64,000 bases of DNA from Geobacillus kaustophilus (GTDB lineage Bacteria; Bacillota; Bacilli; Bacillales; Anoxybacillaceae), in contig NZ_JYBP01000003.1 in NCBI RefSeq assembly GCF_000948285.1, positions 806,001-870,000 of the forward strand. The letters are read 5' to 3'. Shown in pieces: positions 1-64,000 of this stretch (position 1 is the first letter of the stretch; every line of letters begins with the position of its first letter). Made by a program: the position numbers and the translations under genes. The notes under the pieces are model-generated. The model saw nothing but the letters and a program-made list of their open reading frames with translations. It was not told the DNA's origin and made no database searches.

Positions 1-2
1 AA

Positions 3-242
3 GCGAAAGATCAACTGAAACTCGATGGGTACCGCGTTCGCGGGCGTCGGACGGTGAAACGGTATTGGATCTTGGTGCAGCTGACTTACGTGTACAGTAT
101 GTTCGAGTCCAACTGTGATTTTTCGGATGGGCTCGATCTCCTGCGCAAGAGAAAAGGACATAGCCTCGTGGAGTTCATTTACAGCGCAGCAAAACAAAAT
201 ATTCCTATTGACGCCGTGAAAACACAGCTCCACGTGGCATAA
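3..242 (+). pseudogene. C-terminal part of a DDE transposase, cut by the window edge
   Basis: An open frame enters from the left edge and gives 79 residues ending in a stop at 242. It carries basic and aromatic stretches (GYRVRGRRTVKRYW, then LVQLTYVYSMFES) that resemble the C-terminal region of IS4/IS701-type transposases, where a conserved R-W segment is followed by a hydrophobic helix. The catalytic residues would lie upstream and are not visible. I cannot tell whether the gene is intact outside the window. The assignment rests on general resemblance only; no terminal repeat was identified in the following 100 bases. Confidence 0.45.
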
Positions 243-348
243 GGGGTACCCTGTTTGTCTCTTTTTACATGGTAATTATTGTTATAAAAATTGCTCAACT
301 ACAGTTATATATAATAACGCGTAATTTGGTTGGTGATTTATAAAAAAA

Positions 349-2002
349 GTAACTGTTCAGCCATTACATAGAAAAAGTTTACGAGATCGGGTTTATTTCT
401 GTTCCCCTTGTCTATACTAGTACCATCCAAGACAAGGGAGGTGAAAAGGATGGCAACCGTTGTTTTTGATTTCCAACAAGCCGTTTTTACACTCGAAAGC
501 ATGGTCGCAAAAATTCAGCGCCAAGCACAAACGATTGAAAAACTCGTTCGAGAAAACGAGCAACTACGTCAAGAAAACCAACGGCTTCGACAAGAAACCC
601 AACAATGGAAAGCACGTATTGCAGAATTAGAAGCCTGTACGAAAAAAAACAGTACCCATAGCCATTTGCCGCCGTCTTCTGACCGGTTTGTGGCGAAATC
701 TCCTTCTCGCCAACCGTCGCCAAAACAGCCGGGAGGGCAGCCGGGGCACCGAGGAACGACGCTCCGCCAAGTACCAACCCCTGACCACCGAGTCCTTCAC
801 CGCGTGACCCAATGCAAAGGATGTGGTCACTCTCTAGAACATGTTGCTCCGCTTCAAGTAGACATTCGCCAAGTGTTCGACCTTCCCGTGGTTCGCATGG
901 AAGTGACTCAACACGAACGGGAAGTAAAGGGGTGTCCGGAATGTCATCTCGTCCAGCAGGCGGAGTTCCCTTTTTATGTCACAAATCATGTCCAATACGG
1001 TCCAGCCATCACTTCCCTTGTTTTATACTGGAATCATGCGCAGTTGATCCCGTACGAGCGTGTCACGGAGATGGTCAAAGCGCTAGTGGATCATTCGATA
1101 AGTGCAGGCACAGTCGTGAACATGACGAGACGGTGGCTGCCTGTGGTAGAAGCAGCGATCAAAGAGATCGACGCGGCGCTGCTCGCTTCCAAGACGTTGC
1201 ACGTCGATGAAACAAGTTTGCGTGTGAACGGAAAGAACCAATGGGTGCACGTGGCTTCCACTGCCAAGGTCACCCGATACGGACTTCATCGCTCTCGTGG
1301 AAAGCAAGCGACGGACGACATCGGGATCTTGCCACGGTACAAAGGAACGATGGTACACGATGCGTATTCGGTGTACCCGATGTACACAGAGGCGAGCCAT
1401 GCGCTTTGCCACGCCCATCATCTCCGGGAGCTTCGGGCATATACCGAACTTTACGGCCATTCATGGTCGAAAGAGATGACCGAAGCGCTGTTAGAGATGA
1501 AACAGGCGGTGGAGAACGCGGGCGGAGCTCTACCGGAAGAGGACGTCCGGTATTGGGAAGCCGTGTACGACGAGCTTCTAGCGAATGGCCGCCGAGAACT
1601 CGAGGAGCGTTGCCGACAAGGCAAGCAGGAAGGCGCCCGCAACGCGCAACATTTCATCCAGCGGCTAGAAAAGCGCAAGCAAGAAGCGCTTCTCTTCCTG
1701 CGAAAGAAAGAAGTGCCGTTTGACCACAACCAAGCCGAGCGCGATTTGCGGATGGTGAAAGTCAAACAAAAAATTTCCGGAACGTTTCGTCAGGAAGACG
1801 ATGCCGAGGCTTTCTGTGTCATGCGCAGCGTCATTTCTACCCTGCCAAAACACGGAAAGCCGGTTTGGGAATCGTTGCAACGACTTCTAAGTGGGGAGTC
1901 TCTCCAAACGATTCTCCATTCCTCCTAGGGCATTTTCGATACGGGAAATGCCCTATGGGTGCTGGATTCTGAAAATCTCACGAATATTGGCTGAATGGAT
2001 AC
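349..2002 (+). mobile_element. Complete IS66-family insertion sequence (ISBst12-like)
   Basis: The ends are imperfect inverted repeats: GTAACTGTTCAGCC at 349-362 and its near complement GGCTGAATGGATAC at 1989-2002. The element is flanked on both sides by the identical 8-bp sequence TAAAAAAA (341-348 and 2003-2010), the target-duplication size typical of IS66. It carries one transposase gene and no TnpA/TnpB accessory genes, as in the ISBst12 subgroup known from Geobacillus. Ends, duplication and full-length gene together suggest a fairly recent, possibly still active insertion. Confidence 0.9.
450..1928 (+). CDS. IS66-family transposase (TnpC type)
   Basis: 492 residues from ATG 450, chosen because GGGAGGTG lies just upstream; an in-frame ATG at 408 lacks such a site. 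Domain order fits IS66 TnpC: an N-terminal leucine-zipper-like coiled coil rich in Q, E and R (residues about 15-60), a proline-rich linker, a zinc-finger-like module (CKGCGH then CPEC, about residues 120-170), and a DDE core with HVDETSLRVNG, MVHDAYSVYP and the C-terminal NQAERDLRMVKVKQKISG block that holds the catalytic Glu. The length is normal for the family. It should catalyse movement of the surrounding element without separate helper proteins. Confidence 0.93.
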   Translation: MATVVFDFQQAVFTLESMVAKIQRQAQTIEKLVRENEQLRQENQRLRQETQQWKARIAELEACTKKNSTHSHLPPSSDRFVAKSPSRQPSPKQPGGQPGHRGTTLRQVPTPDHRVLHRVTQCKGCGHSLEHVAPLQVDIRQVFDLPVVRMEVTQHEREVKGCPECHLVQQAEFPFYVTNHVQYGPAITSLVLYWNHAQLIPYERVTEMVKALVDHSISAGTVVNMTRRWLPVVEAAIKEIDAALLASKTLHVDETSLRVNGKNQWVHVASTAKVTRYGLHRSRGKQATDDIGILPRYKGTMVHDAYSVYPMYTEASHALCHAHHLRELRAYTELYGHSWSKEMTEALLEMKQAVENAGGALPEEDVRYWEAVYDELLANGRRELEERCRQGKQEGARNAQHFIQRLEKRKQEALLFLRKKEVPFDHNQAERDLRMVKVKQKISGTFRQEDDAEAFCVMRSVISTLPKHGKPVWESLQRLLSGESLQTILHSS

Positions 2003-2010
2003 TAAAAAAA

Positions 2011-2169
2011 CCCGTGGTGCTAGATAAGCTTGAGCAAGCATAAAAATAGCCCTTGCCTAGCGGATCTTCTAATGAAAGTGCAACCTACCTTCGAAAGGAG
2101 AATCCCCTTGACGTATTCGCTGATGACACTCGGGCTAGTTGAGCGCTAAGACTTACCTAGCACCACGGG
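2011..2169. mobile_element. MITE-like 159-bp element with perfect 13-bp inverted repeats
   Basis: The outer ends are perfect complements: CCCGTGGTGCTAG at 2011-2023 and CTAGCACCACGGG at 2157-2169, with imperfect complementarity running a few bases further in. Both flanks carry TAAAAAAA (2003-2010 and 2170-2177). There is no coding capacity inside. This is the form of a non-autonomous element mobilised in trans. The left flank is also the right target duplication of the IS66 element, so three TAAAAAAA copies lie in a row around two elements. The parent transposon is not identified. Confidence 0.65.
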
Positions 2170-2186
2170 TAAAAAAATATATATAT

Positions 2187-2266
2187 TTAGTAAAATTTTT
2201 ATGTTGACAAATATCTAATTTTAACTTAAATTTATAATTAAATAAAAATTATCTAGGTAGGAGGGA
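2187..2266 (+). promoter_or_regulatory. Promoter of bgaB with a possible operator half-site
   Basis: TTGACA at 2204-2209 and TAAATT at 2227-2232 are 17 bases apart, followed by the ribosome site TAGGAGGGA before ATG 2271. Just upstream, TTTAGTAAAATTT (about 2187-2199) matches one arm and the centre of the inverted repeat that covers the galK promoter at 11157-11179. A common galactose regulator acting on both promoters is an inference from this match. Confidence 0.55.
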
Positions 2267-2270
2267 ATAT

Positions 2271-4313
2271 ATGAACATTCTATCCTCAATTTGTTACGGA
2301 GGAGATTACAACCCAGAGCAATGGCCGGAGAAAATTTGGTATGAAGATGCTAGGTTGATGCAAAGAGCGGGTGTGAATTTAGTATCCTTAGGCATTTTCA
2401 GTTGGGGTAAAATCGAGCCGTCTGATGGAGTATTTGACTTTGGATGGCTAGATAAGGTTATAGATATACTATATGACCATGGCGTTTATATTAACTTGGG
2501 GACGGCGACTGCAACTACTCCAGCTTGGTTTGTAAAAAAGTATCCAGATTCTTTGCCAATCGATGAAAGCGGTGTCATTCTTTCGTTTGGAAGTAGACAA
2601 CATTATTGTCCTAATCATCCTCAATTAATTATGCACATGAAAAGACTTGTAAGGGCTATAGCAGAACGTTATAAAAAACATCCGGCACTCAAAATGTGGC
2701 ATGTTAATAATGAGTATGCGTGTCATGTTTCTCGGTGTTTTTGCGAGAATTGTGCTGTTGCGTTTAGGAAGTGGTTGAAGGAAAGATATAAAACAATCGA
2801 TGAATTAAACGAACGTTGGGGTACAAACTTTTGGGGACAGCGGTACAATAATTGGGATGAAATTAATCCGCCTAGAAAGGTGCCAACTTTTATTAATCCA
2901 TCCCAAGAACTTGATTACTACCGTTTTATGAACGACTCAATCCTTAAATTGTTTTTAACGGAAAGGGAAATTTTACGTGAGGTAACGCCAGACATTCCGA
3001 TATCAACTAATTTCATGGGACCATTTAAACCGTTAAACTATTTTCAATGGGCTCAGTATGTAGATATTGTGACATGGGATTCATATCCTGATCCCAGAGA
3101 GGGATTGCCAATCCAGCACGCCATGATGAATGATCTTATGCGTAGTTTGAGGAAAGGTCAACCGTTTATTTTGATGGAACAGGTAACCTCACATGTTAAC
3201 TGGCGTGATATTAATGTTCCAAAACCGCCGGGTGTAATGCGCTTATGGAGTTATGCAACTATTGCCCGTGGTGCAGATGGTATTATGTTTTTTCAGTGGC
3301 GTCAAAGTAGAGCAGGAGCTGAAAAGTTCCATGGTGCAATGGTGCCACACTTTTTAAACGAAAACAATAGGATTTATACAGAAGTTACAGAGTTAGGGAA
3401 AGAATTGAAAAAATTGGACTGTTTGGTGGGATCTAGAATCAAGGCAGAGGTTGCGATCATTTTTGATTGGGAAAACTGGTGGGCGGTCGAGTTAGGATCT
3501 AAACCTCACAATAAACTAAAATATATTTCTATAGTGGAATCGTATTATAAAGAATTGTATAAACGTAACATTGCTGTTGATTTTGTGAGACCTTCTGATG
3601 ATCTAACAAAATACAAAGTGGTTATCGCTCCAATGTTATATATGGTTAAAGAGGGAGAAGACGAAAACTTACGGCAATTTGTTGCTAACGGTGGTACTTT
3701 GCTTGTCAGTTTCTTCAGTGACATTGTGGATGAAAATGACCGTGTATATCTTGGTGGATATCCTGGTCCTTTGCGAGATATTTTGGGGATTTTTGTTGAG
3801 GAATTTGTACCGTACCCAGAAATAAAGGTAAACAAAATATATAGTAACGATGGGGAGTATGATTGCACGAAGTGGGCAGATATAATCCACTTAGATGGGG
3901 CAGAACCTCTAGCAGCGTTTAAGGGGGATTGGTATGCAGGGTTGCCGGCGGTCACACGTAACTGCTACGGTAAAGGAGAGGGAATTTACGTCGGTACTCA
4001 CCCAAATAGTAATTATTTAGGCAGGCTTTTAGAACAGGTTTTCGCTAAACATCATATTAATCCTGCTCTTGAAGTAGTTGAAAATGTAGAGATGCAACAA
4101 AGAGAGACTGATGAATGGAAGTATTTAATTATTATCAATCATAATGATTACGAAGTGACAGTGTCACTGCCAAAAGATAAAACATATCAGAATATGATTG
4201 ATGGGAAATGTTTTCGAGGAGGTGAATTGAGGATTCAAGGGGTTGATGTAGCAGTGTTAAGAGAGCGTGATGAAGCCGGAAAGCTTGAAAGTTTAAGTAA
4301 ATTTTTTGGTTAA
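2271..4313 (+). CDS. bgaB: GH42 beta-galactosidase (BgaB type)
   Basis: 680 residues, cytoplasmic (no signal peptide), closely resembling the thermostable BgaB of Geobacillus stearothermophilus/kaustophilus as I remember it. It hydrolyses terminal beta-galactosides such as lactose and galacto-oligosaccharides. The TIM barrel begins at SSICYGGDYNPEQWPE; the acid/base is Glu148 (WHVNNEY) and the nucleophile Glu303 (FILMEQV), both placed by codon counting and both at the positions reported for BgaB. A cysteine cluster (HYCPNH, then CHVSRCFCENC) is the GH42 zinc site. A trimerisation domain and a small beta domain follow. It heads the AT-rich cassette with the transporter and lacZ; the start has a strong AGGAGGGA site. 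Confidence 0.95.
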   Translation: MNILSSICYGGDYNPEQWPEKIWYEDARLMQRAGVNLVSLGIFSWGKIEPSDGVFDFGWLDKVIDILYDHGVYINLGTATATTPAWFVKKYPDSLPIDESGVILSFGSRQHYCPNHPQLIMHMKRLVRAIAERYKKHPALKMWHVNNEYACHVSRCFCENCAVAFRKWLKERYKTIDELNERWGTNFWGQRYNNWDEINPPRKVPTFINPSQELDYYRFMNDSILKLFLTEREILREVTPDIPISTNFMGPFKPLNYFQWAQYVDIVTWDSYPDPREGLPIQHAMMNDLMRSLRKGQPFILMEQVTSHVNWRDINVPKPPGVMRLWSYATIARGADGIMFFQWRQSRAGAEKFHGAMVPHFLNENNRIYTEVTELGKELKKLDCLVGSRIKAEVAIIFDWENWWAVELGSKPHNKLKYISIVESYYKELYKRNIAVDFVRPSDDLTKYKVVIAPMLYMVKEGEDENLRQFVANGGTLLVSFFSDIVDENDRVYLGGYPGPLRDILGIFVEEFVPYPEIKVNKIYSNDGEYDCTKWADIIHLDGAEPLAAFKGDWYAGLPAVTRNCYGKGEGIYVGTHPNSNYLGRLLEQVFAKHHINPALEVVENVEMQQRETDEWKYLIIINHNDYEVTVSLPKDKTYQNMIDGKCFRGGELRIQGVDVAVLRERDEAGKLESLSKFFG

Positions 4314-4548
4314 AATACTTGTTTTTAGAGAAGTATCGTTCTGACAGTTGGCAACATAATATGCATAGGATGATAACGTCCATAAGTTATGAATATATGA
4401 AAAATTAGATTTTACGCAATCTTAGTGAAAAAGGCTCATTACATTAAGATAGCCAGTGAAAAATGTATGTTTTTCGTCTATATATTCTCAATTAGCCCCC
4501 TTTTCAGCAAAAGTTCGTAAGAATCAAGAAAATCAGGAGGGATTTTCT

Positions 4549-5838
4549 TTGAAAAAGATTTTGTCACTATTTTTAGTAAGTATTCTTTTATTAGCGGCTT
4601 GTTCTTCACAGTCGAAGACCGATGGGACTGCAGATGGGACAAAAAGTACGGATGAAATAACAGTGTGGACGTGGGATCCGAATTTCAACGTAAAAGCGAT
4701 GAAAATTGGAGAAGAGTTTTATAAGAAAGAAGATCCTAATTTTAAACTAAAAATTATTGAAAATGCTCAAGAAGATATCGTCCAAAAACTTAATACAAGC
4801 TTAAGTTCTGGCACAACAAAAGGGTTGCCAAATATCGTATTAATTGAAGACTATCGTGCACAGAGCTTCCTTAAAGCGTATCCTGATGCATTCTATGACC
4901 TATCAAAATATTTCAAAGCGGAAGATTTTGCTGAATATAAGCTTGCTCCCACTAGCTTAAATGGTAAACACTATGGACTTCCGTTTGATACAGGGGTTGC
5001 TGGATTATACGTGAGAACAGATTATTTACAAAAAGCAGGATATACTGTTGATGATTTACAAGGATTGGATTGGAATAAATATATTGAAATCGGGAAAAAG
5101 GTAAAACAAGCAACAGGTAAATATATGCTCGCACTCGATCCTAAAAATCTTGGGATTATTCGTGAGATGATTCAAACTAGTGGTTCATGGTATGTGAAAG
5201 AAGATGGGGTAACCCCACATTTGGCAGACAATGAGCCGCTGAAGGAAGCATTTAGAACTTACAAAGAGATTGTAAATGCGGGGATATCGAAACCTATTTC
5301 CGACTGGAGTCAATTTGTTGCTTCTTTTAATAGTGGGGCAGTTGCGTCCATTCCAACAGGAAACTGGATTACGGCTTCTGTTAAAGCTGAAGCTTCTCAA
5401 GCCGGCAAGTGGGCTGTTGTTCCTTTTCCGAAACAGTCGGGCATTCCTAACTCTGTTAATGCTACAAACCTAGGCGGAAGCTCTTGGTATGTGCTTAACA
5501 TTCCTGGAAAAGAAAAAGCGGCAGAATTTCTAGCTAAAACGTTTGGGTCAAATGTTGAGTTTTACGAAGCACTAAACAAAGAGATTGGAGCAATTGGCAC
5601 ATACAAACCAGCTGCTAATAGTGAGGCCTATAAGGCTGCAGATGAGTTTTTCGGAGGCCAAAGAATAACGGCTGATTTCTCCAAATGGATGAAAGAAATT
5701 CCTCAGGTGAACTACGGTGCACATACGTATGTGATTGAAGATATTTTAGCAGCTGCGTTGCAAGATTACTTAAAAGGCAAAGATCTTGATAAAGTGTTGG
5801 AAGATGCACAAAAACAGGCAGAACAACAAGTTAAATAA
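4549..5838 (+). CDS. ABC transporter sugar-binding lipoprotein (lactose/galactoside type)
   Basis: 429 residues from TTG 4549, chosen because AGGAGG (4535-4540) lies 8 bases upstream and the protein then begins with a textbook lipoprotein signal MKKILSLFLVSILLLAAC, Cys18 being the lipidated residue. The body is a family 1 extracellular solute-binding protein of the MalE/LacE type (VWTWDPNFN at the mature N-terminus, later GLPFDTGVAGLYVR). It lies between two beta-galactosidases and in front of two permeases, so the likely ligand is lactose or a galacto-oligosaccharide (compare lacE or B. subtilis ganS). No ATPase gene is nearby; a shared MsmX-type ATPase is the usual solution in Bacillaceae. 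Confidence 0.87.
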   Translation: MKKILSLFLVSILLLAACSSQSKTDGTADGTKSTDEITVWTWDPNFNVKAMKIGEEFYKKEDPNFKLKIIENAQEDIVQKLNTSLSSGTTKGLPNIVLIEDYRAQSFLKAYPDAFYDLSKYFKAEDFAEYKLAPTSLNGKHYGLPFDTGVAGLYVRTDYLQKAGYTVDDLQGLDWNKYIEIGKKVKQATGKYMLALDPKNLGIIREMIQTSGSWYVKEDGVTPHLADNEPLKEAFRTYKEIVNAGISKPISDWSQFVASFNSGAVASIPTGNWITASVKAEASQAGKWAVVPFPKQSGIPNSVNATNLGGSSWYVLNIPGKEKAAEFLAKTFGSNVEFYEALNKEIGAIGTYKPAANSEAYKAADEFFGGQRITADFSKWMKEIPQVNYGAHTYVIEDILAAALQDYLKGKDLDKVLEDAQKQAEQQVK

Positions 5839-5879
5839 ATATGGTACGCTCATTATGTTAAGAAAAATATAAAAAATTA

Positions 5880-6021
5880 AGCCCCGAGAGTCCGCTGACC
5901 TTCCTGGTTGTCATAGTAGAACCGTTCTACAGGCGGAGTGGTTCGGGGCTCTCCCATGAAAATACACATTCTCTGTGTTGCTGTTTTCATGCTTGGATAA
6001 GAGAGCAAGCCCCTCTCATAG
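5880..6021 (+). ncRNA. Structured intergenic RNA element between transporter genes
   Basis: The 226-base gap between binding protein and permease can fold into a branched shape. An outer stem AGCCCCGA (5880-5887) with TTCGGGGCT (5942-5950) encloses TCCGC/GCGGA (5891-5895 and 5933-5937), a GAC/GTC hairpin and the perfect hairpin GTAGAAC-C-GTTCTAC (5916-5930). A second hairpin follows (TGAAAA...TTTTCA, about 5957-5988), then GAGAG...CTCTC (6001-6015). No T-run follows, so this is not a plain terminator. It may set the binding-protein/permease ratio by RNA stability or be an inserted repeat. No known riboswitch was recognised. Confidence 0.5.
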
Positions 6022-6064
6022 ATGTTTCTTTCCATTACAAATATGATAAAGGAGTTGATATAGA

Positions 6065-7000
6065 TTGATTCCGCCAGCAAAAGCGAATCTAGATTTGATA
6101 ATAAAAACAGATCGAAACATTAATCAGAAGCACCGCATAAAAAACACAATAATTGGATGGTCTTTTGTAATACTGGCTACTATTATGATTTGCACATTTT
6201 ATTTTTATCCGATGGCTCGGGCCTTAATTCTTTCGTTACAATCAGGTTCAGGTACGAATCTAACCTTTGTCGGATTGAGAAATTATGCTCGTTTATTTAG
6301 TGATCCTACCTTTTTGATAACCGTAAAAAATACAGTGATATATCTTATTATTCAAGTTCCGATTATGATTATTCTCGCCTTATTCCTAGCTGTATTATTG
6401 AATAATCCGAAGCTAAAGCTGAGAGGTTTTTTTCGAACAGCAATTTTTTTACCATGCGTCACTTCCCTAGTTGCGTATTCTGTCATATTTAAATATTTGT
6501 TTAGTCAAGATGGCTTGATCAACGTTATGTTGATGAAATTCTCTCTTATATCTGAACCAATCAACTGGCTAGCTGATCCTTTTTGGGCTAAAGTGACCAT
6601 TATTATTGCCCTTACGTGGAGATGGACAGGCTATAATATGATTTTTTACTTATCTGCCCTACAAAATATCGATCACTCGATTTATGAAGCGGCTAAAATT
6701 GATGGTGCTTCGCCAGTTCAGCAGTTTTTTAAAATTACGATTCCGTTGTTAAAACCCATGATTTTGTTTACATCAATCACTTCAACAATCGGTACGCTCC
6801 AGCTGTTCGATGAAGTAATGAACATTACACAAGGGGGGCCGGGAAATGCAACGATGACGATTTCTCAATATATCTACAATCTTTCTTTTAAATATACCCC
6901 TGATTTCGGTTATGCAGCAACGGTTTCGTATGCGATTGTGATTATGATTGTATTTTTCTCTATTATTCAGTTTAAAGTGGCAGGTGATAAAAATGAGTAA
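6065..7000 (+). CDS. ABC sugar transporter permease (MalF/LacF type)
   Basis: 311 residues from TTG 6065, with AAAGGAG at 6048-6054. It is a binding-protein-dependent transport permease with six predicted membrane helices; the first follows a basic cytoplasmic N-terminus. The EAA loop that docks the ATPase reads YEAAKIDGASPVQQFFKIT and lies in the last third, as expected. It should pair with the next gene to form the channel for the upstream binding protein. The stop overlaps the next start by 8 bases, indicating translational coupling. Confidence 0.9.
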   Translation: MIPPAKANLDLIIKTDRNINQKHRIKNTIIGWSFVILATIMICTFYFYPMARALILSLQSGSGTNLTFVGLRNYARLFSDPTFLITVKNTVIYLIIQVPIMIILALFLAVLLNNPKLKLRGFFRTAIFLPCVTSLVAYSVIFKYLFSQDGLINVMLMKFSLISEPINWLADPFWAKVTIIIALTWRWTGYNMIFYLSALQNIDHSIYEAAKIDGASPVQQFFKITIPLLKPMILFTSITSTIGTLQLFDEVMNITQGGPGNATMTISQYIYNLSFKYTPDFGYAATVSYAIVIMIVFFSIIQFKVAGDKNE

Positions 7001-7817
7001 TCTCAAAAGCGTATTCAACTATACTGTCTTAACCATTGTATCCATTGTTTCTGTGTTTCCGTTTTTTTGGATGGTTGTTAGTGCGACGAATAAATCAGTA
7101 GAAGTGACGAAAGGACGGTTATTGCCAGGTAATCATTTTATGGAAAACTTCCGCAACCTGCTTGATAGCACTAATCTAGTCAATGCATTGATGAATTCAG
7201 CGAAAATTGCGATTATAACAACTTTACTCGCAATGTTGGTCTCCTCTTTGGCTGGTTACGGATTTGAAGTTTTTAAAAGCAAAACAAAAGATTTTGTATT
7301 CAATTTCTTGTTGCTTTCAATGATGATACCTTTTGCTGCTTTAATGGTTCCTTTGTTTAGAATGTTCGGGACGATATCACAGATATTTCCAGGTATCGGT
7401 ATTGATACAATGACAGCCGTCATTTTGCCGACAGTCACAACGGCATTTCTCATCTTTTTCTTCCGCCAAAGCACGAAAATGTTCCCAAAGGAAATTATTG
7501 AAGCAGGCCGAATTGATGGATTATCTGAGTGGGGGATATTCTTCAAGCTTTATGTCCCTACGATGAAAACAACCTATGCGGCTGCTGCCATTATAACGTT
7601 TATGTCGAGCTGGAACAGCTATTTATGGCCGCTTGTCATCTTGCAATCTCCGGAGAATCAGACGGTGCCATTACTCATATCAAATCTTGGATCGAGCTAC
7701 TCTCCGGACTTTGGAATGATTATGACCGCTATCGTGATCGCTACCTTGCCGACGGCGCTGATTTTCTTTTTCATGCAAAAGCACTTTGTTGCCGGGATGC
7801 TCGGTTCAGTAAAATGA
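6993..7817 (+). CDS. ABC sugar transporter permease (MalG/LacG type)
   Basis: 274 residues from ATG 6993, inside the end of the preceding gene, with GGTGA just upstream. Six membrane helices are predicted, and the EAA loop reads EAGRIDGLSEWGIFFKLYVP, where Gly replaces the second Ala of the usual EAA. The C-terminus (AGMLGSVK) is typical of MalG-type permeases. Together with the preceding permease it forms the translocation pore; lacZ follows after 21 bases, so all lie in one transcription unit. Confidence 0.9.
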   Translation: MSNLKSVFNYTVLTIVSIVSVFPFFWMVVSATNKSVEVTKGRLLPGNHFMENFRNLLDSTNLVNALMNSAKIAIITTLLAMLVSSLAGYGFEVFKSKTKDFVFNFLLLSMMIPFAALMVPLFRMFGTISQIFPGIGIDTMTAVILPTVTTAFLIFFFRQSTKMFPKEIIEAGRIDGLSEWGIFFKLYVPTMKTTYAAAAIITFMSSWNSYLWPLVILQSPENQTVPLLISNLGSSYSPDFGMIMTAIVIATLPTALIFFFMQKHFVAGMLGSVK

Positions 7818-7820
7818 TGA

Positions 7821-10880
<3,060 letters not shown>

Positions 10881-11156
10881 CGATAAAAGCATTATAGATG
10901 CAACGAAAAAGTTTAGAAATTATCCTTGACGGAAAAGTCGCTTGTCCATTTTTCGACTGTCGAAGGCGAGCCTGTGGCTTGCCTTTGTCACGACAAGGCG
11001 CGGTGGAAGACTGAACAACCACCCGATTCATAGGCCTATACATGGTTCTGAAAGCAGCGTTGTTCGGTCTCCCTATAGTCGATCCAATGCTCAGTAAAAG
11101 CTACAAATGTTAAAATTTCAATTTTATATATAATAATAAAGACTTTTTTTATTTTC
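10881..11156 (+). other. Non-coding lacZ-galK spacer with strong hairpins
   Basis: No gene is seen. A 9-bp stem AGGCGAGCC/GGCTTGCCT (10964-10972 and 10976-10984) with a 3-base loop is extended outside by GTCG/CGAC (10959-10962 and 10991-10994), and a further stem GGTGG/CCACC follows (11002-11006 and 11019-11023). There is no clear U-tract, so it is at best a weak terminator for the lac cassette. From about 11100 the sequence becomes very AT-rich and merges into the galK promoter. Confidence 0.45.
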
Positions 11157-11214
11157 TTTTAGTAAAATTTATACTAAAATATACACTAACGATTGATGTT
11201 TGGGAGGCGTAATA
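11157..11214 (+). promoter_or_regulatory. galK promoter with inverted-repeat operator
   Basis: TTTTAGTA (11157-11164) and TACTAAAA (11172-11179) form a perfect 8-7-8 inverted repeat. It overlaps a likely -10 box TATACT (11170-11175), so a bound protein would block RNA polymerase. GGGAGG (11202-11207) is the ribosome site for galK. The shape resembles the AT-rich GalR boxes of Firmicutes; the natural candidate regulator is GalR, encoded at the end of this operon. Binding is inferred, not shown. Confidence 0.65.
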
Positions 11215-12402
11215 ATGACTGCTAATTTTGGTTTGATGAAAACCTTTGAAAATGTATTTGGTTGTGAAGGGAGAGTTCGCATCTTCTTCGCCCCCGGCCG
11301 CGTCAATTTAATTGGTGAGCATACGGATTACAACGGCGGGCATGTGCTGCCGTGCGCACTTGCGATCGGCACGTATGCGCTTGTTCGGCAAACGGATGAG
11401 CCGTTTGCCCGCTTTTACTCCCAAAACTTCCCGGAAACGGGAGTGATCACGGTCTCTTACGACGACTTGTCATACCGGAGCGAGCACGGCTGGGCGAACT
11501 ACCCGAAAGGCATTTTGGCCGCGTTTCAAGCGCTGAGTCCGCTTGAGGCCGGATTGGACATTTTGTATTACGGCACGATCCCGAACGGCGCGGGTTTGTC
11601 GTCATCTGCTTCGATTGAGCTTGTGACGGCAGTCGCATTAAACACCTTGTTGGCGCGGGGGCTCGATCAGTTGGAACTTGTGAAAATGAGCCAAACCGTA
11701 GAAAATAAATACGTCGGCGTCAATTGCGGCATTATGGATCAGTTTGCCGTCGGCATGGGAAAACAAGACTGCGCCATCTTACTAAACTGCCAGACGCTCG
11801 AGTATCGCTATTTGCCATTGGTGCTTGACGATTGTTCGATCGTCATCGCCAATACGAACAAAAAGCGCGGCTTGGCGGACTCGGCGTACAACGAGCGGCG
11901 GGCGACGTGCGAGGCGGCGCTTTCGAAGCTGCAAAGCGTGCGGAACATCGCCTCTCTCGGTGAGCTGACAAGCGCGGAGCTCGATGAATATGCCCATCTC
12001 CTTTCACCGCTGGAACAAAAGCGGGCCCGCCATGCGGTGACCGAAAACGAGCGGACGCTTGAAGCCGCCCGGGCGCTTGAGCGAGGAGACCTCATCCGCT
12101 TTGGAGAGTTGATGAAACAGTCGCATTTGTCGCTGCGCGATGACTATGAAGTGACGGGCATCGAACTTGATACGCTCGTTGAGGCCGCATGGTCGCACGA
12201 AGGAACGGTCGGGGCGCGCATGACGGGCGCCGGGTTTGGCGGCTGCACAGTGAACATTGTGAAAAAGGCATATGTTCAAGATTTCATTGAACGGGTCGGA
12301 AATGCGTACGCCGAAACAATCGGGTATGAAGCAAGCTTTTATGTCGTCGAAGTTGGGGATGGGGCGAGAGAACTGACGGAACAGGAGGAGATGAGCCGAT
12401 GA
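11215..12402 (+). CDS. galK: Galactokinase
   Basis: 395 residues from ATG 11215, 7 bases after GGGAGG. GHMP kinase that phosphorylates alpha-D-galactose with ATP to galactose 1-phosphate, the first step of the Leloir pathway. The galactokinase signature [15 protein letters not shown] lies near the N-terminus, the ATP-binding motif [11 protein letters not shown] in the first half, and the third GHMP motif MTGAGFGGC near the C-terminus. The stop overlaps the galE start in ATGA, so translation is coupled. GC content is clearly higher than in the lac cassette upstream. Confidence 0.96.
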
Positions 12403-13385
12403 TTTTGGTTTGCGGCGGGGCAGGGTATATCGGCAGCCATGCGGTGTACCGCCTGATCGAAAAAGGCGAGAACGTTGTGGTGGTTGACAACTTGCAGACA
12501 GGGCACAAAGAGGCCGTTCACCGTGAGGCGGTGTTTTGCGAAGGCGATATTCGCGACCGCGAGTTTTTGCGCGAGGTGTTTCGCCGGCACGACATTGAGG
12601 CGGTCATTCATTTTGCGGCGAACTCATTGGTCGGTGAAAGCATGGAAGAGCCGCTGAAGTATTACGACAACAATGTGTACGGCACACAAGTGCTGCTTGA
12701 AGTGATGAAGGAGTTCGGCGTCAAACAAATCGTCTTTTCTTCAACCGCCGCGGTGTATGGGGAGCCGAAACAAATCCCGATCGTCGAAACCGACCCGACC
12801 GAACCGACAAACGCGTACGGAGAAACGAAGCTGGCGATGGAAAAAATGATGAAATGGGCGGACCGCGCCTACGGCATCCGCTCGATTTCGCTCCGCTACT
12901 TTAATGTCGCCGGAGCGTACGGCACGACAATCGGCGAGGACCACAACCCGGAGACGCATCTTATTCCGCTGATTTTGAAAGTGCCGCTCGGGCAGCGGGA
13001 AGAAATTTTGATTTTTGGCGATGATTATGATACACCGGACGGCACATGCATCCGCGACTACATTCATGTGCTCGATCTTGTCGATGCCCACTTTTTGGCG
13101 CTTGAAAAACTGCGGAACGGGGCGGCCAGTGACGTGTACAATCTAGGCAACGGCAACGGCTTCAGCGTCAAAGAAGTGATCGAAGCGGCGCGGCAAGTGA
13201 CGGGTCATCCGATTCCGGCCCGCGTCATGTCGCGGCGCCCGGGCGATCCGGCGAGACTTGTCGCTTCATCGGAAAAGGCGAAGCGCGAGCTCGGGTGGAA
13301 CCCGAAATACCCATCCATTACGGACATTGTCGCGTCGGCGTGGGAATGGCATCAAGCGCGGCCAAACGGCTATCGGGGTGTGTAA
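12399..13385 (+). CDS. galE: UDP-glucose 4-epimerase
   Basis: 328 residues. An extended short-chain dehydrogenase that interconverts UDP-galactose and UDP-glucose using bound NAD. The Rossmann motif [12 protein letters not shown] is at the very N-terminus; the catalytic Ser region is [10 protein letters not shown] and the YxxxK pair is in [10 protein letters not shown]. The length is normal. It starts inside the galK stop and is followed by galT after 2 bases, the third member of the Leloir set. Confidence 0.96.
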
Positions 13386-13387
13386 AC

Positions 13388-14914
13388 ATGGAAACGATTT
13401 TTGCGGCGATTGAACAACTGATTCGTTATGCCGAGCAGCGCGGCCTTTTGGCGCCGGAAGACGAGGTGTACGCGCGCAACCGCCTGCTGGCAACGCTTCG
13501 GCTCACGGAATGGCAGCCGGCCGAGGCCAAGGACGTTCCTTTGGCCTCGCCCGCTCCGATATTGGACGTGATCATTGATTGGGCGTATGAACAAGGATTA
13601 TTGGAAACGAATACAACGACCGAGCGCGATATATGGGATGCGAAGTTGATGGACTGCGTCATGCCGCGGCCGTCGGAAGTGATCCGCGCCTTTTACGAGC
13701 GATACCGCCGCAGCCCGCAAGAGGCGACGAATTGGTTTTATTCGTTGAGCCGGGCGTCCAATTACATCCCGACGGCGCGCATCGCGCAAAATCAGCAATG
13801 GAAAGTGTCGACTGCCTACGGTGAATTGGACATCACCATTAACTTGGCGAAACCGGAAAAAGACCCGAAGGAAATCGCCAAATTAAAAGAGGTGCCGTCA
13901 TCCTCGTATCCAAAATGTGTATTATGCAAAGAAAACGAAGGGTATGAAGGAACGTGGCGCCATCCAGCCCGTTCCAATCACCGGGTTATCCCGATCACGT
14001 TATTGGATGAACAGTGGTATTTGCAATATTCTCCCTACGTGTACTATCATGAACATTGCATTGTCTTTTCCGCCGAACACGTGCCGATGAAGATGGAGCG
14101 GAAGACGCTTGAGCGTTTGCTCGATTTCGTCGAAAAGTTCCCGCACTATTTCGTTGGTTCGAACGCCGATTTGCCGATTGTCGGCGGCTCGATTTTAGTG
14201 CATGACCATTTCCAAGGCGGGTGCTATACGTTTGCGATGGAAAAGGCGGAGGTTGAAGAGCATATCCCGCTTCCATCGTTTCCGTCGGTCACAGTCGGCA
14301 TTGTGCGCTGGCCGATGTCCGTCATCCGTTTGACTGGACCAAAAGAGGACGTGTTGGATGCGGCTGCTTTTTTGTATGAAACATGGCGGACGTACAGTGA
14401 CCCAAGTGTCGAGATTATTGCCTACAGCGGCGATGTTCCGCACAACACGATCACCCCGATCGCCCGGCGGCGCGGCGATTTGTTTGAGTTGGACATCGTG
14501 TTGCGCAACAACCGGACATCGCCTGAATATCCGTATGGCATTTTCCATCCGCATGAAGAATTGCATCACATTAAAAAGGAAAACATCGGCTTGATTGAAG
14601 TGATGGGGCTGGCGGTGCTGCCGGCACGGCTTGCCGCGGAATTGGAGACGCTGGCCGATTATCTCGTGCATCAGACAAAAAAAGAAGACTGGGACGAGTC
14701 GATGCAGAAACATTGGGATTGGTGCGAAGCCATTCGCTCGGCCTATCCGGACATCACGAAGGACAATGTCCATGACATTTTGAAGTACGAAGTCGGGCAA
14801 CGGTTTGTCACCGTGTTGGAACATGCCGGGGTGTTTAAGCGGGACAAGCGAGGGAAGGACGCGTTTCGCCGCTTTATGCAGCACGCTGTGGAGCGCATGT
14901 CGTCTCTTGTTTAA
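13388..14914 (+). CDS. galT: UDP-glucose--hexose-1-phosphate uridylyltransferase, class II
   Basis: 508 residues from ATG 13388, just after the galE stop. It exchanges UMP between UDP-glucose and galactose 1-phosphate. The long form without the HPH signature of class I enzymes is the Firmicute class II GalT. Visible blocks are the cysteine-containing CVLCKENEGYEGTWRHPARS and GSILVHDHFQGG. An in-frame upstream extension inside galE has no ribosome site and is not used. Part of the coupled galK-galE-galT-galR operon. Confidence 0.94.
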   Translation: METIFAAIEQLIRYAEQRGLLAPEDEVYARNRLLATLRLTEWQPAEAKDVPLASPAPILDVIIDWAYEQGLLETNTTTERDIWDAKLMDCVMPRPSEVIRAFYERYRRSPQEATNWFYSLSRASNYIPTARIAQNQQWKVSTAYGELDITINLAKPEKDPKEIAKLKEVPSSSYPKCVLCKENEGYEGTWRHPARSNHRVIPITLLDEQWYLQYSPYVYYHEHCIVFSAEHVPMKMERKTLERLLDFVEKFPHYFVGSNADLPIVGGSILVHDHFQGGCYTFAMEKAEVEEHIPLPSFPSVTVGIVRWPMSVIRLTGPKEDVLDAAAFLYETWRTYSDPSVEIIAYSGDVPHNTITPIARRRGDLFELDIVLRNNRTSPEYPYGIFHPHEELHHIKKENIGLIEVMGLAVLPARLAAELETLADYLVHQTKKEDWDESMQKHWDWCEAIRSAYPDITKDNVHDILKYEVGQRFVTVLEHAGVFKRDKRGKDAFRRFMQHAVERMSSLV

Positions 14915-14931
14915 ATGCGGCGAAAAAACGC

Positions 14932-14945
14932 GTTTCATATGAAAC
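14932..14945. promoter_or_regulatory. 14-bp perfect palindrome upstream of galR
   Basis: GTTTCATATGAAAC is a perfect palindrome in the 56-base galT-galR gap, 25 bases before the galR start. It differs from the repeat at the galK promoter. It could be an operator for galR or simply mark the galT-galR junction. The weak ribosome site AAGGAAGG directly follows it. Confidence 0.35.
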
Positions 14946-14949
14946 ATAA

Positions 14950-16004
<1,055 letters not shown>

Positions 16005-16009
16005 TCGCA

Positions 16010-16453
16010 TTAATGGAACTCGATATCAACGCGTTTTTTCGTTCCTGTCGTTGTTTTCGGGATATGAATGTCAAGCACGCCGTTTTTGTACGTCGCGCGA
16101 ATGTTTTCCGCCGCGGCATCCGCCGGCAGGGTGATCGAACGCTGGAAGCGGCCGAAAAAGCGTTCGCGCCGGTGCATTTGTTCTTCTTTGACATCGTGGT
16201 GGCGTTGAATCGTGCCGCTGATGGTCAACATGTTGTTCTGCACGTCAATGTGCACATCCTCTTTCCGCTCCAGCCCCGGCAAATCGCACGAAACGACGTA
16301 TTCGTTGTCCGTTTCATGCATATCGATGCGCGGCATCCAGTGCTGCTCATCCATATGAGTGAACAGCGATGGAAAATCACTAGCAAAAAAGCGGTTCATA
16401 TCCCGGCGGATCGACTCCAAGTGTCGGAACGGGTCATACGGAATTAACGCCAT
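16010..16453 (-). CDS. hsp20: Small heat-shock protein, Hsp20/alpha-crystallin family
   Basis: 147 residues from the ATG whose complement is at 16451-16453; AAGGAGG lies 9 bases upstream, whereas the ATG two codons earlier touches it. ATP-independent holdase chaperone. The N-terminal arm begins MALIPYDPFRHLESIRRDMNRFF; the alpha-crystallin beta-sandwich runs from about residue 38 (PRIDMHETDNEYVVSCDLPG) to GVLDIHIPK near the end. No CIRCE element is visible upstream. It lies 64 bases after the next gene on this strand and could be co-transcribed with it. Confidence 0.92.
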   Translation of the reverse strand: MALIPYDPFRHLESIRRDMNRFFASDFPSLFTHMDEQHWMPRIDMHETDNEYVVSCDLPGLERKEDVHIDVQNNMLTISGTIQRHHDVKEEQMHRRERFFGRFQRSITLPADAAAENIRATYKNGVLDIHIPKTTTGTKKRVDIEFH

Positions 16454-16517
16454 AACTGCCATCCTCCTTGACAAGAAATGTTTTTCCGTTCAGTAGTGTG
16501 AACCGGATTCGTCTGTT

Positions 16518-16808
16518 TTATGTATGATTGGTTTGCACTTGTTCCATCACCGTCAAATACGCTTGAATGAGCGCTACTTTCATGCCATCCGGCAAGTCAG
16601 AGGCGGCCACCCGCTTGACGGCGTAGTAAAATTTCGCCTCCGGCGATTGCCGCACGCGCGGATGCGTCCATTCATCGCGCAGCTCCTGCCCCATCGTTTC
16701 ATATAAAAGAGTTTGGCTTTCTTGTTCATTGAGCGGTCCGGCCGTCAGCGACCGGTTCGGCCAAAGGCGGCGGTAGCCGTCAAGCAGTGCAGAAAATGGA
16801 TAGGTCAC
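16518..16808 (-). CDS. Small protein of unknown function
   Basis: 96 residues from GTG (complement of 16806-16808), with AAGGAGGG at the right distance. Charged, no membrane segment, no motif I recognise; the first residues are TYPFSALLDGYRRLWPNRSL. The start overlaps the stop of a 13-codon leader, so translation is probably coupled to it. It precedes hsp20 on the same strand, so a stress-related role is possible but not shown. Confidence 0.7.
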   Translation of the reverse strand: MTYPFSALLDGYRRLWPNRSLTAGPLNEQESQTLLYETMGQELRDEWTHPRVRQSPEAKFYYAVKRVAASDLPDGMKVALIQAYLTVMEQVQTNHT

Positions 16809-16846
16809 GTTTTTTCCCTCCTTAAGAAATAAGTTTGGATCTGCAT
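16805..16846 (-). CDS. 13-residue leader peptide
   Basis: On the minus strand, AAGGAGGA is followed 7 bases later by ATG (complement of 16844-16846) and 13 codons, MQIQTYFLRREKT, ending in a TGA that overlaps the GTG start of the next gene. The codons of the leader contain the next gene's own ribosome site. This is the layout of a translational-coupling leader. The peptide has no run of a single amino acid that would suggest attenuation. Confidence 0.5.
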   Translation of the reverse strand: MQIQTYFLRREKT

Positions 16847-16864
16847 GCGATATATCCTCCTTGC

Positions 16865-16872
16865 ATTATACC
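16865..16872 (-). promoter_or_regulatory. Extended -10 promoter for the leader/unknown gene
   Basis: Read on the minus strand, TGGTATAAT is a TG-extended -10 box. It lies about 19 bases before the leader's start region. The -35 region is poor (GAATTG at 17 bases), which is usual for extended -10 promoters. Confidence 0.5.
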
Positions 16873-17009
16873 ATACGGCCATCGGGGCAATTCGAGCCGC
16901 CAAGCCTTAAAGGCGGCGGAAGCAAGGACGTCTAGCTTGGCAGCCAAAGCGCTGTTTTTTGCTTGCCTATTCACATCGCTTTTAAGCCGTTTGTTTTTTT
17001 AAAAAATAG

Positions 17010-17207
17010 TTGACATAATAGAAATCGGCGTATAAAATAAAAGACGTCGCCTCGACAAGATGTCGGAGCGTGACAGCTAGATGATCGCGAAACAAAAACT
17101 ATTGACAAATAACAAAAATCAATTATAATAGTTAATCGCCGCGACAAAAATGTGGCAGTATGAACTAGAGAGACAGTAGTTGACATTCTTGAAAGATTGT
17201 TTATAAT
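17010..17207 (+). promoter_or_regulatory. Three tandem rRNA promoters
   Basis: Three consensus-like pairs lie before the 16S gene: TTGACA 17010-17015 with TAAAAT 17033-17038; TTGACA 17102-17107 with TATAAT 17124-17129; TTGACA 17180-17185 with TATAAT 17202-17207. Spacers are 17, 16 and 16 bases. After the last one comes CCTTGAAAAC, a leader element that recurs before 23S. The rest of 16871-17298 is non-coding. Confidence 0.85.
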
Positions 17208-17298
17208 AATAATTGTCGTTCCTTGAAAACTGAACGAAACGAAGCGCGTGCGCCACGGCGCTTTTGGCGTCTGTGGTGTGAAATTAGCCAATCAACTT

Positions 17299-22353
<5,055 letters not shown>

Positions 22354-22409
22354 TGAGCGGCTTCTTCCGACGGTTATCTAGTTTTGAAGGAACGATTTCT
22401 TATCATGAT

Positions 22410-22481
22410 GCGGAAGTAGTTCAGCGGTAGAACACCACCTTGCCAAGGTGGGGGTCGCGGGTTCGAGTCCCGTCTTCCGCT
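22410..22481 (+). tRNA. tRNA-Gly (GCC)
   Basis: Acceptor GCGGAAG pairs with CTTCCGC. The anticodon arm is CCACC-TTGCCAA-GGTGG with anticodon GCC. A normal T arm GGTTCGAGTCC is present. CCA is not encoded. It lies where a 5S gene would normally stand. Confidence 0.95.
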
Positions 22482-22490
22482 TCCCAGTGT

Positions 22491-22564
22491 GCGCTCGTAG
22501 CTCAATTGGATAGAGCATCTGACTACGGATCAGAAGGTTAGGGGTTCGAATCCTCTCGAGCGCG
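22491..22564 (+). tRNA. tRNA-Arg (ACG)
   Basis: Acceptor GCGCTCG pairs with CGAGCGC. Anticodon arm TCTGA-CTACGGA-TCAGA with anticodon ACG. T arm GGGTTCGAATCC. CCA is not encoded. It lies 9 bases after tRNA-Gly, so the two share the rRNA transcript. Confidence 0.95.
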
Positions 22565-22584
22565 TTTAATCAACTTAAAAAGTA

Positions 22585-22613
22585 TTGACAAAAAAACGAT
22601 TAGCGATTATATT
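22585..22613 (+). promoter_or_regulatory. Separate promoter for the downstream tRNAs
   Basis: TTGACA (22585-22590) and TATATT (22608-22613) are 17 bases apart, 45 bases before the second tRNA-Gly. The later tRNAs can therefore be made independently of the rRNA operon. Confidence 0.7.
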
Positions 22614-22657
22614 CTTATTGCAGTCGTCTTTAAGACAATTTCATTGATAATGATCAT

Positions 22658-22728
22658 GCGGGTGTAGTTTAATGGTAAAACCTCAGCTTCCCAAGCTGAA
22701 GTCGTGGGTTCGATTCCCATCACCCGCT
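22658..22728 (+). tRNA. tRNA-Gly (CCC)
   Basis: Acceptor GCGGGTG pairs with CACCCGC. Anticodon arm TCAGC-TTCCCAA-GCTGA with anticodon CCC. T arm GGGTTCGATTCC. CCA is not encoded. Confidence 0.95.
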
Positions 22729-22767
22729 TTCCTTTATTTTATCGTGAATATCGTATAGATATTGTTC

Positions 22768-22878
22768 GGGCAGCTCAGCAGGATAGAGCAACGAGCCGCG
22801 GCTTCTGTGAATCGGCAGCGAGTTGCCCCGACGCATCCGGCTTCATCGAATAAGCTTGCAGAGGAAGGGGCAGCGGGA
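22768..22878 (+). ncRNA. tRNA-like structured element, copy A
   Basis: It starts with a tRNA D-arm-like block GCTCAGCAGGATAGAGC (22773-22789) followed by AACGAG, a variable hairpin of 24 bases, then TGCCCC, which can pair with GGGGCA further on, enclosing GACGCA, a second variable hairpin of 25 bases and GAGGAA. It ends AGCGGGA. The 106-base core has exactly the same length as copy B. No anticodon or T arm follows, so it is not a normal tRNA. Confidence 0.6.
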
Positions 22879-22903
22879 TGATGAGAGTGTTATGATCGCC
22901 ATG

Positions 22904-23017
22904 TCCCAGCAGCTCAGCAGGATAGAGCAACGAGCAAAGTCATCTTCGAAATGGCTGTGAGTTGTCCCGACGCACCAAGCTTCCTTGAATGGGCTTGTAG
23001 AGGAAGGGACAGCGGGA
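22904..23017 (+). ncRNA. tRNA-like structured element, copy B
   Basis: Same architecture and core length (22912-23017) as copy A, with identical shared blocks but both variable hairpins changed. The long stem is TGTCCC/GGGACA instead of TGCCCC/GGGGCA, a compensatory C-G to T-A change. Its 5' flank GTCCCAG is the acceptor strand of the genuine tRNA-Arg just downstream, so copy B begins as a tRNA-Arg 5' half. Confidence 0.6.
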
Positions 23018-23041
23018 ATATTGGAGTGTACTGTTGATTAT

Positions 23042-23118
23042 GTCCCAGTAGCTCAGTCGGATAGAGCAGCGGCCTTCTAAGCCGTCGGTCGGGAGTTCGA
23101 GTCTCTCCTGGGACGCCA
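23042..23118 (+). tRNA. tRNA-Arg (UCU)
   Basis: Acceptor GTCCCAG pairs with CTGGGAC, followed by G and an encoded CCA. The anticodon arm is GCGGC-CTTCTAA-GCCGT with anticodon TCT. D arm GCTCAGTCGGATAGAGC and T arm GGGAGTTCGAGTCTC look normal. Its two halves reappear separately in the tRNA-like elements on either side. Confidence 0.93.
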
Positions 23119-23156
23119 CCTACATATGAAAAGATGCGCAAAATAGCGCTAAAACA

Positions 23157-23211
23157 AACCCTCTATCAGAAACATCGAATTCTTCGATGTGGCGATCGAG
23201 GGTTTTTTGTT
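23157..23211 (+). terminator. Terminator after tRNA-Arg
   Basis: AACCCTC (23157-23163) pairs with GAGGGTT followed by a T-run (23198-23211), with an inner stem ACATCGAA/TTCGATGT. A standard Rho-independent terminator for the tRNA transcript. Confidence 0.8.
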
Positions 23212-23261
23212 TTGAACGGAAGCTACGACAACAGCCTGCTAAGGCTGGGGAAATTCGGATG

Positions 23262-23409
23262 GCTCAGCAGGATAGAGCAACGAGCCGTGGCTTCTGTGAA
23301 TCGGCAGCGAGTTGCCCCGACGCATCCGGCTTCATCGAATAAGCTTGCAGAGGAAGGGGCAGCGGCCCTAAGCCGTCGGTCGGGAGTTCGAGTCTCTTCT
23401 GGGACGCCA
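23262..23409 (+). pseudogene. tRNA-like element, copy D, joined to a tRNA-Arg 3' half
   Basis: The first part is nearly identical to copy A (core from GCTCAG at 23262). At 23362 it passes directly into the 3' half of tRNA-Arg, GCGGCCCTAAGCCGTCGG through the T arm to an encoded CCA. Compared with the genuine tRNA-Arg the whole looks like a tRNA gene interrupted after the D arm (GAGCA) by 82 bases, with GCA at both borders; the anticodon loop has also lost two bases. The acceptor 5' strand no longer matches. Non-functional as a tRNA. Confidence 0.6.
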
Positions 23410-23448
23410 TTTACATATGGAAGGAACGCATGGAAGTGCGTGAAAGAA

Positions 23449-23510
23449 AGTCTCCTATTACGAGCAACCGGATCAGCGGGTGCTGTGATAGGAGGCTTTA
23501 TCTTTTATTT
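23449..23510 (+). terminator. Terminator after copy D
   Basis: AGTCTCCTAT (23449-23458) pairs with ATAGGAGGCT (23488-23497; one G-T pair), followed by TTATCTTTTATTTTT. A clear Rho-independent terminator, which suggests that copy D lies in or at the end of a transcript. Confidence 0.75.
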
Positions 23511-23577
23511 TTCGGAAATCCGAAAGAATCCCATAGTTTTTGAAAAAATTTTGCGCGAATTTTGCATGGGGATAAGG

Positions 23578-23614
23578 AAGGCCTCTTTTGCCTTTGCAGG
23601 TGAAGAGGCCTTTT
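23578..23614. terminator. Bidirectional terminator
   Basis: AAGGCCTCTT (23578-23587) pairs with AAGAGGCCTT (23603-23612) and is followed by TTCATTT on the plus strand; on the minus strand it lies just after the hicB remnant. Confidence 0.7.
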
Positions 23615-23618
23615 CATT

Positions 23619-24046
23619 TCACTGTTTTGTGCGAAGTTTGCTTTTTTTAATCATTCCTAGGCGTTCTTTTACGGCAAATTGCAGAAGTTGCGAAAAATTA
23701 ATCCCTTCTGCTTCCGCGGCGTCATTTAACCATTTGGGGATCGTCAATGTTTTCTTAATTGATTTATTTTCCATTTCGTCACGGATATAGTCGGTCCACG
23801 CTTCAATCATAGAGACAAACGCGCCTTGGGGGATGGCTAATTTTTTAGGATCAGATGGTGCCGGAATAGGCTCGCTATCTTTTCCATTCCGTAAAGGTAT
23901 CCTTCTAAAGCGTCTTTTGCCATACGAAATGCCTCTTCTAAAGTAGAACCTTCTGTAATACATCCTGGCAAATCCGGAAATGTGATGGTATATCCTTCAC
24001 TCCCATCGGATCCGGGATCGAAAATTGTCAGAGTAACCGATGTGGC
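23619..24046 (-). pseudogene. HicB-type antitoxin remnant (frameshift, no start codon)
   Basis: Two overlapping minus-strand frames together read like HicB. The first gives EGYTITFPDLPGCITEG and later EEAFRMAKDALEGYLYGMEK; the second continues DSEPIPAPSDPKKLAIP, then a ribbon-helix-helix-like tail (KKTLTIPKWLNDAAEAEGIN). The switch is at GAAAAGAT near 23880, where one extra A would restore the frame. No ATG, GTG or TTG start with a ribosome site precedes the N-terminal part, and no HicA toxin is adjacent. The pair is therefore dead here, unless the indel is an assembly error. Confidence 0.7.
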
Positions 24047-24491
24047 TTATTCACGTGCCGAAGCATTGGTGAGAACCGAGGCCAACTTCTTTCACAACTT
24101 GGCGGCCCACAACAGCTATCGCGACGCAGGAATGGAGAAATACGAAATTTTGACTACGCTCGGTATAAAAAGCAGCTTGAGCAGCGAGATCATGATTTGA
24201 AACAGCTTAAAAAGCAGACGGAAGGACATGAAGAGCTGCAAACGAAGCTCGTGGAATAGGGGGAGCGTTATCAACATGAAAGGGGCGTCATGGGATAGAA
24301 CCGTGAATTGATGATCCTTGGGGAAGTGAATGATGGCAGTTGGTCGGCGCCGCGTTTTTGTCTTGCAAATGAAAACAAATTGAAACGTTCCTTTCCGCGA
24401 AAGTTTGGTAAAATGTATAGAATAGAAATAAAATCATAAAACGTGCCATACAATGAACATGCATGGCAACTATACGAGTCAGGTGATCGAC
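24047..24491 (+). other. Decayed region with a coiled-coil gene remnant
   Basis: There is no intact gene. The frame at about 24152-24259 reads DYARYKKQLEQRDHDLKQLKKQ and on to a stop, a coiled-coil tail with no start. The region is otherwise unassigned. From about 24370 there is an AT-rich stretch with TTGAAA and weak -10-like sequences that may be the promoter of the next gene. Confidence 0.4.
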
Positions 24492-27266
24492 ATGGAGTTT
24501 GAACAGCAACTTGTTCATAAAACATTTTACGAGACGCTCGTCGAGGCGGGAGAATGCGATGTTGTCAGCGCGCTTGGCGAGATGTTTTTCGCGGCGCATC
24601 GGGATGGCGCTGATTTGTCGTCGATTCGCTTTGCCCAAGGGGAAGTGTATTTCCACCGTCGCGACTATGAAGCGGCCATTTTTAAATGGGAACAAGTCCA
24701 TAACGACGACTTGCGCCCTTGGGCGCAAAAAAACATCGCCGACAGCTGCTGTGAGCTTGGACGGCTTGAGTTGGCCGAGGAGCTGTACCGCTCGATTGAG
24801 ACGGAAAGCGAAACGTTGCAGGCGGAAATCATTTTGCGCCTGTTTTCGCTTTACCGCGAATGGGGGGCGAACGAGAAAGCCGATGACATGATTAAGCGCG
24901 GCGTGACGTTGTATCCGGATTATCCGAACATGACTGAATGGGCGCGCTCCTTTTTCGAGGAGCAAGGCGACTGGCAAAGTGCGGTTGAACTGGCTTTAGG
25001 AGAGGCGGTGCGGACGTCGGCGCGCCGCTGGGCGGACATCTTGACCGGCTACGTGGAACAAGGACATGCGCGGACGATGGTGCCTGCGCGGTTTTCACGA
25101 TGCTTGGCGCTGTTGTACGAAACGGATCGGGTGAAGTTTGAACGGCTTGTGCAGGCGCTATGGAACGGTTATCGGGATGGAGACCTCTATTTTTCGTGGC
25201 TCGCGGAGTGGAACCGCCTCTATGATGAGTTGGCGATCGGCCGCGACTATGACTGGAAGCGAATTCCTGGCCTTTTAGGGGAAGCCTATGCGGGATTGAT
25301 GAAAGGGCCGTACCGATTGAAAGAGTTGGTGGAAGTGGTGCCACCGCTTGTAAAAAGCTGGATGAGCTTAACTGACGGTCCGGAGACAGCGGTAGCCGCG
25401 GCTGCCTTGTTGGCATGGAGTGAGAAATTTCCTGAAGCGTTTGAGGAAGAGAAGATCAACGACGCCGCTAAGCGGCTCGTCCATGCGAAACGGCCAGCTC
25501 GGGAAGCTGGTGTGTCGCTATTTGAAGAAATTGCCGATTGGGCGGAAGAGCAACGGGCGGGCTCGCATTTCCGCTTCCGCTGGTTCGTGCGGCAACTGTC
25601 CGATTCGCGGACGCATTACGTTTTGGTCGCTGGGGCGTCGCGCCATGAGCGGTTGGCGTTTTTGCGGACGTTGGTCGGCGAGGCGGCGTTGGCGGCGCCG
25701 TCTGCGCCGGTGCTTGCGTGGAGAAACGGCGGGGAGATGGAAGTCGCGAAAATCAGCGACGACCAGTTTACCGTTTTTTCGAGCATTGAGGAATTTCAAG
25801 AGGCGGTGGGAGGACGCGCAAGCCGATTCTCCGATGATGCTGTCATTGAATGCACGGCGCCGTTTTCATTCGTGCCGCAAGGGATTGTTTTGTTGGATAT
25901 CGGCCCGCTCGGCGGGCGCGCTTCATCCGAACATGAAGCGCTCGTGTCGCTTTCACTCGCTGACAGCATTCTCTTTCTTCTTAACGGCGAAGATCCGTTT
26001 TCTAGCGCCGATGAACAGTTGATGCTGCAGCTTCGCGAGCGGGCGCCGCATGCGCCGATGTACTTCTTGCTTCCTCCGGGCGACGGGATGGTGGATGATG
26101 AGGAGGCGGCGAGAATCGTTGAGGAAGTTGAAGCGCACGTTCGTACGATCGTTCCGGGGGCGCATGTGATGGTCTATTCGCCGCATTCGCCAAGCCGCAA
26201 GCAGCAACAATCCCTCGTCGGTTGGCTTGAGGAGATGCGCCGCCATGTATCACCGGTCCGCCGCGAGGAAGCGATTTTAACGACGATCCGCCAGTTCATC
26301 GCCCATTTGTTCCGACAGCGGGCCGAGGCGGAAAGCCGCCTGGCGGAGCTGGTCGTATGGAAAAAAGAAATGGCGGCCAAACTCAGCGGCGCCATTCATC
26401 AGCTCGGCGACCTGCAAGAGGAGAAAACGGCCAAAGCGGCAAAGTCGTTCCGCGCTGTGTTGGGGGAAGTGCGGGCCGAGCTGTCAGCGGCGATTCCCGA
26501 TCTGTTGTGCAACATGGGGGAGCTTGTGAGCGAAGACAGCGATTTTTCCCGCTTGCATCTTGAACTGAACGACAAAGCGAACGAACGGCTTCGCGCTTAT
26601 CTCAACGAAGAGGTGTTGCCAAAGCTGCGCCGCGCCATGGAACAGTGGATTGCAACGATGGAAGATGAATTCAACGAATGCCAAGTGTTTTTGCATGAAA
26701 TGGGCGAAGGGTTTAACGCCATGTTCGGGGAGGAACGGCTCAAGCTCGAATGCGATTTTCGCATTCTCGCCGATTGGCGGCGCGATACAGATCGGTTGAC
26801 AAGCGGAGCGCAAATGGAAAAGGTGAACGTTTTCCTGCGGAGAACGCCAAGCCAGCTGCTGTTGAAAGGGGCGGGCAAACTGCTTGGTGCCTTTGCGCAA
26901 AACAAGGCGATGCTGGCGCAAAAGTATAAACAGTTCATCCAGACGCAAGATTACACCGAGGTGGTGGAAGCGGTCATCGAGCAGTTGCTGCTGCCGTTTG
27001 AATGGTTTGCCAAATCGCTTGAACGCGATGTCACCCAATTTTTCCATGCGCCATTGACGGCGCTCGATGAAACGTTGAAACGGCTGGAGCTCGAGATCGC
27101 CGCCCAGGAAGGCGAGCTCAAACATATGCGCAAAAACCCTGAGGCGTATCGCGACCCGCTCGTGCTCTTTGGCATTCGTTTGCGGCAATGCGAGCAGTTG
27201 GCGCAGGCGGCATCTGCCGATGTGCAATTGCTGCAGGACGAAAACAAACCAATCCGTTCGGTCTAA
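24492..27266 (+). CDS. TPR protein with a degenerate dynamin-like GTPase domain
   Basis: 924 residues from ATG 24492, preferred because AGGTGA lies just upstream; an ATG at 24453 has no ribosome site. Residues about 1-200 form helical tetratricopeptide-like repeats (FAQGEVYFHRRDYEAAIFKWEQV). The middle (about 370-580) has the fold order of a dynamin/YjdA-type GTPase: VLVAGASRHERLAFLRTLVG at the P-loop position, VLLDIGPLGG at the switch, and SILFLLNGEDPFSSADEQL. The P-loop lacks GxxxxGK[ST] and the NKxD position reads PPGD, so GTP hydrolysis is unlikely. Long helices follow to the C-terminus. Monocistronic. Function unknown; a scaffold on membranes is a guess. Confidence 0.8.
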   Translation: MEFEQQLVHKTFYETLVEAGECDVVSALGEMFFAAHRDGADLSSIRFAQGEVYFHRRDYEAAIFKWEQVHNDDLRPWAQKNIADSCCELGRLELAEELYRSIETESETLQAEIILRLFSLYREWGANEKADDMIKRGVTLYPDYPNMTEWARSFFEEQGDWQSAVELALGEAVRTSARRWADILTGYVEQGHARTMVPARFSRCLALLYETDRVKFERLVQALWNGYRDGDLYFSWLAEWNRLYDELAIGRDYDWKRIPGLLGEAYAGLMKGPYRLKELVEVVPPLVKSWMSLTDGPETAVAAAALLAWSEKFPEAFEEEKINDAAKRLVHAKRPAREAGVSLFEEIADWAEEQRAGSHFRFRWFVRQLSDSRTHYVLVAGASRHERLAFLRTLVGEAALAAPSAPVLAWRNGGEMEVAKISDDQFTVFSSIEEFQEAVGGRASRFSDDAVIECTAPFSFVPQGIVLLDIGPLGGRASSEHEALVSLSLADSILFLLNGEDPFSSADEQLMLQLRERAPHAPMYFLLPPGDGMVDDEEAARIVEEVEAHVRTIVPGAHVMVYSPHSPSRKQQQSLVGWLEEMRRHVSPVRREEAILTTIRQFIAHLFRQRAEAESRLAELVVWKKEMAAKLSGAIHQLGDLQEEKTAKAAKSFRAVLGEVRAELSAAIPDLLCNMGELVSEDSDFSRLHLELNDKANERLRAYLNEEVLPKLRRAMEQWIATMEDEFNECQVFLHEMGEGFNAMFGEERLKLECDFRILADWRRDTDRLTSGAQMEKVNVFLRRTPSQLLLKGAGKLLGAFAQNKAMLAQKYKQFIQTQDYTEVVEAVIEQLLLPFEWFAKSLERDVTQFFHAPLTALDETLKRLELEIAAQEGELKHMRKNPEAYRDPLVLFGIRLRQCEQLAQAASADVQLLQDENKPIRSV

Positions 27267-27295
27267 TGGTTCCGTGCGGAACCGTGCTTGAACGG

Positions 27296-27348
27296 AATAA
27301 GGCTGCGTCAACGGTCGGGTTTGGCCGCTCGTTTGGCGCAGCCTTATT
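27296..27348. terminator. Bidirectional terminator
   Basis: AATAAGGCTGCG (27296-27307) pairs with CGCAGCCTTATT (27337-27348) between two convergent genes; A- and T-rich arms serve both directions. Confidence 0.75.
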
Positions 27349-27369
27349 GTTTAGAGCTGGCGAAACTGA

Positions 27370-28611
27370 TTACGACAGTTCGAATGCCCAGTTGCCGTTG
27401 CGGAAAATCGGTTCGCGTTTGCCGTCTTTCGTCACGCCGTCAATGTTCAGCTCAGCTGAGCCGATCATAAAGTCGACATGGACGAGGCTGTCGTTGACGC
27501 CGCGACGGTCAAGCTCGTCTTTGGACAATGAAGCGCCGTTTTCGATGTTCGTCGGATACGCCTTGCCGAGCGCCAAATGGCAGGCGGCGTTTTCATCAAA
27601 CAGCGTGTTGTAAAAAATGAGGTTCGACATCGACACCGGCGATTCGTGCGGCACGAGGGCGACTTCGCCGAGGCGGCGCGCCCCGTCATCGGTGTCAAGC
27701 AAATGCTTCAGCGTTTCATATCCCTCTTCGGCGCTGAAGTCGACGACTTGCCCGTCTTTGAACGTGAGCGTAAACCGATCGATCACGTTGCCGTTGTAAT
27801 TGAGCGGCTTCGTGTTGCGCACCGTGCCGTTGACGCCGTCTTTATGCGGCATGGTAAACACTTCTTCGGTCGGAATATTTGGATTGAAGCGCACGCCGCT
27901 TTGGCTTGTCGCCGCGCCGCCGTGCCAAACGTGCCCGTCGACGAGCTCGACCGTGAGATTGGTGCCCGGCGCTTCGTAAACGAGTTGTTTGTATTGCTTT
28001 TCATTCAAGTAATCGACGATGCGGGCGAGCTGGTCGTTATGTTCGCGCCATGCGGCGATCGGATCGTCTTGATCAATGCGGGTGATGCGGAAAATCGCTT
28101 CCCATAATTGGTCGATGGCTTCTTCATCACGCAGATCGCCGAATACTTTTTGCGCCCAAGCAGCCGTCGGAACGGAAATGAGCGACCAGCAGTTTCGGTC
28201 GGCCATAATGGCGCTTCGGTAGTTGGCGAGCGCTTGAGCCGCTGTTTTATTGGCCGTCGCGATCCGCTTTGGATCGACGTCTTTTAACAAGTCAGGGTTG
28301 GGAGCGTAAATGGATAAAAAGGCAGCGCCTTGTTCGGCGAGTTCTTCCATCGCTCGCGCCCGCCACATCGGGTATTCGGAAAACGCTTCCTCTGGGGCAT
28401 ATTGAAATTTGATGTATGTAAGCGCCTCGTCGTTCCACTCGACATACACGTGCTTCGCCCCGGTTTCGTACGCGGTTTTGGCGATTTTGCGGACGAGCGG
28501 CGCCGCCTCAAGCGGGGCGTTGACGAACAGTGTCTGCCCGGGCTGAATGTTCACGCCGACTTTGACCGCCAGCTCGGCATATTTGTCCAATTCCTTCTCC
28601 CAACGGTTCAT
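27370..28611 (-). CDS. ampS: M29-family metal-dependent aminopeptidase
   Basis: 413 residues, starting at the ATG complementary to 28609-28611, preceded by AAAGGAG. Clan MQ thermophilic aminopeptidase (AmpS/AmpT/PepS; B. stearothermophilus aminopeptidase II), cytoplasmic, removing N-terminal residues using two divalent ions. Conserved blocks: YEAPGTNLTVEL, FNPNIPTEEVFTMPHKDGVNG with a metal-binding Glu, PHESPVS, and NDSLVHVDFMIGS with the C-terminal His and Asp ligands. The length is normal. An in-frame extension upstream has no ribosome site. It is alone on this strand. Confidence 0.92.
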   Translation of the reverse strand: MNRWEKELDKYAELAVKVGVNIQPGQTLFVNAPLEAAPLVRKIAKTAYETGAKHVYVEWNDEALTYIKFQYAPEEAFSEYPMWRARAMEELAEQGAAFLSIYAPNPDLLKDVDPKRIATANKTAAQALANYRSAIMADRNCWSLISVPTAAWAQKVFGDLRDEEAIDQLWEAIFRITRIDQDDPIAAWREHNDQLARIVDYLNEKQYKQLVYEAPGTNLTVELVDGHVWHGGAATSQSGVRFNPNIPTEEVFTMPHKDGVNGTVRNTKPLNYNGNVIDRFTLTFKDGQVVDFSAEEGYETLKHLLDTDDGARRLGEVALVPHESPVSMSNLIFYNTLFDENAACHLALGKAYPTNIENGASLSKDELDRRGVNDSLVHVDFMIGSAELNIDGVTKDGKREPIFRNGNWAFELS

Positions 28612-28800
28612 CTTGCTCACTCCTTTTTTTGGATTCATCTCCACTTTATTATAATTCGGGCCGTCTCGCAACTTGCGGCGCTTCACATGTTGATTCTGTC
28701 CGGATGGAAGCAAAACTTTCCAATGTGGGAGTCATCCTAATGCTGGAATAAATGGATGGTTTGACACATATGTAAAGAGTAAAGAGATTTCCATTGTGAA

Positions 28801-29714
28801 GAGCAACGAATGGCGGGTTCGTCAGCGTCGTCTGGACGGATATGATTCAAAGTGTGCTTATGCTGGCGACGCTTGTGATTTTGCCCATTGTGGCGCTCGT
28901 GGAAATTTACAGCGGCGGGCTGTCGATCAGCGCGGCGCTTCATCAGGCCAAACCGGGCCTCGACTCATGGACGGGCGGGGCAGCGGGTTTTGCGCTCGGG
29001 CTGCTGTTGTTTAACAATTTTGCCTGGTTTTTCGGCTATCTTGGCGGCCAGCCACAGTTGAGCGTCCGCTTCATGGCACTAAAAGACGCCCGCGAGGCGA
29101 AAACGGCCAAAACAGTGGCCATCATTTGGACGCTGCTGGCCTATGGGGGCGCGTTTTTGATTGGCCTTGCGGCGATTGCACTTTACCAGGGCGACTCATT
29201 GGCCGATGTTGAAACGGTATTGCCGCATATGGCGTTGGATTTGCTGCCGCCGTGGCTGGCGGGGCTGCTGCTGTCGGGCATTTTGGCCGCCATCGTGACA
29301 ACAGCCGATTCGCAGCTGCTCGTGATTACAAGTTCCATTAGCGAAGATATTGTCCGCCGCTCGCTGCGCCTTCGCCTGTCGGAAAAGCAGCTTGTCGCCC
29401 TTTCCCGCGCGGTTGTGGTCATCGCCGGGCTGCTTGGCTTGGTGCTGGCGATGACATCAGAATCGCTTGTGTATTTCATTGTCAGTTGGGCGTGGGCGGG
29501 AATCGGCTGCACGCTGTCGCCGGCCATTTTGTTGGCCTTCTTTTGGAAACGGTATTCCGGTATCGGCGGCATCGCCACCATTGTTGCCGGTTTTGCCAGC
29601 ACGGTCCTTTGGATTTCCTCGCCGCTTGAGGAGATCATTAGCTCGCGGTTTACGACGTTTGCCATTGCTTTGGCCGCCGGCGTGCTGTTCCCTGATCGGC
29701 AGCGGGCGAAGTAA
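28801..29714 (+). pseudogene. putP: putP fragment: C-terminal 60% of a Na+/proline symporter
   Basis: In frame from just after a stop near 28798, the sequence reads NGGFVSVVWTDMIQSVLMLATL and continues with PutP-like membrane segments (YLGGQPQLSVRFMALKD; GILAAIVTTADSQLLVITSS, the Na+ site region) to a normal C-terminus. About 200 N-terminal residues, including the first sodium-binding helices, are missing. An ATG at 28842 exists but has no convincing ribosome site. An internal deletion with the upstream aminopeptidase region is likely. A protein from this fragment should not transport. Confidence 0.8.
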
Positions 29715-29739
29715 TTCGCCCGACGGCCGTTATCGACAA

Positions 29740-29772
29740 AGGTATCCCAAAAGAGATTGGGATGCCTCTTTT
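29740..29772 (+). terminator. Terminator after the putP fragment
   Basis: AGGTATCCCAA (29740-29750) pairs with TTGGGATGCCT (29757-29767), then CTTTT. A second hairpin GGGCGAA/TTCGCCC spans the stop codon at 29704-29721. Confidence 0.75.
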
Positions 29773-29872
29773 CATTCAATTTAAGAAAATGTGTTGCGCT
29801 TTGTTTGAAAGGAAATTCTCTGCCGAGCCCTTGCCCAAGGCGACGGTAATGGATTGAGAAAAGCGGCGCTGT

Positions 29873-30010
29873 TCACTGTTTGCCCATCACTTCTTGAACA
29901 TATTGTGAAATAGTAAACAAATATATTTCGCTTGCTAAAAAAAGAAGTATGATAAAAGGGTAAGCAACATCTTCCAAAACGTCCGGCCGCAGCGTATAAA
30001 TGACCGCCAT
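29873..30010 (-). CDS. Possible 45-residue membrane peptide or gene remnant
   Basis: Minus-strand frame MAVIYTLRPDVLEDVAYPFI..ends VQEVMGKQ with one hydrophobic segment. Upstream of it the frame stays open (EARSSLRG) but no good ribosome site is seen. The surrounding 29773-30179 holds no other gene; a strong hairpin AACAGCCGCTCCTTC/GAAGGGGCGGCTGTT (30040-30054 and 30064-30078) lies just before it. More likely the tail of a lost gene than a real small protein. Confidence 0.25.
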   Translation of the reverse strand: MAVIYTLRPDVLEDVAYPFIILLFLASEIYLFTISQYVQEVMGKQ

Positions 30011-30179
30011 CACGCCGCGCAGGCTGCTCCGGGCTTCCTAACAGCCGCTCCTTCTCCAATGTGGAAGGGGCGGCTGTTTGCCGCATCGGAGAAAATGGTT
30101 GGCTGTTCGAAAAAGGAAAACGGGCGAATGACGGCGAAATGATATGCGTATGGATAAAGCAGGGGACATGAACAACCAT

Positions 30180-30194
30180 TTGAGAGCGTTTTCT
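30180..30194 (+). promoter_or_regulatory. cre-like site before the acyl-CoA ligase
   Basis: TTGAGAGCGTTTTCT fits the CcpA box WTGNAANCGNWNNCW with one mismatch, 52 bases before the ligase start. A small inverted repeat ATACT-N8-AGTAT follows, possibly a TetR/FadR-type site. Carbon-catabolite control of fatty-acid degradation is known in Bacillus; here it is inferred. Confidence 0.4.
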
Positions 30195-30245
30195 GATAGG
30201 AAACATACTAACTGTTCAGTATTTTAACGAAGGATGGTGAAACTG

Positions 30246-31901
30246 ATGAACGAAACGCGCCCGTATTGGCCAGGCGGGCTGCCGACGGAGCTCCGCTACG
30301 CGCTTGGCGAACAGCCTCTGTACGACTATTTGCGCCATCGCGGCGAACGCGAGGAAAACGAGCCGGCGTACATCTTCTATAACAAGGTGATGACGTGGGG
30401 AACATTGCTCGATCACGTCCGCCGTTTTGCCCGCTATTTGCGGGAAAAAGGGGTGGGAAAAGGAAGCTATGTCGCCTTGTACATGCAAAACTGCCCGCAA
30501 TACATCATCGCCCATTTTGCCGTTCAGCAGTTGGGCGGCATCGTTGTTCCGCTCAACCCGATGTACCGGGAATTCGAGCTCGCCTATTTTTTCGCTGAAG
30601 TGCCGCTTGTTGGCATCATCGCCGGAGAAGAAGGATTGCCGCGCGTTCGACAAGCGGAACAACAAACAGCCCCGCTGTCGTTTATCGTCGCGTGCCATTA
30701 CGGCGATTACGCCGATCCGTCCGGGGAGATCCCGCTTTGCGCCGAGCTTGCGCAACCGAAAGAGCCGATGAGCGGCGCGGACGATTTTGCCGCCATTATT
30801 GCCGCTTATCCGCCTCTTGAGGAGGCCGCTGCCATTGACTTATGGAACGATGTCGGGCTGATCATTTTCACATCCGGCACGACCGGGCGGCCGAAAGGGG
30901 CGATGCTGACGTATGGCAACGCGCTGTTTAAGACGACCGCGTCTGCGCAGGCGAACCGGTTGACAGAAAAAGCGGAAGTGCTGATGGCCCATTCGCCGCT
31001 TTGCCATATCGCCGGGATGGTGATGGGGCTGAATACGCCGGTGTACACGGGGAATCCGTGCGTGCTGTTCACCCGCTTTGACCCGATGGCGACGATCAAG
31101 GCCGTTGAAATGTACAAGGTGACAGCCTGGTACAGCATCGCGCCGATGAATGCAGCCATTTTGCAAGTGCTGCCAACCACTTCTGCCGACTTGTCAAGTT
31201 TAAAACGCAACTTGGCGACGAGCTTCGGTCTGCCGGTGACGAAAGACCTTGCCGCGCGTTGGGCGGAAGCGACCGGCGGGTGCTTGCTGTATGAGGCGGC
31301 ATATGGGCTGAGCGAGACGCATACGTGCGACACGTTTATGCCGGATGATCGCGTGAAATTCGGCTCGTGCGGCATCCCAACGTATGAGACGGACATCCGC
31401 ATCATCGACCCGGAAACGAAACAGGAGCTTGGGCCCGGACGGTCGGGGGAAATTGTCGTCAAAAATCCAGGTGTCTTTAAAGGCTACTTCCGCCGCGATG
31501 ATGCGACGAACGAGACGCTGAAAGACGGGTGGGTGTACACAGGTGATATCGGGTATATCGATGAAGACGGCTATTTGTATTTCCAAGGCCGGTTGAAAGA
31601 AATGATCAAAGTGTCCGGCTACAGCGTCTTTCCGGAAGACGTCGAGGCGCTGTTGAACGAGCATCCGGCCGTTAAGCAATGCGCGGTCATCGGCGTGCCT
31701 GACCCGGCGAAAGGGGAAGTGCCGAAAGCGTTTGTCGTTCTCCATGATTCGTACAAAGGAAGGGTGGCGCCGTCTGACTTGATCGAATGGGCGAAAACGC
31801 ATATGGCGGCGTTCAAATATCCGCGCTATGTCGAGCTGATTGACGAGCTGCCGGCGACGCCTTCCGGAAAAGTATTGCGAAAGCTGCTGCCAAGGGACTA
31901 A
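30246..31901 (+). CDS. Long-chain acyl-CoA ligase (AMP-forming)
   Basis: 551 residues from ATG 30246 (an in-frame ATG at 30234 overlaps the ribosome site). ANL-superfamily enzyme that activates a carboxylic acid with ATP and couples it to CoA. Motifs in order: P-loop-like IIFTSGTTGRPKGAMLTY, the A5 region YGLSETHTCD, the A7 aspartate DGWVYTGDIGYIDEDGYLYF, GRLKEMIKVSGYSVFPEDVE, and the A10 lysine in TPSGKVLRK. FadD/LcfA-like; the exact chain length of the substrate cannot be read. It is followed after 58 bases by a truncated acyl-CoA carboxylase gene. Confidence 0.88.
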   Translation: MNETRPYWPGGLPTELRYALGEQPLYDYLRHRGEREENEPAYIFYNKVMTWGTLLDHVRRFARYLREKGVGKGSYVALYMQNCPQYIIAHFAVQQLGGIVVPLNPMYREFELAYFFAEVPLVGIIAGEEGLPRVRQAEQQTAPLSFIVACHYGDYADPSGEIPLCAELAQPKEPMSGADDFAAIIAAYPPLEEAAAIDLWNDVGLIIFTSGTTGRPKGAMLTYGNALFKTTASAQANRLTEKAEVLMAHSPLCHIAGMVMGLNTPVYTGNPCVLFTRFDPMATIKAVEMYKVTAWYSIAPMNAAILQVLPTTSADLSSLKRNLATSFGLPVTKDLAARWAEATGGCLLYEAAYGLSETHTCDTFMPDDRVKFGSCGIPTYETDIRIIDPETKQELGPGRSGEIVVKNPGVFKGYFRRDDATNETLKDGWVYTGDIGYIDEDGYLYFQGRLKEMIKVSGYSVFPEDVEALLNEHPAVKQCAVIGVPDPAKGEVPKAFVVLHDSYKGRVAPSDLIEWAKTHMAAFKYPRYVELIDELPATPSGKVLRKLLPRD

Positions 31902-31959
31902 CATAGCGGCGGGGTTTGATGCGGGCCGCCCCGCCTTTTTCTGCCAAAGGGGGATCGCG

Positions 31960-32943
31960 ATGAAACATTTGCGGCAATTAACAGATGAACTGATGGCGAA
32001 AAAAGCGAGCGCCGCGCTAGGCGGCGGAGAAGAGAAAATCGCCAAGCAGCATGCGAAAGGGCTGCTGACGGCCAGGGAGCGGATCGAACGGCTTGTGGAT
32101 GCCGAAACTTTTGTTGAGTTCGGACAGCTGAACGCGTCCGACCAACCCGATTTGGAAGAAACGACGTATGGAGACGGGCTCGTCGCCGGCATCGGCAAAG
32201 TAAGCGGCCGCCCTGCCGTCGTGATCGCCGGGGATAAAACGGTGCTCGCTGGCACGGAGGGAAACGTCCATTTGCGCAAATCGCGGCAAATGCATGCGTT
32301 GGCCGTGAGAAATGGCTTGCCGATGTTTTTCCTCCATGAAGGCGGCGGGCTGCGCATGCCGGACGGAATGGGGTCGGACGGGATCAGCGACAAATTGTTT
32401 CCGCGCGAGCTGCTCACTCATCACCGACAAGTGCCGACAATGGCGGCGATTTTGGGAGACAGCTACGGCGGTCCGACATGGACGGCGGTCAGCTGCGACT
32501 TTGTCACGCAGCTGAAGGGGACATGCATGGCGATCGCCGGGCCGCGCATGCTCGAGCTGGCAAACGGGCAGCGCGTTTCTCCAGAAGAGCTTGGGGGCGT
32601 AGACATTCATCACCAGTATACAGGGCAAATTGACGCCGATGGCGAGACGGAGGAGGAATGCATCGGGCAGCTGAAACGATTTTTCTCGTACATGCCGCAA
32701 AACGCGAACGAGCGGCCGCCAATGCGGAAGACGGACGATGACCCATACCGGATGGTGGAGGAAGTGCTTTCGATTTTGCCGGACAGACGAAGCCGCGTCT
32801 ATGATATGCGAAACATCATCGCCTGCCTTGTCGATGACGGCGACTATTTTGAGTGCCAAAAAAAATTCGGCAAAGCGCTCATCACCGTTTTGGCTCATTT
32901 GAACTATTGTGCTTGGAAACTACATGCCGAAAATCAAACATAA
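31960..32943 (+). pseudogene. Acyl-CoA carboxylase carboxyltransferase (PccB/MmdA type), 3' deleted
   Basis: A good start (AAAGGGGGA before ATG 31960) and a normal N-terminal carboxyltransferase domain: TARERIERLVD, YGDGLVAGIGKVSGRP, FFLHEGGGLRMPDG and GGPTWTAVSCDF. After FGKALITVLAHLN (about residue 314) the homology stops and 12 unrelated residues lead to a stop; about 180 C-terminal residues are missing. The break at about 32900 joins the 3' half of an sdpI-like gene, so a deletion fused the two. It would have carboxylated an acyl-CoA in the same pathway as the ligase upstream. Confidence 0.85.
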
Positions 32944-33178
32944 TTATTTCGTCGGCATCCGCACGCCGTGGACGTTGGAAAGCGAGACCGTTTGGAACAA
33001 AACGCACCGCTTCGGCGGCAAAGTGTTTATCACGATGGGGATTTTGTCGATGCTGACCGTGTTTTGGCGCGGGGAGATGCAGTTTGTATTGTTTATCCTC
33101 GTCATCGCTTTTGGCAACATATATGTCATTGTTCAATCATTTCTCTATTATCAGCAAGAGCAGCGCAAACGTTCATGA
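32900..33178 (+). pseudogene. SdpI-family membrane protein, 5' deleted
   Basis: Reads TIVLGNYMPKIKHNYFVGIRTPWTLES and then KTHRFGGKVF with two membrane helices and a basic tail. This is the C-terminal half of SdpI/YhfL-type immunity or signal proteins (the hallmark GIRTPWTL is present). The N-terminal helices are gone; it overlaps the end of the broken carboxylase frame. A GTG at 32909 and an ATG at 32924 are in frame, but neither has a proper ribosome site. Confidence 0.75.
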
Positions 33179-33200
33179 ATAGGTGGAAGGGGGATATAAC

Positions 33201-33983
33201 ATGGGCATGGCGGGCGCAGTGGTGCAGTTATTCATTTCGCTGTTGGTTCCTATTGGACTTGTATGGTATGGGAGGAAAAAAGGGTGGCTTTCATGGAAGG
33301 CGCTCGGCGTAGGAGCGGCCGTGTTTCTCGTTTTCTCACAAGTGTTGGAAAAAGCGCTGCACATCGCCGTGCTTGAACCGGGGCGCCCGGCGTTGAAAGG
33401 CACGGACAGCGTCTGGCTCTTTGTCCTATACGCCGCGCTTGCCGCCGGCCTGTTTGAAGAAATTGGCCGCTATGTCGGGTTCCGTTGGCTGCTAAAGCAG
33501 CATCGAGGATATGGCGATGGTTTATCATTCGGGCTTGGGCACGGCGGGACGGAAGCGGTATTGCTCGGGGTGGTTGGCGCGGTCAACGTCATCGTGCTTG
33601 CCAGCCTGATTCAATCCGGATCATTCGACAAAACGATCGCCCCGTCGCTTCCGCCCAGGCAGGTCGAGCTGATCAAGGAGCAAGTGCTGCACACGCCGTT
33701 TGCGATGTACGTGTTAGGCGGCTTGGAACGGCTGTTTGCCTTGGCGGTGCACGTGGCGCTGTCGCTGCTCGTTTTGCTTGGGGTGCGCAAGCGGCAATTC
33801 CGCTATGTCCTGTACGCCATTTTGCTTCACGCCGCGATGGATGTTATGCCTGCCTTGTATCAGGTGAAAGTCGTCACGAATGTTTGGGTGGTGGAAGCGG
33901 TGCTATTGATTTGGGCGGTCGCCGCTGTTTTATTCATTGGCCGCATGAAACCAGCATTCGAAAGGGGAGGAGAGAAACGATGA
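33201..33983 (+). CDS. yhfC: YhfC-family intramembrane metalloprotease-like protein
   Basis: 260 residues from ATG 33201, 6 bases after GGAAGGGGGA. Seven to eight membrane helices. Conserved polar motifs in the membrane, EEIGRYVGF (about residue 87), GLGHGGTEAVL and HAAMDVMPAL, match the E-H-H pattern of the YhfC/CPBP-like prenyl-protease-type families. The substrate is unknown. The stop overlaps the start of the next gene in ATGA, so the two are coupled. Confidence 0.82.
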   Translation: MGMAGAVVQLFISLLVPIGLVWYGRKKGWLSWKALGVGAAVFLVFSQVLEKALHIAVLEPGRPALKGTDSVWLFVLYAALAAGLFEEIGRYVGFRWLLKQHRGYGDGLSFGLGHGGTEAVLLGVVGAVNVIVLASLIQSGSFDKTIAPSLPPRQVELIKEQVLHTPFAMYVLGGLERLFALAVHVALSLLVLLGVRKRQFRYVLYAILLHAAMDVMPALYQVKVVTNVWVVEAVLLIWAVAAVLFIGRMKPAFERGGEKR

Positions 33984-34348
33984 TTCGTGTAAAACGGCTT
34001 GACCATGTGCAAATTTGCATTCCATTTGGCGCCGAAGACGAAGTGCGCGCTTTTTACACCGGTGTGCTTGGTTTTCAAGAAATCGAAAAGCCGGAATCGT
34101 TGAAAGGAAACGGCGGACTTTGGTGCAAAGTCGGGGATATCGAGCTTCACATCGGGACCGAAAAACGCGGCGGCTATAACAGCAAAAGCCACCCGGCGTT
34201 TGAAGTGGAAGATGTGGAAGCGGCGCGCCGTTATTTGGAAGAGCGCGGCGTCGCGACGCAAGACGAAAAACCGATCCCGGGGGTAAAGCGGTTTTCGTTT
34301 CGCGATCCGTTTCACAACCGGATCGAGTTGTTGGAAAAAATCGAATAA
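33980..34348 (+). CDS. Glyoxalase/bleomycin-resistance (VOC) family protein
   Basis: 122 residues, one VOC module: VKRLDHVQICIPFGAEDEVRAFYTGVLGF at the N-terminus, GDIELHIGTEKR in the middle and FRDPFHNRIELLE at the end. Candidate metal ligands are the N-terminal His (DHVQ), the central His (ELHIG) and the C-terminal Glu (RIELLE). Such proteins are isomerases, dioxygenases or resistance proteins; the substrate cannot be read. Translationally coupled to yhfC. Confidence 0.85.
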   Translation: MIRVKRLDHVQICIPFGAEDEVRAFYTGVLGFQEIEKPESLKGNGGLWCKVGDIELHIGTEKRGGYNSKSHPAFEVEDVEAARRYLEERGVATQDEKPIPGVKRFSFRDPFHNRIELLEKIE

Positions 34349-34359
34349 ACCGGTGTTCT

Positions 34360-34512
34360 ATGAGAGATCGCGATGAAAATGAAACCGAACAACAAGCGCG
34401 ACGGGCAGCCCGCGCGGTCGACGCCAAAGCAGCAGGCCGTGCGTCGACGTCGATGAGGGAACAAGCGGTGCAAGACGCCTGCAAAGAGCGGGAAGATCTG
34501 ACGGCTGACTAA
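34360..34512 (+). CDS. Possible 50-residue charged protein
   Basis: ATG 34360 to TAA 34512: begins MRDRDENETEQQARRAARAV, rich in Arg, Glu, Gln and Ala, predicted helical. No clear ribosome site and no recognised family. It fills the gap between the VOC gene and sspH. May be real but small, or a chance frame. Confidence 0.3.
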   Translation: MRDRDENETEQQARRAARAVDAKAAGRASTSMREQAVQDACKEREDLTAD

Positions 34513-34558
34513 GGGAAAAAGCGGGAGAAAGGGCGGTTCCTGTCTCTCGCTTGTTTCG

Positions 34559-34741
34559 TTACGAATGCTCTTCTAAGCTTGCGACCGGCACGCTTTGCTT
34601 TTGGTTCGGGTTGTCAAGCGGGTGGATCGTCGCCACGCCTTTTTGCTGGTCGACATGTTCGATGTAAATGCGCTGGCCGTTGTACGTGACGTTCGCCATC
34701 ACCGGCGACGACGCGATTTCTTGCGCCCGACGGACATCCAT
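34559..34741 (-). CDS. sspH: Small acid-soluble spore protein H
   Basis: 60 residues, start complementary to 34739-34741, preceded by GGGAGGTG. The sequence begins MDVRRAQEIASSPVMANVTY and contains IYIEHVD, a close match in length and pattern to Bacillus H-type small spore proteins. These are minor core proteins made in the forespore under sigma-G. It shows that the organism forms spores. Confidence 0.92.
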   Translation of the reverse strand: MDVRRAQEIASSPVMANVTYNGQRIYIEHVDQQKGVATIHPLDNPNQKQSVPVASLEEHS

Positions 34742-34902
34742 TTCCAACACCTCCCTTTTGTCGATAACACGTATAGTATGACATGTCTGCGATTGGACTA
34801 TGCATGCGGTCGAGGGTGGAAATGAATAATTCACAGAACCATGTGCTAAATAATCAATAAACGAAACTGATCATCTTTTCCTAGCTGATTCGCGGGTTTT
34901 AA

Positions 34903-34931
34903 TGTAAACTATTTTTTATAAACAGTTTACA
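34903..34931 (+). promoter_or_regulatory. BirA-type biotin operator
   Basis: TGTAAAC (34903-34909) and GTTTACA (34925-34931) form an inverted repeat with a 15-base spacer, the architecture of biotin-repressor boxes. It is 18 bases before the bioF start and overlaps the AT-rich promoter region, so biotin-loaded BirA should repress bioF. Confidence 0.75.
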
Positions 34932-34948
34932 TACAAGGGAGGATACGG

Positions 34949-36118
34949 ATGAAAGCCGAACTAACCGCCCAACTGCACGAATGGGAACAAAAAGCGCAAA
35001 AACGCCAGCTGCGCCAGGCTGAGGCTTCAGGCGCTTCGGTCATCCTGAACGGAAAGCCGATGTTGAATTTAGCGTCCAATAATTATTTAGGGTTGGCGGA
35101 TGACAAGCGGCTCATTGAAGCGGGTTGCGAAGCGATGCGGTCCTACGGAGCCGGAGCGGGAGCGTCGCGGCTCGTTGTCGGCAACCATCCGCTTTATGAG
35201 CGGGCGGAAGCCGCATTGAAACAGTGGAAAAATGCGGAAGCGGCGCTCATTTTCAACAGCGGTTACACGGCCAACGTCGGCGTGCTGACAGCGTTGATTG
35301 GCCGAGATGATCTTGTCTTTAGCGATAAGTTGAACCATGCGAGTTTGATTGATGGCATCCGCTTGAGCAAAGCAACCTGTTTCCGCTATCGGCATAACGA
35401 CATCGATCAGCTGGAATCATTGTTGAAGCAATCTCTGCCCGCGAAGCGGAAATGGATCGTCACCGATGCTGTCTTCAGCATGGACGGCGATATGGCGCCA
35501 TTGAAGGAGCTTGTCGAGTTGAAGCGGCGTTACCGTGCCGTTTTGCTCGTTGACGAAGCGCACAGCGGCGGCGTGTTCGGACCAAACGGCGAAGGGTTGC
35601 TTCACCATTTCGGGCTTGAGAAGGAAGAGGATGTGATCGCCATCGGCACCTTCAGCAAAGCGCTTGGCAGCTTCGGAGCATATGTAACGGGAGAGCCGTG
35701 GCTTGTCGAGTACTTGGTCAACAGCGCCCGCAGCCTAATTTTTACGACCGCCTTGCCGCCTGCTGTCCTTGCCGCCAATGAAGCCGCCATTCGCATCGTC
35801 CAATCCGAGCCGGAGCGGCGCGAGCGGCTGCATGCCTTAAGTGAAAGGTTCCGCGCCAAGCTGAAGCGGCTTGGGTTTGACACAGGCGGCAGCGAGACGC
35901 CGATCGTTCCCGTGATCGTCGGTCCGAACGGTCGGGCTGTGGCCATGAGCGAGTTACTGCAGGAAGCGGGCATCGCGGCTGTCGCCATCCGTCCGCCGAC
36001 CGTTCCTGAGGGGACAGCGCGCATTCGTTTTTCCCTCACCGCCGCCATGACGGAAGAAGATGTTGAGATGGCAGTTGACCGCATCGCCTTGGCGGGGAAG
36101 CAGGTAGGGCTGATTTAG
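34949..36118 (+). CDS. bioF: 8-amino-7-oxononanoate synthase
   Basis: 389 residues, PLP-dependent alpha-oxoamine synthase that condenses pimeloyl-CoA (or pimeloyl-ACP) with alanine in biotin synthesis. Visible: NLASNNYLGLADD, YGAGAGASRLVVGNHPLYERAE, FNSGYTANVGVLTAL, DEAHSGGVFG with the PLP-contacting Asp, and the PLP lysine in GTFSKALGSFGAYVTG. The BirA box in front distinguishes it from 2-amino-3-ketobutyrate CoA ligase. It stands alone; the other biotin genes are not in the window. Confidence 0.9.
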   Translation: MKAELTAQLHEWEQKAQKRQLRQAEASGASVILNGKPMLNLASNNYLGLADDKRLIEAGCEAMRSYGAGAGASRLVVGNHPLYERAEAALKQWKNAEAALIFNSGYTANVGVLTALIGRDDLVFSDKLNHASLIDGIRLSKATCFRYRHNDIDQLESLLKQSLPAKRKWIVTDAVFSMDGDMAPLKELVELKRRYRAVLLVDEAHSGGVFGPNGEGLLHHFGLEKEEDVIAIGTFSKALGSFGAYVTGEPWLVEYLVNSARSLIFTTALPPAVLAANEAAIRIVQSEPERRERLHALSERFRAKLKRLGFDTGGSETPIVPVIVGPNGRAVAMSELLQEAGIAAVAIRPPTVPEGTARIRFSLTAAMTEEDVEMAVDRIALAGKQVGLI

Positions 36119-36227
36119 TTTGAGGGAGAGACGGGAAGGCATATGCCGTCCTTGCTGCTGGACGGCAAGCGCCTTAATTGTTTGTGCTTCGTTTTCAACA
36201 TGTTGAACGCGGACTCAGAAAAGCAAA

Positions 36228-36257
36228 AAACCAGCTGGATTTCCTTCCAGCTGGTTT
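36228..36257. terminator. Terminator shared by bioF and tRNA-Pro
   Basis: AAACCAGCTGGA (36228-36239) pairs with TTCCAGCTGGTTT (36245-36257). On the minus strand it is followed by TTTTTTGCTTTT and ends the tRNA-Pro transcript. Confidence 0.8.
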
Positions 36258-36260
36258 CGA

Positions 36261-36334
36261 TCGGGATGACAGGATTTGAACCTGCGACCCCACGCACCCC
36301 ATGCGTGTGCTCTACCAAGCTGAGCTACATCCCG
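36261..36334 (-). tRNA. tRNA-Pro (GGG)
   Basis: Minus strand: acceptor CGGGATG pairs with CATCCCG. Anticodon arm CACGC-ATGGGGT-GCGTG with anticodon GGG. D arm GCTCAGCTTGGTAGAGC and T arm CAGGTTCAAATCCTG. CCA is not encoded. A terminator follows. Confidence 0.95.
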
Positions 36335-36628
36335 AAATGGATGGTGAGACATTTCCGATTATACAAGAAAAGCAGGACAAAATCAATGGCGAATTTTGCG
36401 TTGGTGGGAAAAGGATGCAGTTGACAGGACAACGACATCCCCATTGTTGGCAAGCCGGCCCCAGATTTGTTCGGCCGTTTGATTGGCATTTGATTGACCG
36501 CGCTGTCGAGAGAACCGGCATGGAACGGCACATTCGGCTCAACAGCAAGGTTTCCCTATTTGAAAAGCTATGCGGAACCGTTCTTCTCGCCATAACTATC
36601 GGTTTAGGGAGACAAGGCTGTTTTGAAG
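36335..36628. other. Region without a recognisable gene
   Basis: A plus-strand frame from 36416 (begins MQLTGQRHPHC, later SLFEKLCGTVLLAITIGLG) is open but has no family resemblance and no ribosome site. Otherwise nothing is seen. It is flanked on the right by a gene fragment, so this may be a scar of past rearrangement. Confidence 0.4.
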
Positions 36629-36856
36629 TCATGCCGTTGACGAGGTGATTCGCTCCAGCTGTTCGCGAATGTTGCCCCGGCACAATCCGCCGTGGCAACA
36701 GACGACCGTCTCGATGTGAAAATCGAGCAATTTTTGCACCGAGCGCATCGCTTCCTTCATATCAAGCGTAAACGCCGGATTCGGTCCATAGAGCCGCCCG
36801 TCTTTCGCAGTGAGCGCGTCCCCGTCCCCAGCGATCAACAAGCGGTGTTTCGGCAA
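36629..36856 (-). pseudogene. C-terminal fragment of an MBL-fold hydrolase
   Basis: Minus-strand frame reads HRLLIAGDGDALTAKDGRLY, then PAFTLDMKEAMRSVQKLLDF and VVCCHGGLCRGNI. This is the last third of a metallo-beta-lactamase-fold hydrolase, with the family's final His in CCHGG. The extra GD in AGDGDAL departs from the usual AGDAL. The HxHxDH catalytic motif and the N-terminal two thirds are missing; the fragment abuts the Uma2 gene. Confidence 0.7.
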
Positions 36857-37318
36857 TTAAACACCTTGGAAAACGAGCGCGGTGTCAATCGTTCCGATAA
36901 CAGAACCGAACGTTTCTCCGCAGGCGATGATCGTCTCGGCGTATCGATCATTTTCGAGTGTGCACTGACGAATCGTTTTGTTGTATGGGTCGGCGATCCA
37001 GTATTCTTCCACTCCGTAGGCGCAGTACAAATCTTTTTTCAGCGTCACATCGATTTTGTATGTTGACGGGCTGACAACTTCGATGACGATGAGCGGCCGC
37101 CCCTTATAGCCGCCGATGATTTTTTCCGGCCGTTCGCAATAGACGGCGACATCCGGCTGGATAAACTCGTTCATCACTTTTCCGTTCTTTTCGAGTTTCA
37201 CGGATAAGTTTGAAATTGGTTGACATTGGCTTTTTCCTTTGATCATGGAAACAAGATTGTCGCAAACGATTTGATGTTCCCATGACGGGGACGGGGACAT
37301 GTTGATGGCTTCTTGCAT
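36857..37318 (-). CDS. Uma2-family (DUF820) endonuclease-like protein, short N-terminus
   Basis: 153 residues from the ATG complementary to 37316-37318, with GAGGTGA upstream. PD-(D/E)XK-type fold of the Uma2/DUF820 family: IQPDVAVYCE (Asp), IVIEVVSPST (Glu) and the following lysine region. Full-length relatives, including the neighbour at 37455, have about 35 more N-terminal residues (the YEVIDG strand), so this copy may be truncated. Function of the family is not settled; a DNase role is inferred from the fold. Confidence 0.65.
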   Translation of the reverse strand: MQEAINMSPSPSWEHQIVCDNLVSMIKGKSQCQPISNLSVKLEKNGKVMNEFIQPDVAVYCERPEKIIGGYKGRPLIVIEVVSPSTYKIDVTLKKDLYCAYGVEEYWIADPYNKTIRQCTLENDRYAETIIACGETFGSVIGTIDTALVFQGV

Positions 37319-37454
37319 GCTCCTCACCTCTTTTTCATTATACTTGAAACCGTTCTCCCTTGTCTGCAACAGGTTGTTGAGAAAAAAGAAAACGCTAGGT
37401 TGCCGGGCAGCGTTCAAGTATACTAAAAAGAAAAGAGGAAAGGAGGCCGTTTTG

Positions 37455-38030
37455 ATGCCGATGCCGGAAAAAGGGCAGCCGTTCACCTATGCGCAATACA
37501 TGATGCTCGACGAAGATGTACGATATGAGGTCATTGACGGCCAAGTCTTCAACATGTCTCCCGCTCCGACGCCGAAACATCAGGCAGTGCAACGTGAATT
37601 GTTGGTGGAATTTGCGACATATTTGCGGGGGAAAGAATGCACCGTATTTGGCGCTCCGATCGACGTTTGTTTAGCGGAGAGAGATGATCCGGAACAAATT
37701 CGCGAATGGGTTGAGCCGGATCTTGTTGTTGTCTGCGACAAAAGCAAAATTCGTGAAAAACGAATTGTTGGCGTGCCGGATCTCGTTGTGGAGATTATTT
37801 CAAAATCAACGGTGCGCAAGGATAAAATCGTCAAATTTCACCGTTACGAGCGGGCAGGGGTGAAAGAATATTGGATTGTCGATCCGATGAATGAGACGAT
37901 TGATGTCTATGTGCTCGAAGAAGGGAGATTCCGCCACCAAGGGATGTATGTCCGCGATGATACGATTCGTGTCCACCTGTTTCCCGGATTTGCGATCGAA
38001 TTGAAAAACGTGTTTAGTGAAGAAGAATAA
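37455..38030 (+). CDS. Uma2-family (DUF820) endonuclease-like protein
   Basis: 191 residues from ATG 37455, preceded by AAAGGAGG. Full-length Uma2 protein: YEVIDGQVFNMSPAPTPKHQ at the N-terminus, then WVEPDLVVVCD (Asp), LVVEIISKSTVRKDKIVKF (Glu and Lys of the PD-(D/E)XK site) and AGVKEYWIVDP. Divergently oriented to its shorter paralogue, with 136 bases between the starts. The family is expanded in some bacteria and its natural role is unclear. Confidence 0.8.
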   Translation: MPMPEKGQPFTYAQYMMLDEDVRYEVIDGQVFNMSPAPTPKHQAVQRELLVEFATYLRGKECTVFGAPIDVCLAERDDPEQIREWVEPDLVVVCDKSKIREKRIVGVPDLVVEIISKSTVRKDKIVKFHRYERAGVKEYWIVDPMNETIDVYVLEEGRFRHQGMYVRDDTIRVHLFPGFAIELKNVFSEEE

Positions 38031-38205
38031 GAAAAACGGCTGCTGTTCAAACAGCAGGTTCAGGCTGCCGACTTGAGAGGAGCGGGGCGGTTTTTTGCCC
38101 CGGCGGTCCGCTTGGCGAGGGCAAAGCGCCCCCTGTCTGAAACCGCCGCTGTTTGAATCGTTTTGGCATAGAAACGGAAAAAATAGGCGATACTAACCAT
38201 CGGTG

Positions 38206-39132
38206 ATGCTTGTGTACAACCAAGAAGAACTGGCCCGCTTTGTCGAAGAAGCGAAGCAGTACGCCCGCTACGGAAAAGTAGCCGATTACATTCCCGCTCT
38301 AGGCAAAGCGAATCCGAATGAACTGTCGGTCGCCATCGACACTCCGGACGGCAAGGTGGTGAGCGCCGGGGACGTGACAGTGAAAGTGACGCTGCAAAGC
38401 ATTTCCAAAATGATTGCGCTCGCCCTTGTGCTGATCGACCGCGGCGAGGATGAGGTGTTCCATAAAGTCGGCATGGAGCCGACGGATTATCCGTTTCATT
38501 CCATTGCCAAATTAGAGGAAAAGCCTGCCAAGCCGCTGAATCCGATGATTAACGCCGGTGCGCTTGTCGTCACGTCGATGATTCAAGGCGGCTCGGTGTC
38601 CGAACGGCTGGAACGGTTGTTAGCGTTCGTCCGCCGTCTCGCTGGCAACGAACGCCTCTCGTACTCCGACGAAGTGGCCCGCTCCGAATTTGAAACAGCG
38701 TTTTTAAATCGTTCGCTTTGCTATTTTCTAAAGCAGCATGGGATGATTGACGAAGATGTCGAAGAACTGATGGATTTGTACACGAAGCAGTGCGCCATCG
38801 AAATGACATGCATCGACTTGGCGCGCATCGGCTTGGTGCTCGCGCTTGACGGACGCGATCCGTGCTCGGGCGAGCCGCTCATGCCGCTTGATGTCGCCCG
38901 CATTTGCAAAACGTTCATGGTCACGTGCGGCATGTACAACTCATCAGGTGAATTTGCCATCAAAGTCGGCATTCCGGCGAAAAGCGGCGTCTCGGGCGGC
39001 ATTCTCGCCGCCGTGCCCGGGCGGTGCGGCATCGGCATTTTCGGCCCGGCTCTCGATGATAAAGGGAACAGCTTGACCGGGGTGAAACTGCTCGAGCGGC
39101 TGTCAAAAACATATTCATTAAGCATTTTTTAA
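38206..39132 (+). CDS. glsA: Glutaminase
   Basis: 308 residues from ATG 38206 (the GTG just before is an alternative; the ribosome site is weak). Hydrolyses glutamine to glutamate and ammonia. Serine-dependent beta-lactamase-like fold: the catalytic SxxK pair is in [10 protein letters not shown], followed by [20 protein letters not shown], and [20 protein letters not shown] near the C-terminus. The length is normal. A small acidic protein gene follows after 13 bases and is probably co-transcribed. Confidence 0.93.
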
Positions 39133-39145
39133 GGAGGAAATCACG

Positions 39146-39550
39146 ATGAAAACGTTTACGGTCCAATTTCACCGCGAAGATGACGTCGAGGCGATGAACG
39201 TCGGCAAATTGAGCCCAGAAGAGTTTGACAAGGCGACCGAAGGCGGGACGCGGCATCTGTTTGACCTTGACACGAATATCGGCTATTTCGTCTTTTTTGA
39301 CGCTGAGGACAATGAAGGCAAGGTATCGTATTTAATGCTTCAATACGAAGAAGACAACGAGGACCCGAGCGCGTGCTACAGCTTTGAGCTCAAAGACTTT
39401 TACGAATTTATGGCGCTGTATTTGAACGACCTTGAATTCGCCGACGAAGAAGAAGTGGCGGAAGGCAGCGAAGAGGAATACGGCCCGATCCACCATTTGG
39501 CCCATTTGCTTTACCATATCGTCGAGGAAGGGAAGGGAGTGGAGGTGTGA
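39146..39550 (+). CDS. Small acidic protein of unknown function
   Basis: 134 residues with AAGGAGG upstream, highly acidic (runs such as YEEDNEDPSA and FADEEEVAEGSEEEY), soluble, no membrane segment. Not recognised. It shares the glsA transcript and ends just before a terminator. Confidence 0.7.
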   Translation: MKTFTVQFHREDDVEAMNVGKLSPEEFDKATEGGTRHLFDLDTNIGYFVFFDAEDNEGKVSYLMLQYEEDNEDPSACYSFELKDFYEFMALYLNDLEFADEEEVAEGSEEEYGPIHHLAHLLYHIVEEGKGVEV

Positions 39551-39557
39551 GGCATAT

Positions 39558-39585
39558 CCCAAGCAAAACGGCTTGGGGTTCTTTG
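39558..39585 (+). terminator. Terminator of the glsA operon
   Basis: CCCAAGC (39558-39564) pairs with GCTTGGG (39571-39577), followed by GTTCTTTGTTT. Confidence 0.75.
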
Positions 39586-39614
39586 TTTATATGACAAAAA
39601 AAGAATTTAGGGGC

Positions 39615-39832
39615 TTGACGAACAATTTTGCGGCGATGTAAGATGGTTTTGTAATCGATTACATAAATAAAAAGAAGCCGGCGAAGCGGATAGGGGCGCG
39701 GCGATGATAGACAAGTTGCCTTCATTGAAAAGGGGAACGTATAGGCGATGCCCGCTTTTCGGCTTTGTCGAGAAAAGAACAGACAAGTGAAAATAAGAAT
39801 TATTCATCGATTTGTATGTAATCGATTACAAG
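39615..39832 (+). promoter_or_regulatory. Promoter with two identical LacI-type operators
   Basis: TGTAATCGATTACA occurs at 39650-39663 and again at 39819-39832. A promoter with TTGACG (39615-39620) and TAAGAT (39639-39644) places the first copy at the transcription start. The same 14-mer lies before the LacI-type gene at 47016 and before the operon at 48162. Two sites 169 bases apart allow repression by looping. The 39586-39981 interval has no other gene. Confidence 0.8.
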
Positions 39833-39981
39833 CGATCGATGCATAGACAAGCAGTGGGGGATGCCGAGTCAAAAGTCAATGGATGTCATGTTCGGGGGGT
39901 GATTCGGGCAGTCGAAGCAACCACTATACGCGATGTCGTGCGGTGTTTGACTAATCCAAAATTTAAAGGGGGAGAATGACG

Positions 39982-41295
39982 ATGAAAAAGACATTAAAAG
40001 CATCGGCTGTTTTGTTAGCGCTTACGATGGGGCTCGCAGCATGCTCCGGCGGCCAAAGCGAGAGCCAGACGGGCACAGACAGCAAAAAAGAAGAAGAGAA
40101 AACGGGTCAATCTGAAAAAGTGAAAATTGTCTATGCCCGCGGCCAAGATTCCACGAAAGCCACTGAAAAAATCATCGAAGCGTTCGAGAAAGCGCACCCG
40201 AACATCGATGTAGAATTTCGCGAAATGCCGGCTGACACCGGGAAGCAGCATGACGCGTACGTCACGATGTTAAATGCACAGTCGTCGGAGATCGATGTCA
40301 TGGACCTCGACGTCATTTGGCCGGCTGAGTTTGCTCAAGCAGGTTATACACTGCCGCTCGACCGCTTTATTGAGAAAGACGGCATTGACCTCAGCAAATA
40401 CAACCAAGGGGCGCTTGCGGCAGGCAACTTCAATGGCAAGCAATGGGCGATGCCGAAATTCATTGATGCCGGCATGCTGTTCTATCGCACCGACCTTGTG
40501 CCGAAGGACAAAGTGCCGAAAACATGGGATGAACTGTTAAAAGAGGCGAAAGAGCTGAAAGGAAAAGGCGGCACGAAATTCGGCTATTTGATGCAGGCCA
40601 AACAATACGAAGGATTGGTGTGCAACGCCGTTGAATTTATCGCCTCTTATGGCGGGCAAATCGTTGATAAAAACGGAAATGTCGTGATCAACAGCCCAGA
40701 AACGATCAAAGGGCTGAAGAAAATGGTGGAAATCGTCAAGTCCGATGTTGTGCCGAGCAACATCACCACATTCACCGAACCAGAGTCGCATACAGCGTTC
40801 ATTGAAGGACAATCGCCGTTTATCCGCAACTGGCCTTATCAATACGCGCTGGCGAACGACAAAGAACAATCGAAAATCGTCGGCAAAGTCGGCGTGGCTC
40901 CGCTTCCGGCCGGGGACAAAGGTTCGGCTGCCGCGCTGGGCGGCTGGATGACTGCGATCAACAAGTATTCAAAACATCCGAAAGAAGCATGGGAATTTGT
41001 CAAATTTATGACGGGGCCGGAGGGGCAAAAAATTTCCGCGATTTACGGCGGTTTAGCGCCGACGCTTCCGGAATTGTTTAAAGACCCGGATGTCTTAAAA
41101 GCCAATCCGTTCTTTGCGGAAGAAGGGTTTGTCAATGCGTTGAACGCCGCCGTGCCGCGCCCGGTCGTCCCGAACTATCCGGAAATTTCGGAAATCATCC
41201 AAATCAACGTATCGAAAGCGCTGGCCGGGGAGCTGACGGTCGAACAAGCCGTGGCCAATATGGAAAAAGAAATGAAAGCAGCCTTGAATAAGTAA
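39982..41295 (+). CDS. ABC transporter sugar-binding lipoprotein (ThuE/trehalose-maltose type)
   Basis: 437 residues from the second of two close ATGs (39982), 7 bases after AAAGGGGGAG. Lipoprotein signal MKKTLKASAVLLALTMGLAAC. Family 1 solute-binding protein: VKIVYARGQDSTKATEKIIEAF, DVIWPAEFAQAG, and a C-terminal VANMEKEMKAALNK. The operators in front place it in the regulon of the LacI-type protein at 47016, together with the ThuA and oxidoreductase genes, so the ligand is probably a disaccharide or other glycoside rather than maltodextrin. Confidence 0.88.
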   Translation: MKKTLKASAVLLALTMGLAACSGGQSESQTGTDSKKEEEKTGQSEKVKIVYARGQDSTKATEKIIEAFEKAHPNIDVEFREMPADTGKQHDAYVTMLNAQSSEIDVMDLDVIWPAEFAQAGYTLPLDRFIEKDGIDLSKYNQGALAAGNFNGKQWAMPKFIDAGMLFYRTDLVPKDKVPKTWDELLKEAKELKGKGGTKFGYLMQAKQYEGLVCNAVEFIASYGGQIVDKNGNVVINSPETIKGLKKMVEIVKSDVVPSNITTFTEPESHTAFIEGQSPFIRNWPYQYALANDKEQSKIVGKVGVAPLPAGDKGSAAALGGWMTAINKYSKHPKEAWEFVKFMTGPEGQKISAIYGGLAPTLPELFKDPDVLKANPFFAEEGFVNALNAAVPRPVVPNYPEISEIIQINVSKALAGELTVEQAVANMEKEMKAALNK

Positions 41296-41403
41296 GGCGA
41301 ATGGCTTGGCCGGCGCGCTGCAGCCGATCGGAATCCGGCCAACGCCGGCCAATGCCCCATCAGCCAAACAAAGAACGCCATTTTGTTTGACCACTTTCGG
41401 TTC

Positions 41404-41445
41404 ATTAGCCTTCAGGCCGCGATCTGCCCGGTGCTGAAGGCTAAT
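41404..41445 (+). terminator. Intra-operon hairpin between binding protein and permease
   Basis: ATTAGCCTTCA (41404-41414) pairs with TGAAGGCTAAT (41435-41445), an 11-bp stem followed by ATCCTTTTCC. Probably a partial terminator or RNA-stabilising hairpin that makes binding protein more abundant than permease. Confidence 0.6.
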
Positions 41446-41477
41446 ATCCTTTTCCAAGCAGAAGGGAGAGAACAGCG

Positions 41478-42785
41478 ATGAGGAATGAAAAGCGAATGGA
41501 GCGCCTACTAGGCTATTCGCTTGTCGCGCCGGCCATGCTGCTCATTTTGGCGATTGCCATTTGGCCTGTCATCCAGTCCTTTTATTACAGCTTGTTCGAC
41601 TATCGGCTCAACGACCCGACCAAATCGTCGATTCACTGGAGTTACAGCCTCGATCTGGAAGGATATCTACAAAACTATCCGTTCCTCAAAAGCGCTCTTA
41701 AGCAGGAAATGGCGGCTGCGGATGGACAAACGAAACAAACGTTGGCGCAAATCGAACAAAAACTCGCGAAACTGGACGCGGCGATCCGTTCCAACGATCA
41801 AGTGGCGAAGCAATATGACAAAGTGAACGAAGTGCTCGACAATTTCGAGACGCCAAGCGATGAGCTGAAGATCGCCGAGCTGGACAAACAGACGGCCGAG
41901 CGGCTGACCGACACGGTTCATGATGTCGTAAAGACGCTCAAGGAGATGAAAAAAGCGGGCGAACTGCAGCAGGCGGATAAAGTCGTCGGCTTGGCCGAAG
42001 GGCTCGAAGGGGTCGTGATCGAGCCGAACTTTGTCGGCCTCAAGCATTATAAGGACAGCTTCAGCGACATGCGCTTATGGAAAGCGTTATGGAATACGAC
42101 GTTCTTTACGGTGGTGTCGGTCGCCATTGAGCTGGTGTTAGGGCTCGGAATTGCGTTGCTCATCAATAAGGCCTTTTTTGGCCGCGGGCTTGTGCGGGCG
42201 ACGATTTTGATTCCGTGGGCGATTCCGACGGCCGTATCCGCGCTTATGTGGAAATTTTTATACGATGGACAAAACGGCATTGTCGCCAAATATTTCGAAA
42301 CGGTCGGCCTTGTCGACCGGATGGGGGATTTGTTGACGACGGAAGCGGGGGCGATGTTTGCGGTCATTTTTGCCGATGTATGGAAGACAACCCCCTATAT
42401 GGCGCTTTTGCTGCTTGCTGGGCTGCAAACGATCCCGAGTTCGTTGTATGAAGCCGCCTCGATCGACGGAGCCACCAAATGGCAGCAATTCACGAAAATC
42501 ACACTGCCGCTGTTAAAATCGAGCATTTTAGTGGCGTTGTTGTTCCGCACGCTTGATGCGTTCCGCGTGTTCGATTTGATTTACGTCTTAACCGGCGGGG
42601 GGCCGGCAAACTCGACGGAGACGATTTCGATTTTAGCCTACAAAGTCATGTTCTCGCAGACGAATTTCGGCGCGGGATCGGCGCTCGCTGTCATCGTGTT
42701 TCTCTGCGTGGCGGTGATTTCCATGATCTATATTCGCTGGCTTGGGAGAGATTTGCTGTCTGATGGCTCCAGCGTCAAACGATAA
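41478..42785 (+). CDS. ABC sugar permease (MalF type) with a large coiled-coil insert
   Basis: 435 residues, about 130 longer than a standard permease. After the first membrane helix (LLGYSLVAPAMLLILAIAIWP) comes an extracytoplasmic stretch of about 140 residues, dominated by charged heptads (LAQIEQKLAKLDAAIRS, later DTVHDVVKTLKEMKKAGELQ), before the second helix. The remaining five helices and the EAA loop (YEAASIDGATKWQQFTKIT) are normal. The insert is in the place of the P2 loop of E. coli MalF but looks coiled-coil. It may contact the binding protein. Confidence 0.9.
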   Translation: MRNEKRMERLLGYSLVAPAMLLILAIAIWPVIQSFYYSLFDYRLNDPTKSSIHWSYSLDLEGYLQNYPFLKSALKQEMAAADGQTKQTLAQIEQKLAKLDAAIRSNDQVAKQYDKVNEVLDNFETPSDELKIAELDKQTAERLTDTVHDVVKTLKEMKKAGELQQADKVVGLAEGLEGVVIEPNFVGLKHYKDSFSDMRLWKALWNTTFFTVVSVAIELVLGLGIALLINKAFFGRGLVRATILIPWAIPTAVSALMWKFLYDGQNGIVAKYFETVGLVDRMGDLLTTEAGAMFAVIFADVWKTTPYMALLLLAGLQTIPSSLYEAASIDGATKWQQFTKITLPLLKSSILVALLFRTLDAFRVFDLIYVLTGGGPANSTETISILAYKVMFSQTNFGAGSALAVIVFLCVAVISMIYIRWLGRDLLSDGSSVKR

Positions 42786-42800
42786 CGAAGGGGTGAGACG

Positions 42801-43628
42801 ATGCAAAAAAAAGCTGGTCCGTTCTTTTACGTGTTTTTGGCCCTGTTTGTGTTCTTTGTGATGTTTCCGTTTTTATGGGTTTTGCTCAGTTCCGTTAAGC
42901 CGCTCAGCGAATTGTTTGGCGACAAAGCGTTCAATTGGTTTACGAGCCATCCGACCTTGAAATCCTATGTGTCGGTATTTGTCAATTACCCGTTTTTGCG
43001 CTATTTATGGAACAGCACGGTCGTTGCGACCATTACGACGGTGTATACGGTATTTGTCGCCGCGTTTGCGGCTTATGCGATCGCGCGCTTGGAGTTTAAA
43101 GGCAAGACGGTCATTCTCGGCTTGGTGCTGGCCGTGTCCATGTTTCCGCAAATTGCCACCATTTCTCCGATTTACATGTTTGTGAAAAAGTTCGGGTTGA
43201 CGAACAGCTATTTAGGATTGATCATTCCGTATACGACGTTTGCCTTGCCGCTCTCGATCTGGCTGCTCGTCACCTTTTTCCGCAAGATTCCGTTTGACTT
43301 GGAAGAAGCGGCGAAAATGGACGGGGCGACGCCGATGCAAACGTATTTTAAAATCATTTTGCCACTCGCGGTGCCAGGGGTGTTTACGACATCCATTCTC
43401 GTCTTCATTGCCGCATGGAACGAATTTTTATTTGCCTTGACGATCAATACGGCGGAAAAATACAAAACCGTTCCGGTCGGGATTGCCATGTTCCAAGGCC
43501 AGTATACGATCCCGTGGGGCGAAATTTCCGCGGCCACCGTGATTGTGACGATTCCGCTCGTCATCATGGTGCTGTTGTTCCAGCGCCGCATCGTTTCCGG
43601 GCTCACATCCGGCTCGGTAAAAGAATAA
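42801..43628 (+). CDS. ABC sugar permease (MalG type)
   Basis: 275 residues with GAAGGGGTGAG upstream. Six membrane helices and a canonical EAA loop, LEEAAKMDGATPMQTYFKII. It ends in VSGLTSGSVKE, as in other MalG-type proteins. Forms the pore with the preceding permease. No ATPase gene follows, so a shared MsmX-type ATPase is assumed. Confidence 0.92.
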   Translation: MQKKAGPFFYVFLALFVFFVMFPFLWVLLSSVKPLSELFGDKAFNWFTSHPTLKSYVSVFVNYPFLRYLWNSTVVATITTVYTVFVAAFAAYAIARLEFKGKTVILGLVLAVSMFPQIATISPIYMFVKKFGLTNSYLGLIIPYTTFALPLSIWLLVTFFRKIPFDLEEAAKMDGATPMQTYFKIILPLAVPGVFTTSILVFIAAWNEFLFALTINTAEKYKTVPVGIAMFQGQYTIPWGEISAATVIVTIPLVIMVLLFQRRIVSGLTSGSVKE

Positions 43629-43642
43629 GGAACCAACACGAC

Positions 43643-43675
43643 AAAGGATGCCAGGCGAGCATCCTTTTGTTTTTT
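43643..43675 (+). terminator. Terminator of the ABC transporter operon
   Basis: AAAGGATGC (43643-43651) pairs with GCATCCTTT (43659-43667), followed by TGTTTTTTG. The rest of 43676-43906 has no gene; an AT-rich stretch at about 43790-43830 may hold the promoter of the next gene. Confidence 0.85.
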
Positions 43676-43906
43676 GCGGCAACACCAATTTTAAAACACG
43701 AAACAGAGAAGGAGCAGTTCTATCAGCTCCACTCCGTTCATATGTTAATGGCAGACGTCTGGCGGGGAGGGATGCGTAAAAGCCAAAGATATAAAAGATA
43801 TATACAATTAATATTCTGAATATTAACAAAAATGGCGATAGCAGCCGGGAAAGGGGGTGGAATTTGATTTTACTCTTTTTTGCACCAATCAAGGGGAGGG
43901 GAAGGC

Positions 43907-44362
43907 GTGCGATTTGACCGTCCGTTTGAGCAGTATGTGGTAGGCGAACGCCATCGTTCGCGCGGGCGGACGATTACGGAAGCCGATATTGTACAGTTTG
44001 CCGGCGTTTCCGGAGATTTTTATCCGCTGCACATGGACCGGGAATATGGAGAGCAGACGCCATTTGGCGAACGGATCGCCCATGGGATGCTGACGCTGTC
44101 GGCGGCGACGGGGCTGTGGACGATGAAGCCGGGAATGGTTCTGGCGTTTTATGGCATCGATTCATTGCGTTTTGTCCGTCCCGTGAAGATCGGCGATACG
44201 ATTTATGTGGAATCGGAAGTCAAACGGTTAACCGAACGGGGAGAAACAGCGGGGCTCGTGACGGTGCATCAACGGATCGTCAACCAGCGCGGAGAAACGG
44301 TCGTCGATGCGGTTGTGCATGTGCTTGTAGCGCGGGAAGGAAATGCCTCTGCAAGAGGCTAG
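43907..44362 (+). CDS. MaoC-like (R)-specific enoyl-CoA hydratase/dehydratase
   Basis: 151 residues from GTG 43907, 5 bases after GGGGAGGGG. Hot-dog fold with the hydratase 2 motif ITEADIVQFAGVSGDFYPLHMD, where the Asp and His form the catalytic pair. Then FGERIAHGMLTLSAATGLW and FVRPVKIGDTIYVESEV. It hydrates or dehydrates an acyl-CoA-type thioester; substrate unknown. Not obviously linked to the sugar genes around it. Confidence 0.88.
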   Translation: MRFDRPFEQYVVGERHRSRGRTITEADIVQFAGVSGDFYPLHMDREYGEQTPFGERIAHGMLTLSAATGLWTMKPGMVLAFYGIDSLRFVRPVKIGDTIYVESEVKRLTERGETAGLVTVHQRIVNQRGETVVDAVVHVLVAREGNASARG

Positions 44363-44389
44363 CAGCAAATGGGAGGTTTCTAGAATCGG

Positions 44390-44404
44390 TTGCAAGCGGT
44401 TTCA
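44390..44404 (+). promoter_or_regulatory. Perfect cre site before the MFS transporter
   Basis: TTGCAAGCGGTTTCA fits the CcpA consensus WTGNAANCGNWNNCW at every position. It lies 91 bases before the start at 44495, in the region where a promoter would be. Carbon-catabolite control by CcpA is likely. Confidence 0.7.
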
Positions 44405-44494
44405 AAGAAGGGTAAAGATGATTCTTGAGAAAATGGGCCTTATTGATCGGTTTTTCCTGCTGTCAGATCAAATGAAAGGGAAGGAGTGTTGCCG

Positions 44495-45790
44495 ATGGCG
44501 ATGTCAACGATGGATGCGGCCGAATTGAAACGCCAAAAAAAGCGGGCCGCCATATCGAGTGTGGTCGGCACGACGATTGAATGGTACGATTTCTTTCTCT
44601 ATGGAACGATGGCGGCTCTCGTGTTTCCGCAATTATTCTTTCCACAAGGAGATTCGTACGTCGCATTGATGCAATCTTTTACGACCTTTGCTTTAGGATT
44701 TATCGCCAGGCCGGTCGGCGCCGCGATTTTCGGCCACTTTGGCGATCGGATCGGACGCAAGGCGACGTTGGTGGCCACCTTGCTTTTGATGGGACTGGCG
44801 ACGGCGTTGATCGGCCTGATGCCGACCTATGAACAAATCGGCCTGTGGGCGCCGGTGTTGGTGACCGCGCTTCGTCTTATTCAAGGCATTGGCGTCGGCG
44901 GGGAATGGGGCGGCGCTATATTGATCGCCATGGAATGGGAGGAAGGCAAGCGGCGCGGATTGATGGCTTCGCTGCCGCAAATGGGCGTGCCGTTCGGGCT
45001 GTTGTCCTCTTCCTTTGTGACGACGCTTATGTTGGCCATTGGCGGCGACAGCTTTTATGCGTGGGGATGGCGCGTTCCGTTTCTCGTCAGCTTCCTTCTC
45101 ATCGCCATCGGGCTGTATATCCGGCTGAAAGTGCTCGAATCGCCGCTGTTCCAAGAAGCGATGAAAAAACAAGAAACGAGCAAGATGCCGGTCGGCGAGG
45201 TGCTGGTCAAGCATCCGCGCGAAATTCTATGGTCAGCGCTGGCGCGGGTGATTGAAAACGGGTCGTTCTACATTTTTGTCACGTTTATCGTCAGCTATGG
45301 GACGACATTTTTGGGGATGGAAAAAAGCATTTTCGTCAATGTGACGATTATCGCCGCGGTGATCAACGCGCTTTCCATCGTGTATTCCGGGCATTTGTCC
45401 GACCGGTGGGGCCGCCGCCGCGTCTACATGACGGGAACGATTTTGCTGATGCTTTGGGCGTTTCCGTATTATTGGCTTGTCAATACGAAAAGTGTCGGGC
45501 TTATCTTTTTGGCGACGGTTGTGGCCATGGTGTTCCACGGCATGCTGTATGGCCCGCAGGCGGCCATGATCGCGGAAAACTTCCCGACGCGCCTGCGCTA
45601 CAGCGGCGCTTCGCTCGGCTACCAGTTGGCCTCGATCATTGCTGGCGGCCCAGCGCCGCTCGTGAGCACGTGGCTGCTGCACAAATACGGCAGCGCCACG
45701 GCCATCTCCTTCTATATCGTCGTTATGGGCTTGATCTCGCTGGCCGGGGTGAAAATGCTGCAAGACCGTGCACGCCAGGCGATTGACTAA
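44495..45790 (+). CDS. MFS transporter, metabolite:H+ symporter (MHS) type
   Basis: 431 residues from ATG 44495, 8 bases after AAGGAG. Twelve membrane helices. MHS/sugar-porter signature GHFGDRIGRKATLV between helices 2 and 3, SSVVGTTIEWYDFFLYGTMA at helix 1 (the MHS hallmark), GGEWGGAILIAMEW, and HLSDRWGRRRVY in the second half. Relatives carry organic acids or osmolytes (citrate, shikimate, alpha-ketoglutarate, proline/betaine). The cre site suggests a carbon source as substrate. Confidence 0.9.
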   Translation: MAMSTMDAAELKRQKKRAAISSVVGTTIEWYDFFLYGTMAALVFPQLFFPQGDSYVALMQSFTTFALGFIARPVGAAIFGHFGDRIGRKATLVATLLLMGLATALIGLMPTYEQIGLWAPVLVTALRLIQGIGVGGEWGGAILIAMEWEEGKRRGLMASLPQMGVPFGLLSSSFVTTLMLAIGGDSFYAWGWRVPFLVSFLLIAIGLYIRLKVLESPLFQEAMKKQETSKMPVGEVLVKHPREILWSALARVIENGSFYIFVTFIVSYGTTFLGMEKSIFVNVTIIAAVINALSIVYSGHLSDRWGRRRVYMTGTILLMLWAFPYYWLVNTKSVGLIFLATVVAMVFHGMLYGPQAAMIAENFPTRLRYSGASLGYQLASIIAGGPAPLVSTWLLHKYGSATAISFYIVVMGLISLAGVKMLQDRARQAID

Positions 45791-45800
45791 AATCGGATGG

Positions 45801-45831
45801 GCGCCTTTGCTTCAACGCAAAGGCGCTCTTT
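45801..45831 (+). terminator. Terminator after the MFS gene
   Basis: GCGCCTTTGC (45801-45810) pairs with GCAAAGGCGC (45817-45826), followed by TCTTT. Confidence 0.85.
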
Positions 45832-45868
45832 CACATCGCCTGCCCGCGGTGTGGACGAGCGGACTGTT

Positions 45869-46307
45869 TTAAATGTCCATGCTCATCGTAATGGTTTTAT
45901 GTTTGAATCCTAATGTTTCATACAGTTTAATCGCTCGATTTCCTGCATATACACGTAAACGAACCTCTGAATACCCATCTTGTTTGAGATGTTCGATGCC
46001 AGTTTTTATCAATTGTTTTGCAATTCCCTTTCCCCTAAATTCCTCTAACACAAACAATTCGTAGATAAATCCATATATTTTTTTCAGTAAATGGGTCTTT
46101 GCTTTCTCCGATCAGAATCCAACCCATGAGATGATCGCCATCCGTTGCGATCAAATAATAGCCTCCTTTCTGCAATACGGGTTCAATAAGTCGCTTAACT
46201 TTTTCATCTGATCGCTTTGCCTCCCCTAATGTGCCCTCGAATAATGCTTGTGGTGTGAGTGATAAAATCTTTTTGTATTCCGAATCGTTTGATTTTCTAA
46301 TTTCCAT
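45869..46307 (-). pseudogene. GNAT N-acetyltransferase, frameshifted
   Basis: The start is good (AGAGGAGAA before the ATG complementary to 46305-46307). The first frame reads MEIRKSNDSEYKKILSLTPQ through GWILIGESKDPFTEKN. The second gives GFIYELFVLEEFRGKGIAKQL, the acetyl-CoA-binding motif, and a normal end at YETLGFKHK. The switch is in an A-run near 46080, and one more A would restore a single frame of about 146 residues. Either a true pseudogene or an indel error. Confidence 0.8.
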
Positions 46308-46432
46308 GGAGTTCTCCTCTCCCAACTATTTATCATCCAGCTCCAATCGCACCAACATGAGCAAAAACTCTTCTTTCTCACTTTTTCAATATACCACATT
46401 TTGCGTTTCTCGATTTCTTGCGCCTCTCGAAA

Positions 46433-46560
46433 GAGCGGGATCCCAAACCGGATGATTGCGATCATCTTGGATTTTCCCCATATTCACCACAACTCAATCC
46501 GATCGAGCGTTTATGGAAATGGCATCAATGTCTTTCACAAGGACCGTCACGAGATCCTTC
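46433..46560 (+). pseudogene. IS630-type transposase remnant
   Basis: A short frame contains FSPYSPQLNPIERLWKWHQ, the highly conserved C-terminal block of IS630/Tc1-like DDE transposases. Nothing upstream matches the rest of such a protein and no ends are visible, so this is a decayed scrap. The following 46560-46940 holds no gene; a small hairpin ATGCAG/CTGCAT with a T-run is at 46824-46845. Confidence 0.65.
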
Positions 46561-46945
46561 AAGCTGTTCAACGATTATGTTTATCTTTAAAAGTCAAGTA
46601 CATCTTTTGGTTAGTAACCATAAATTGTTATAAATTCTATTTTAATGCATATAGAAATGAGAAAGGGGATTCGTGTGCCCTTTTTGACTTTGCTCATTGG
46701 AAATGATAGTTTAATATAAAAAAATACAAAAAGCATGTGAGGGAAACACCAAAAGAATACATCGGATTGTACAATCTTCCTCACAAAAAACAACATCGCA
46801 AAAAGCTCCTATGTATTTTTTTCATGCAGTTCTCTGCATTTTTTGCCTGCAAAAAACACAACGCATCTGATCGAGTGTTTGTGAAAATTTTTTAGCATAT
46901 GAGAAATAGGTAAATCATGTCTAAGGCGGATCGAAAAAACAACGC

Positions 46946-46994
46946 TTGACAACCGCCCTGTCTTTTCGATACGATGGTGATGTAATCGATTACA
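46946..46994 (+). promoter_or_regulatory. Promoter and operator of the LacI-type regulator
   Basis: TTGACA (46946-46951) and TACGAT (46970-46975) are 18 bases apart. The operator TGTAATCGATTACA (46981-46994) lies at the transcription start, 21 bases before the start codon, implying autoregulation. Confidence 0.8.
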
Positions 46995-47015
46995 TAAGCG
47001 AGAGGACTACGATCA

Positions 47016-48017
47016 ATGGCAAGCATAAAAGACGTGGCGAAACGGGCGAACGTATCGACGGCCACCGTGTCGCGCGTGCTGCGCAACGCGGGCAACGTCA
47101 CCGAAGAGACGAAACAGCGCGTGCTCGAAGCGATTGAAGCGCTGAACTACCAGCCGAATGTGCTCGGCCGGTATTTGCGACGGATGGAGACCGAGACGGT
47201 TCTCGTCGTCGTGCCTGATATTACGAATCCGTTTTTCTCGAAAGTGCTGCGCGGCATTGAAGCGGTCGCCCTCGAGCACGGCTATCAGGTGCTGCTTGGC
47301 GATACGCAAAATGATGTCCGGCTTGAGGAGCAGTATTTGAATTTGCTGCCGCAGCGGCAAGTCGACGGGATGATTTTTTTGACCGCCCGCATCCGCAAAG
47401 AGCTGGTGGAAGAGATGGCGCGGCAGTTTCCAATCGTCTTGGCGTGCGAGTATTTGGAAGGGACGGACATCCCGACCGTTTCGATCGACAACATCAGCAG
47501 CGCCCGCAAGGCGACAGAACATTTGATCCGCCTCGGCCATCGCCGCATCGCCCACTTGTCCGGGCCGATGAACATTATTTTAAGCCGCGATCGGCTGCGC
47601 GGCTACCAACAGGCGCTGGCCCAGCATGAGCTGGAGGCGGACGCCGTTCTTGTGCAGGAGGGCGATTTCACCTATGAGTCCGGATATAATTTGACGTTGA
47701 AGCTGCTCGCTCTTGAGAAGCCGCCGACGGCGATTTTTGCTGCCAATGACGAGATGGCGATCGGGACGATCAAAGCGGTTCGCCATCGCGGCGGGCGCGT
47801 TCCGGACGATGTGGCGGTCGTCGGATTTGACGACATTCAAATGGCCTCGATTTTTGAACCGAGCCTCACGACGATCGCCCAGCCGATGTTTGAGATCGGC
47901 CAAAAAGCGATGGAACTGCTGCTCGAGCTGATTGAAGGAACCGGGGTCGAGCGGCGTCAGCTCGTTCTTCCCGACCGGCTCGTCATCCGTGATTCATGTG
48001 GGGGGAGAGCGCCCTGA
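47016..48017 (+). CDS. LacI-family transcriptional regulator of the ThuA/oxidoreductase regulon
   Basis: 333 residues. HTH at the N-terminus: [21 protein letters not shown], then the hinge helix ([13 protein letters not shown]). The effector domain has [62 protein letters not shown] and [17 protein letters not shown]. Four copies of a perfect palindrome lie upstream of this gene, of the operon downstream and (twice) of the ABC operon. The CG-centred palindrome is typical of LacI-type DNA sites, so this protein is the likely binder. The inducer is unknown. Confidence 0.92.
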
Positions 48018-48077
48018 GTAAAGAGGAGGGCAGCGCTCCGCGTCCGATGCGGGGAACGGGCGGATTTTTTGCACGAT

Positions 48078-48095
48078 GATGTAATCGATTACATC
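48078..48095. promoter_or_regulatory. Operator before the oxidoreductase/ThuA operon
   Basis: GATGTAATCGATTACATC is a perfect 18-bp palindrome with the 14-mer TGTAATCGATTACA (48080-48093) at its centre, 66 bases before the start at 48162. It is identical to the sites at 39650, 39819 and 46981. Confidence 0.85.
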
Positions 48096-48161
48096 ACGGA
48101 AAATGGTCGGTGAACCGATGGAGTATGGAAACAGAAAAAATGAACGCAAGGGGGAAAGGAC

Positions 48162-49241
48162 ATGGGAAACACCCTTCCAATCCGCCTCGGCTTAATCGGG
48201 GCTGGGGGCATTTCCAACGAACATATCAAGGCGGCGCAAAAGCTTTCGGAGCGCGCTGTCTTGCAGGCGATTTGCGACGTCAATGAACAAGCGGCCGCGG
48301 AAAAAGCGAAAACGTACGGCATCCGCAACGTGTACCGCGACTATAAGGAATTGATTGCGTCGCCCGATGTCGATGCCGTCATCATCACCGTGCCGAACTT
48401 TTTGCACGCCCAAGCGTCGGTCGACAGCTTGCGGGCCGGGAAACACGTTCTTTGCGAAAAGCCGATGGTGACGAAAGCGGAAGAGGCGGACGCCATTATC
48501 CGCGCCCGCGACGAATCAGGCAAACAGTTTATGGTGGCGCTGAACAATCGGTTCCGCCAAGCGGCGCAGTGGCTGCATGAGCGAATCCAATCCGGCGCGT
48601 TCGGTGAGATTTATTACGCGAAAACGGGCTGGGTGCGCCGCCGCGGCATTCCCGCATGGGGGGCGTGGTTTTTTGACCGCGAGCGCTCCGGCGGCGGGCC
48701 GCTCATCGATTTGGGCGTCCATATGCTCGATGTGACGCTTTGGCTGCTCGGGAACCCGAACCCAGTCGCGGTGACGGGGAAAACGTACGCGAAGTTCGGC
48801 CCGCGCCGCCAAGGGGCTTGGCCGGGGACATCGTTTGCGCCGAATGCCGCGTATACGGTTGAAGATTTTGCCACAGCGTTCATCCAGCTCGAAAACGACG
48901 CGACGGTGCTGCTTGAGACGAGCTGGGCGTCCCACATTGAAGAAGAGCGGGCGTATGTCGAGTTTCTCGGCACGGAAGGCGGCGTGCGCTGGGAGTGGAA
49001 CATCGCCGGCAACCGCCAAGAAGTGAAATGGTTCCGCAACGAACACGGCGTCCCGGCCGATGTGACGCTTCATTTTGATGATCAAAGCGAACGGGTGGCG
49101 CTCCTTGACCACTTCTTGACCAGCATCACCGAAAATACGCCGCCGCTTTGCACCGCCGAACAAGGGCTCATGATTGCCAAAGTGTTGGAAGCGATTTACG
49201 AATCGTCCGAACAAGGCCGGCAAGTCCGCATCGAATGGTAG
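48162..49241 (+). CDS. Gfo/Idh/MocA-family NAD(P)-dependent oxidoreductase (first)
   Basis: 359 residues. Rossmann motif LGLIGAGGISNEH, the catalytic lysine in CEKP (Lys100), and the second catalytic motif GPLIDLGVHMLD with Asp183 and His187. Enzymes of this family oxidise or reduce a sugar or cyclitol hydroxyl, often at C3. First gene of a repressor-controlled operon with ThuA, a second member of this family and an isomerase-like TIM barrel. This copy has WFFDRERSGGG before the catalytic motif, typical of members acting on larger glycosides, but the substrate cannot be read. Confidence 0.9.
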   Translation: MGNTLPIRLGLIGAGGISNEHIKAAQKLSERAVLQAICDVNEQAAAEKAKTYGIRNVYRDYKELIASPDVDAVIITVPNFLHAQASVDSLRAGKHVLCEKPMVTKAEEADAIIRARDESGKQFMVALNNRFRQAAQWLHERIQSGAFGEIYYAKTGWVRRRGIPAWGAWFFDRERSGGGPLIDLGVHMLDVTLWLLGNPNPVAVTGKTYAKFGPRRQGAWPGTSFAPNAAYTVEDFATAFIQLENDATVLLETSWASHIEEERAYVEFLGTEGGVRWEWNIAGNRQEVKWFRNEHGVPADVTLHFDDQSERVALLDHFLTSITENTPPLCTAEQGLMIAKVLEAIYESSEQGRQVRIEW

Positions 49242-49319
49242 GAAGAAATCGAAAGAACGATGGGCCTGACCGCCTCCATATGGCGCGCGGGTCGAAAACG
49301 AATGGCAGGGGGAACGAAT

Positions 49320-50069
49320 ATGGCTGCACCAATCCGCGTTGTCGTCTGGAACGAATTTCGCCATGAAAAGAAAGATGAACAGGTAAGAGCCATTTATCCG
49401 GAAGGGATGCATACCGTCATCGCGAGCTACCTAGCCGAAGCTGGGTTTGACGCCGCAACCGCTGTGCTCGACGAACCGGAGCACGGCTTGACGGACGAGG
49501 TGCTCGACCGGTGCGACGTCCTCATCTGGTGGGGGCATATCGCCCATGACGAAGTGAGCGATGAAGTCGTTGAGCGCGTCCACCGCCGCGTGCTCGAAGG
49601 AATGGGGCTCATCGTCCTTCATTCCGGCCATTTCTCGAAAATTTTCAAAAAGCTGATGGGGACGACATGCAATTTGAAATGGCGCGAAGCCGATGAAAAA
49701 GAGCGGCTTTGGGTCGTCGCCCCGGGCCATCCGATCGTGGAAGGGATCGGACCGTACATTGAGCTTGAGCAGGAAGAAATGTACGGCGAGTTTTTCGACA
49801 TCCCGGAACCGGAGGAAACGATTTTCATCAGCTGGTTTGAAGGCGGGGAAGTGTTCCGCAGCGGCTGCACGTTCACGCGCGGGAAAGGGAAAATTTTCTA
49901 CTTCCGCCCCGGCCATGAAACGTATCCGACGTACCATCACCCAGATGTGCTGAAAGTGATCGCCAACGCCGTCCGCTGGGCCGCGCCGGTCAACCGCGGG
50001 GAAATCGTCTTCGGCAACGTCAAGCCGCTTGAGCCGATCAAAGCGAAACAAGGGGGGATGACGCCATGA
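49320..50069 (+). CDS. ThuA-domain protein
   Basis: 249 residues from ATG 49320, preceded by AGGGGGAA; an upstream in-frame ATG at 49260 has none. ThuA family (class I glutamine-amidotransferase-like fold): [21 protein letters not shown] at the N-terminus, [33 protein letters not shown], and [17 protein letters not shown] near the end. In Sinorhizobium ThuA takes part in making 3-keto-trehalose in trehalose use. The stop overlaps the next start (ATGA), so it is coupled to the second oxidoreductase, as ThuA is to ThuB. Confidence 0.9.
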
Positions 50070-51220
50070 AACCGATCAACGTCGGCATCATCGGCACCGG
50101 CTTTTCCGCTTCTTCCCATATTGAGGCGCTCCGCCGCCTGCCGTTGGTGAACATTGTCGCCATTGCCTCAAGCAGTCAAGAAAAAGCGGAGGAAGCCGCG
50201 CGCCGGTTCGGGATTCCGAAAGCATACGGCGACTACCGCGCCTTGATTGACGACCCGGACGTCGAAGCCGTTCACAACTGCACGCGCAACGTCCTCCATT
50301 TCCCGATCAACAAGGCGGTGCTTGAGGCGGGAAAACATTTATTGTCGGAAAAGCCGCTCGCCATGGACAGCGAACAGTCGGCCGAATTGAAGCGGCTCGC
50401 TGAACAAAGCGAAAGCCTTAGCGCGGTCTGTTTCAACTACCGCCACTACCCGCTCGTTGTCGAGGCGAAAGAGCGGCTCGCCCGTGAGGCGAAGCGCGTC
50501 CATTTCGTGTACGGCGGCTATGTGCAAGACTGGCTCTTGTATGACACCGACTACAACTGGCGGCTCGACCCGGCGCAAAACGGCCCATCGCGCGCCATCG
50601 CCGACATCGGTTCGCACTGGTGCGACACGGTGCAGTATGTGCTCGGCAAGAAAATCGTCGAAGTATTTGCCGACTTGCGCACCGTTCACCCGGTTCGCTA
50701 TAAGCCGAAACAGGAAGAGAGCACATTCACAGCCAGCGGTGCTCAAGACGCCGAGCCAGTCCAGATTGACACCGAAGACGGCGGCAGCGTGCTCGTCCAT
50801 TTTGACGACGGCACCCACGGGGCGTTTACGATTTCCCAAGTGAGCGCCGGCCGGAAAAACCGGCTGTATTTTGAAATTGCCGCCGATGAGATGACGCTCG
50901 CCTGGGATCAAGAGCATCCGAACCGCCTCTGGGTCGGGCGCCGCAGCGGCCCAAACGAAGAAATCGTCCGCGACCCGGCGCTTCTTTCGCCGCGCGCAGC
51001 GTCCCTCGCCCATTACCCGGGCGGCCATGAAGAAGGCTGGCCGGACGGGCTGAAGAACTTGTTTTTAGATTTTTACAGCGCCATCATCCGGAAGCAGCGC
51101 GGCGAGGCGCTCGGGGAGCTGCCGTTTGCGACGATCGCCGACGGCCACCACACGATGGCGATTGTCGATGCCATTTTGGAAAGCCATCGCACGAAACGGT
51201 GGGTGCGGGTGTTGGAATAA
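50066..51220 (+). CDS. Gfo/Idh/MocA-family NAD(P)-dependent oxidoreductase (second, ThuB-like)
   Basis: 384 residues. [15 protein letters not shown] nucleotide-binding motif, SEKP with Lys96, and [16 protein letters not shown] with Asp180 and His184. It differs clearly from the first copy (longer, [20 protein letters not shown] before the catalytic motif), so the two probably act on different substrates or in opposite directions. Coupled to the ThuA gene. ThuB, the partner of ThuA in rhizobia, belongs to this family. Confidence 0.9.
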
Positions 51221-51353
51221 GCGGCGTCAGCACCGCGGAGACGTCGGCCTCGTTTTGCTCGCTGGGCGCTAGATGATGCCACAACAAAATGGAACGGCGG
51301 AGCCGGCCGCCGACCGGCCGGCTTCACACCGCTAGAAAGGGGAGAAGAACGAG

Positions 51354-52325
51354 ATGAAAGTAGGCGTATTTACCGTCTTGTATCAACAGCTGCCGTTGGA
51401 AGACATGCTCGACAAAGTCGCCGCCATGGGCATTGAGGCCGTTGAGCTTGGCACCGGCAATTACCCGGGCAACGCCCATTGCGATCCTGACGCACTTTTG
51501 GACCAGCCGGAAAAAATCAAAGCTCTGAAAAAAGCCGTCGCCGACCGCGGCCTTGTGATCAGCGCCTTAAGCTGCCATGGCAACCCGCTTCATCCGGACA
51601 AAGCGTTCGCGAAACAGTCGCATGATACATGGAGGAAAACGGTCAGGCTCGCTGAGCAGCTTGAAGTCCCGGTCATCAACGCCTTCTCCGGCTGCCCGGG
51701 CGACCATCCCGGCGCCAAATACCCAAACTGGGTCACGTGCTCTTGGCCGCCGGATTACTTGGAAATTTTAAAATGGCAATGGGAAGAAGTCGTCATCCCG
51801 TACTGGCGCGAAGAAGCAGCGTTCGCCAAGGAGCACGGCATCACGCAAATCGCCTTTGAAATGCATCCGGGCTTCGTCGTCTACAACCCGGAAACGCTCC
51901 TCAAACTGCGCGAACACGTCGGTGAAGCGATCGGCGCCAACTTTGACCCGAGCCACTTGCTTTGGCAAGGCATCGACCCGGTTGAGGCGATCAAACTGCT
52001 CGGCCGCGAAAAAGCGATTTTCCACGTCCATGCGAAAGACACGTACTTAGACGAAGCGAACATCCGCAAAAACGGCGTGCTCGATACGAAACATTACAGC
52101 CAAATTCTCGATCGCTCATGGGTGTTCCGCACCGTCGGCTACGGGCAAAGCGAAAAAATGTGGCGCGACATCGTCAGCGCCCTGCGCGCCGTCGGCTACG
52201 ACTACGTGCTGTCAATCGAACACGAAGATATGCTCGCTTCGATCGATGAAGGGCTGTCAAAGGCCGTCGCCCTCTTGAAAAAGGTGTTGTTCAAAGAAGA
52301 ACTGCCGGAGATGTGGTGGGCATAA
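51354..52325 (+). CDS. Sugar phosphate isomerase/epimerase-like TIM-barrel protein
   Basis: 323 residues. AP endonuclease 2/xylose isomerase-like barrel with the four expected metal ligands Glu169 (FEMHPG), Asp198 (NFDPSH), His224 (HVHAKD) and Glu289 (IEHED). Such proteins act as sugar epimerases, as inosose dehydratase (IolE) or, in C-glycoside degradation, as lyases on 3-keto-glycosides. After 133 bases containing a hairpin (AGCCGGCC/GGCCGGCT, 51301-51323) it closes the operon. A lyase or epimerase step on a 3-keto-sugar fits the neighbours but is inference. Confidence 0.9.
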   Translation: MKVGVFTVLYQQLPLEDMLDKVAAMGIEAVELGTGNYPGNAHCDPDALLDQPEKIKALKKAVADRGLVISALSCHGNPLHPDKAFAKQSHDTWRKTVRLAEQLEVPVINAFSGCPGDHPGAKYPNWVTCSWPPDYLEILKWQWEEVVIPYWREEAAFAKEHGITQIAFEMHPGFVVYNPETLLKLREHVGEAIGANFDPSHLLWQGIDPVEAIKLLGREKAIFHVHAKDTYLDEANIRKNGVLDTKHYSQILDRSWVFRTVGYGQSEKMWRDIVSALRAVGYDYVLSIEHEDMLASIDEGLSKAVALLKKVLFKEELPEMWWA

Positions 52326-52330
52326 AAAGA

Positions 52331-52363
52331 AGGCGGCAAGGAGCGAGGGGCTCTTTGCCGCCT
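52331..52363. terminator. Hairpin after the ThuA operon
   Basis: AGGCGGCAA (52331-52339) pairs with TTGCCGCCT (52355-52363). There is no T-run after it, so it may be a weak terminator. Confidence 0.55.
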
Positions 52364-52508
52364 GTATGCTTGCTTTGACATCTGCCGCCAAGAGATCTCA
52401 CGTTTTCGACATAGGGGCTTCATGCGGACATTCGTCCGGCCGCAAACAGTTTCTTTTGGAAAGCCAACGTTGTCTCTTGTCCGTTCGGGCGCTTCTGTGA
52501 CGAAGTGG

Positions 52509-52986
52509 TCATGAACGCCAGCGGACGGACTCTTCCCAGCGGTTGATCAGCTTCATCAGCATCCGAACGGAAAACGACAGAAGAAAGATCGTGACAAACG
52601 AATGCATCCATGTCCACGTATGGTACGTGATCAAATTTGTATACTTTTCATAAAGAACTTCTATGAACGTCAAAGCGGCTGTATACAAGGCGCATTGTCC
52701 GACAATGCCGAAAAAAGCTCGAATGGTACGACGTTCGATAAAAATACACGCACATGATCGGATACAGAAAGTATTCAAACAAGATGCTCGTGTCGAAGTA
52801 TTGCCCCAAAAACCTCACGGGATAGTCGAGCAAATGCTTTTCGACCACAATGACACCGAAAAAGGTGGAAAAATAAGCTTTCAATAAAAACACGAGAATC
52901 ACGTCTTTAATGGGCGGTTTGCGCAAGCTGAAAACCAATAGGATGAGGCCCAGCGCCAGCAACACCCATAAGTGGATTCGATCCAT
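52509..52986 (-). pseudogene. CBO0543-family membrane protein, frameshifted
   Basis: The start has AGGAGAGGA upstream. The first frame reads MDRIHLWVLLALGLILLVFS through YFLYPIMCVYFYRTSYHSSF. The second continues FFGIVGQCALYTAALTFIEVL and YHTWTWMHSFVTIFLLSFSVR. Together they align with the intact paralogue at 53542. The switch is in a T6 run near 52710, where a one-base indel would restore the frame. Four or five membrane helices in the restored protein. Confidence 0.75.
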
Positions 52987-53106
52987 GTCTCCATCCTCTC
53001 CTGTCAGGGGTTCTGTTGTCCAGCCTGTGCTGTGCGGCCGATCAGAATGTCATAGATCCACCGGGCGTTTGATCAGGCATGGGCGCAAGCGCGGCTGTAG
53101 ACCGAT

Positions 53107-53472
53107 TCATGTAGGGCGGCCCAGGGGAGCAACAGTCTTTTCCATAGCAAGCGCCGTCTGGCTGCGGATGCGCCCCTTCAGCAACAGAAATCGATGCCCA
53201 TCCACCGTCAAATCGATCATCGCCTCGTTCAATATGTCTTCGCCTGATTTCCGCCCGTTCGCCTGCAAATACTTCACTCGATACCATTTTCGTCCATATT
53301 CAAAATAGAGATACTGTCCGCGCTGGAAATCGATCCAAAACTTCACCCGCTCGCCGTTCACGGTCTTCCATACATACCCCCAAGCCCGGTCTTGGCGGAT
53401 CGGCGCCATTTTCGGGCGCGCGGAATTGATGGCTTCGTAATACAGGCGGTGTTTGATGTCAAACAGCACCAT
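53107..53472 (-). CDS. Protein of unknown function
   Basis: 121 residues from the ATG complementary to 53470-53472, with AAAGGAGG upstream. Begins MVLFDIKHRLYYEAINSARP; aromatic and basic (WKTVNGERVKFWIDFQRGQY, later YGRKWYRVKYLQ), soluble, probably mostly beta. Not recognised. It lies between two copies of a CBO0543-type membrane gene on the same strand. Confidence 0.65.
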   Translation of the reverse strand: MVLFDIKHRLYYEAINSARPKMAPIRQDRAWGYVWKTVNGERVKFWIDFQRGQYLYFEYGRKWYRVKYLQANGRKSGEDILNEAMIDLTVDGHRFLLLKGRIRSQTALAMEKTVAPLGRPT

Positions 53473-53541
53473 CCTATTCGCCTCCTTTTGGACAACGATA
53501 CTATATGTATAGCGCCAACTAGGAGAAATAGACATGCCAGC

Positions 53542-54000
53542 TCACCCGTTTTCTTTCAGCAGTCGTCCCGCCATCACCCGAACCGCGAGCGTCACGACAA
53601 ACATGGAGACGAATGAATATCCCCACTTCCACGTATGGTATTCGATCAGGTCGGTGTGCCGCTCCAACAGGATCTCGACCGCCGTCATCCCCCCTGTATA
53701 AGCGGTGCACTGCATCCATATCCCCTTCCAGCCCGAGCGGCGCGATGTCCCGTAAACGTACACACTGACAACAGGGTAAAGCAAGTATTCAAAGATCACG
53801 CTGTCGTTCGTATAATCTGGAAACAGCCGCACCGGATATGCAAGCATTCCCGCCCCGCTGACGATCAGGCCGGTCAAACTGGAAATATACGCATTCAGCA
53901 AAAACGAAAGCCATACTTCTCTTGGTGAAAGAAAGCGGAAGCTGAGCCCCAGCAAACCGATGCCCACCGCAGCAAGCAGCCAAAGAATCCATTGTTCCAT
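53542..54000 (-). CDS. CBO0543-family membrane protein
   Basis: 152 residues from the ATG complementary to 53998-54000 (weak ribosome site). Four to five membrane helices, with the family pattern YPVRLFPDYTNDSVIFEYLLYP, the central PVVSVYVYGTS and EYHTWKWGYSFVSMFVV. CBO0543-type proteins are common in Bacilli and have no known function. It is the intact paralogue of the frameshifted gene at 52509. Confidence 0.75.
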   Translation of the reverse strand: MEQWILWLLAAVGIGLLGLSFRFLSPREVWLSFLLNAYISSLTGLIVSGAGMLAYPVRLFPDYTNDSVIFEYLLYPVVSVYVYGTSRRSGWKGIWMQCTAYTGGMTAVEILLERHTDLIEYHTWKWGYSFVSMFVVTLAVRVMAGRLLKENG

Positions 54001-54197
54001 GATAGCCCACGAGCGCGAATCATGTCGATTTTTCTTAGTATGGGAGGAAAGAGGGGGGAGTATGTGAAACTTTTGTTTTTTCATTTTGCAGCAGGCAATA
54101 GGCCTTAGAAATGGCGGGCTTTCTGTGGATTCTTTCTATGAAAAAAAGGCGAAATTTTGTAAAATAGTAGTATAGTTTTGTAAATGGAGGAATGGAC

Positions 54198-54524
54198 ATG
54201 CCAATATACAACAAACTCGTTCGCGACCGCATTCCAATCATTATCGAGCAATCGGGAAAAACGTTCACAACCCGCATACTTGACGATGAAGAGTATAGGA
54301 AAGAACTGCAGAAAAAAGCGTTTGAAGAGCTTGAGGAATACGTCCAAGCGGAAACGGATGAGGCGGCTCTTGAAGAGCTCGCAGACGTGTTGGAAATTAT
54401 CCATGCTTTGGCTGAATGCCATGGCGCTTCGATCGAGCAAGTTGAACAAATTCGTTCTAAAAAAGCGGAACAGCGCGGCGGCTTCCGCGAAAAAATTTTC
54501 TTGATCGAGGTTCACGATGAGTAA
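54198..54524 (+). CDS. MazG-like nucleotide pyrophosphohydrolase
   Basis: 108 residues from ATG 54198, 7 bases after GGAGG. All-alpha NTP pyrophosphatase fold of the short MazG/PRA-PH type: MPIYNKLVRDRIPIIIEQSGK at the start, then the metal-binding ELEEYVQAETDEAALEELADVLEII (EExxE-12-ExxD-like). It hydrolyses nucleoside triphosphates, perhaps damaged ones. The stop overlaps the helicase start by 8 bases, so the two are translationally coupled. Confidence 0.85.
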   Translation: MPIYNKLVRDRIPIIIEQSGKTFTTRILDDEEYRKELQKKAFEELEEYVQAETDEAALEELADVLEIIHALAECHGASIEQVEQIRSKKAEQRGGFREKIFLIEVHDE

Positions 54525-56967
54525 GGTGGAGTTGATTTCTAGACATCTTCTCGACAAGTTGCAGGAACAGATGAGCCGCTCGTCGACGATATACATACTG
54601 ACATCGTTTGCCATGAAGTCCGGGGTTCGCCTATTGAAGGACAGTTTGCGGGCGGCTGCAGAGCGGGGGGCGGATATAAAAATTTGCGTTGGTGATTACT
54701 TGTTTGTCACCCAGCCAGAGGCGTTGCGCGAGCTCATATCCATCCACCCGGACATCGAGGCACGCTTGTATCGGAGCGAGGGAGTTTCGTTCCACCCGAA
54801 GGCGTACTTATTTGAAGATGCCGAGGGCGGCTGCTTCATTGTCGGTTCTTCCAACTTGTCTCGCTCGGCGCTCACGGACGGTGTTGAATGGAACCTTGGG
54901 CTGGATAAGAGCGTTGATGAGGATGTATTTGTTGAAGCAATGGAGCAGTTTTTAAAGTTGTTTTACGCTTCGGAAACCGTGTCTGTCAATGAAGAAACGG
55001 TTGCTGACTATGAAAAGCGGTATCAAGATTACCATCAGCGCCATCCGAACTTGGCGCGTATATGGGCGGAGACCGAAGAAATTGAGTTGATGCTTCCGAC
55101 GAAAACGGACAAAGAGGAAGAGGCGGAGGCGGCAGACAAGGCCGATGTTGTCCGCGAAACGGCGGCGGCATACGGAACAATCATCAAGCCGCGCTTTGCT
55201 CAAGTGGAGGCGCTCGAACGTCTGGAAGCTGCCTATGAAGAAGGATACGACAAAGCGATGGTTGTCATGGCGACCGGGCTTGGAAAAACATACTTGGCCG
55301 CCTTTTTCGCCCGCCGCTTTTCGCGGGTGCTGTTTATCGCCCACCGCGAGGAAATTCTCCGCCAAGCGAAGCGGTCGTTTGAACGCGTGATTCCTGATCG
55401 GACAGCAGGACTGTACGATGGCAATCAAAAAGACGGAAATGCCGACATGGTGTTTGCTTCGATCTTTACGCTGAGCATGAAAAAACATTTGCATGCATTC
55501 CAGCCGGATTCGTTTGACATAATTGTTGTCGACGAATTCCATCATGCGGCGGCCCGCTCGTACGAGCGCGTCCTTCGTTATTTTCAGCCGAAATTTTTGC
55601 TCGGCATCACCGCTACCCCGGATCGGAACGACAATAAAGACGTCTATGCCATTTGCGATGGCAATGTCGCCTACCGCATTGATTTTATCGAAGCGGTGCA
55701 ACGCGGCTGGTTGGCTCCCTTCCATTATTACGGGGTCTACGACGCCACGGACTATTCGCAAATCAAATGGCTCGGCAACCGTTATGATGAGGAAGAATTG
55801 CTCCAAGTGCAGCTGCGCGAGGAGATGGCGCAGAACATTTTGCGAGCGTGGGAGACATATAAGAAAACAAGGACGCTTGTCTTTTGTTCATCGATTCGGC
55901 AAGCTGATTTCCTGTCCGGATATTTTCAACGCCACGGCTACCGTACGATCAGCCTTCACTCGAAGCAAACGTCCATCCTGCGCCAACAAGCCATTGCCAT
56001 GTTGGAACGACGTGAACTGGACGCTATTTTCACCGTAGACTTATTCAATGAAGGGGTCGATATCCCTTCTGTCGATACACTTTTGTTCGTGCGGCCGACC
56101 GAATCGTTGACCGTCTTTACCCAGCAAGTTGGGCGCGGGTTGCGGCTGCACGAAGGCAAGGACTATTGCGTCATTATCGACTTAATCGGAAACTACCGCA
56201 ATGCGGATGTCAAACTGCGCCTGTTTGATACGCGTCGAGACGAAGCGAAGAAAAAGGCGCGGGAATCCGTTGTGCCAACGGTTCCGAAAACGTGCGAACT
56301 GCATCTCGATGTTCAAGCCATCCATCTTCTCGAGGAGATGCAGAAAAAGCACCAGCCGCGCAAAGAACGGCTGCTTGCTGACTATAGGCAGCTCAAGCAG
56401 GAGCTTGGCCGTCGCCCGACCTACTTGGAACTGCATTTGCACGGCAGAAGTGAAGCGGCGGAGTACAAACAAGAGTTCGACTCTTATGTCGGCTTTTTAT
56501 ATTGGGCGGGAGAGTTGTCGGAGCTGGAAAAGGAAGTGTTCCTAAAATACGAACCGTGGCTTGTTGAAGTGGAGCGCACGGTGATGTCGAAAAGCTACAA
56601 AATGGTGGTCCTAAAAGCTATGCTGGAGCGCGGGCCATCGGGCTGGCATGAGCCAATTACCCCGCAACAAGCGGCGGCGTTCTTTCACCGGTACTTAACG
56701 GAAAAAGAATATCGGAAGCGCATTGATTTTTCCGATGGGGAAACGAAACGTCTTTGGGAGTACGAAGAGGAAAAGGTGAGCAAACTGATCGCCCGCATGC
56801 CGATGACGAAATGGAGCGGCAGTTCGAATGGGTTGATTTCCTTTGAGAACAGCATTTTTGCTCTCCAATTTCCCATTGCGCGCGAACACGAAGAAATATT
56901 GTACAACTGGACAAAAGAGATTTGCGAGTATCGGTTGCATGCGTATTTTGAAAGGAAGGGGGGATGA
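54517..56967 (+). CDS. PLD-nuclease/superfamily 2 helicase fusion
   Basis: 816 residues. N-terminal phospholipase D-like nuclease domain (His93-x-Lys95 in SFHPKAYLF, then GSSNLSRSAL) to about residue 150. A charged linker follows, then an SF2 helicase core: Walker A MATGLGKT (about 251-258), DEFH (339-342) in place of DEAH, TATPDR, and motif VI QQVGRGLRL. The C-terminal 230 residues are DUF3427-like. Such proteins act in DNA repair or in phage defence; the HxK nuclease and helicase suggest DNA end processing. It is coupled to a MazG-like gene and lies 0.5 kb before the CRISPR-Cas operon. Confidence 0.88.
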   Translation: MSKVELISRHLLDKLQEQMSRSSTIYILTSFAMKSGVRLLKDSLRAAAERGADIKICVGDYLFVTQPEALRELISIHPDIEARLYRSEGVSFHPKAYLFEDAEGGCFIVGSSNLSRSALTDGVEWNLGLDKSVDEDVFVEAMEQFLKLFYASETVSVNEETVADYEKRYQDYHQRHPNLARIWAETEEIELMLPTKTDKEEEAEAADKADVVRETAAAYGTIIKPRFAQVEALERLEAAYEEGYDKAMVVMATGLGKTYLAAFFARRFSRVLFIAHREEILRQAKRSFERVIPDRTAGLYDGNQKDGNADMVFASIFTLSMKKHLHAFQPDSFDIIVVDEFHHAAARSYERVLRYFQPKFLLGITATPDRNDNKDVYAICDGNVAYRIDFIEAVQRGWLAPFHYYGVYDATDYSQIKWLGNRYDEEELLQVQLREEMAQNILRAWETYKKTRTLVFCSSIRQADFLSGYFQRHGYRTISLHSKQTSILRQQAIAMLERRELDAIFTVDLFNEGVDIPSVDTLLFVRPTESLTVFTQQVGRGLRLHEGKDYCVIIDLIGNYRNADVKLRLFDTRRDEAKKKARESVVPTVPKTCELHLDVQAIHLLEEMQKKHQPRKERLLADYRQLKQELGRRPTYLELHLHGRSEAAEYKQEFDSYVGFLYWAGELSELEKEVFLKYEPWLVEVERTVMSKSYKMVVLKAMLERGPSGWHEPITPQQAAAFFHRYLTEKEYRKRIDFSDGETKRLWEYEEEKVSKLIARMPMTKWSGSSNGLISFENSIFALQFPIAREHEEILYNWTKEICEYRLHAYFERKGG

Positions 56968-57032
56968 AAAATAGCTGTTTTTCACTAGCCTTTTAGGGGG
57001 ATGAAGAAAAATGAAAGGGATCGTGTGTAAAG

Positions 57033-57203
57033 ATGTCAGAGACACAGAAATTATACAAAGTGTTAAAAACAAAACATAGGAATTACACTGTAAGACCGTT
57101 TAACCGATTTAATGTTGAAAAATCTATGTGGTGGATTATCCCTTCTACCGCTTATCCAGCTTACAGATTTTTGTTTGAATCGTTTGAAAGATGGGTGAAA
57201 TAG
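57033..57203 (+). CDS. Possible 56-residue protein or gene remnant
   Basis: ATG 57033 to TAG 57203; begins MSETQKLYKVLKTKHRNYTV and has MWWIIPSTAYPAYRF. No clear ribosome site. The pattern looks like the N-terminal end of a larger protein whose continuation is lost; a later frame (VVVNPKNIKSEFLIVKI) may be another piece. No family was recognised. The rest of 56968-57454 is AT-rich and non-coding. Confidence 0.35.
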   Translation: MSETQKLYKVLKTKHRNYTVRPFNRFNVEKSMWWIIPSTAYPAYRFLFESFERWVK

Positions 57204-57297
57204 CGCTACTTATGAGAGGGTTAACATTTCGATGATCGTGTGGTGGTAAATCCTAAAAATATCAAAAGCGAGTTTTTGATTGTTAAAATTAAAACGG

Positions 57298-57311
57298 GGA
57301 AAGCGTTTGCA
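57298..57311 (+). promoter_or_regulatory. cre-like site upstream of the cas operon
   Basis: GGAAAGCGTTTGCA matches the CcpA-box core TGAAAGCGNTTNCA at all but the first position, 144 bases before cas6. Whether it overlaps a promoter is unclear; no consensus -35/-10 pair is obvious in this AT-rich leader. Confidence 0.35.
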
Positions 57312-57454
57312 AAATGTGTGATAAGAGGGATTTTGCTTTTTTATTCAATGAATACAAAAGCAACAAAATTCATCCATAAACGTTATTTGACGACAAATTT
57401 CGACAACATTTTCATCCATAATAAGGTAATATATAAATCAAAAGGAGGTGCGTC

Positions 57455-58180
57455 ATGAGGCTTACTTGTTCTTTTAAAGCGGAAAGAATGCCTGTTTCAT
57501 ACCGCATGATGTTGGTGTCGGTGATAAAAGAAGCATTGCGAATGTCGGATGAGCAATATTGTGAGCGTTTATACAAGAGCGCTTCAATGAAGCCGTTTGC
57601 GTTTTCTGTGTATTTAAAAAATTTTCATTTTGTTGATCAAGAGGTTTATTTAGAGGGTATGACAATGACTGTCAGTTCGCCCGATCATGAGTTTCTTTTG
57701 CACTTGTACAACGGCTTGCAACAAAAACGAGCATTCTCGTATAAGCAATATCAACTTGTAAAAGAGAAAATCCGCATGTTGCCGGAGAAAACGATCACAG
57801 ATTCTACCGTGGTGTTTCGCACCCTTTCTCCGATGTTGGTTGAAGATAAAAACCAGAAGCCGGTCAGCCCGGATGCTCCCGACTATGAGGAGCACGTGAA
57901 TCATTTAGCGGATCTGATTTTGCGGCAGTATCGGGGAAATGGGCTATTGTCGCCCTTGATTGTGCGGCCGTTGCGATGGCGCAAGGTGGTAGTGAAGGAG
58001 ACGAATCATGAATTCGAGGCAACGCATGGGGGCGGCAACGTTTTATATTTTACAGCGTACCAAACTTTCTTTTCGCTAACCGGCCATCCAAGCGATTTGC
58101 AGCTGTTGTATCAGCTCGGGTTGTCCAAACGGCGCAATCAAGGATTTGGCCTGCTTGAGGTAGAGGAGGTGCGGGGATGA
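57455..58180 (+). CDS. cas6: CRISPR pre-crRNA endonuclease Cas6
   Basis: 241 residues with AAAGGAGGTG upstream. Two ferredoxin-like folds; the C-terminal glycine-rich loop GLSKRRNQGFGLLEV is the Cas6 signature. It cuts the repeat in the CRISPR transcript and stays bound to the 3' hairpin. First gene of the operon; the stop overlaps the cas8 start in ATGA. Confidence 0.93.
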   Translation: MRLTCSFKAERMPVSYRMMLVSVIKEALRMSDEQYCERLYKSASMKPFAFSVYLKNFHFVDQEVYLEGMTMTVSSPDHEFLLHLYNGLQQKRAFSYKQYQLVKEKIRMLPEKTITDSTVVFRTLSPMLVEDKNQKPVSPDAPDYEEHVNHLADLILRQYRGNGLLSPLIVRPLRWRKVVVKETNHEFEATHGGGNVLYFTAYQTFFSLTGHPSDLQLLYQLGLSKRRNQGFGLLEVEEVRG

Positions 58181-59976
58181 AGATTGAACTCCGCATGGGC
58201 GAGTGGATGGTGACAATGGGGCTTGTCGGGCTGTATCGGGTATTTGAGTATGGATTGCGGAAGGGGATTATTGACCCACAGCACCGGCAAAGCGTTTCAA
58301 TCCACCCTCAGGGGCTTGAGTTGGAGACAGAGGTGCTTCCACAGTTGCCCCGAGCGTATTTTCTTTATTTGATCGATGAATACAGTGTAGCAAAGCGGGA
58401 TGGCGAGAGATTGCGCCATTACCTTGGACAGGCTAAAAAAGAAAACTCATTTTCAACGGCCTTATCCAGTATAAAAAAGACGATTACGGATGCGGGAAAG
58501 AAAATTCAAAAGTATTTCCCTGATGAGCCGGTCGAGCAGTTATTTGAAACGCTCAAATCCGTCAAAAAACCGGAGCAACTTGAACAATTAGAGCAATGTA
58601 TCGCCGAATTTCAACAACTTCTTTCCAAAGAAGCCATTAATGAAAAGCTGACATTAAACTATTTTAAAGCGGCGGTCCTAAAGTCGTTTTTCGGACAAGT
58701 ATCGTTTTTGAATGTTTCAAACAATAATCTGGATTTGGAAGGGCACATTGAACGATTTCAGGCCGATTATATTATTCCGGTGCAATACGATCTTCAATTT
58801 GAACACGTCTTTCGCTCTGCTTCGACAGAGAATGAAGTTCTTCATTTCCTGGACGAGCATGCCGAATATGGGCCGTTTAAAGCATTGAAGAGAGCGTGGA
58901 GAAAGAAAAAGTTGCCTCAAATGAGGGAAGAGATGAGCGCTTTGTATGAATGCATGCTTTTCTCCGGGCACGTTGCCTTTTATAACTTTGAAGAAATGAT
59001 CTTTTCCCCAATTGGAGTATCGACGAGCAACGCTTTTAATTTTAATTGGAATTTACAAGACAAGCAGCCGAAACCAATTTCATCTTTGGCGAAACTTGTG
59101 TTGTTTTTTGCGCCTGCCGGTGCGGCGATTTACTTAAAGAAAGAGGGATTTCAAGAGCAAAACGAGTATCGTATGTATGCAGGCTTTGTCCAATCTGATG
59201 CGGCATTTTCTGAGATTTTGCAGAAAAACAACCATCTGAAGCAGATGAAGCAGCAAAAAGATCCGTTTGACCGCATCGTAAGCAAGCTCGTCCAAAGTGT
59301 AACGAAAGAAGCAAACTATGTGGTCGACCATCTATTTTTCTTAGAATTTTCTTCTGACTATGACAGCAAAAAAACGCACTTGCACTATTACCATCTTCCT
59401 TTGTATTTGGCTCGCTATTTTGTTGAATATCCAGGAAAGTTGGATTACGTCCATTATGACTATCGTGAACAATTCATCCAAGACGTGTTGCGCGGAGTCG
59501 ACCCTGCTCGAGTCATTTATCAATATTTGCGTGATTGTATTGAAAATGGACGTTCCCACATCGGCCCTTACATCGCTGTTCGCGAACGCAGCCGAATTAT
59601 ACAGCTGAAAAGAGGAGGAAAAGAAATGGAGAAAACAGACAAAAGGGTATATGCCCTATATCGGTGCGGCCAAGAGATTCGAAAGGCATTGGAACAGGCT
59701 GGAAGCCCTAAAACGGCTGACCATTATTCTGCCAGCCCGAGTAAAAAAATTATCGCGATTGCCTATCGGTTGTTAAACGCAGCGAAAGCAGGAGACCGGA
59801 AAAGCTTCTTGGATACGTTGTTCCGTCTCCATATGTCAGCGGATCAGCCCATTTCTCCGCTTTTCTTAAATGCGTTGCATGAGCGGGATTTGGATTTTCC
59901 TGCTGTAGCCAACGCCTTTATTGCTGGGTTGCTGTCTCAAGGAGGACAAGGAGAACAAGAGGAGGTTGTATCATGA
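58177..59976 (+). CDS. cas8b: Type I-B Cascade large subunit Cas8 (Cst1/Cas8a1-like)
   Basis: 599 residues. Large, poorly conserved Cascade subunit that recognises the PAM and recruits Cas3; assigned from its size, its place between cas6 and cas7 and its resemblance to the Cst1/Cas8a1 group (TNEAP subtype). Begins MKIELRMGEWMVTMGLVGLYRVFEYG; no CxxC zinc motif is seen. The C-terminal 116 residues are helical and are also made separately from an internal start at 59626 (see cas11). Overlaps cas6 and cas7 by 4 bases each. Confidence 0.85.
   Translation: MKIELRMGEWMVTMGLVGLYRVFEYGLRKGIIDPQHRQSVSIHPQGLELETEVLPQLPRAYFLYLIDEYSVAKRDGERLRHYLGQAKKENSFSTALSSIKKTITDAGKKIQKYFPDEPVEQLFETLKSVKKPEQLEQLEQCIAEFQQLLSKEAINEKLTLNYFKAAVLKSFFGQVSFLNVSNNNLDLEGHIERFQADYIIPVQYDLQFEHVFRSASTENEVLHFLDEHAEYGPFKALKRAWRKKKLPQMREEMSALYECMLFSGHVAFYNFEEMIFSPIGVSTSNAFNFNWNLQDKQPKPISSLAKLVLFFAPAGAAIYLKKEGFQEQNEYRMYAGFVQSDAAFSEILQKNNHLKQMKQQKDPFDRIVSKLVQSVTKEANYVVDHLFFLEFSSDYDSKKTHLHYYHLPLYLARYFVEYPGKLDYVHYDYREQFIQDVLRGVDPARVIYQYLRDCIENGRSHIGPYIAVRERSRIIQLKRGGKEMEKTDKRVYALYRCGQEIRKALEQAGSPKTADHYSASPSKKIIAIAYRLLNAAKAGDRKSFLDTLFRLHMSADQPISPLFLNALHERDLDFPAVANAFIAGLLSQGGQGEQEEVVS
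59626..59976 (+). CDS. cas11b: Internal start: Cascade small subunit Cas11
   Basis: Inside cas8 and in frame, AGAGGAGG (59611-59618) is followed 7 bases later by ATG (59626, Met484 of Cas8). The product is 116 residues, begins MEKTDKRVYALYRCGQEIRK and is entirely helical, the size and type of Cas11. Independent translation of the small subunit from within cas8 has been shown for several type I-B, I-C and I-D systems; this is the expected form of that signal. The site is better than many true starts in the window. Confidence 0.75.
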   Translation: MEKTDKRVYALYRCGQEIRKALEQAGSPKTADHYSASPSKKIIAIAYRLLNAAKAGDRKSFLDTLFRLHMSADQPISPLFLNALHERDLDFPAVANAFIAGLLSQGGQGEQEEVVS

Positions 59977-60860
59977 CGAAAACGGTCACGATGACGATTG
60001 TCTTTCAAGCGGGATCGCTAAACTATGGAGAGGGCATTGCGAATATTTCTGAATTAAAAAAGTTTCATCGCGGCAATGGAGAGGCGTACACATACGCATC
60101 GCGGCAGAGTTTGCGTTACGATATCGTCCGTTTAGGAAATGAACTGTTTGGCTGGAACTTAAATACCGTCGATAAAGCGAGCGGTGTTGTTCAGTTCAAA
60201 AAAGATGTCACCATCGAAGATTCCGTTGAAATGGATTTATTCGGGTACTTGAAAACGGATAAAAACTCGCAAAAACGCGCTGCTGTCGTGCGTTTAAGCC
60301 ATGCCATTTCCCTCGAACCGTATAAAAGCGATTTGGAATTTTTGAATAACATGGGGCTAGCCAGCCGAATTGGTGCTGATCCGAATTTGGCTCAGATCGA
60401 GCAGCACCAAAGCTTCTATTGTTACACCATCACGATAGACTTACATCGCATTGGCGTCGATGGGGAGGTCGAGCTACCCAATCAGGAAAAAGCGAAGCGG
60501 GTTCAGCAATTGCTTGATATTGTGAAGTTGCTCAATCGGAATATTCGCGGTCGTCGTGAAAACTTGTCCCCACTATTCGTCATCGGCGGAGTATATGATG
60601 TAGCAAATCCGTTTTTCCTTGGGAAAATTCGCTTGGCCTCTTCGCCACGAGGATGGGAAATTGAAGTTGCCCCTATCGCTGATACCATGGCGCAAACGTT
60701 CGCAGGCAGGCCAGTTGCTGACGAGACGCGCATCGGTTTAGTAAGCGGCATATTTGCTAATGAAGATGAATTTGCACAACGATTTGCAGAGAAGACTGGA
60801 TCAGTGGAGCAGTTTTTCCGCCATATTGCTGAACAAGTTCAAACATACTACGGTGAATGA
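59973..60860 (+). CDS. cas7: Cascade backbone subunit Cas7 (DevR/Cst2 family)
   Basis: 295 residues. RRM-fold backbone protein that coats the crRNA. Begins MTKTVTMTIVFQAGSLNYGEG and has HRGNGEAYTYASRQSLRYDI, a DevR/Cst2-type signature, then KKDVTIEDSVEMDLFGYL and KRAAVVRLSHAISLEPY. Starts inside the cas8 stop (ATGA). Confidence 0.9.
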   Translation: MTKTVTMTIVFQAGSLNYGEGIANISELKKFHRGNGEAYTYASRQSLRYDIVRLGNELFGWNLNTVDKASGVVQFKKDVTIEDSVEMDLFGYLKTDKNSQKRAAVVRLSHAISLEPYKSDLEFLNNMGLASRIGADPNLAQIEQHQSFYCYTITIDLHRIGVDGEVELPNQEKAKRVQQLLDIVKLLNRNIRGRRENLSPLFVIGGVYDVANPFFLGKIRLASSPRGWEIEVAPIADTMAQTFAGRPVADETRIGLVSGIFANEDEFAQRFAEKTGSVEQFFRHIAEQVQTYYGE

Positions 60861-60862
60861 TA

Positions 60863-61564
60863 ATGAAGGCGTTGCGTTTAAAACTATTTCAAGAGACAGC
60901 GTGCTATAAAAAACCGTTCGCTTCCAAGGTGGCGGAAACATATCCGCTTCCGCCTTATTCTACAGTTAAAGGAATGATTCACGCGTTGCTTCGCGCGGAT
61001 CGTTTCATCCCCATGCGCCTAAGCGTTCAAGGGGAGTATGAGGCGAAACTGCTCGACTATCAGCGGCATTACTTTTTTAAAAAACGTGATGTCGCTGCTT
61101 TTCCACTGATCCTTGATGGGATTCAGGATGAGTCGTTTTCGTACGATGCTAACGAAATTACGACAATGCCCATTTATACACATTTGTTGTACCGAGTTGA
61201 TTTGTTGATTCACGTTGAGGCAGAAAAAGAAGTTCTTGAACGGGTAATACATGCCATCGAAACTGGCGAAAACCATTATAGCTTAGGTAGATGGGAAGAT
61301 TTGGTCCGAATTGATGAGTATAAAATAGTTCAGGTAGATGAATTGGATGAAGAGAAAGATTTACGCTATTACGCTTACATTCCCCATCATTTGCTCGATA
61401 TAGACATAAAGCATATCCCATATGAACTCCCTTGGAAATACGAAGTCGTGAACGGAGTGAGAAAATGGGAGAAAGTCAATGTGGGATACGTGCGAAAAGG
61501 GACGACAGCTCCAGAGGGAGCGTGTATTGATGAAGACGGGGAGCTCGTATTTTTCCATTTATAG
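60863..61564 (+). CDS. cas5: Cascade subunit Cas5 (Cas5t)
   Basis: 233 residues from ATG 60863, 6 bases after GGTGA; an ATG 6 bases earlier touches that site. Begins MKALRLKLFQETACYKKPFA, continuing into ETYPLPPYSTVKGMIHALL, the usual Cas5 start. It caps the 5' handle of the crRNA. Length and context fit Cas5 of the TNEAP subtype. Confidence 0.9.
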   Translation: MKALRLKLFQETACYKKPFASKVAETYPLPPYSTVKGMIHALLRADRFIPMRLSVQGEYEAKLLDYQRHYFFKKRDVAAFPLILDGIQDESFSYDANEITTMPIYTHLLYRVDLLIHVEAEKEVLERVIHAIETGENHYSLGRWEDLVRIDEYKIVQVDELDEEKDLRYYAYIPHHLLDIDIKHIPYELPWKYEVVNGVRKWEKVNVGYVRKGTTAPEGACIDEDGELVFFHL

Positions 61565-61586
61565 AATGGGAGGAAATCAAACGGTC

Positions 61587-63764
61587 ATGTTTTATGCAAA
61601 GTCCGAAACGAAAGAGACGATCCGTGAACATACGGATCGTCTTCTTGATAATTGGCGATTACTAAAGGACAGTTATGGAGACCGATTGATTCGTGTCAAT
61701 GAAAGAATGTGGGAATTGCTTCGATTAGCGATCGAGTATCATGACATCGGGAAAGCGAACACGGTGTTTCAAAACAAAATCCGCCGTGCCATTCAAGAAG
61801 AACTGCTCGAAACCGATTGCGACGCCAATGTACCGCATAACTATTTGTCCGTCGGCCTTGTTCCATTTGATCAATTTAATTTGACGAAAGAAGAAAGACG
61901 ACTGTTAACTCATGCCATCGGCTACCATCATGAGCGGGACAAACTTCCTGACAAGGAAGCGATTCGTCATGTATTAGAAAGTGATTTATATGTGCAAAGG
62001 GAAGCGATTGCAAAACATATGAATCTGCCTTTGGTGGAGAAGCTATCCTTTCGATTTGTCGATCGTTTATTGCGTCGATACACTATCCATGACGGAGAAC
62101 CATTTTGGGATTATGTGTTGCTAAAAGGTCTTCTTCAGCGAATCGACCATGCAGCCTCGGCACACCTTCCCGTCGAGTCCGACATTCATCAAAATGTTGG
62201 CGTCTATGTACGGCGGTATATGGAGAATAAGTCATTTCATCTAAATGGCCTACAGCGTTTTACAGCAAGTCATACTCATAAAAATGTGATTGTGATTGCG
62301 CAAACAGGTATGGGAAAAACGGAATCTGCCTTATTGTGGATCGATCGAGATAAGGCCTTTTTCACCTTGCCTCTTCGCGTCAGTATTAATGCAATTTACG
62401 AACGGATTCGGTATCAAATGGGGTACGAAGCTGCGGGCCTTTTACATTCCACGAGCGCCTTCTATTTAGCAGAACGAGAAGAAGAAAATTGGGAGGCGAT
62501 TAAGCAACAGTCGCAACAGCTGTCCATGAAACTGCTTTTCACGACTGTTGACCAAATTTTAAAATTTCCTTTTTATTACAGAGGGTTTGAAAAAGAACTA
62601 GCAAGCATGGCAAATGCTAAAGTGGTGATCGATGAAATCCAAGCGTATGATCCAAAAATTGCTGCGATGTTGATTAAGTCATTAGAAATGATTAAAAAAG
62701 TAGGCGGTCGATTCATGATTATGACAGCTACATTGCCAACTTTATATTTGGATGAACTCAAGCGCCGAAGCATCATCGATGAAGAAGACACTGTTTTCGG
62801 CGAATTTATTGACAGCCAGAATCACCGCCACCGCATTCAGCTCCATGATCAGGAAATAACAGAAGGAATAGAGGACTTTGTCAGAATGGCGCGTTCATCC
62901 CAAGTGTTAGTCATTGTGAATACAGTTCGTCGGGCGATGGAACTGTATGAACGGTTATCCGAAATGGCCAGCGATGTACCTGTTCATTTGCTGCATTCAC
63001 AATTTACGCAAGAAGATCGTCAATGGCTCGAGCGGCAAATTAAAGAGTTCAATGAGGCAAAGACAAATGGGGTGTGGATTACGACTCAGCTTGTCGAAGC
63101 AAGCATTGATATTGATTTTGACTATTTATTCACAGAAATGTCTCCACTGGACAGTCTGTTTCAACGTCTTGGGCGCTGTTATCGAAGAAGGGTTATTCAA
63201 GGGGAACAATGTAATATCCATATTTTTACACAAAACGTTTCTGGAGTTCCATCCGTATATGATGAACATCTCGTGCGTGAAAGCATTTGCTTGCTGAAAG
63301 ATTATGAAGGAAAGATTCTTGACGAACGAGCGAAAATTGAACTGGTTGCAAAGCTATATGAACGCGAGAGATTAAAAGGAACCTCATTTTTGCGGGAGTT
63401 TGAGGACGCGTTATCGATGTTTGATCATTTAGATCCGTATGAAATGAGCAAGAAAGAGGCACAGCGGAAACTGCGTGACATTCAGACCGTTCCCATCATT
63501 CCACGGCGAATTTACGACGAAATCGCCCATGTCATCGATGAATGCCGCCGTTGCCGAGACTGGCGAGAGCGGATTCATTTGCGCATGGAGATCGAAAAGA
63601 AGACGATCAGCGTCCACCGTTTTCTTGCGGAGAAATGTGTCTCAGAACGATTGTCTAAACCGTTTGACCATATATACATTGCGGATGTTGAATATGATTT
63701 TGACCGAGAAAAGGGGAAAGGAACAGGAATTCGGTTCGATGCATCATTGTCTGTATTTTATTGA
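61587..63764 (+). CDS. cas3: Cas3 HD nuclease-helicase
   Basis: 725 residues from ATG 61587; GGGAGG lies 13 bases upstream, a rather long spacing, and ATG 61566 is an alternative. The N-terminal HD nuclease has REHT (His15), EYHDIGK (His52, Asp53), PHNYLS (His84) and YHHERD (His114, His115). The helicase has AQTGMGKTE (Walker A, about 238-246), DEIQ (349-352), MTATLP and SLFQRLGRCYRR. All catalytic motifs are present, so target degradation should work. It is recruited by Cascade. Confidence 0.93.
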   Translation: MFYAKSETKETIREHTDRLLDNWRLLKDSYGDRLIRVNERMWELLRLAIEYHDIGKANTVFQNKIRRAIQEELLETDCDANVPHNYLSVGLVPFDQFNLTKEERRLLTHAIGYHHERDKLPDKEAIRHVLESDLYVQREAIAKHMNLPLVEKLSFRFVDRLLRRYTIHDGEPFWDYVLLKGLLQRIDHAASAHLPVESDIHQNVGVYVRRYMENKSFHLNGLQRFTASHTHKNVIVIAQTGMGKTESALLWIDRDKAFFTLPLRVSINAIYERIRYQMGYEAAGLLHSTSAFYLAEREEENWEAIKQQSQQLSMKLLFTTVDQILKFPFYYRGFEKELASMANAKVVIDEIQAYDPKIAAMLIKSLEMIKKVGGRFMIMTATLPTLYLDELKRRSIIDEEDTVFGEFIDSQNHRHRIQLHDQEITEGIEDFVRMARSSQVLVIVNTVRRAMELYERLSEMASDVPVHLLHSQFTQEDRQWLERQIKEFNEAKTNGVWITTQLVEASIDIDFDYLFTEMSPLDSLFQRLGRCYRRRVIQGEQCNIHIFTQNVSGVPSVYDEHLVRESICLLKDYEGKILDERAKIELVAKLYERERLKGTSFLREFEDALSMFDHLDPYEMSKKEAQRKLRDIQTVPIIPRRIYDEIAHVIDECRRCRDWRERIHLRMEIEKKTISVHRFLAEKCVSERLSKPFDHIYIADVEYDFDREKGKGTGIRFDASLSVFY

Positions 63765-63778
63765 GGAGAGAGCGGCCA

Positions 63779-64000
63779 ATGGCAAGCGGTGTTCAAATTC
63801 ATTATTACAAAGTGTGCAAGCGGAAATTATGGTTGTTTTCCAAAGGGATTGGAATGGAAGAAGAGCATGAACGGGTGATCGAAGGAAAGATTTTGCACGA
63901 TCGGGCGTATCCACGCTTGGATGAGAGAGAAATTCTGGCTCTTCACCACAAGTTGTACTTGATGATTTAAGATCGGTGTGCATAGCGAAAATAGAGGGTA
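63779..64000 (+). pseudogene. cas4: Cas4 exonuclease, frameshifted and cut by the window edge
   Basis: ATG 63779 with GAGGAGAG upstream. Begins MASGVQIHYYKVCKRKLWLF and continues to LHDRAYPRLDEREILAL, a normal Cas4 N-terminus with the first iron-sulfur cysteine in YKVCKRKLW. After LYL at about 63957 the frame ends. Reading one base off gives DDLRSVCIAKIEG, which fits the expected continuation, so one G appears to be missing from TTG(G)ATGAT. Either an indel error or a genuine loss of Cas4, which would affect spacer capture. Confidence 0.7.

What the first reader, a model, noticed from the sequence alone, without database searches (positions are those of the whole stretch)
39615..52325. Split regulon for a probable 3-keto-sugar pathway: ABC importer, LacI regulator, ThuA, two oxidoreductases and an isomerase-like barrel
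The perfect 14-mer TGTAATCGATTACA occurs four times and only before these units: the importer (39650 and 39819), the regulator (46981) and the catabolic operon (48080). The operon has no glycoside hydrolase but two different Gfo/Idh/MocA enzymes, ThuA and a metal-binding barrel with all four ligands. In rhizobia thuEFGK-thuAB handles trehalose by making a 3-keto sugar, and in C-glycoside and related oxidative glycan pathways a Gfo/Idh enzyme makes the 3-keto form that a xylose-isomerase-like lyase cleaves. The combination here suggests oxidation at C3, cleavage without hydrolysis, and re-reduction by the second oxidoreductase. A thermophile with this set, in this order and with this regulon, looks undescribed to me.
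Basis: partly seen in the sequence, partly recalled or inferred. Interest (0 to 1): 0.8.

Follow-up and report, generated by a model that had tools for sequence, protein, structure and literature searches.

The report
Sugar-splitting pathway regulon of Geobacillus
A heat-loving bacterium carries a jointly regulated set of genes that most likely imports a two-part sugar and splits it into glucose by oxidising it first instead of hydrolysing it, and the set suggests a job for ThuA, a widespread protein whose reaction is not known.

Summary
TGTAATCGATTACA occurs exactly four times in the 3.68 Mb genome, all before this importer, regulator and operon (one stated position is off by 2 bases). Ten of 14 genus genomes keep the same four sites, once with the importer 45 kb away.

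Comparison refines the parts. LacI, Gfo2 and the barrel belong to the levoglucosan (lgd) lineage: Gfo2 resembles LgdC (3-ketoglucose reductase), the barrel LgdB2 (2-hydroxy-3-keto-glucal hydratase, weak eliminase). Importer and ThuA come from thu-type operons, which in other Bacillales form one contiguous LacI-importer-ThuA-Gfo-Gfo-barrel unit. Gfo1 resembles DgpA, a glycoside dehydrogenase. LgdA, LgdB1 and OGE-like eliminases were not found in the genome.

Best reading: a probably alpha-linked glucoside is imported, oxidised at C3 (Gfo1), cleaved, hydrated (barrel) and reduced to glucose (Gfo2). ThuA is the best candidate for cleavage, since the known eliminase AtOGE does not cut 3'-keto-maltose. 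Against this, 53 of 75 ThuA-bearing Bacillales genomes also carry an OGE-like protein, and LgdB2 eliminates weakly.

The chemistry is known; the hybrid operon and ThuA's role are new proposals. Nothing was tested biochemically.

The parts
39615..39644 (+). Importer promoter-like TTGACG-18-TAAGAT, 5 nt before operator 1
   Evidence: seen in the 9 genus genomes printed in importer orientation; in the tenth (G150) only the part nearest the operator is printed, reversed, and agrees
39650..39663 (.). Operator 1, TGTAATCGATTACA
39817..39830 (.). Operator 2, TGTAATCGATTACA, 167 bp from operator 1
   Evidence: spacing 161-187 bp across the genus, no fixed helical phase
39976..41295 (+). Solute-binding protein of the importer (ThuE-like)
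   Evidence: PF01547; 35% to the S. meliloti ThuE-position gene; 55-71% to SBPs contiguous with ThuA in other Bacillales
41478..42785 (+). Permease, MalF/ThuF type
   Evidence: PF00528; 47% to the ThuF-position gene
42801..43628 (+). Permease, MalG/ThuG type; a terminator-like stem follows at 43643-43667
   Evidence: PF00528; 44% to the ThuG-position gene
46946..46975 (+). lacI promoter-like TTGACA-18-TACGAT, 5 nt before operator 3
46981..46994 (.). Operator 3
47016..48017 (+). LacI-family regulator, lgd-type lineage
   Evidence: PF00356; 62-67% to LacIs of lgd-type clusters; quick tree
48080..48093 (.). Operator 4, before the catabolic operon
48162..49241 (+). Gfo1: DgpA-like Gfo/Idh/MocA, proposed glycoside 3-dehydrogenase
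   Evidence: 7xr9 DgpA 234 bits and 9m3d DgpA1 231 bits, next entry 107 bits
49320..50069 (+). ThuA (PF06283), proposed 3-keto-glucoside-cleaving enzyme
   Evidence: 1t0b 99%; 63.5% to S. meliloti ThuA; start
50066..51220 (+). Gfo2: LgdC-like, proposed 3-ketoglucose reductase; overlaps the ThuA stop by 4 bases
   Evidence: 52-62% to LgdC-position genes in Bacillales clusters
51354..52325 (+). LgdB2-type barrel, proposed 2-hydroxy-3-keto-glucal hydratase with weak eliminase activity
   Evidence: 64-80% to 14 barrels outside the genus, 8 of them in clusters with LgdA and LgdB1 homologues; tree; AtHYD 8ro4; invariant E169, D198, H224, H226, E289, E291

Best explanation
A LacI-type repressor binds four copies of TGTAATCGATTACA and controls uptake and breakdown of a glucoside, most likely an alpha-linked disaccharide. 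SBP-MalF-MalG import it, powered by an MsmX/UgpC-type ATPase encoded elsewhere. Gfo1 oxidises the glucose ring at C3; the 3-keto glucoside is then cleaved, most likely by ThuA, with the barrel as possible helper; the barrel hydrates the resulting 2-hydroxy-3-keto-glucal to 3-ketoglucose; Gfo2 reduces that to glucose and regenerates NAD+. Shown: gene content, sites, their conservation, homologies, mixed origin. Inferred: regulator binding, every reaction, substrate class, role of ThuA.
For: Regulon. Importer and ThuA in one contiguous operon in other Bacillales (SBP 55-71%, MalF 52-70%, MalG 63-85%, ThuA 64-73% identical). Barrel and regulator in the lgd lineage; in L039 the neighbouring LGDH is over its NCBIfam cut-off, 758 against 650 bits; LgdB2 and LgdC activities published (PMC7676230, parts 1-2 of 4 read). 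Barrel close to AtHYD in structure. Gfo1 close to DgpA. ThuA accompanies the barrel: all 75 ThuA-bearing (E 1e-25) of 150 order genomes have it (E 1e-40), none of the 61 others has ThuA. Missing eliminases: no OGE-like protein or LgdB1 in this genome at E 1e-5, and no LGDH over cut-off. Alpha-linked substrate: in Paenibacillus JDR-2 a thuAB-like pair stands beside an ABC importer about 10-fold up on maltose (PMC4765114 section 9); a Priestia plasmid has alpha-glycosidase, maltose binding protein, ThuA, Gfo, sugar phosphate isomerase/epimerase, ATPase, glucokinase and pullulanase side by side; GH13 near 11 of 131 ThuA loci. AtOGE does not cleave 3'-keto-maltose (PMC10628242 section 11). ATPase 61% to ThuK over 249 residues elsewhere in the genome.
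Against: No substrate, binding or activity data. ThuA does not simply replace an eliminase elsewhere: 53 of 75 ThuA-bearing order genomes also carry an OGE-like barrel and 32 of 131 ThuA loci have one within 7.5 kb. GH13 is near only 11 of 131. LgdB2 itself has weak eliminase activity (PMC7676230), so ThuA may not be needed for cleavage. Across 299 genomes of the phylum 3 of 13 ThuA-bearing genomes lack the barrel at E 1e-20. 14 of 89 barrel-bearing order genomes have no ThuA; one of them, G041, has importer, two Gfo and barrel. Of 131 ThuA loci, 32 have no barrel of this type nearby and 16 neither barrel nor Gfo detected. Gfo1's best relatives act on C-glycosides, which points to another substrate class. 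ThuB is only 26% (Gfo2) and 30% (Gfo1) identical. Association counts are not corrected for relatedness.
Confidence: 0.55

Rival explanations
1. Same pathway, but the LgdB2-type barrel does both elimination and hydration, and ThuA has an accessory role (for instance handling the other half of the substrate, an anomer or a side product).
For: LgdB2 of B. smithii is partly bifunctional (PMC7676230); 14 of 89 barrel-bearing order genomes have no ThuA; Gfo-barrel pairs without ThuA exist.
Against: LgdB2's eliminase activity on 3-keto-levoglucosan was judged weak by its authors; ThuA has 80 invariant residues in 36 sequences, nine of them His, which fits an enzyme; the S. meliloti thu region and a Deinococcus ThuA-Gfo pair show no barrel beside them (annotation tables; no match to our barrels in L263).
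Confidence: 0.3
2. The substrate is a C- or aryl-O-beta-glucoside (plant natural product), as for DgpA and its relatives.
For: Gfo1's two best solved relatives are DgpA and DgpA1, far ahead of all others.
Against: No second barrel in the operon and no OGE-like protein in the genome (CGE itself was not used as a query); importer and ThuA go with thu-type operons.
Confidence: 0.2
3. It is a levoglucosan operon.
For: LacI, LgdC and LgdB2 homologues of lgd clusters.
Against: LgdA is not present over its cut-off (151 and 122 bits against 650) and LgdB1 not found; the importer is of another type than the RbsABC-like one of lgd clusters; genome G155 has a separate complete lgd cluster besides this operon.
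Confidence: 0.05
4. Inositol-type catabolism (Gfo as inositol dehydrogenase, barrel as IolE).
For: Weak family resemblance of Gfo1 to IolG and of the barrel to IolE.
Against: Scores far under cut-off: 142 of 355 and 36 of 290 bits; AtHYD is the closer structural match.
Confidence: 0.04
5. The 14-mer is only a catabolite (CcpA cre) site, not the operator of this LacI protein.
For: It fits the cre pattern (recalled), and the one near-miss lies at a lactate-permease-like gene.
Against: Only 4 of 40 cre-like sites in the genome have this sequence and all are here; the site stands before lacI itself and near lacI in some lgd clusters of other genomes.
Confidence: 0.1

Closest known systems
Levoglucosan (lgd) operon of Bacillus smithii S-2701M (PMC7676230)
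   Same: LacI regulator, LgdC-type reductase next to LgdB2-type barrel, thermophilic Bacillota, oxidation-elimination-hydration-reduction logic
   Different: LgdA and LgdB1 not found; DgpA-like Gfo1 and ThuA in their stead; MalFG-type importer without its own ATPase gene. The B. smithii sequences themselves were not compared, only clusters recognised as lgd in other genomes
thuEFGKAB operon of rhizobia (trehalose, maltitol, sucrose isomers; seen here as a reference title, and as S. meliloti pSymB sequence)
   Same: ThuA 63.5%, importer components 35, 47 and 44% identical
   Different: no ThuK in the operon; Gfo1 and Gfo2 only 30 and 26% to ThuB; barrel and second oxidoreductase added
Bacillales operon LacI-SBP-MalF-MalG-ThuA-GfoA-GfoB-barrel (found here; no functional description seen)
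   Same: importer and ThuA are close relatives; same set of gene types in one run
   Different: barrel and LacI belong to other lineages, and the oxidoreductases match other types best by BLAST
Four-enzyme glycoside operons with DgpA/CGE or GlycDH/AtOGE/AtHYD (PMC10628242)
   Same: Gfo1 resembles DgpA; barrel resembles AtHYD in structure; same four chemical steps proposed
   Different: no OGE-like protein found; CGE not searched for as such; ThuA present

Membership tests
Levoglucosan (lgd) operon | LgdA, levoglucosan dehydrogenase over NF052479 cut-off (650 bits) | tested here: not met
   Gfo2 151-162 and Gfo1 122-131 bits; no other match in the genome at E 1e-30
Levoglucosan (lgd) operon | LgdB1 eliminase | tested here: not met
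   0 matches at E 1e-5 in this genome; 83% match in G155 serves as control
Levoglucosan (lgd) operon | LgdB2-type barrel next to LgdC-type reductase | tested here: met
   64-80% and 52-62% identity to the genes at those places, adjacent; tree of 115 barrels; B. smithii sequences themselves not compared
thuEFGKAB operon | ThuA | tested here: met
   63.5% over 222 aa to S. meliloti ThuA
thuEFGKAB operon | ThuEFG-type importer in the same regulon | tested here: met
   35, 47, 44%; contiguous with ThuA in other Bacillales
thuEFGKAB operon | ThuK in the operon | tested here: not met
   no ATPase among the genes scanned between 39976 and 52325; best homologue 61% at C3:2461957
thuEFGKAB operon | ThuB orthologue | tested here: not met
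   26-30% only; other Gfo proteins match ThuB as well or better
thuEFGKAB operon | 3-keto disaccharide formed from trehalose, maltitol or sucrose isomers | not testable with these tools
   needs an enzyme assay
C-glycoside operon (DgpA/CGE) | DgpA-like glycoside 3-dehydrogenase | tested here: met
   match over nearly the full length, 234 bits; activity not tested
C-glycoside operon (DgpA/CGE) | two-subunit CGE eliminase | tested here: inconclusive
   no second barrel gene in the operon; CGE sequences were not used as a query; an OGE-like query found none in the genome
Inositol catabolism | IolG and IolE over cut-off | tested here: not met
   142 of 355 and 36 of 290 bits

The most novel reading that the evidence does not exclude
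ThuA (PF06283) is an unassigned class of 3-keto-alpha-glucoside-cleaving enzyme with a glutamine-amidotransferase-like fold, the counterpart of the TIM-barrel eliminases OGE, CGE and LgdB1 for alpha-linked sugars. Geobacillus has built a four-enzyme path to glucose by joining a thu-type importer and ThuA to an lgd-type regulator, hydratase and reductase.
Probability: 0.35. Interest if true: 0.8.

Novelty: new variant of a known kind. Interest (0 to 1): 0.55.

Why it matters
ThuA is strongly conserved over great distances: of 231 plasmid records with a match, among them rhizobia, Deinococcus, Paenibacillus and haloarchaea, 202 are 60-80% identical (weakest listed 42%). A member has had a solved structure since 2004, yet I saw no reaction assigned to it in the papers listed. 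If it cleaves C3-oxidised alpha-glucosides, it fills the gap left by AtOGE, which cuts 3'-keto-cellobiose but not 3'-keto-maltose, and it would explain thuAB operons generally. The Geobacillus operon, with thermostable enzymes, no OGE-like or LgdB1-like protein found and a defined four-site regulon, is a clean place to test it.

Tried and rejected
Barrel as the lyase: set back, because it falls with LgdB2 and resembles AtHYD. ThuA as a strict replacement of an eliminase: weakened, because OGE-like proteins co-occur with ThuA in 53 of 75 genomes and one ThuA locus of 131 (L182) has an LgdB1-like neighbour. ThuA against lgd genes around 115 barrels: 73 with ThuA, 10 with lgd genes, 32 with neither, 0 with both; related rows make this weaker than its Fisher value suggests. 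DNA looping between operators 1 and 2: spacing 161-187 bp without a fixed phase, not supported. MaoC and MFS as pathway members: rejected, as they carry no 14-mer, a terminator-like stem precedes them and neither was matched in the thu-type loci. Only Foldseek structure matches were obtained; the VIA-align library was not available. Paper search was swamped by place names.

The lgd label needs LgdA at 50% or LgdB1 at 40% identity within 9 kb. One genus barrel of 14, cut at the end of its stretch, is not in the tree. The LacI tree is a quick one with long branches; 5 of 7 rows labelled lgd and one thu-type row (L115) lie in the fork with the genus, the other two lgd-labelled rows are distant LacIs. 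No tree was made for the oxidoreductases.


Full report
Observation. These are all four exact copies in the 3,684,318-base genome; one further site differs by one base and lies in the 5' part of a gene that by eye encodes an L-lactate permease. About 0.014 copies would be expected. Among 40 matches of the looser cre pattern in the genome only these four have this sequence. In the genus, 14 of 14 genomes examined carry the 14-mer; 10 have the importer pair plus the lacI and Gfo1 sites, while in G152, G154, G155 and G158 the importer is missing, in pieces or partial in the stretches fetched. In G093 the importer lies about 45 kb from lacI and still has both sites. Two of the sites stand 5 nt after promoter-like hexamers: the one before lacI is the best match of the regional scan (10 of 12), the one before the importer one of 14 at 9 of 12, and the scan as a whole finds 15 where shuffles give 9.1 +/- 2.7. 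Stronger than the scan is that this layout is kept across the genus while flanking bases drift. It is the geometry of a repressor site.

Genes. Pfam and NCBIfam give a solute-binding protein, two MalF/MalG-type permeases, a LacI regulator, two Gfo/Idh/MocA oxidoreductases, ThuA and a xylose-isomerase-like barrel; among the ten proteins scanned there is no glycoside hydrolase. None of the ten reaches an NCBIfam cut-off: levoglucosan dehydrogenase 131 and 162 of 650 bits, IolG 142 of 355, IolE 36 of 290. ThuA is 99% identical to the solved protein 1t0b. Gfo1 matches DgpA (7xr9, 234 bits) and DgpA1 (9m3d, 231 bits) over nearly its whole length; the next solved protein has 107 bits.

The lgd half. 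A search of 150 genomes of the order with the barrel found it in 89. Of the 14 homologues outside the genus at 64-80% identity (L038-L051), 8 lie in clusters with LgdA and LgdB1 homologues, typically LacI - small barrel - binding protein - dehydrogenase - ATPase - permease - Gfo - barrel; L038 and L041 have LacI, binding protein, ATPase, permease, Gfo and barrel without LgdA or LgdB1 in the stretch, and L042 and L048-L050 differ. In L039 the dehydrogenase scores 758 bits against the levoglucosan dehydrogenase cut-off of 650, and content and the order reductase-barrel match the lgd operon of Bacillus smithii S-2701M as described in PMC7676230 (parts 1 and 2 of 4 read). There LgdC reduces 3-ketoglucose and LgdB2 hydrates 2-hydroxy-3-keto-glucal, with some eliminase activity. 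The window's Gfo2 is 52-62%, LacI 62-67% identical to the genes at those places. In a tree of 115 barrels the 13 genus rows lie among the lgd-type barrels (that part of the tree is poorly resolved), outside a clade of 80 rows (support 100/99) that holds the other 60 ThuA-associated barrels. A quick LacI tree puts the 14 genus LacIs in one fork with 5 of 7 lgd-labelled rows (98%). Foldseek on the model of the barrel gives first 2zds (unknown function), then AtHYD, the 2-hydroxy-3-keto-glucal hydratase.

The thu half. In other Bacillales the importer and ThuA stand in one run, LacI-SBP-MalF-MalG-ThuA-GfoA-GfoB-barrel, for instance L113, L121-L124, L131, L147-L149 and L156 and several named species. 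Against S. meliloti pSymB, ThuA is 63.5%, SBP 35%, MalF 47% and MalG 44% identical to the thu genes; ThuB is only 26 and 30% identical to Gfo2 and Gfo1. No ATPase gene was seen in the operon; a 61% ThuK homologue lies elsewhere. The genus operon is therefore of mixed origin. One genus member, G155, has both a complete lgd cluster and this operon.

What cleaves? No OGE-like protein and no LgdB1 was found in the genome at E 1e-5, and the only LGDH-like matches are the two Gfo proteins of this operon, under cut-off; CGE was not used as a query. ThuA is the remaining enzyme-like protein. Its alignment of 36 sequences has 80 invariant positions including nine histidines; its fold is of the glutamine-amidotransferase type, and its nearest solved relatives apart from 1t0b (2gk3, 4jqs, 4e5v, 4pxy, 3soz) carry no function in their titles. 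In 150 order genomes all 75 with ThuA have the barrel and none of 61 without the barrel has ThuA; in 299 genomes of the phylum 10 of 13 do. These counts are not corrected for relatedness. The eliminase AtOGE cleaves 3'-keto-cellobiose but not 3'-keto-maltose even after 20 h (PMC10628242, section 11). thuAB-type operons are tied to alpha-glucosides: the rhizobial operon to trehalose, maltitol and sucrose isomers (title in a reference list; paper not held), Paenibacillus JDR-2 to maltose (PMC4765114, passages and section 9), and a Priestia plasmid places ThuA, a Gfo and a sugar phosphate isomerase/epimerase between an alpha-glycosidase and maltose importer on one side and an ATPase, glucokinase and pullulanase on the other. 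I therefore propose that ThuA cleaves 3-keto-alpha-glucosides.

Against. OGE-like proteins, whose best solved match is AtOGE itself (8bvk), occur in 54 of 150 order genomes, 53 of which also have ThuA; 22 ThuA genomes, the three of this genus in that sample included, have none at E 1e-25. So ThuA does not simply replace them; division by anomer would explain the co-occurrence, but so would another role of ThuA. LgdB2's own eliminase activity could make ThuA unnecessary for cleavage. Of 131 ThuA loci 32 show no barrel of this type and 16 neither barrel nor Gfo within 7.5 kb. Gfo1's resemblance to DgpA leaves C- and aryl glucosides open.

Novelty. The chemistry and most enzyme classes are known. 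The mixed operon, its conserved four-site regulon and the alpha-cleavage role for ThuA did not appear in the listings of the searches made of a library that lacks most subscription journals. Papers: PMC7676230 half read; PMC10628242 outline, sections 7, 8, 11 and passages; PMC10066097 outline and abstract; PMC4765114 passages and section 9; PMC5840395 two passages; the rest only as listings. Recalled and not from a call: the cre pattern, the usual role of MsmX-type ATPases, the IS630 motif, the metal-ligand assignment, and work on a related oxidative glycan pathway of gut bacteria that was not found in the library.

Noticed in passing
46478-46620: Short remnant whose frame starting at 46478 reads, by eye, like the end of an IS630-type transposase (motif recalled); it lies between the MFS gene and lacI and may mark how the importer was parted from the operon.
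   Followed up: partly
43880-45790: MaoC-like dehydratase and an MFS metabolite:H+ symporter lie between importer and regulator, kept together in many genus genomes but without the 14-mer and behind a terminator-like stem.
   Followed up: partly
L170 and L172 (G155): One genus member carries a complete lgd cluster, and a second lgd-type lacI with the 14-mer and identical printed flanks near the other end of its contig record, besides the window-type operon.
   Followed up: partly
54517-56967: Single protein with PLD-like, ResIII helicase and HNH-repeat matches, next to the finding; possible defence gene.
   Followed up: no
L038:14486-14938: A broken second LgdB2-like copy beside an lgd-related cluster (stops inside the match); left as seen.
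   Followed up: no
L262 (Priestia megaterium plasmid): ThuA, Gfo and sugar phosphate isomerase genes on a plasmid typed as mobilizable, together with alpha-glucan genes, HPr and glucokinase: perhaps a portable version of the pathway.
   Followed up: partly
L079-L084, L052: A further arrangement in Bacillales: T-type barrel divergent from LacI, RbsABC-like importer genes and a GfoA-type oxidoreductase, without ThuA.
   Followed up: no
L038:12420-14432: A fructoselysine-3-epimerase-like barrel and a zinc alcohol dehydrogenase stand beside the LgdC-LgdB2 pair where LgdA and LgdB1 are absent: perhaps yet another entry into the same lower pathway.
   Followed up: no
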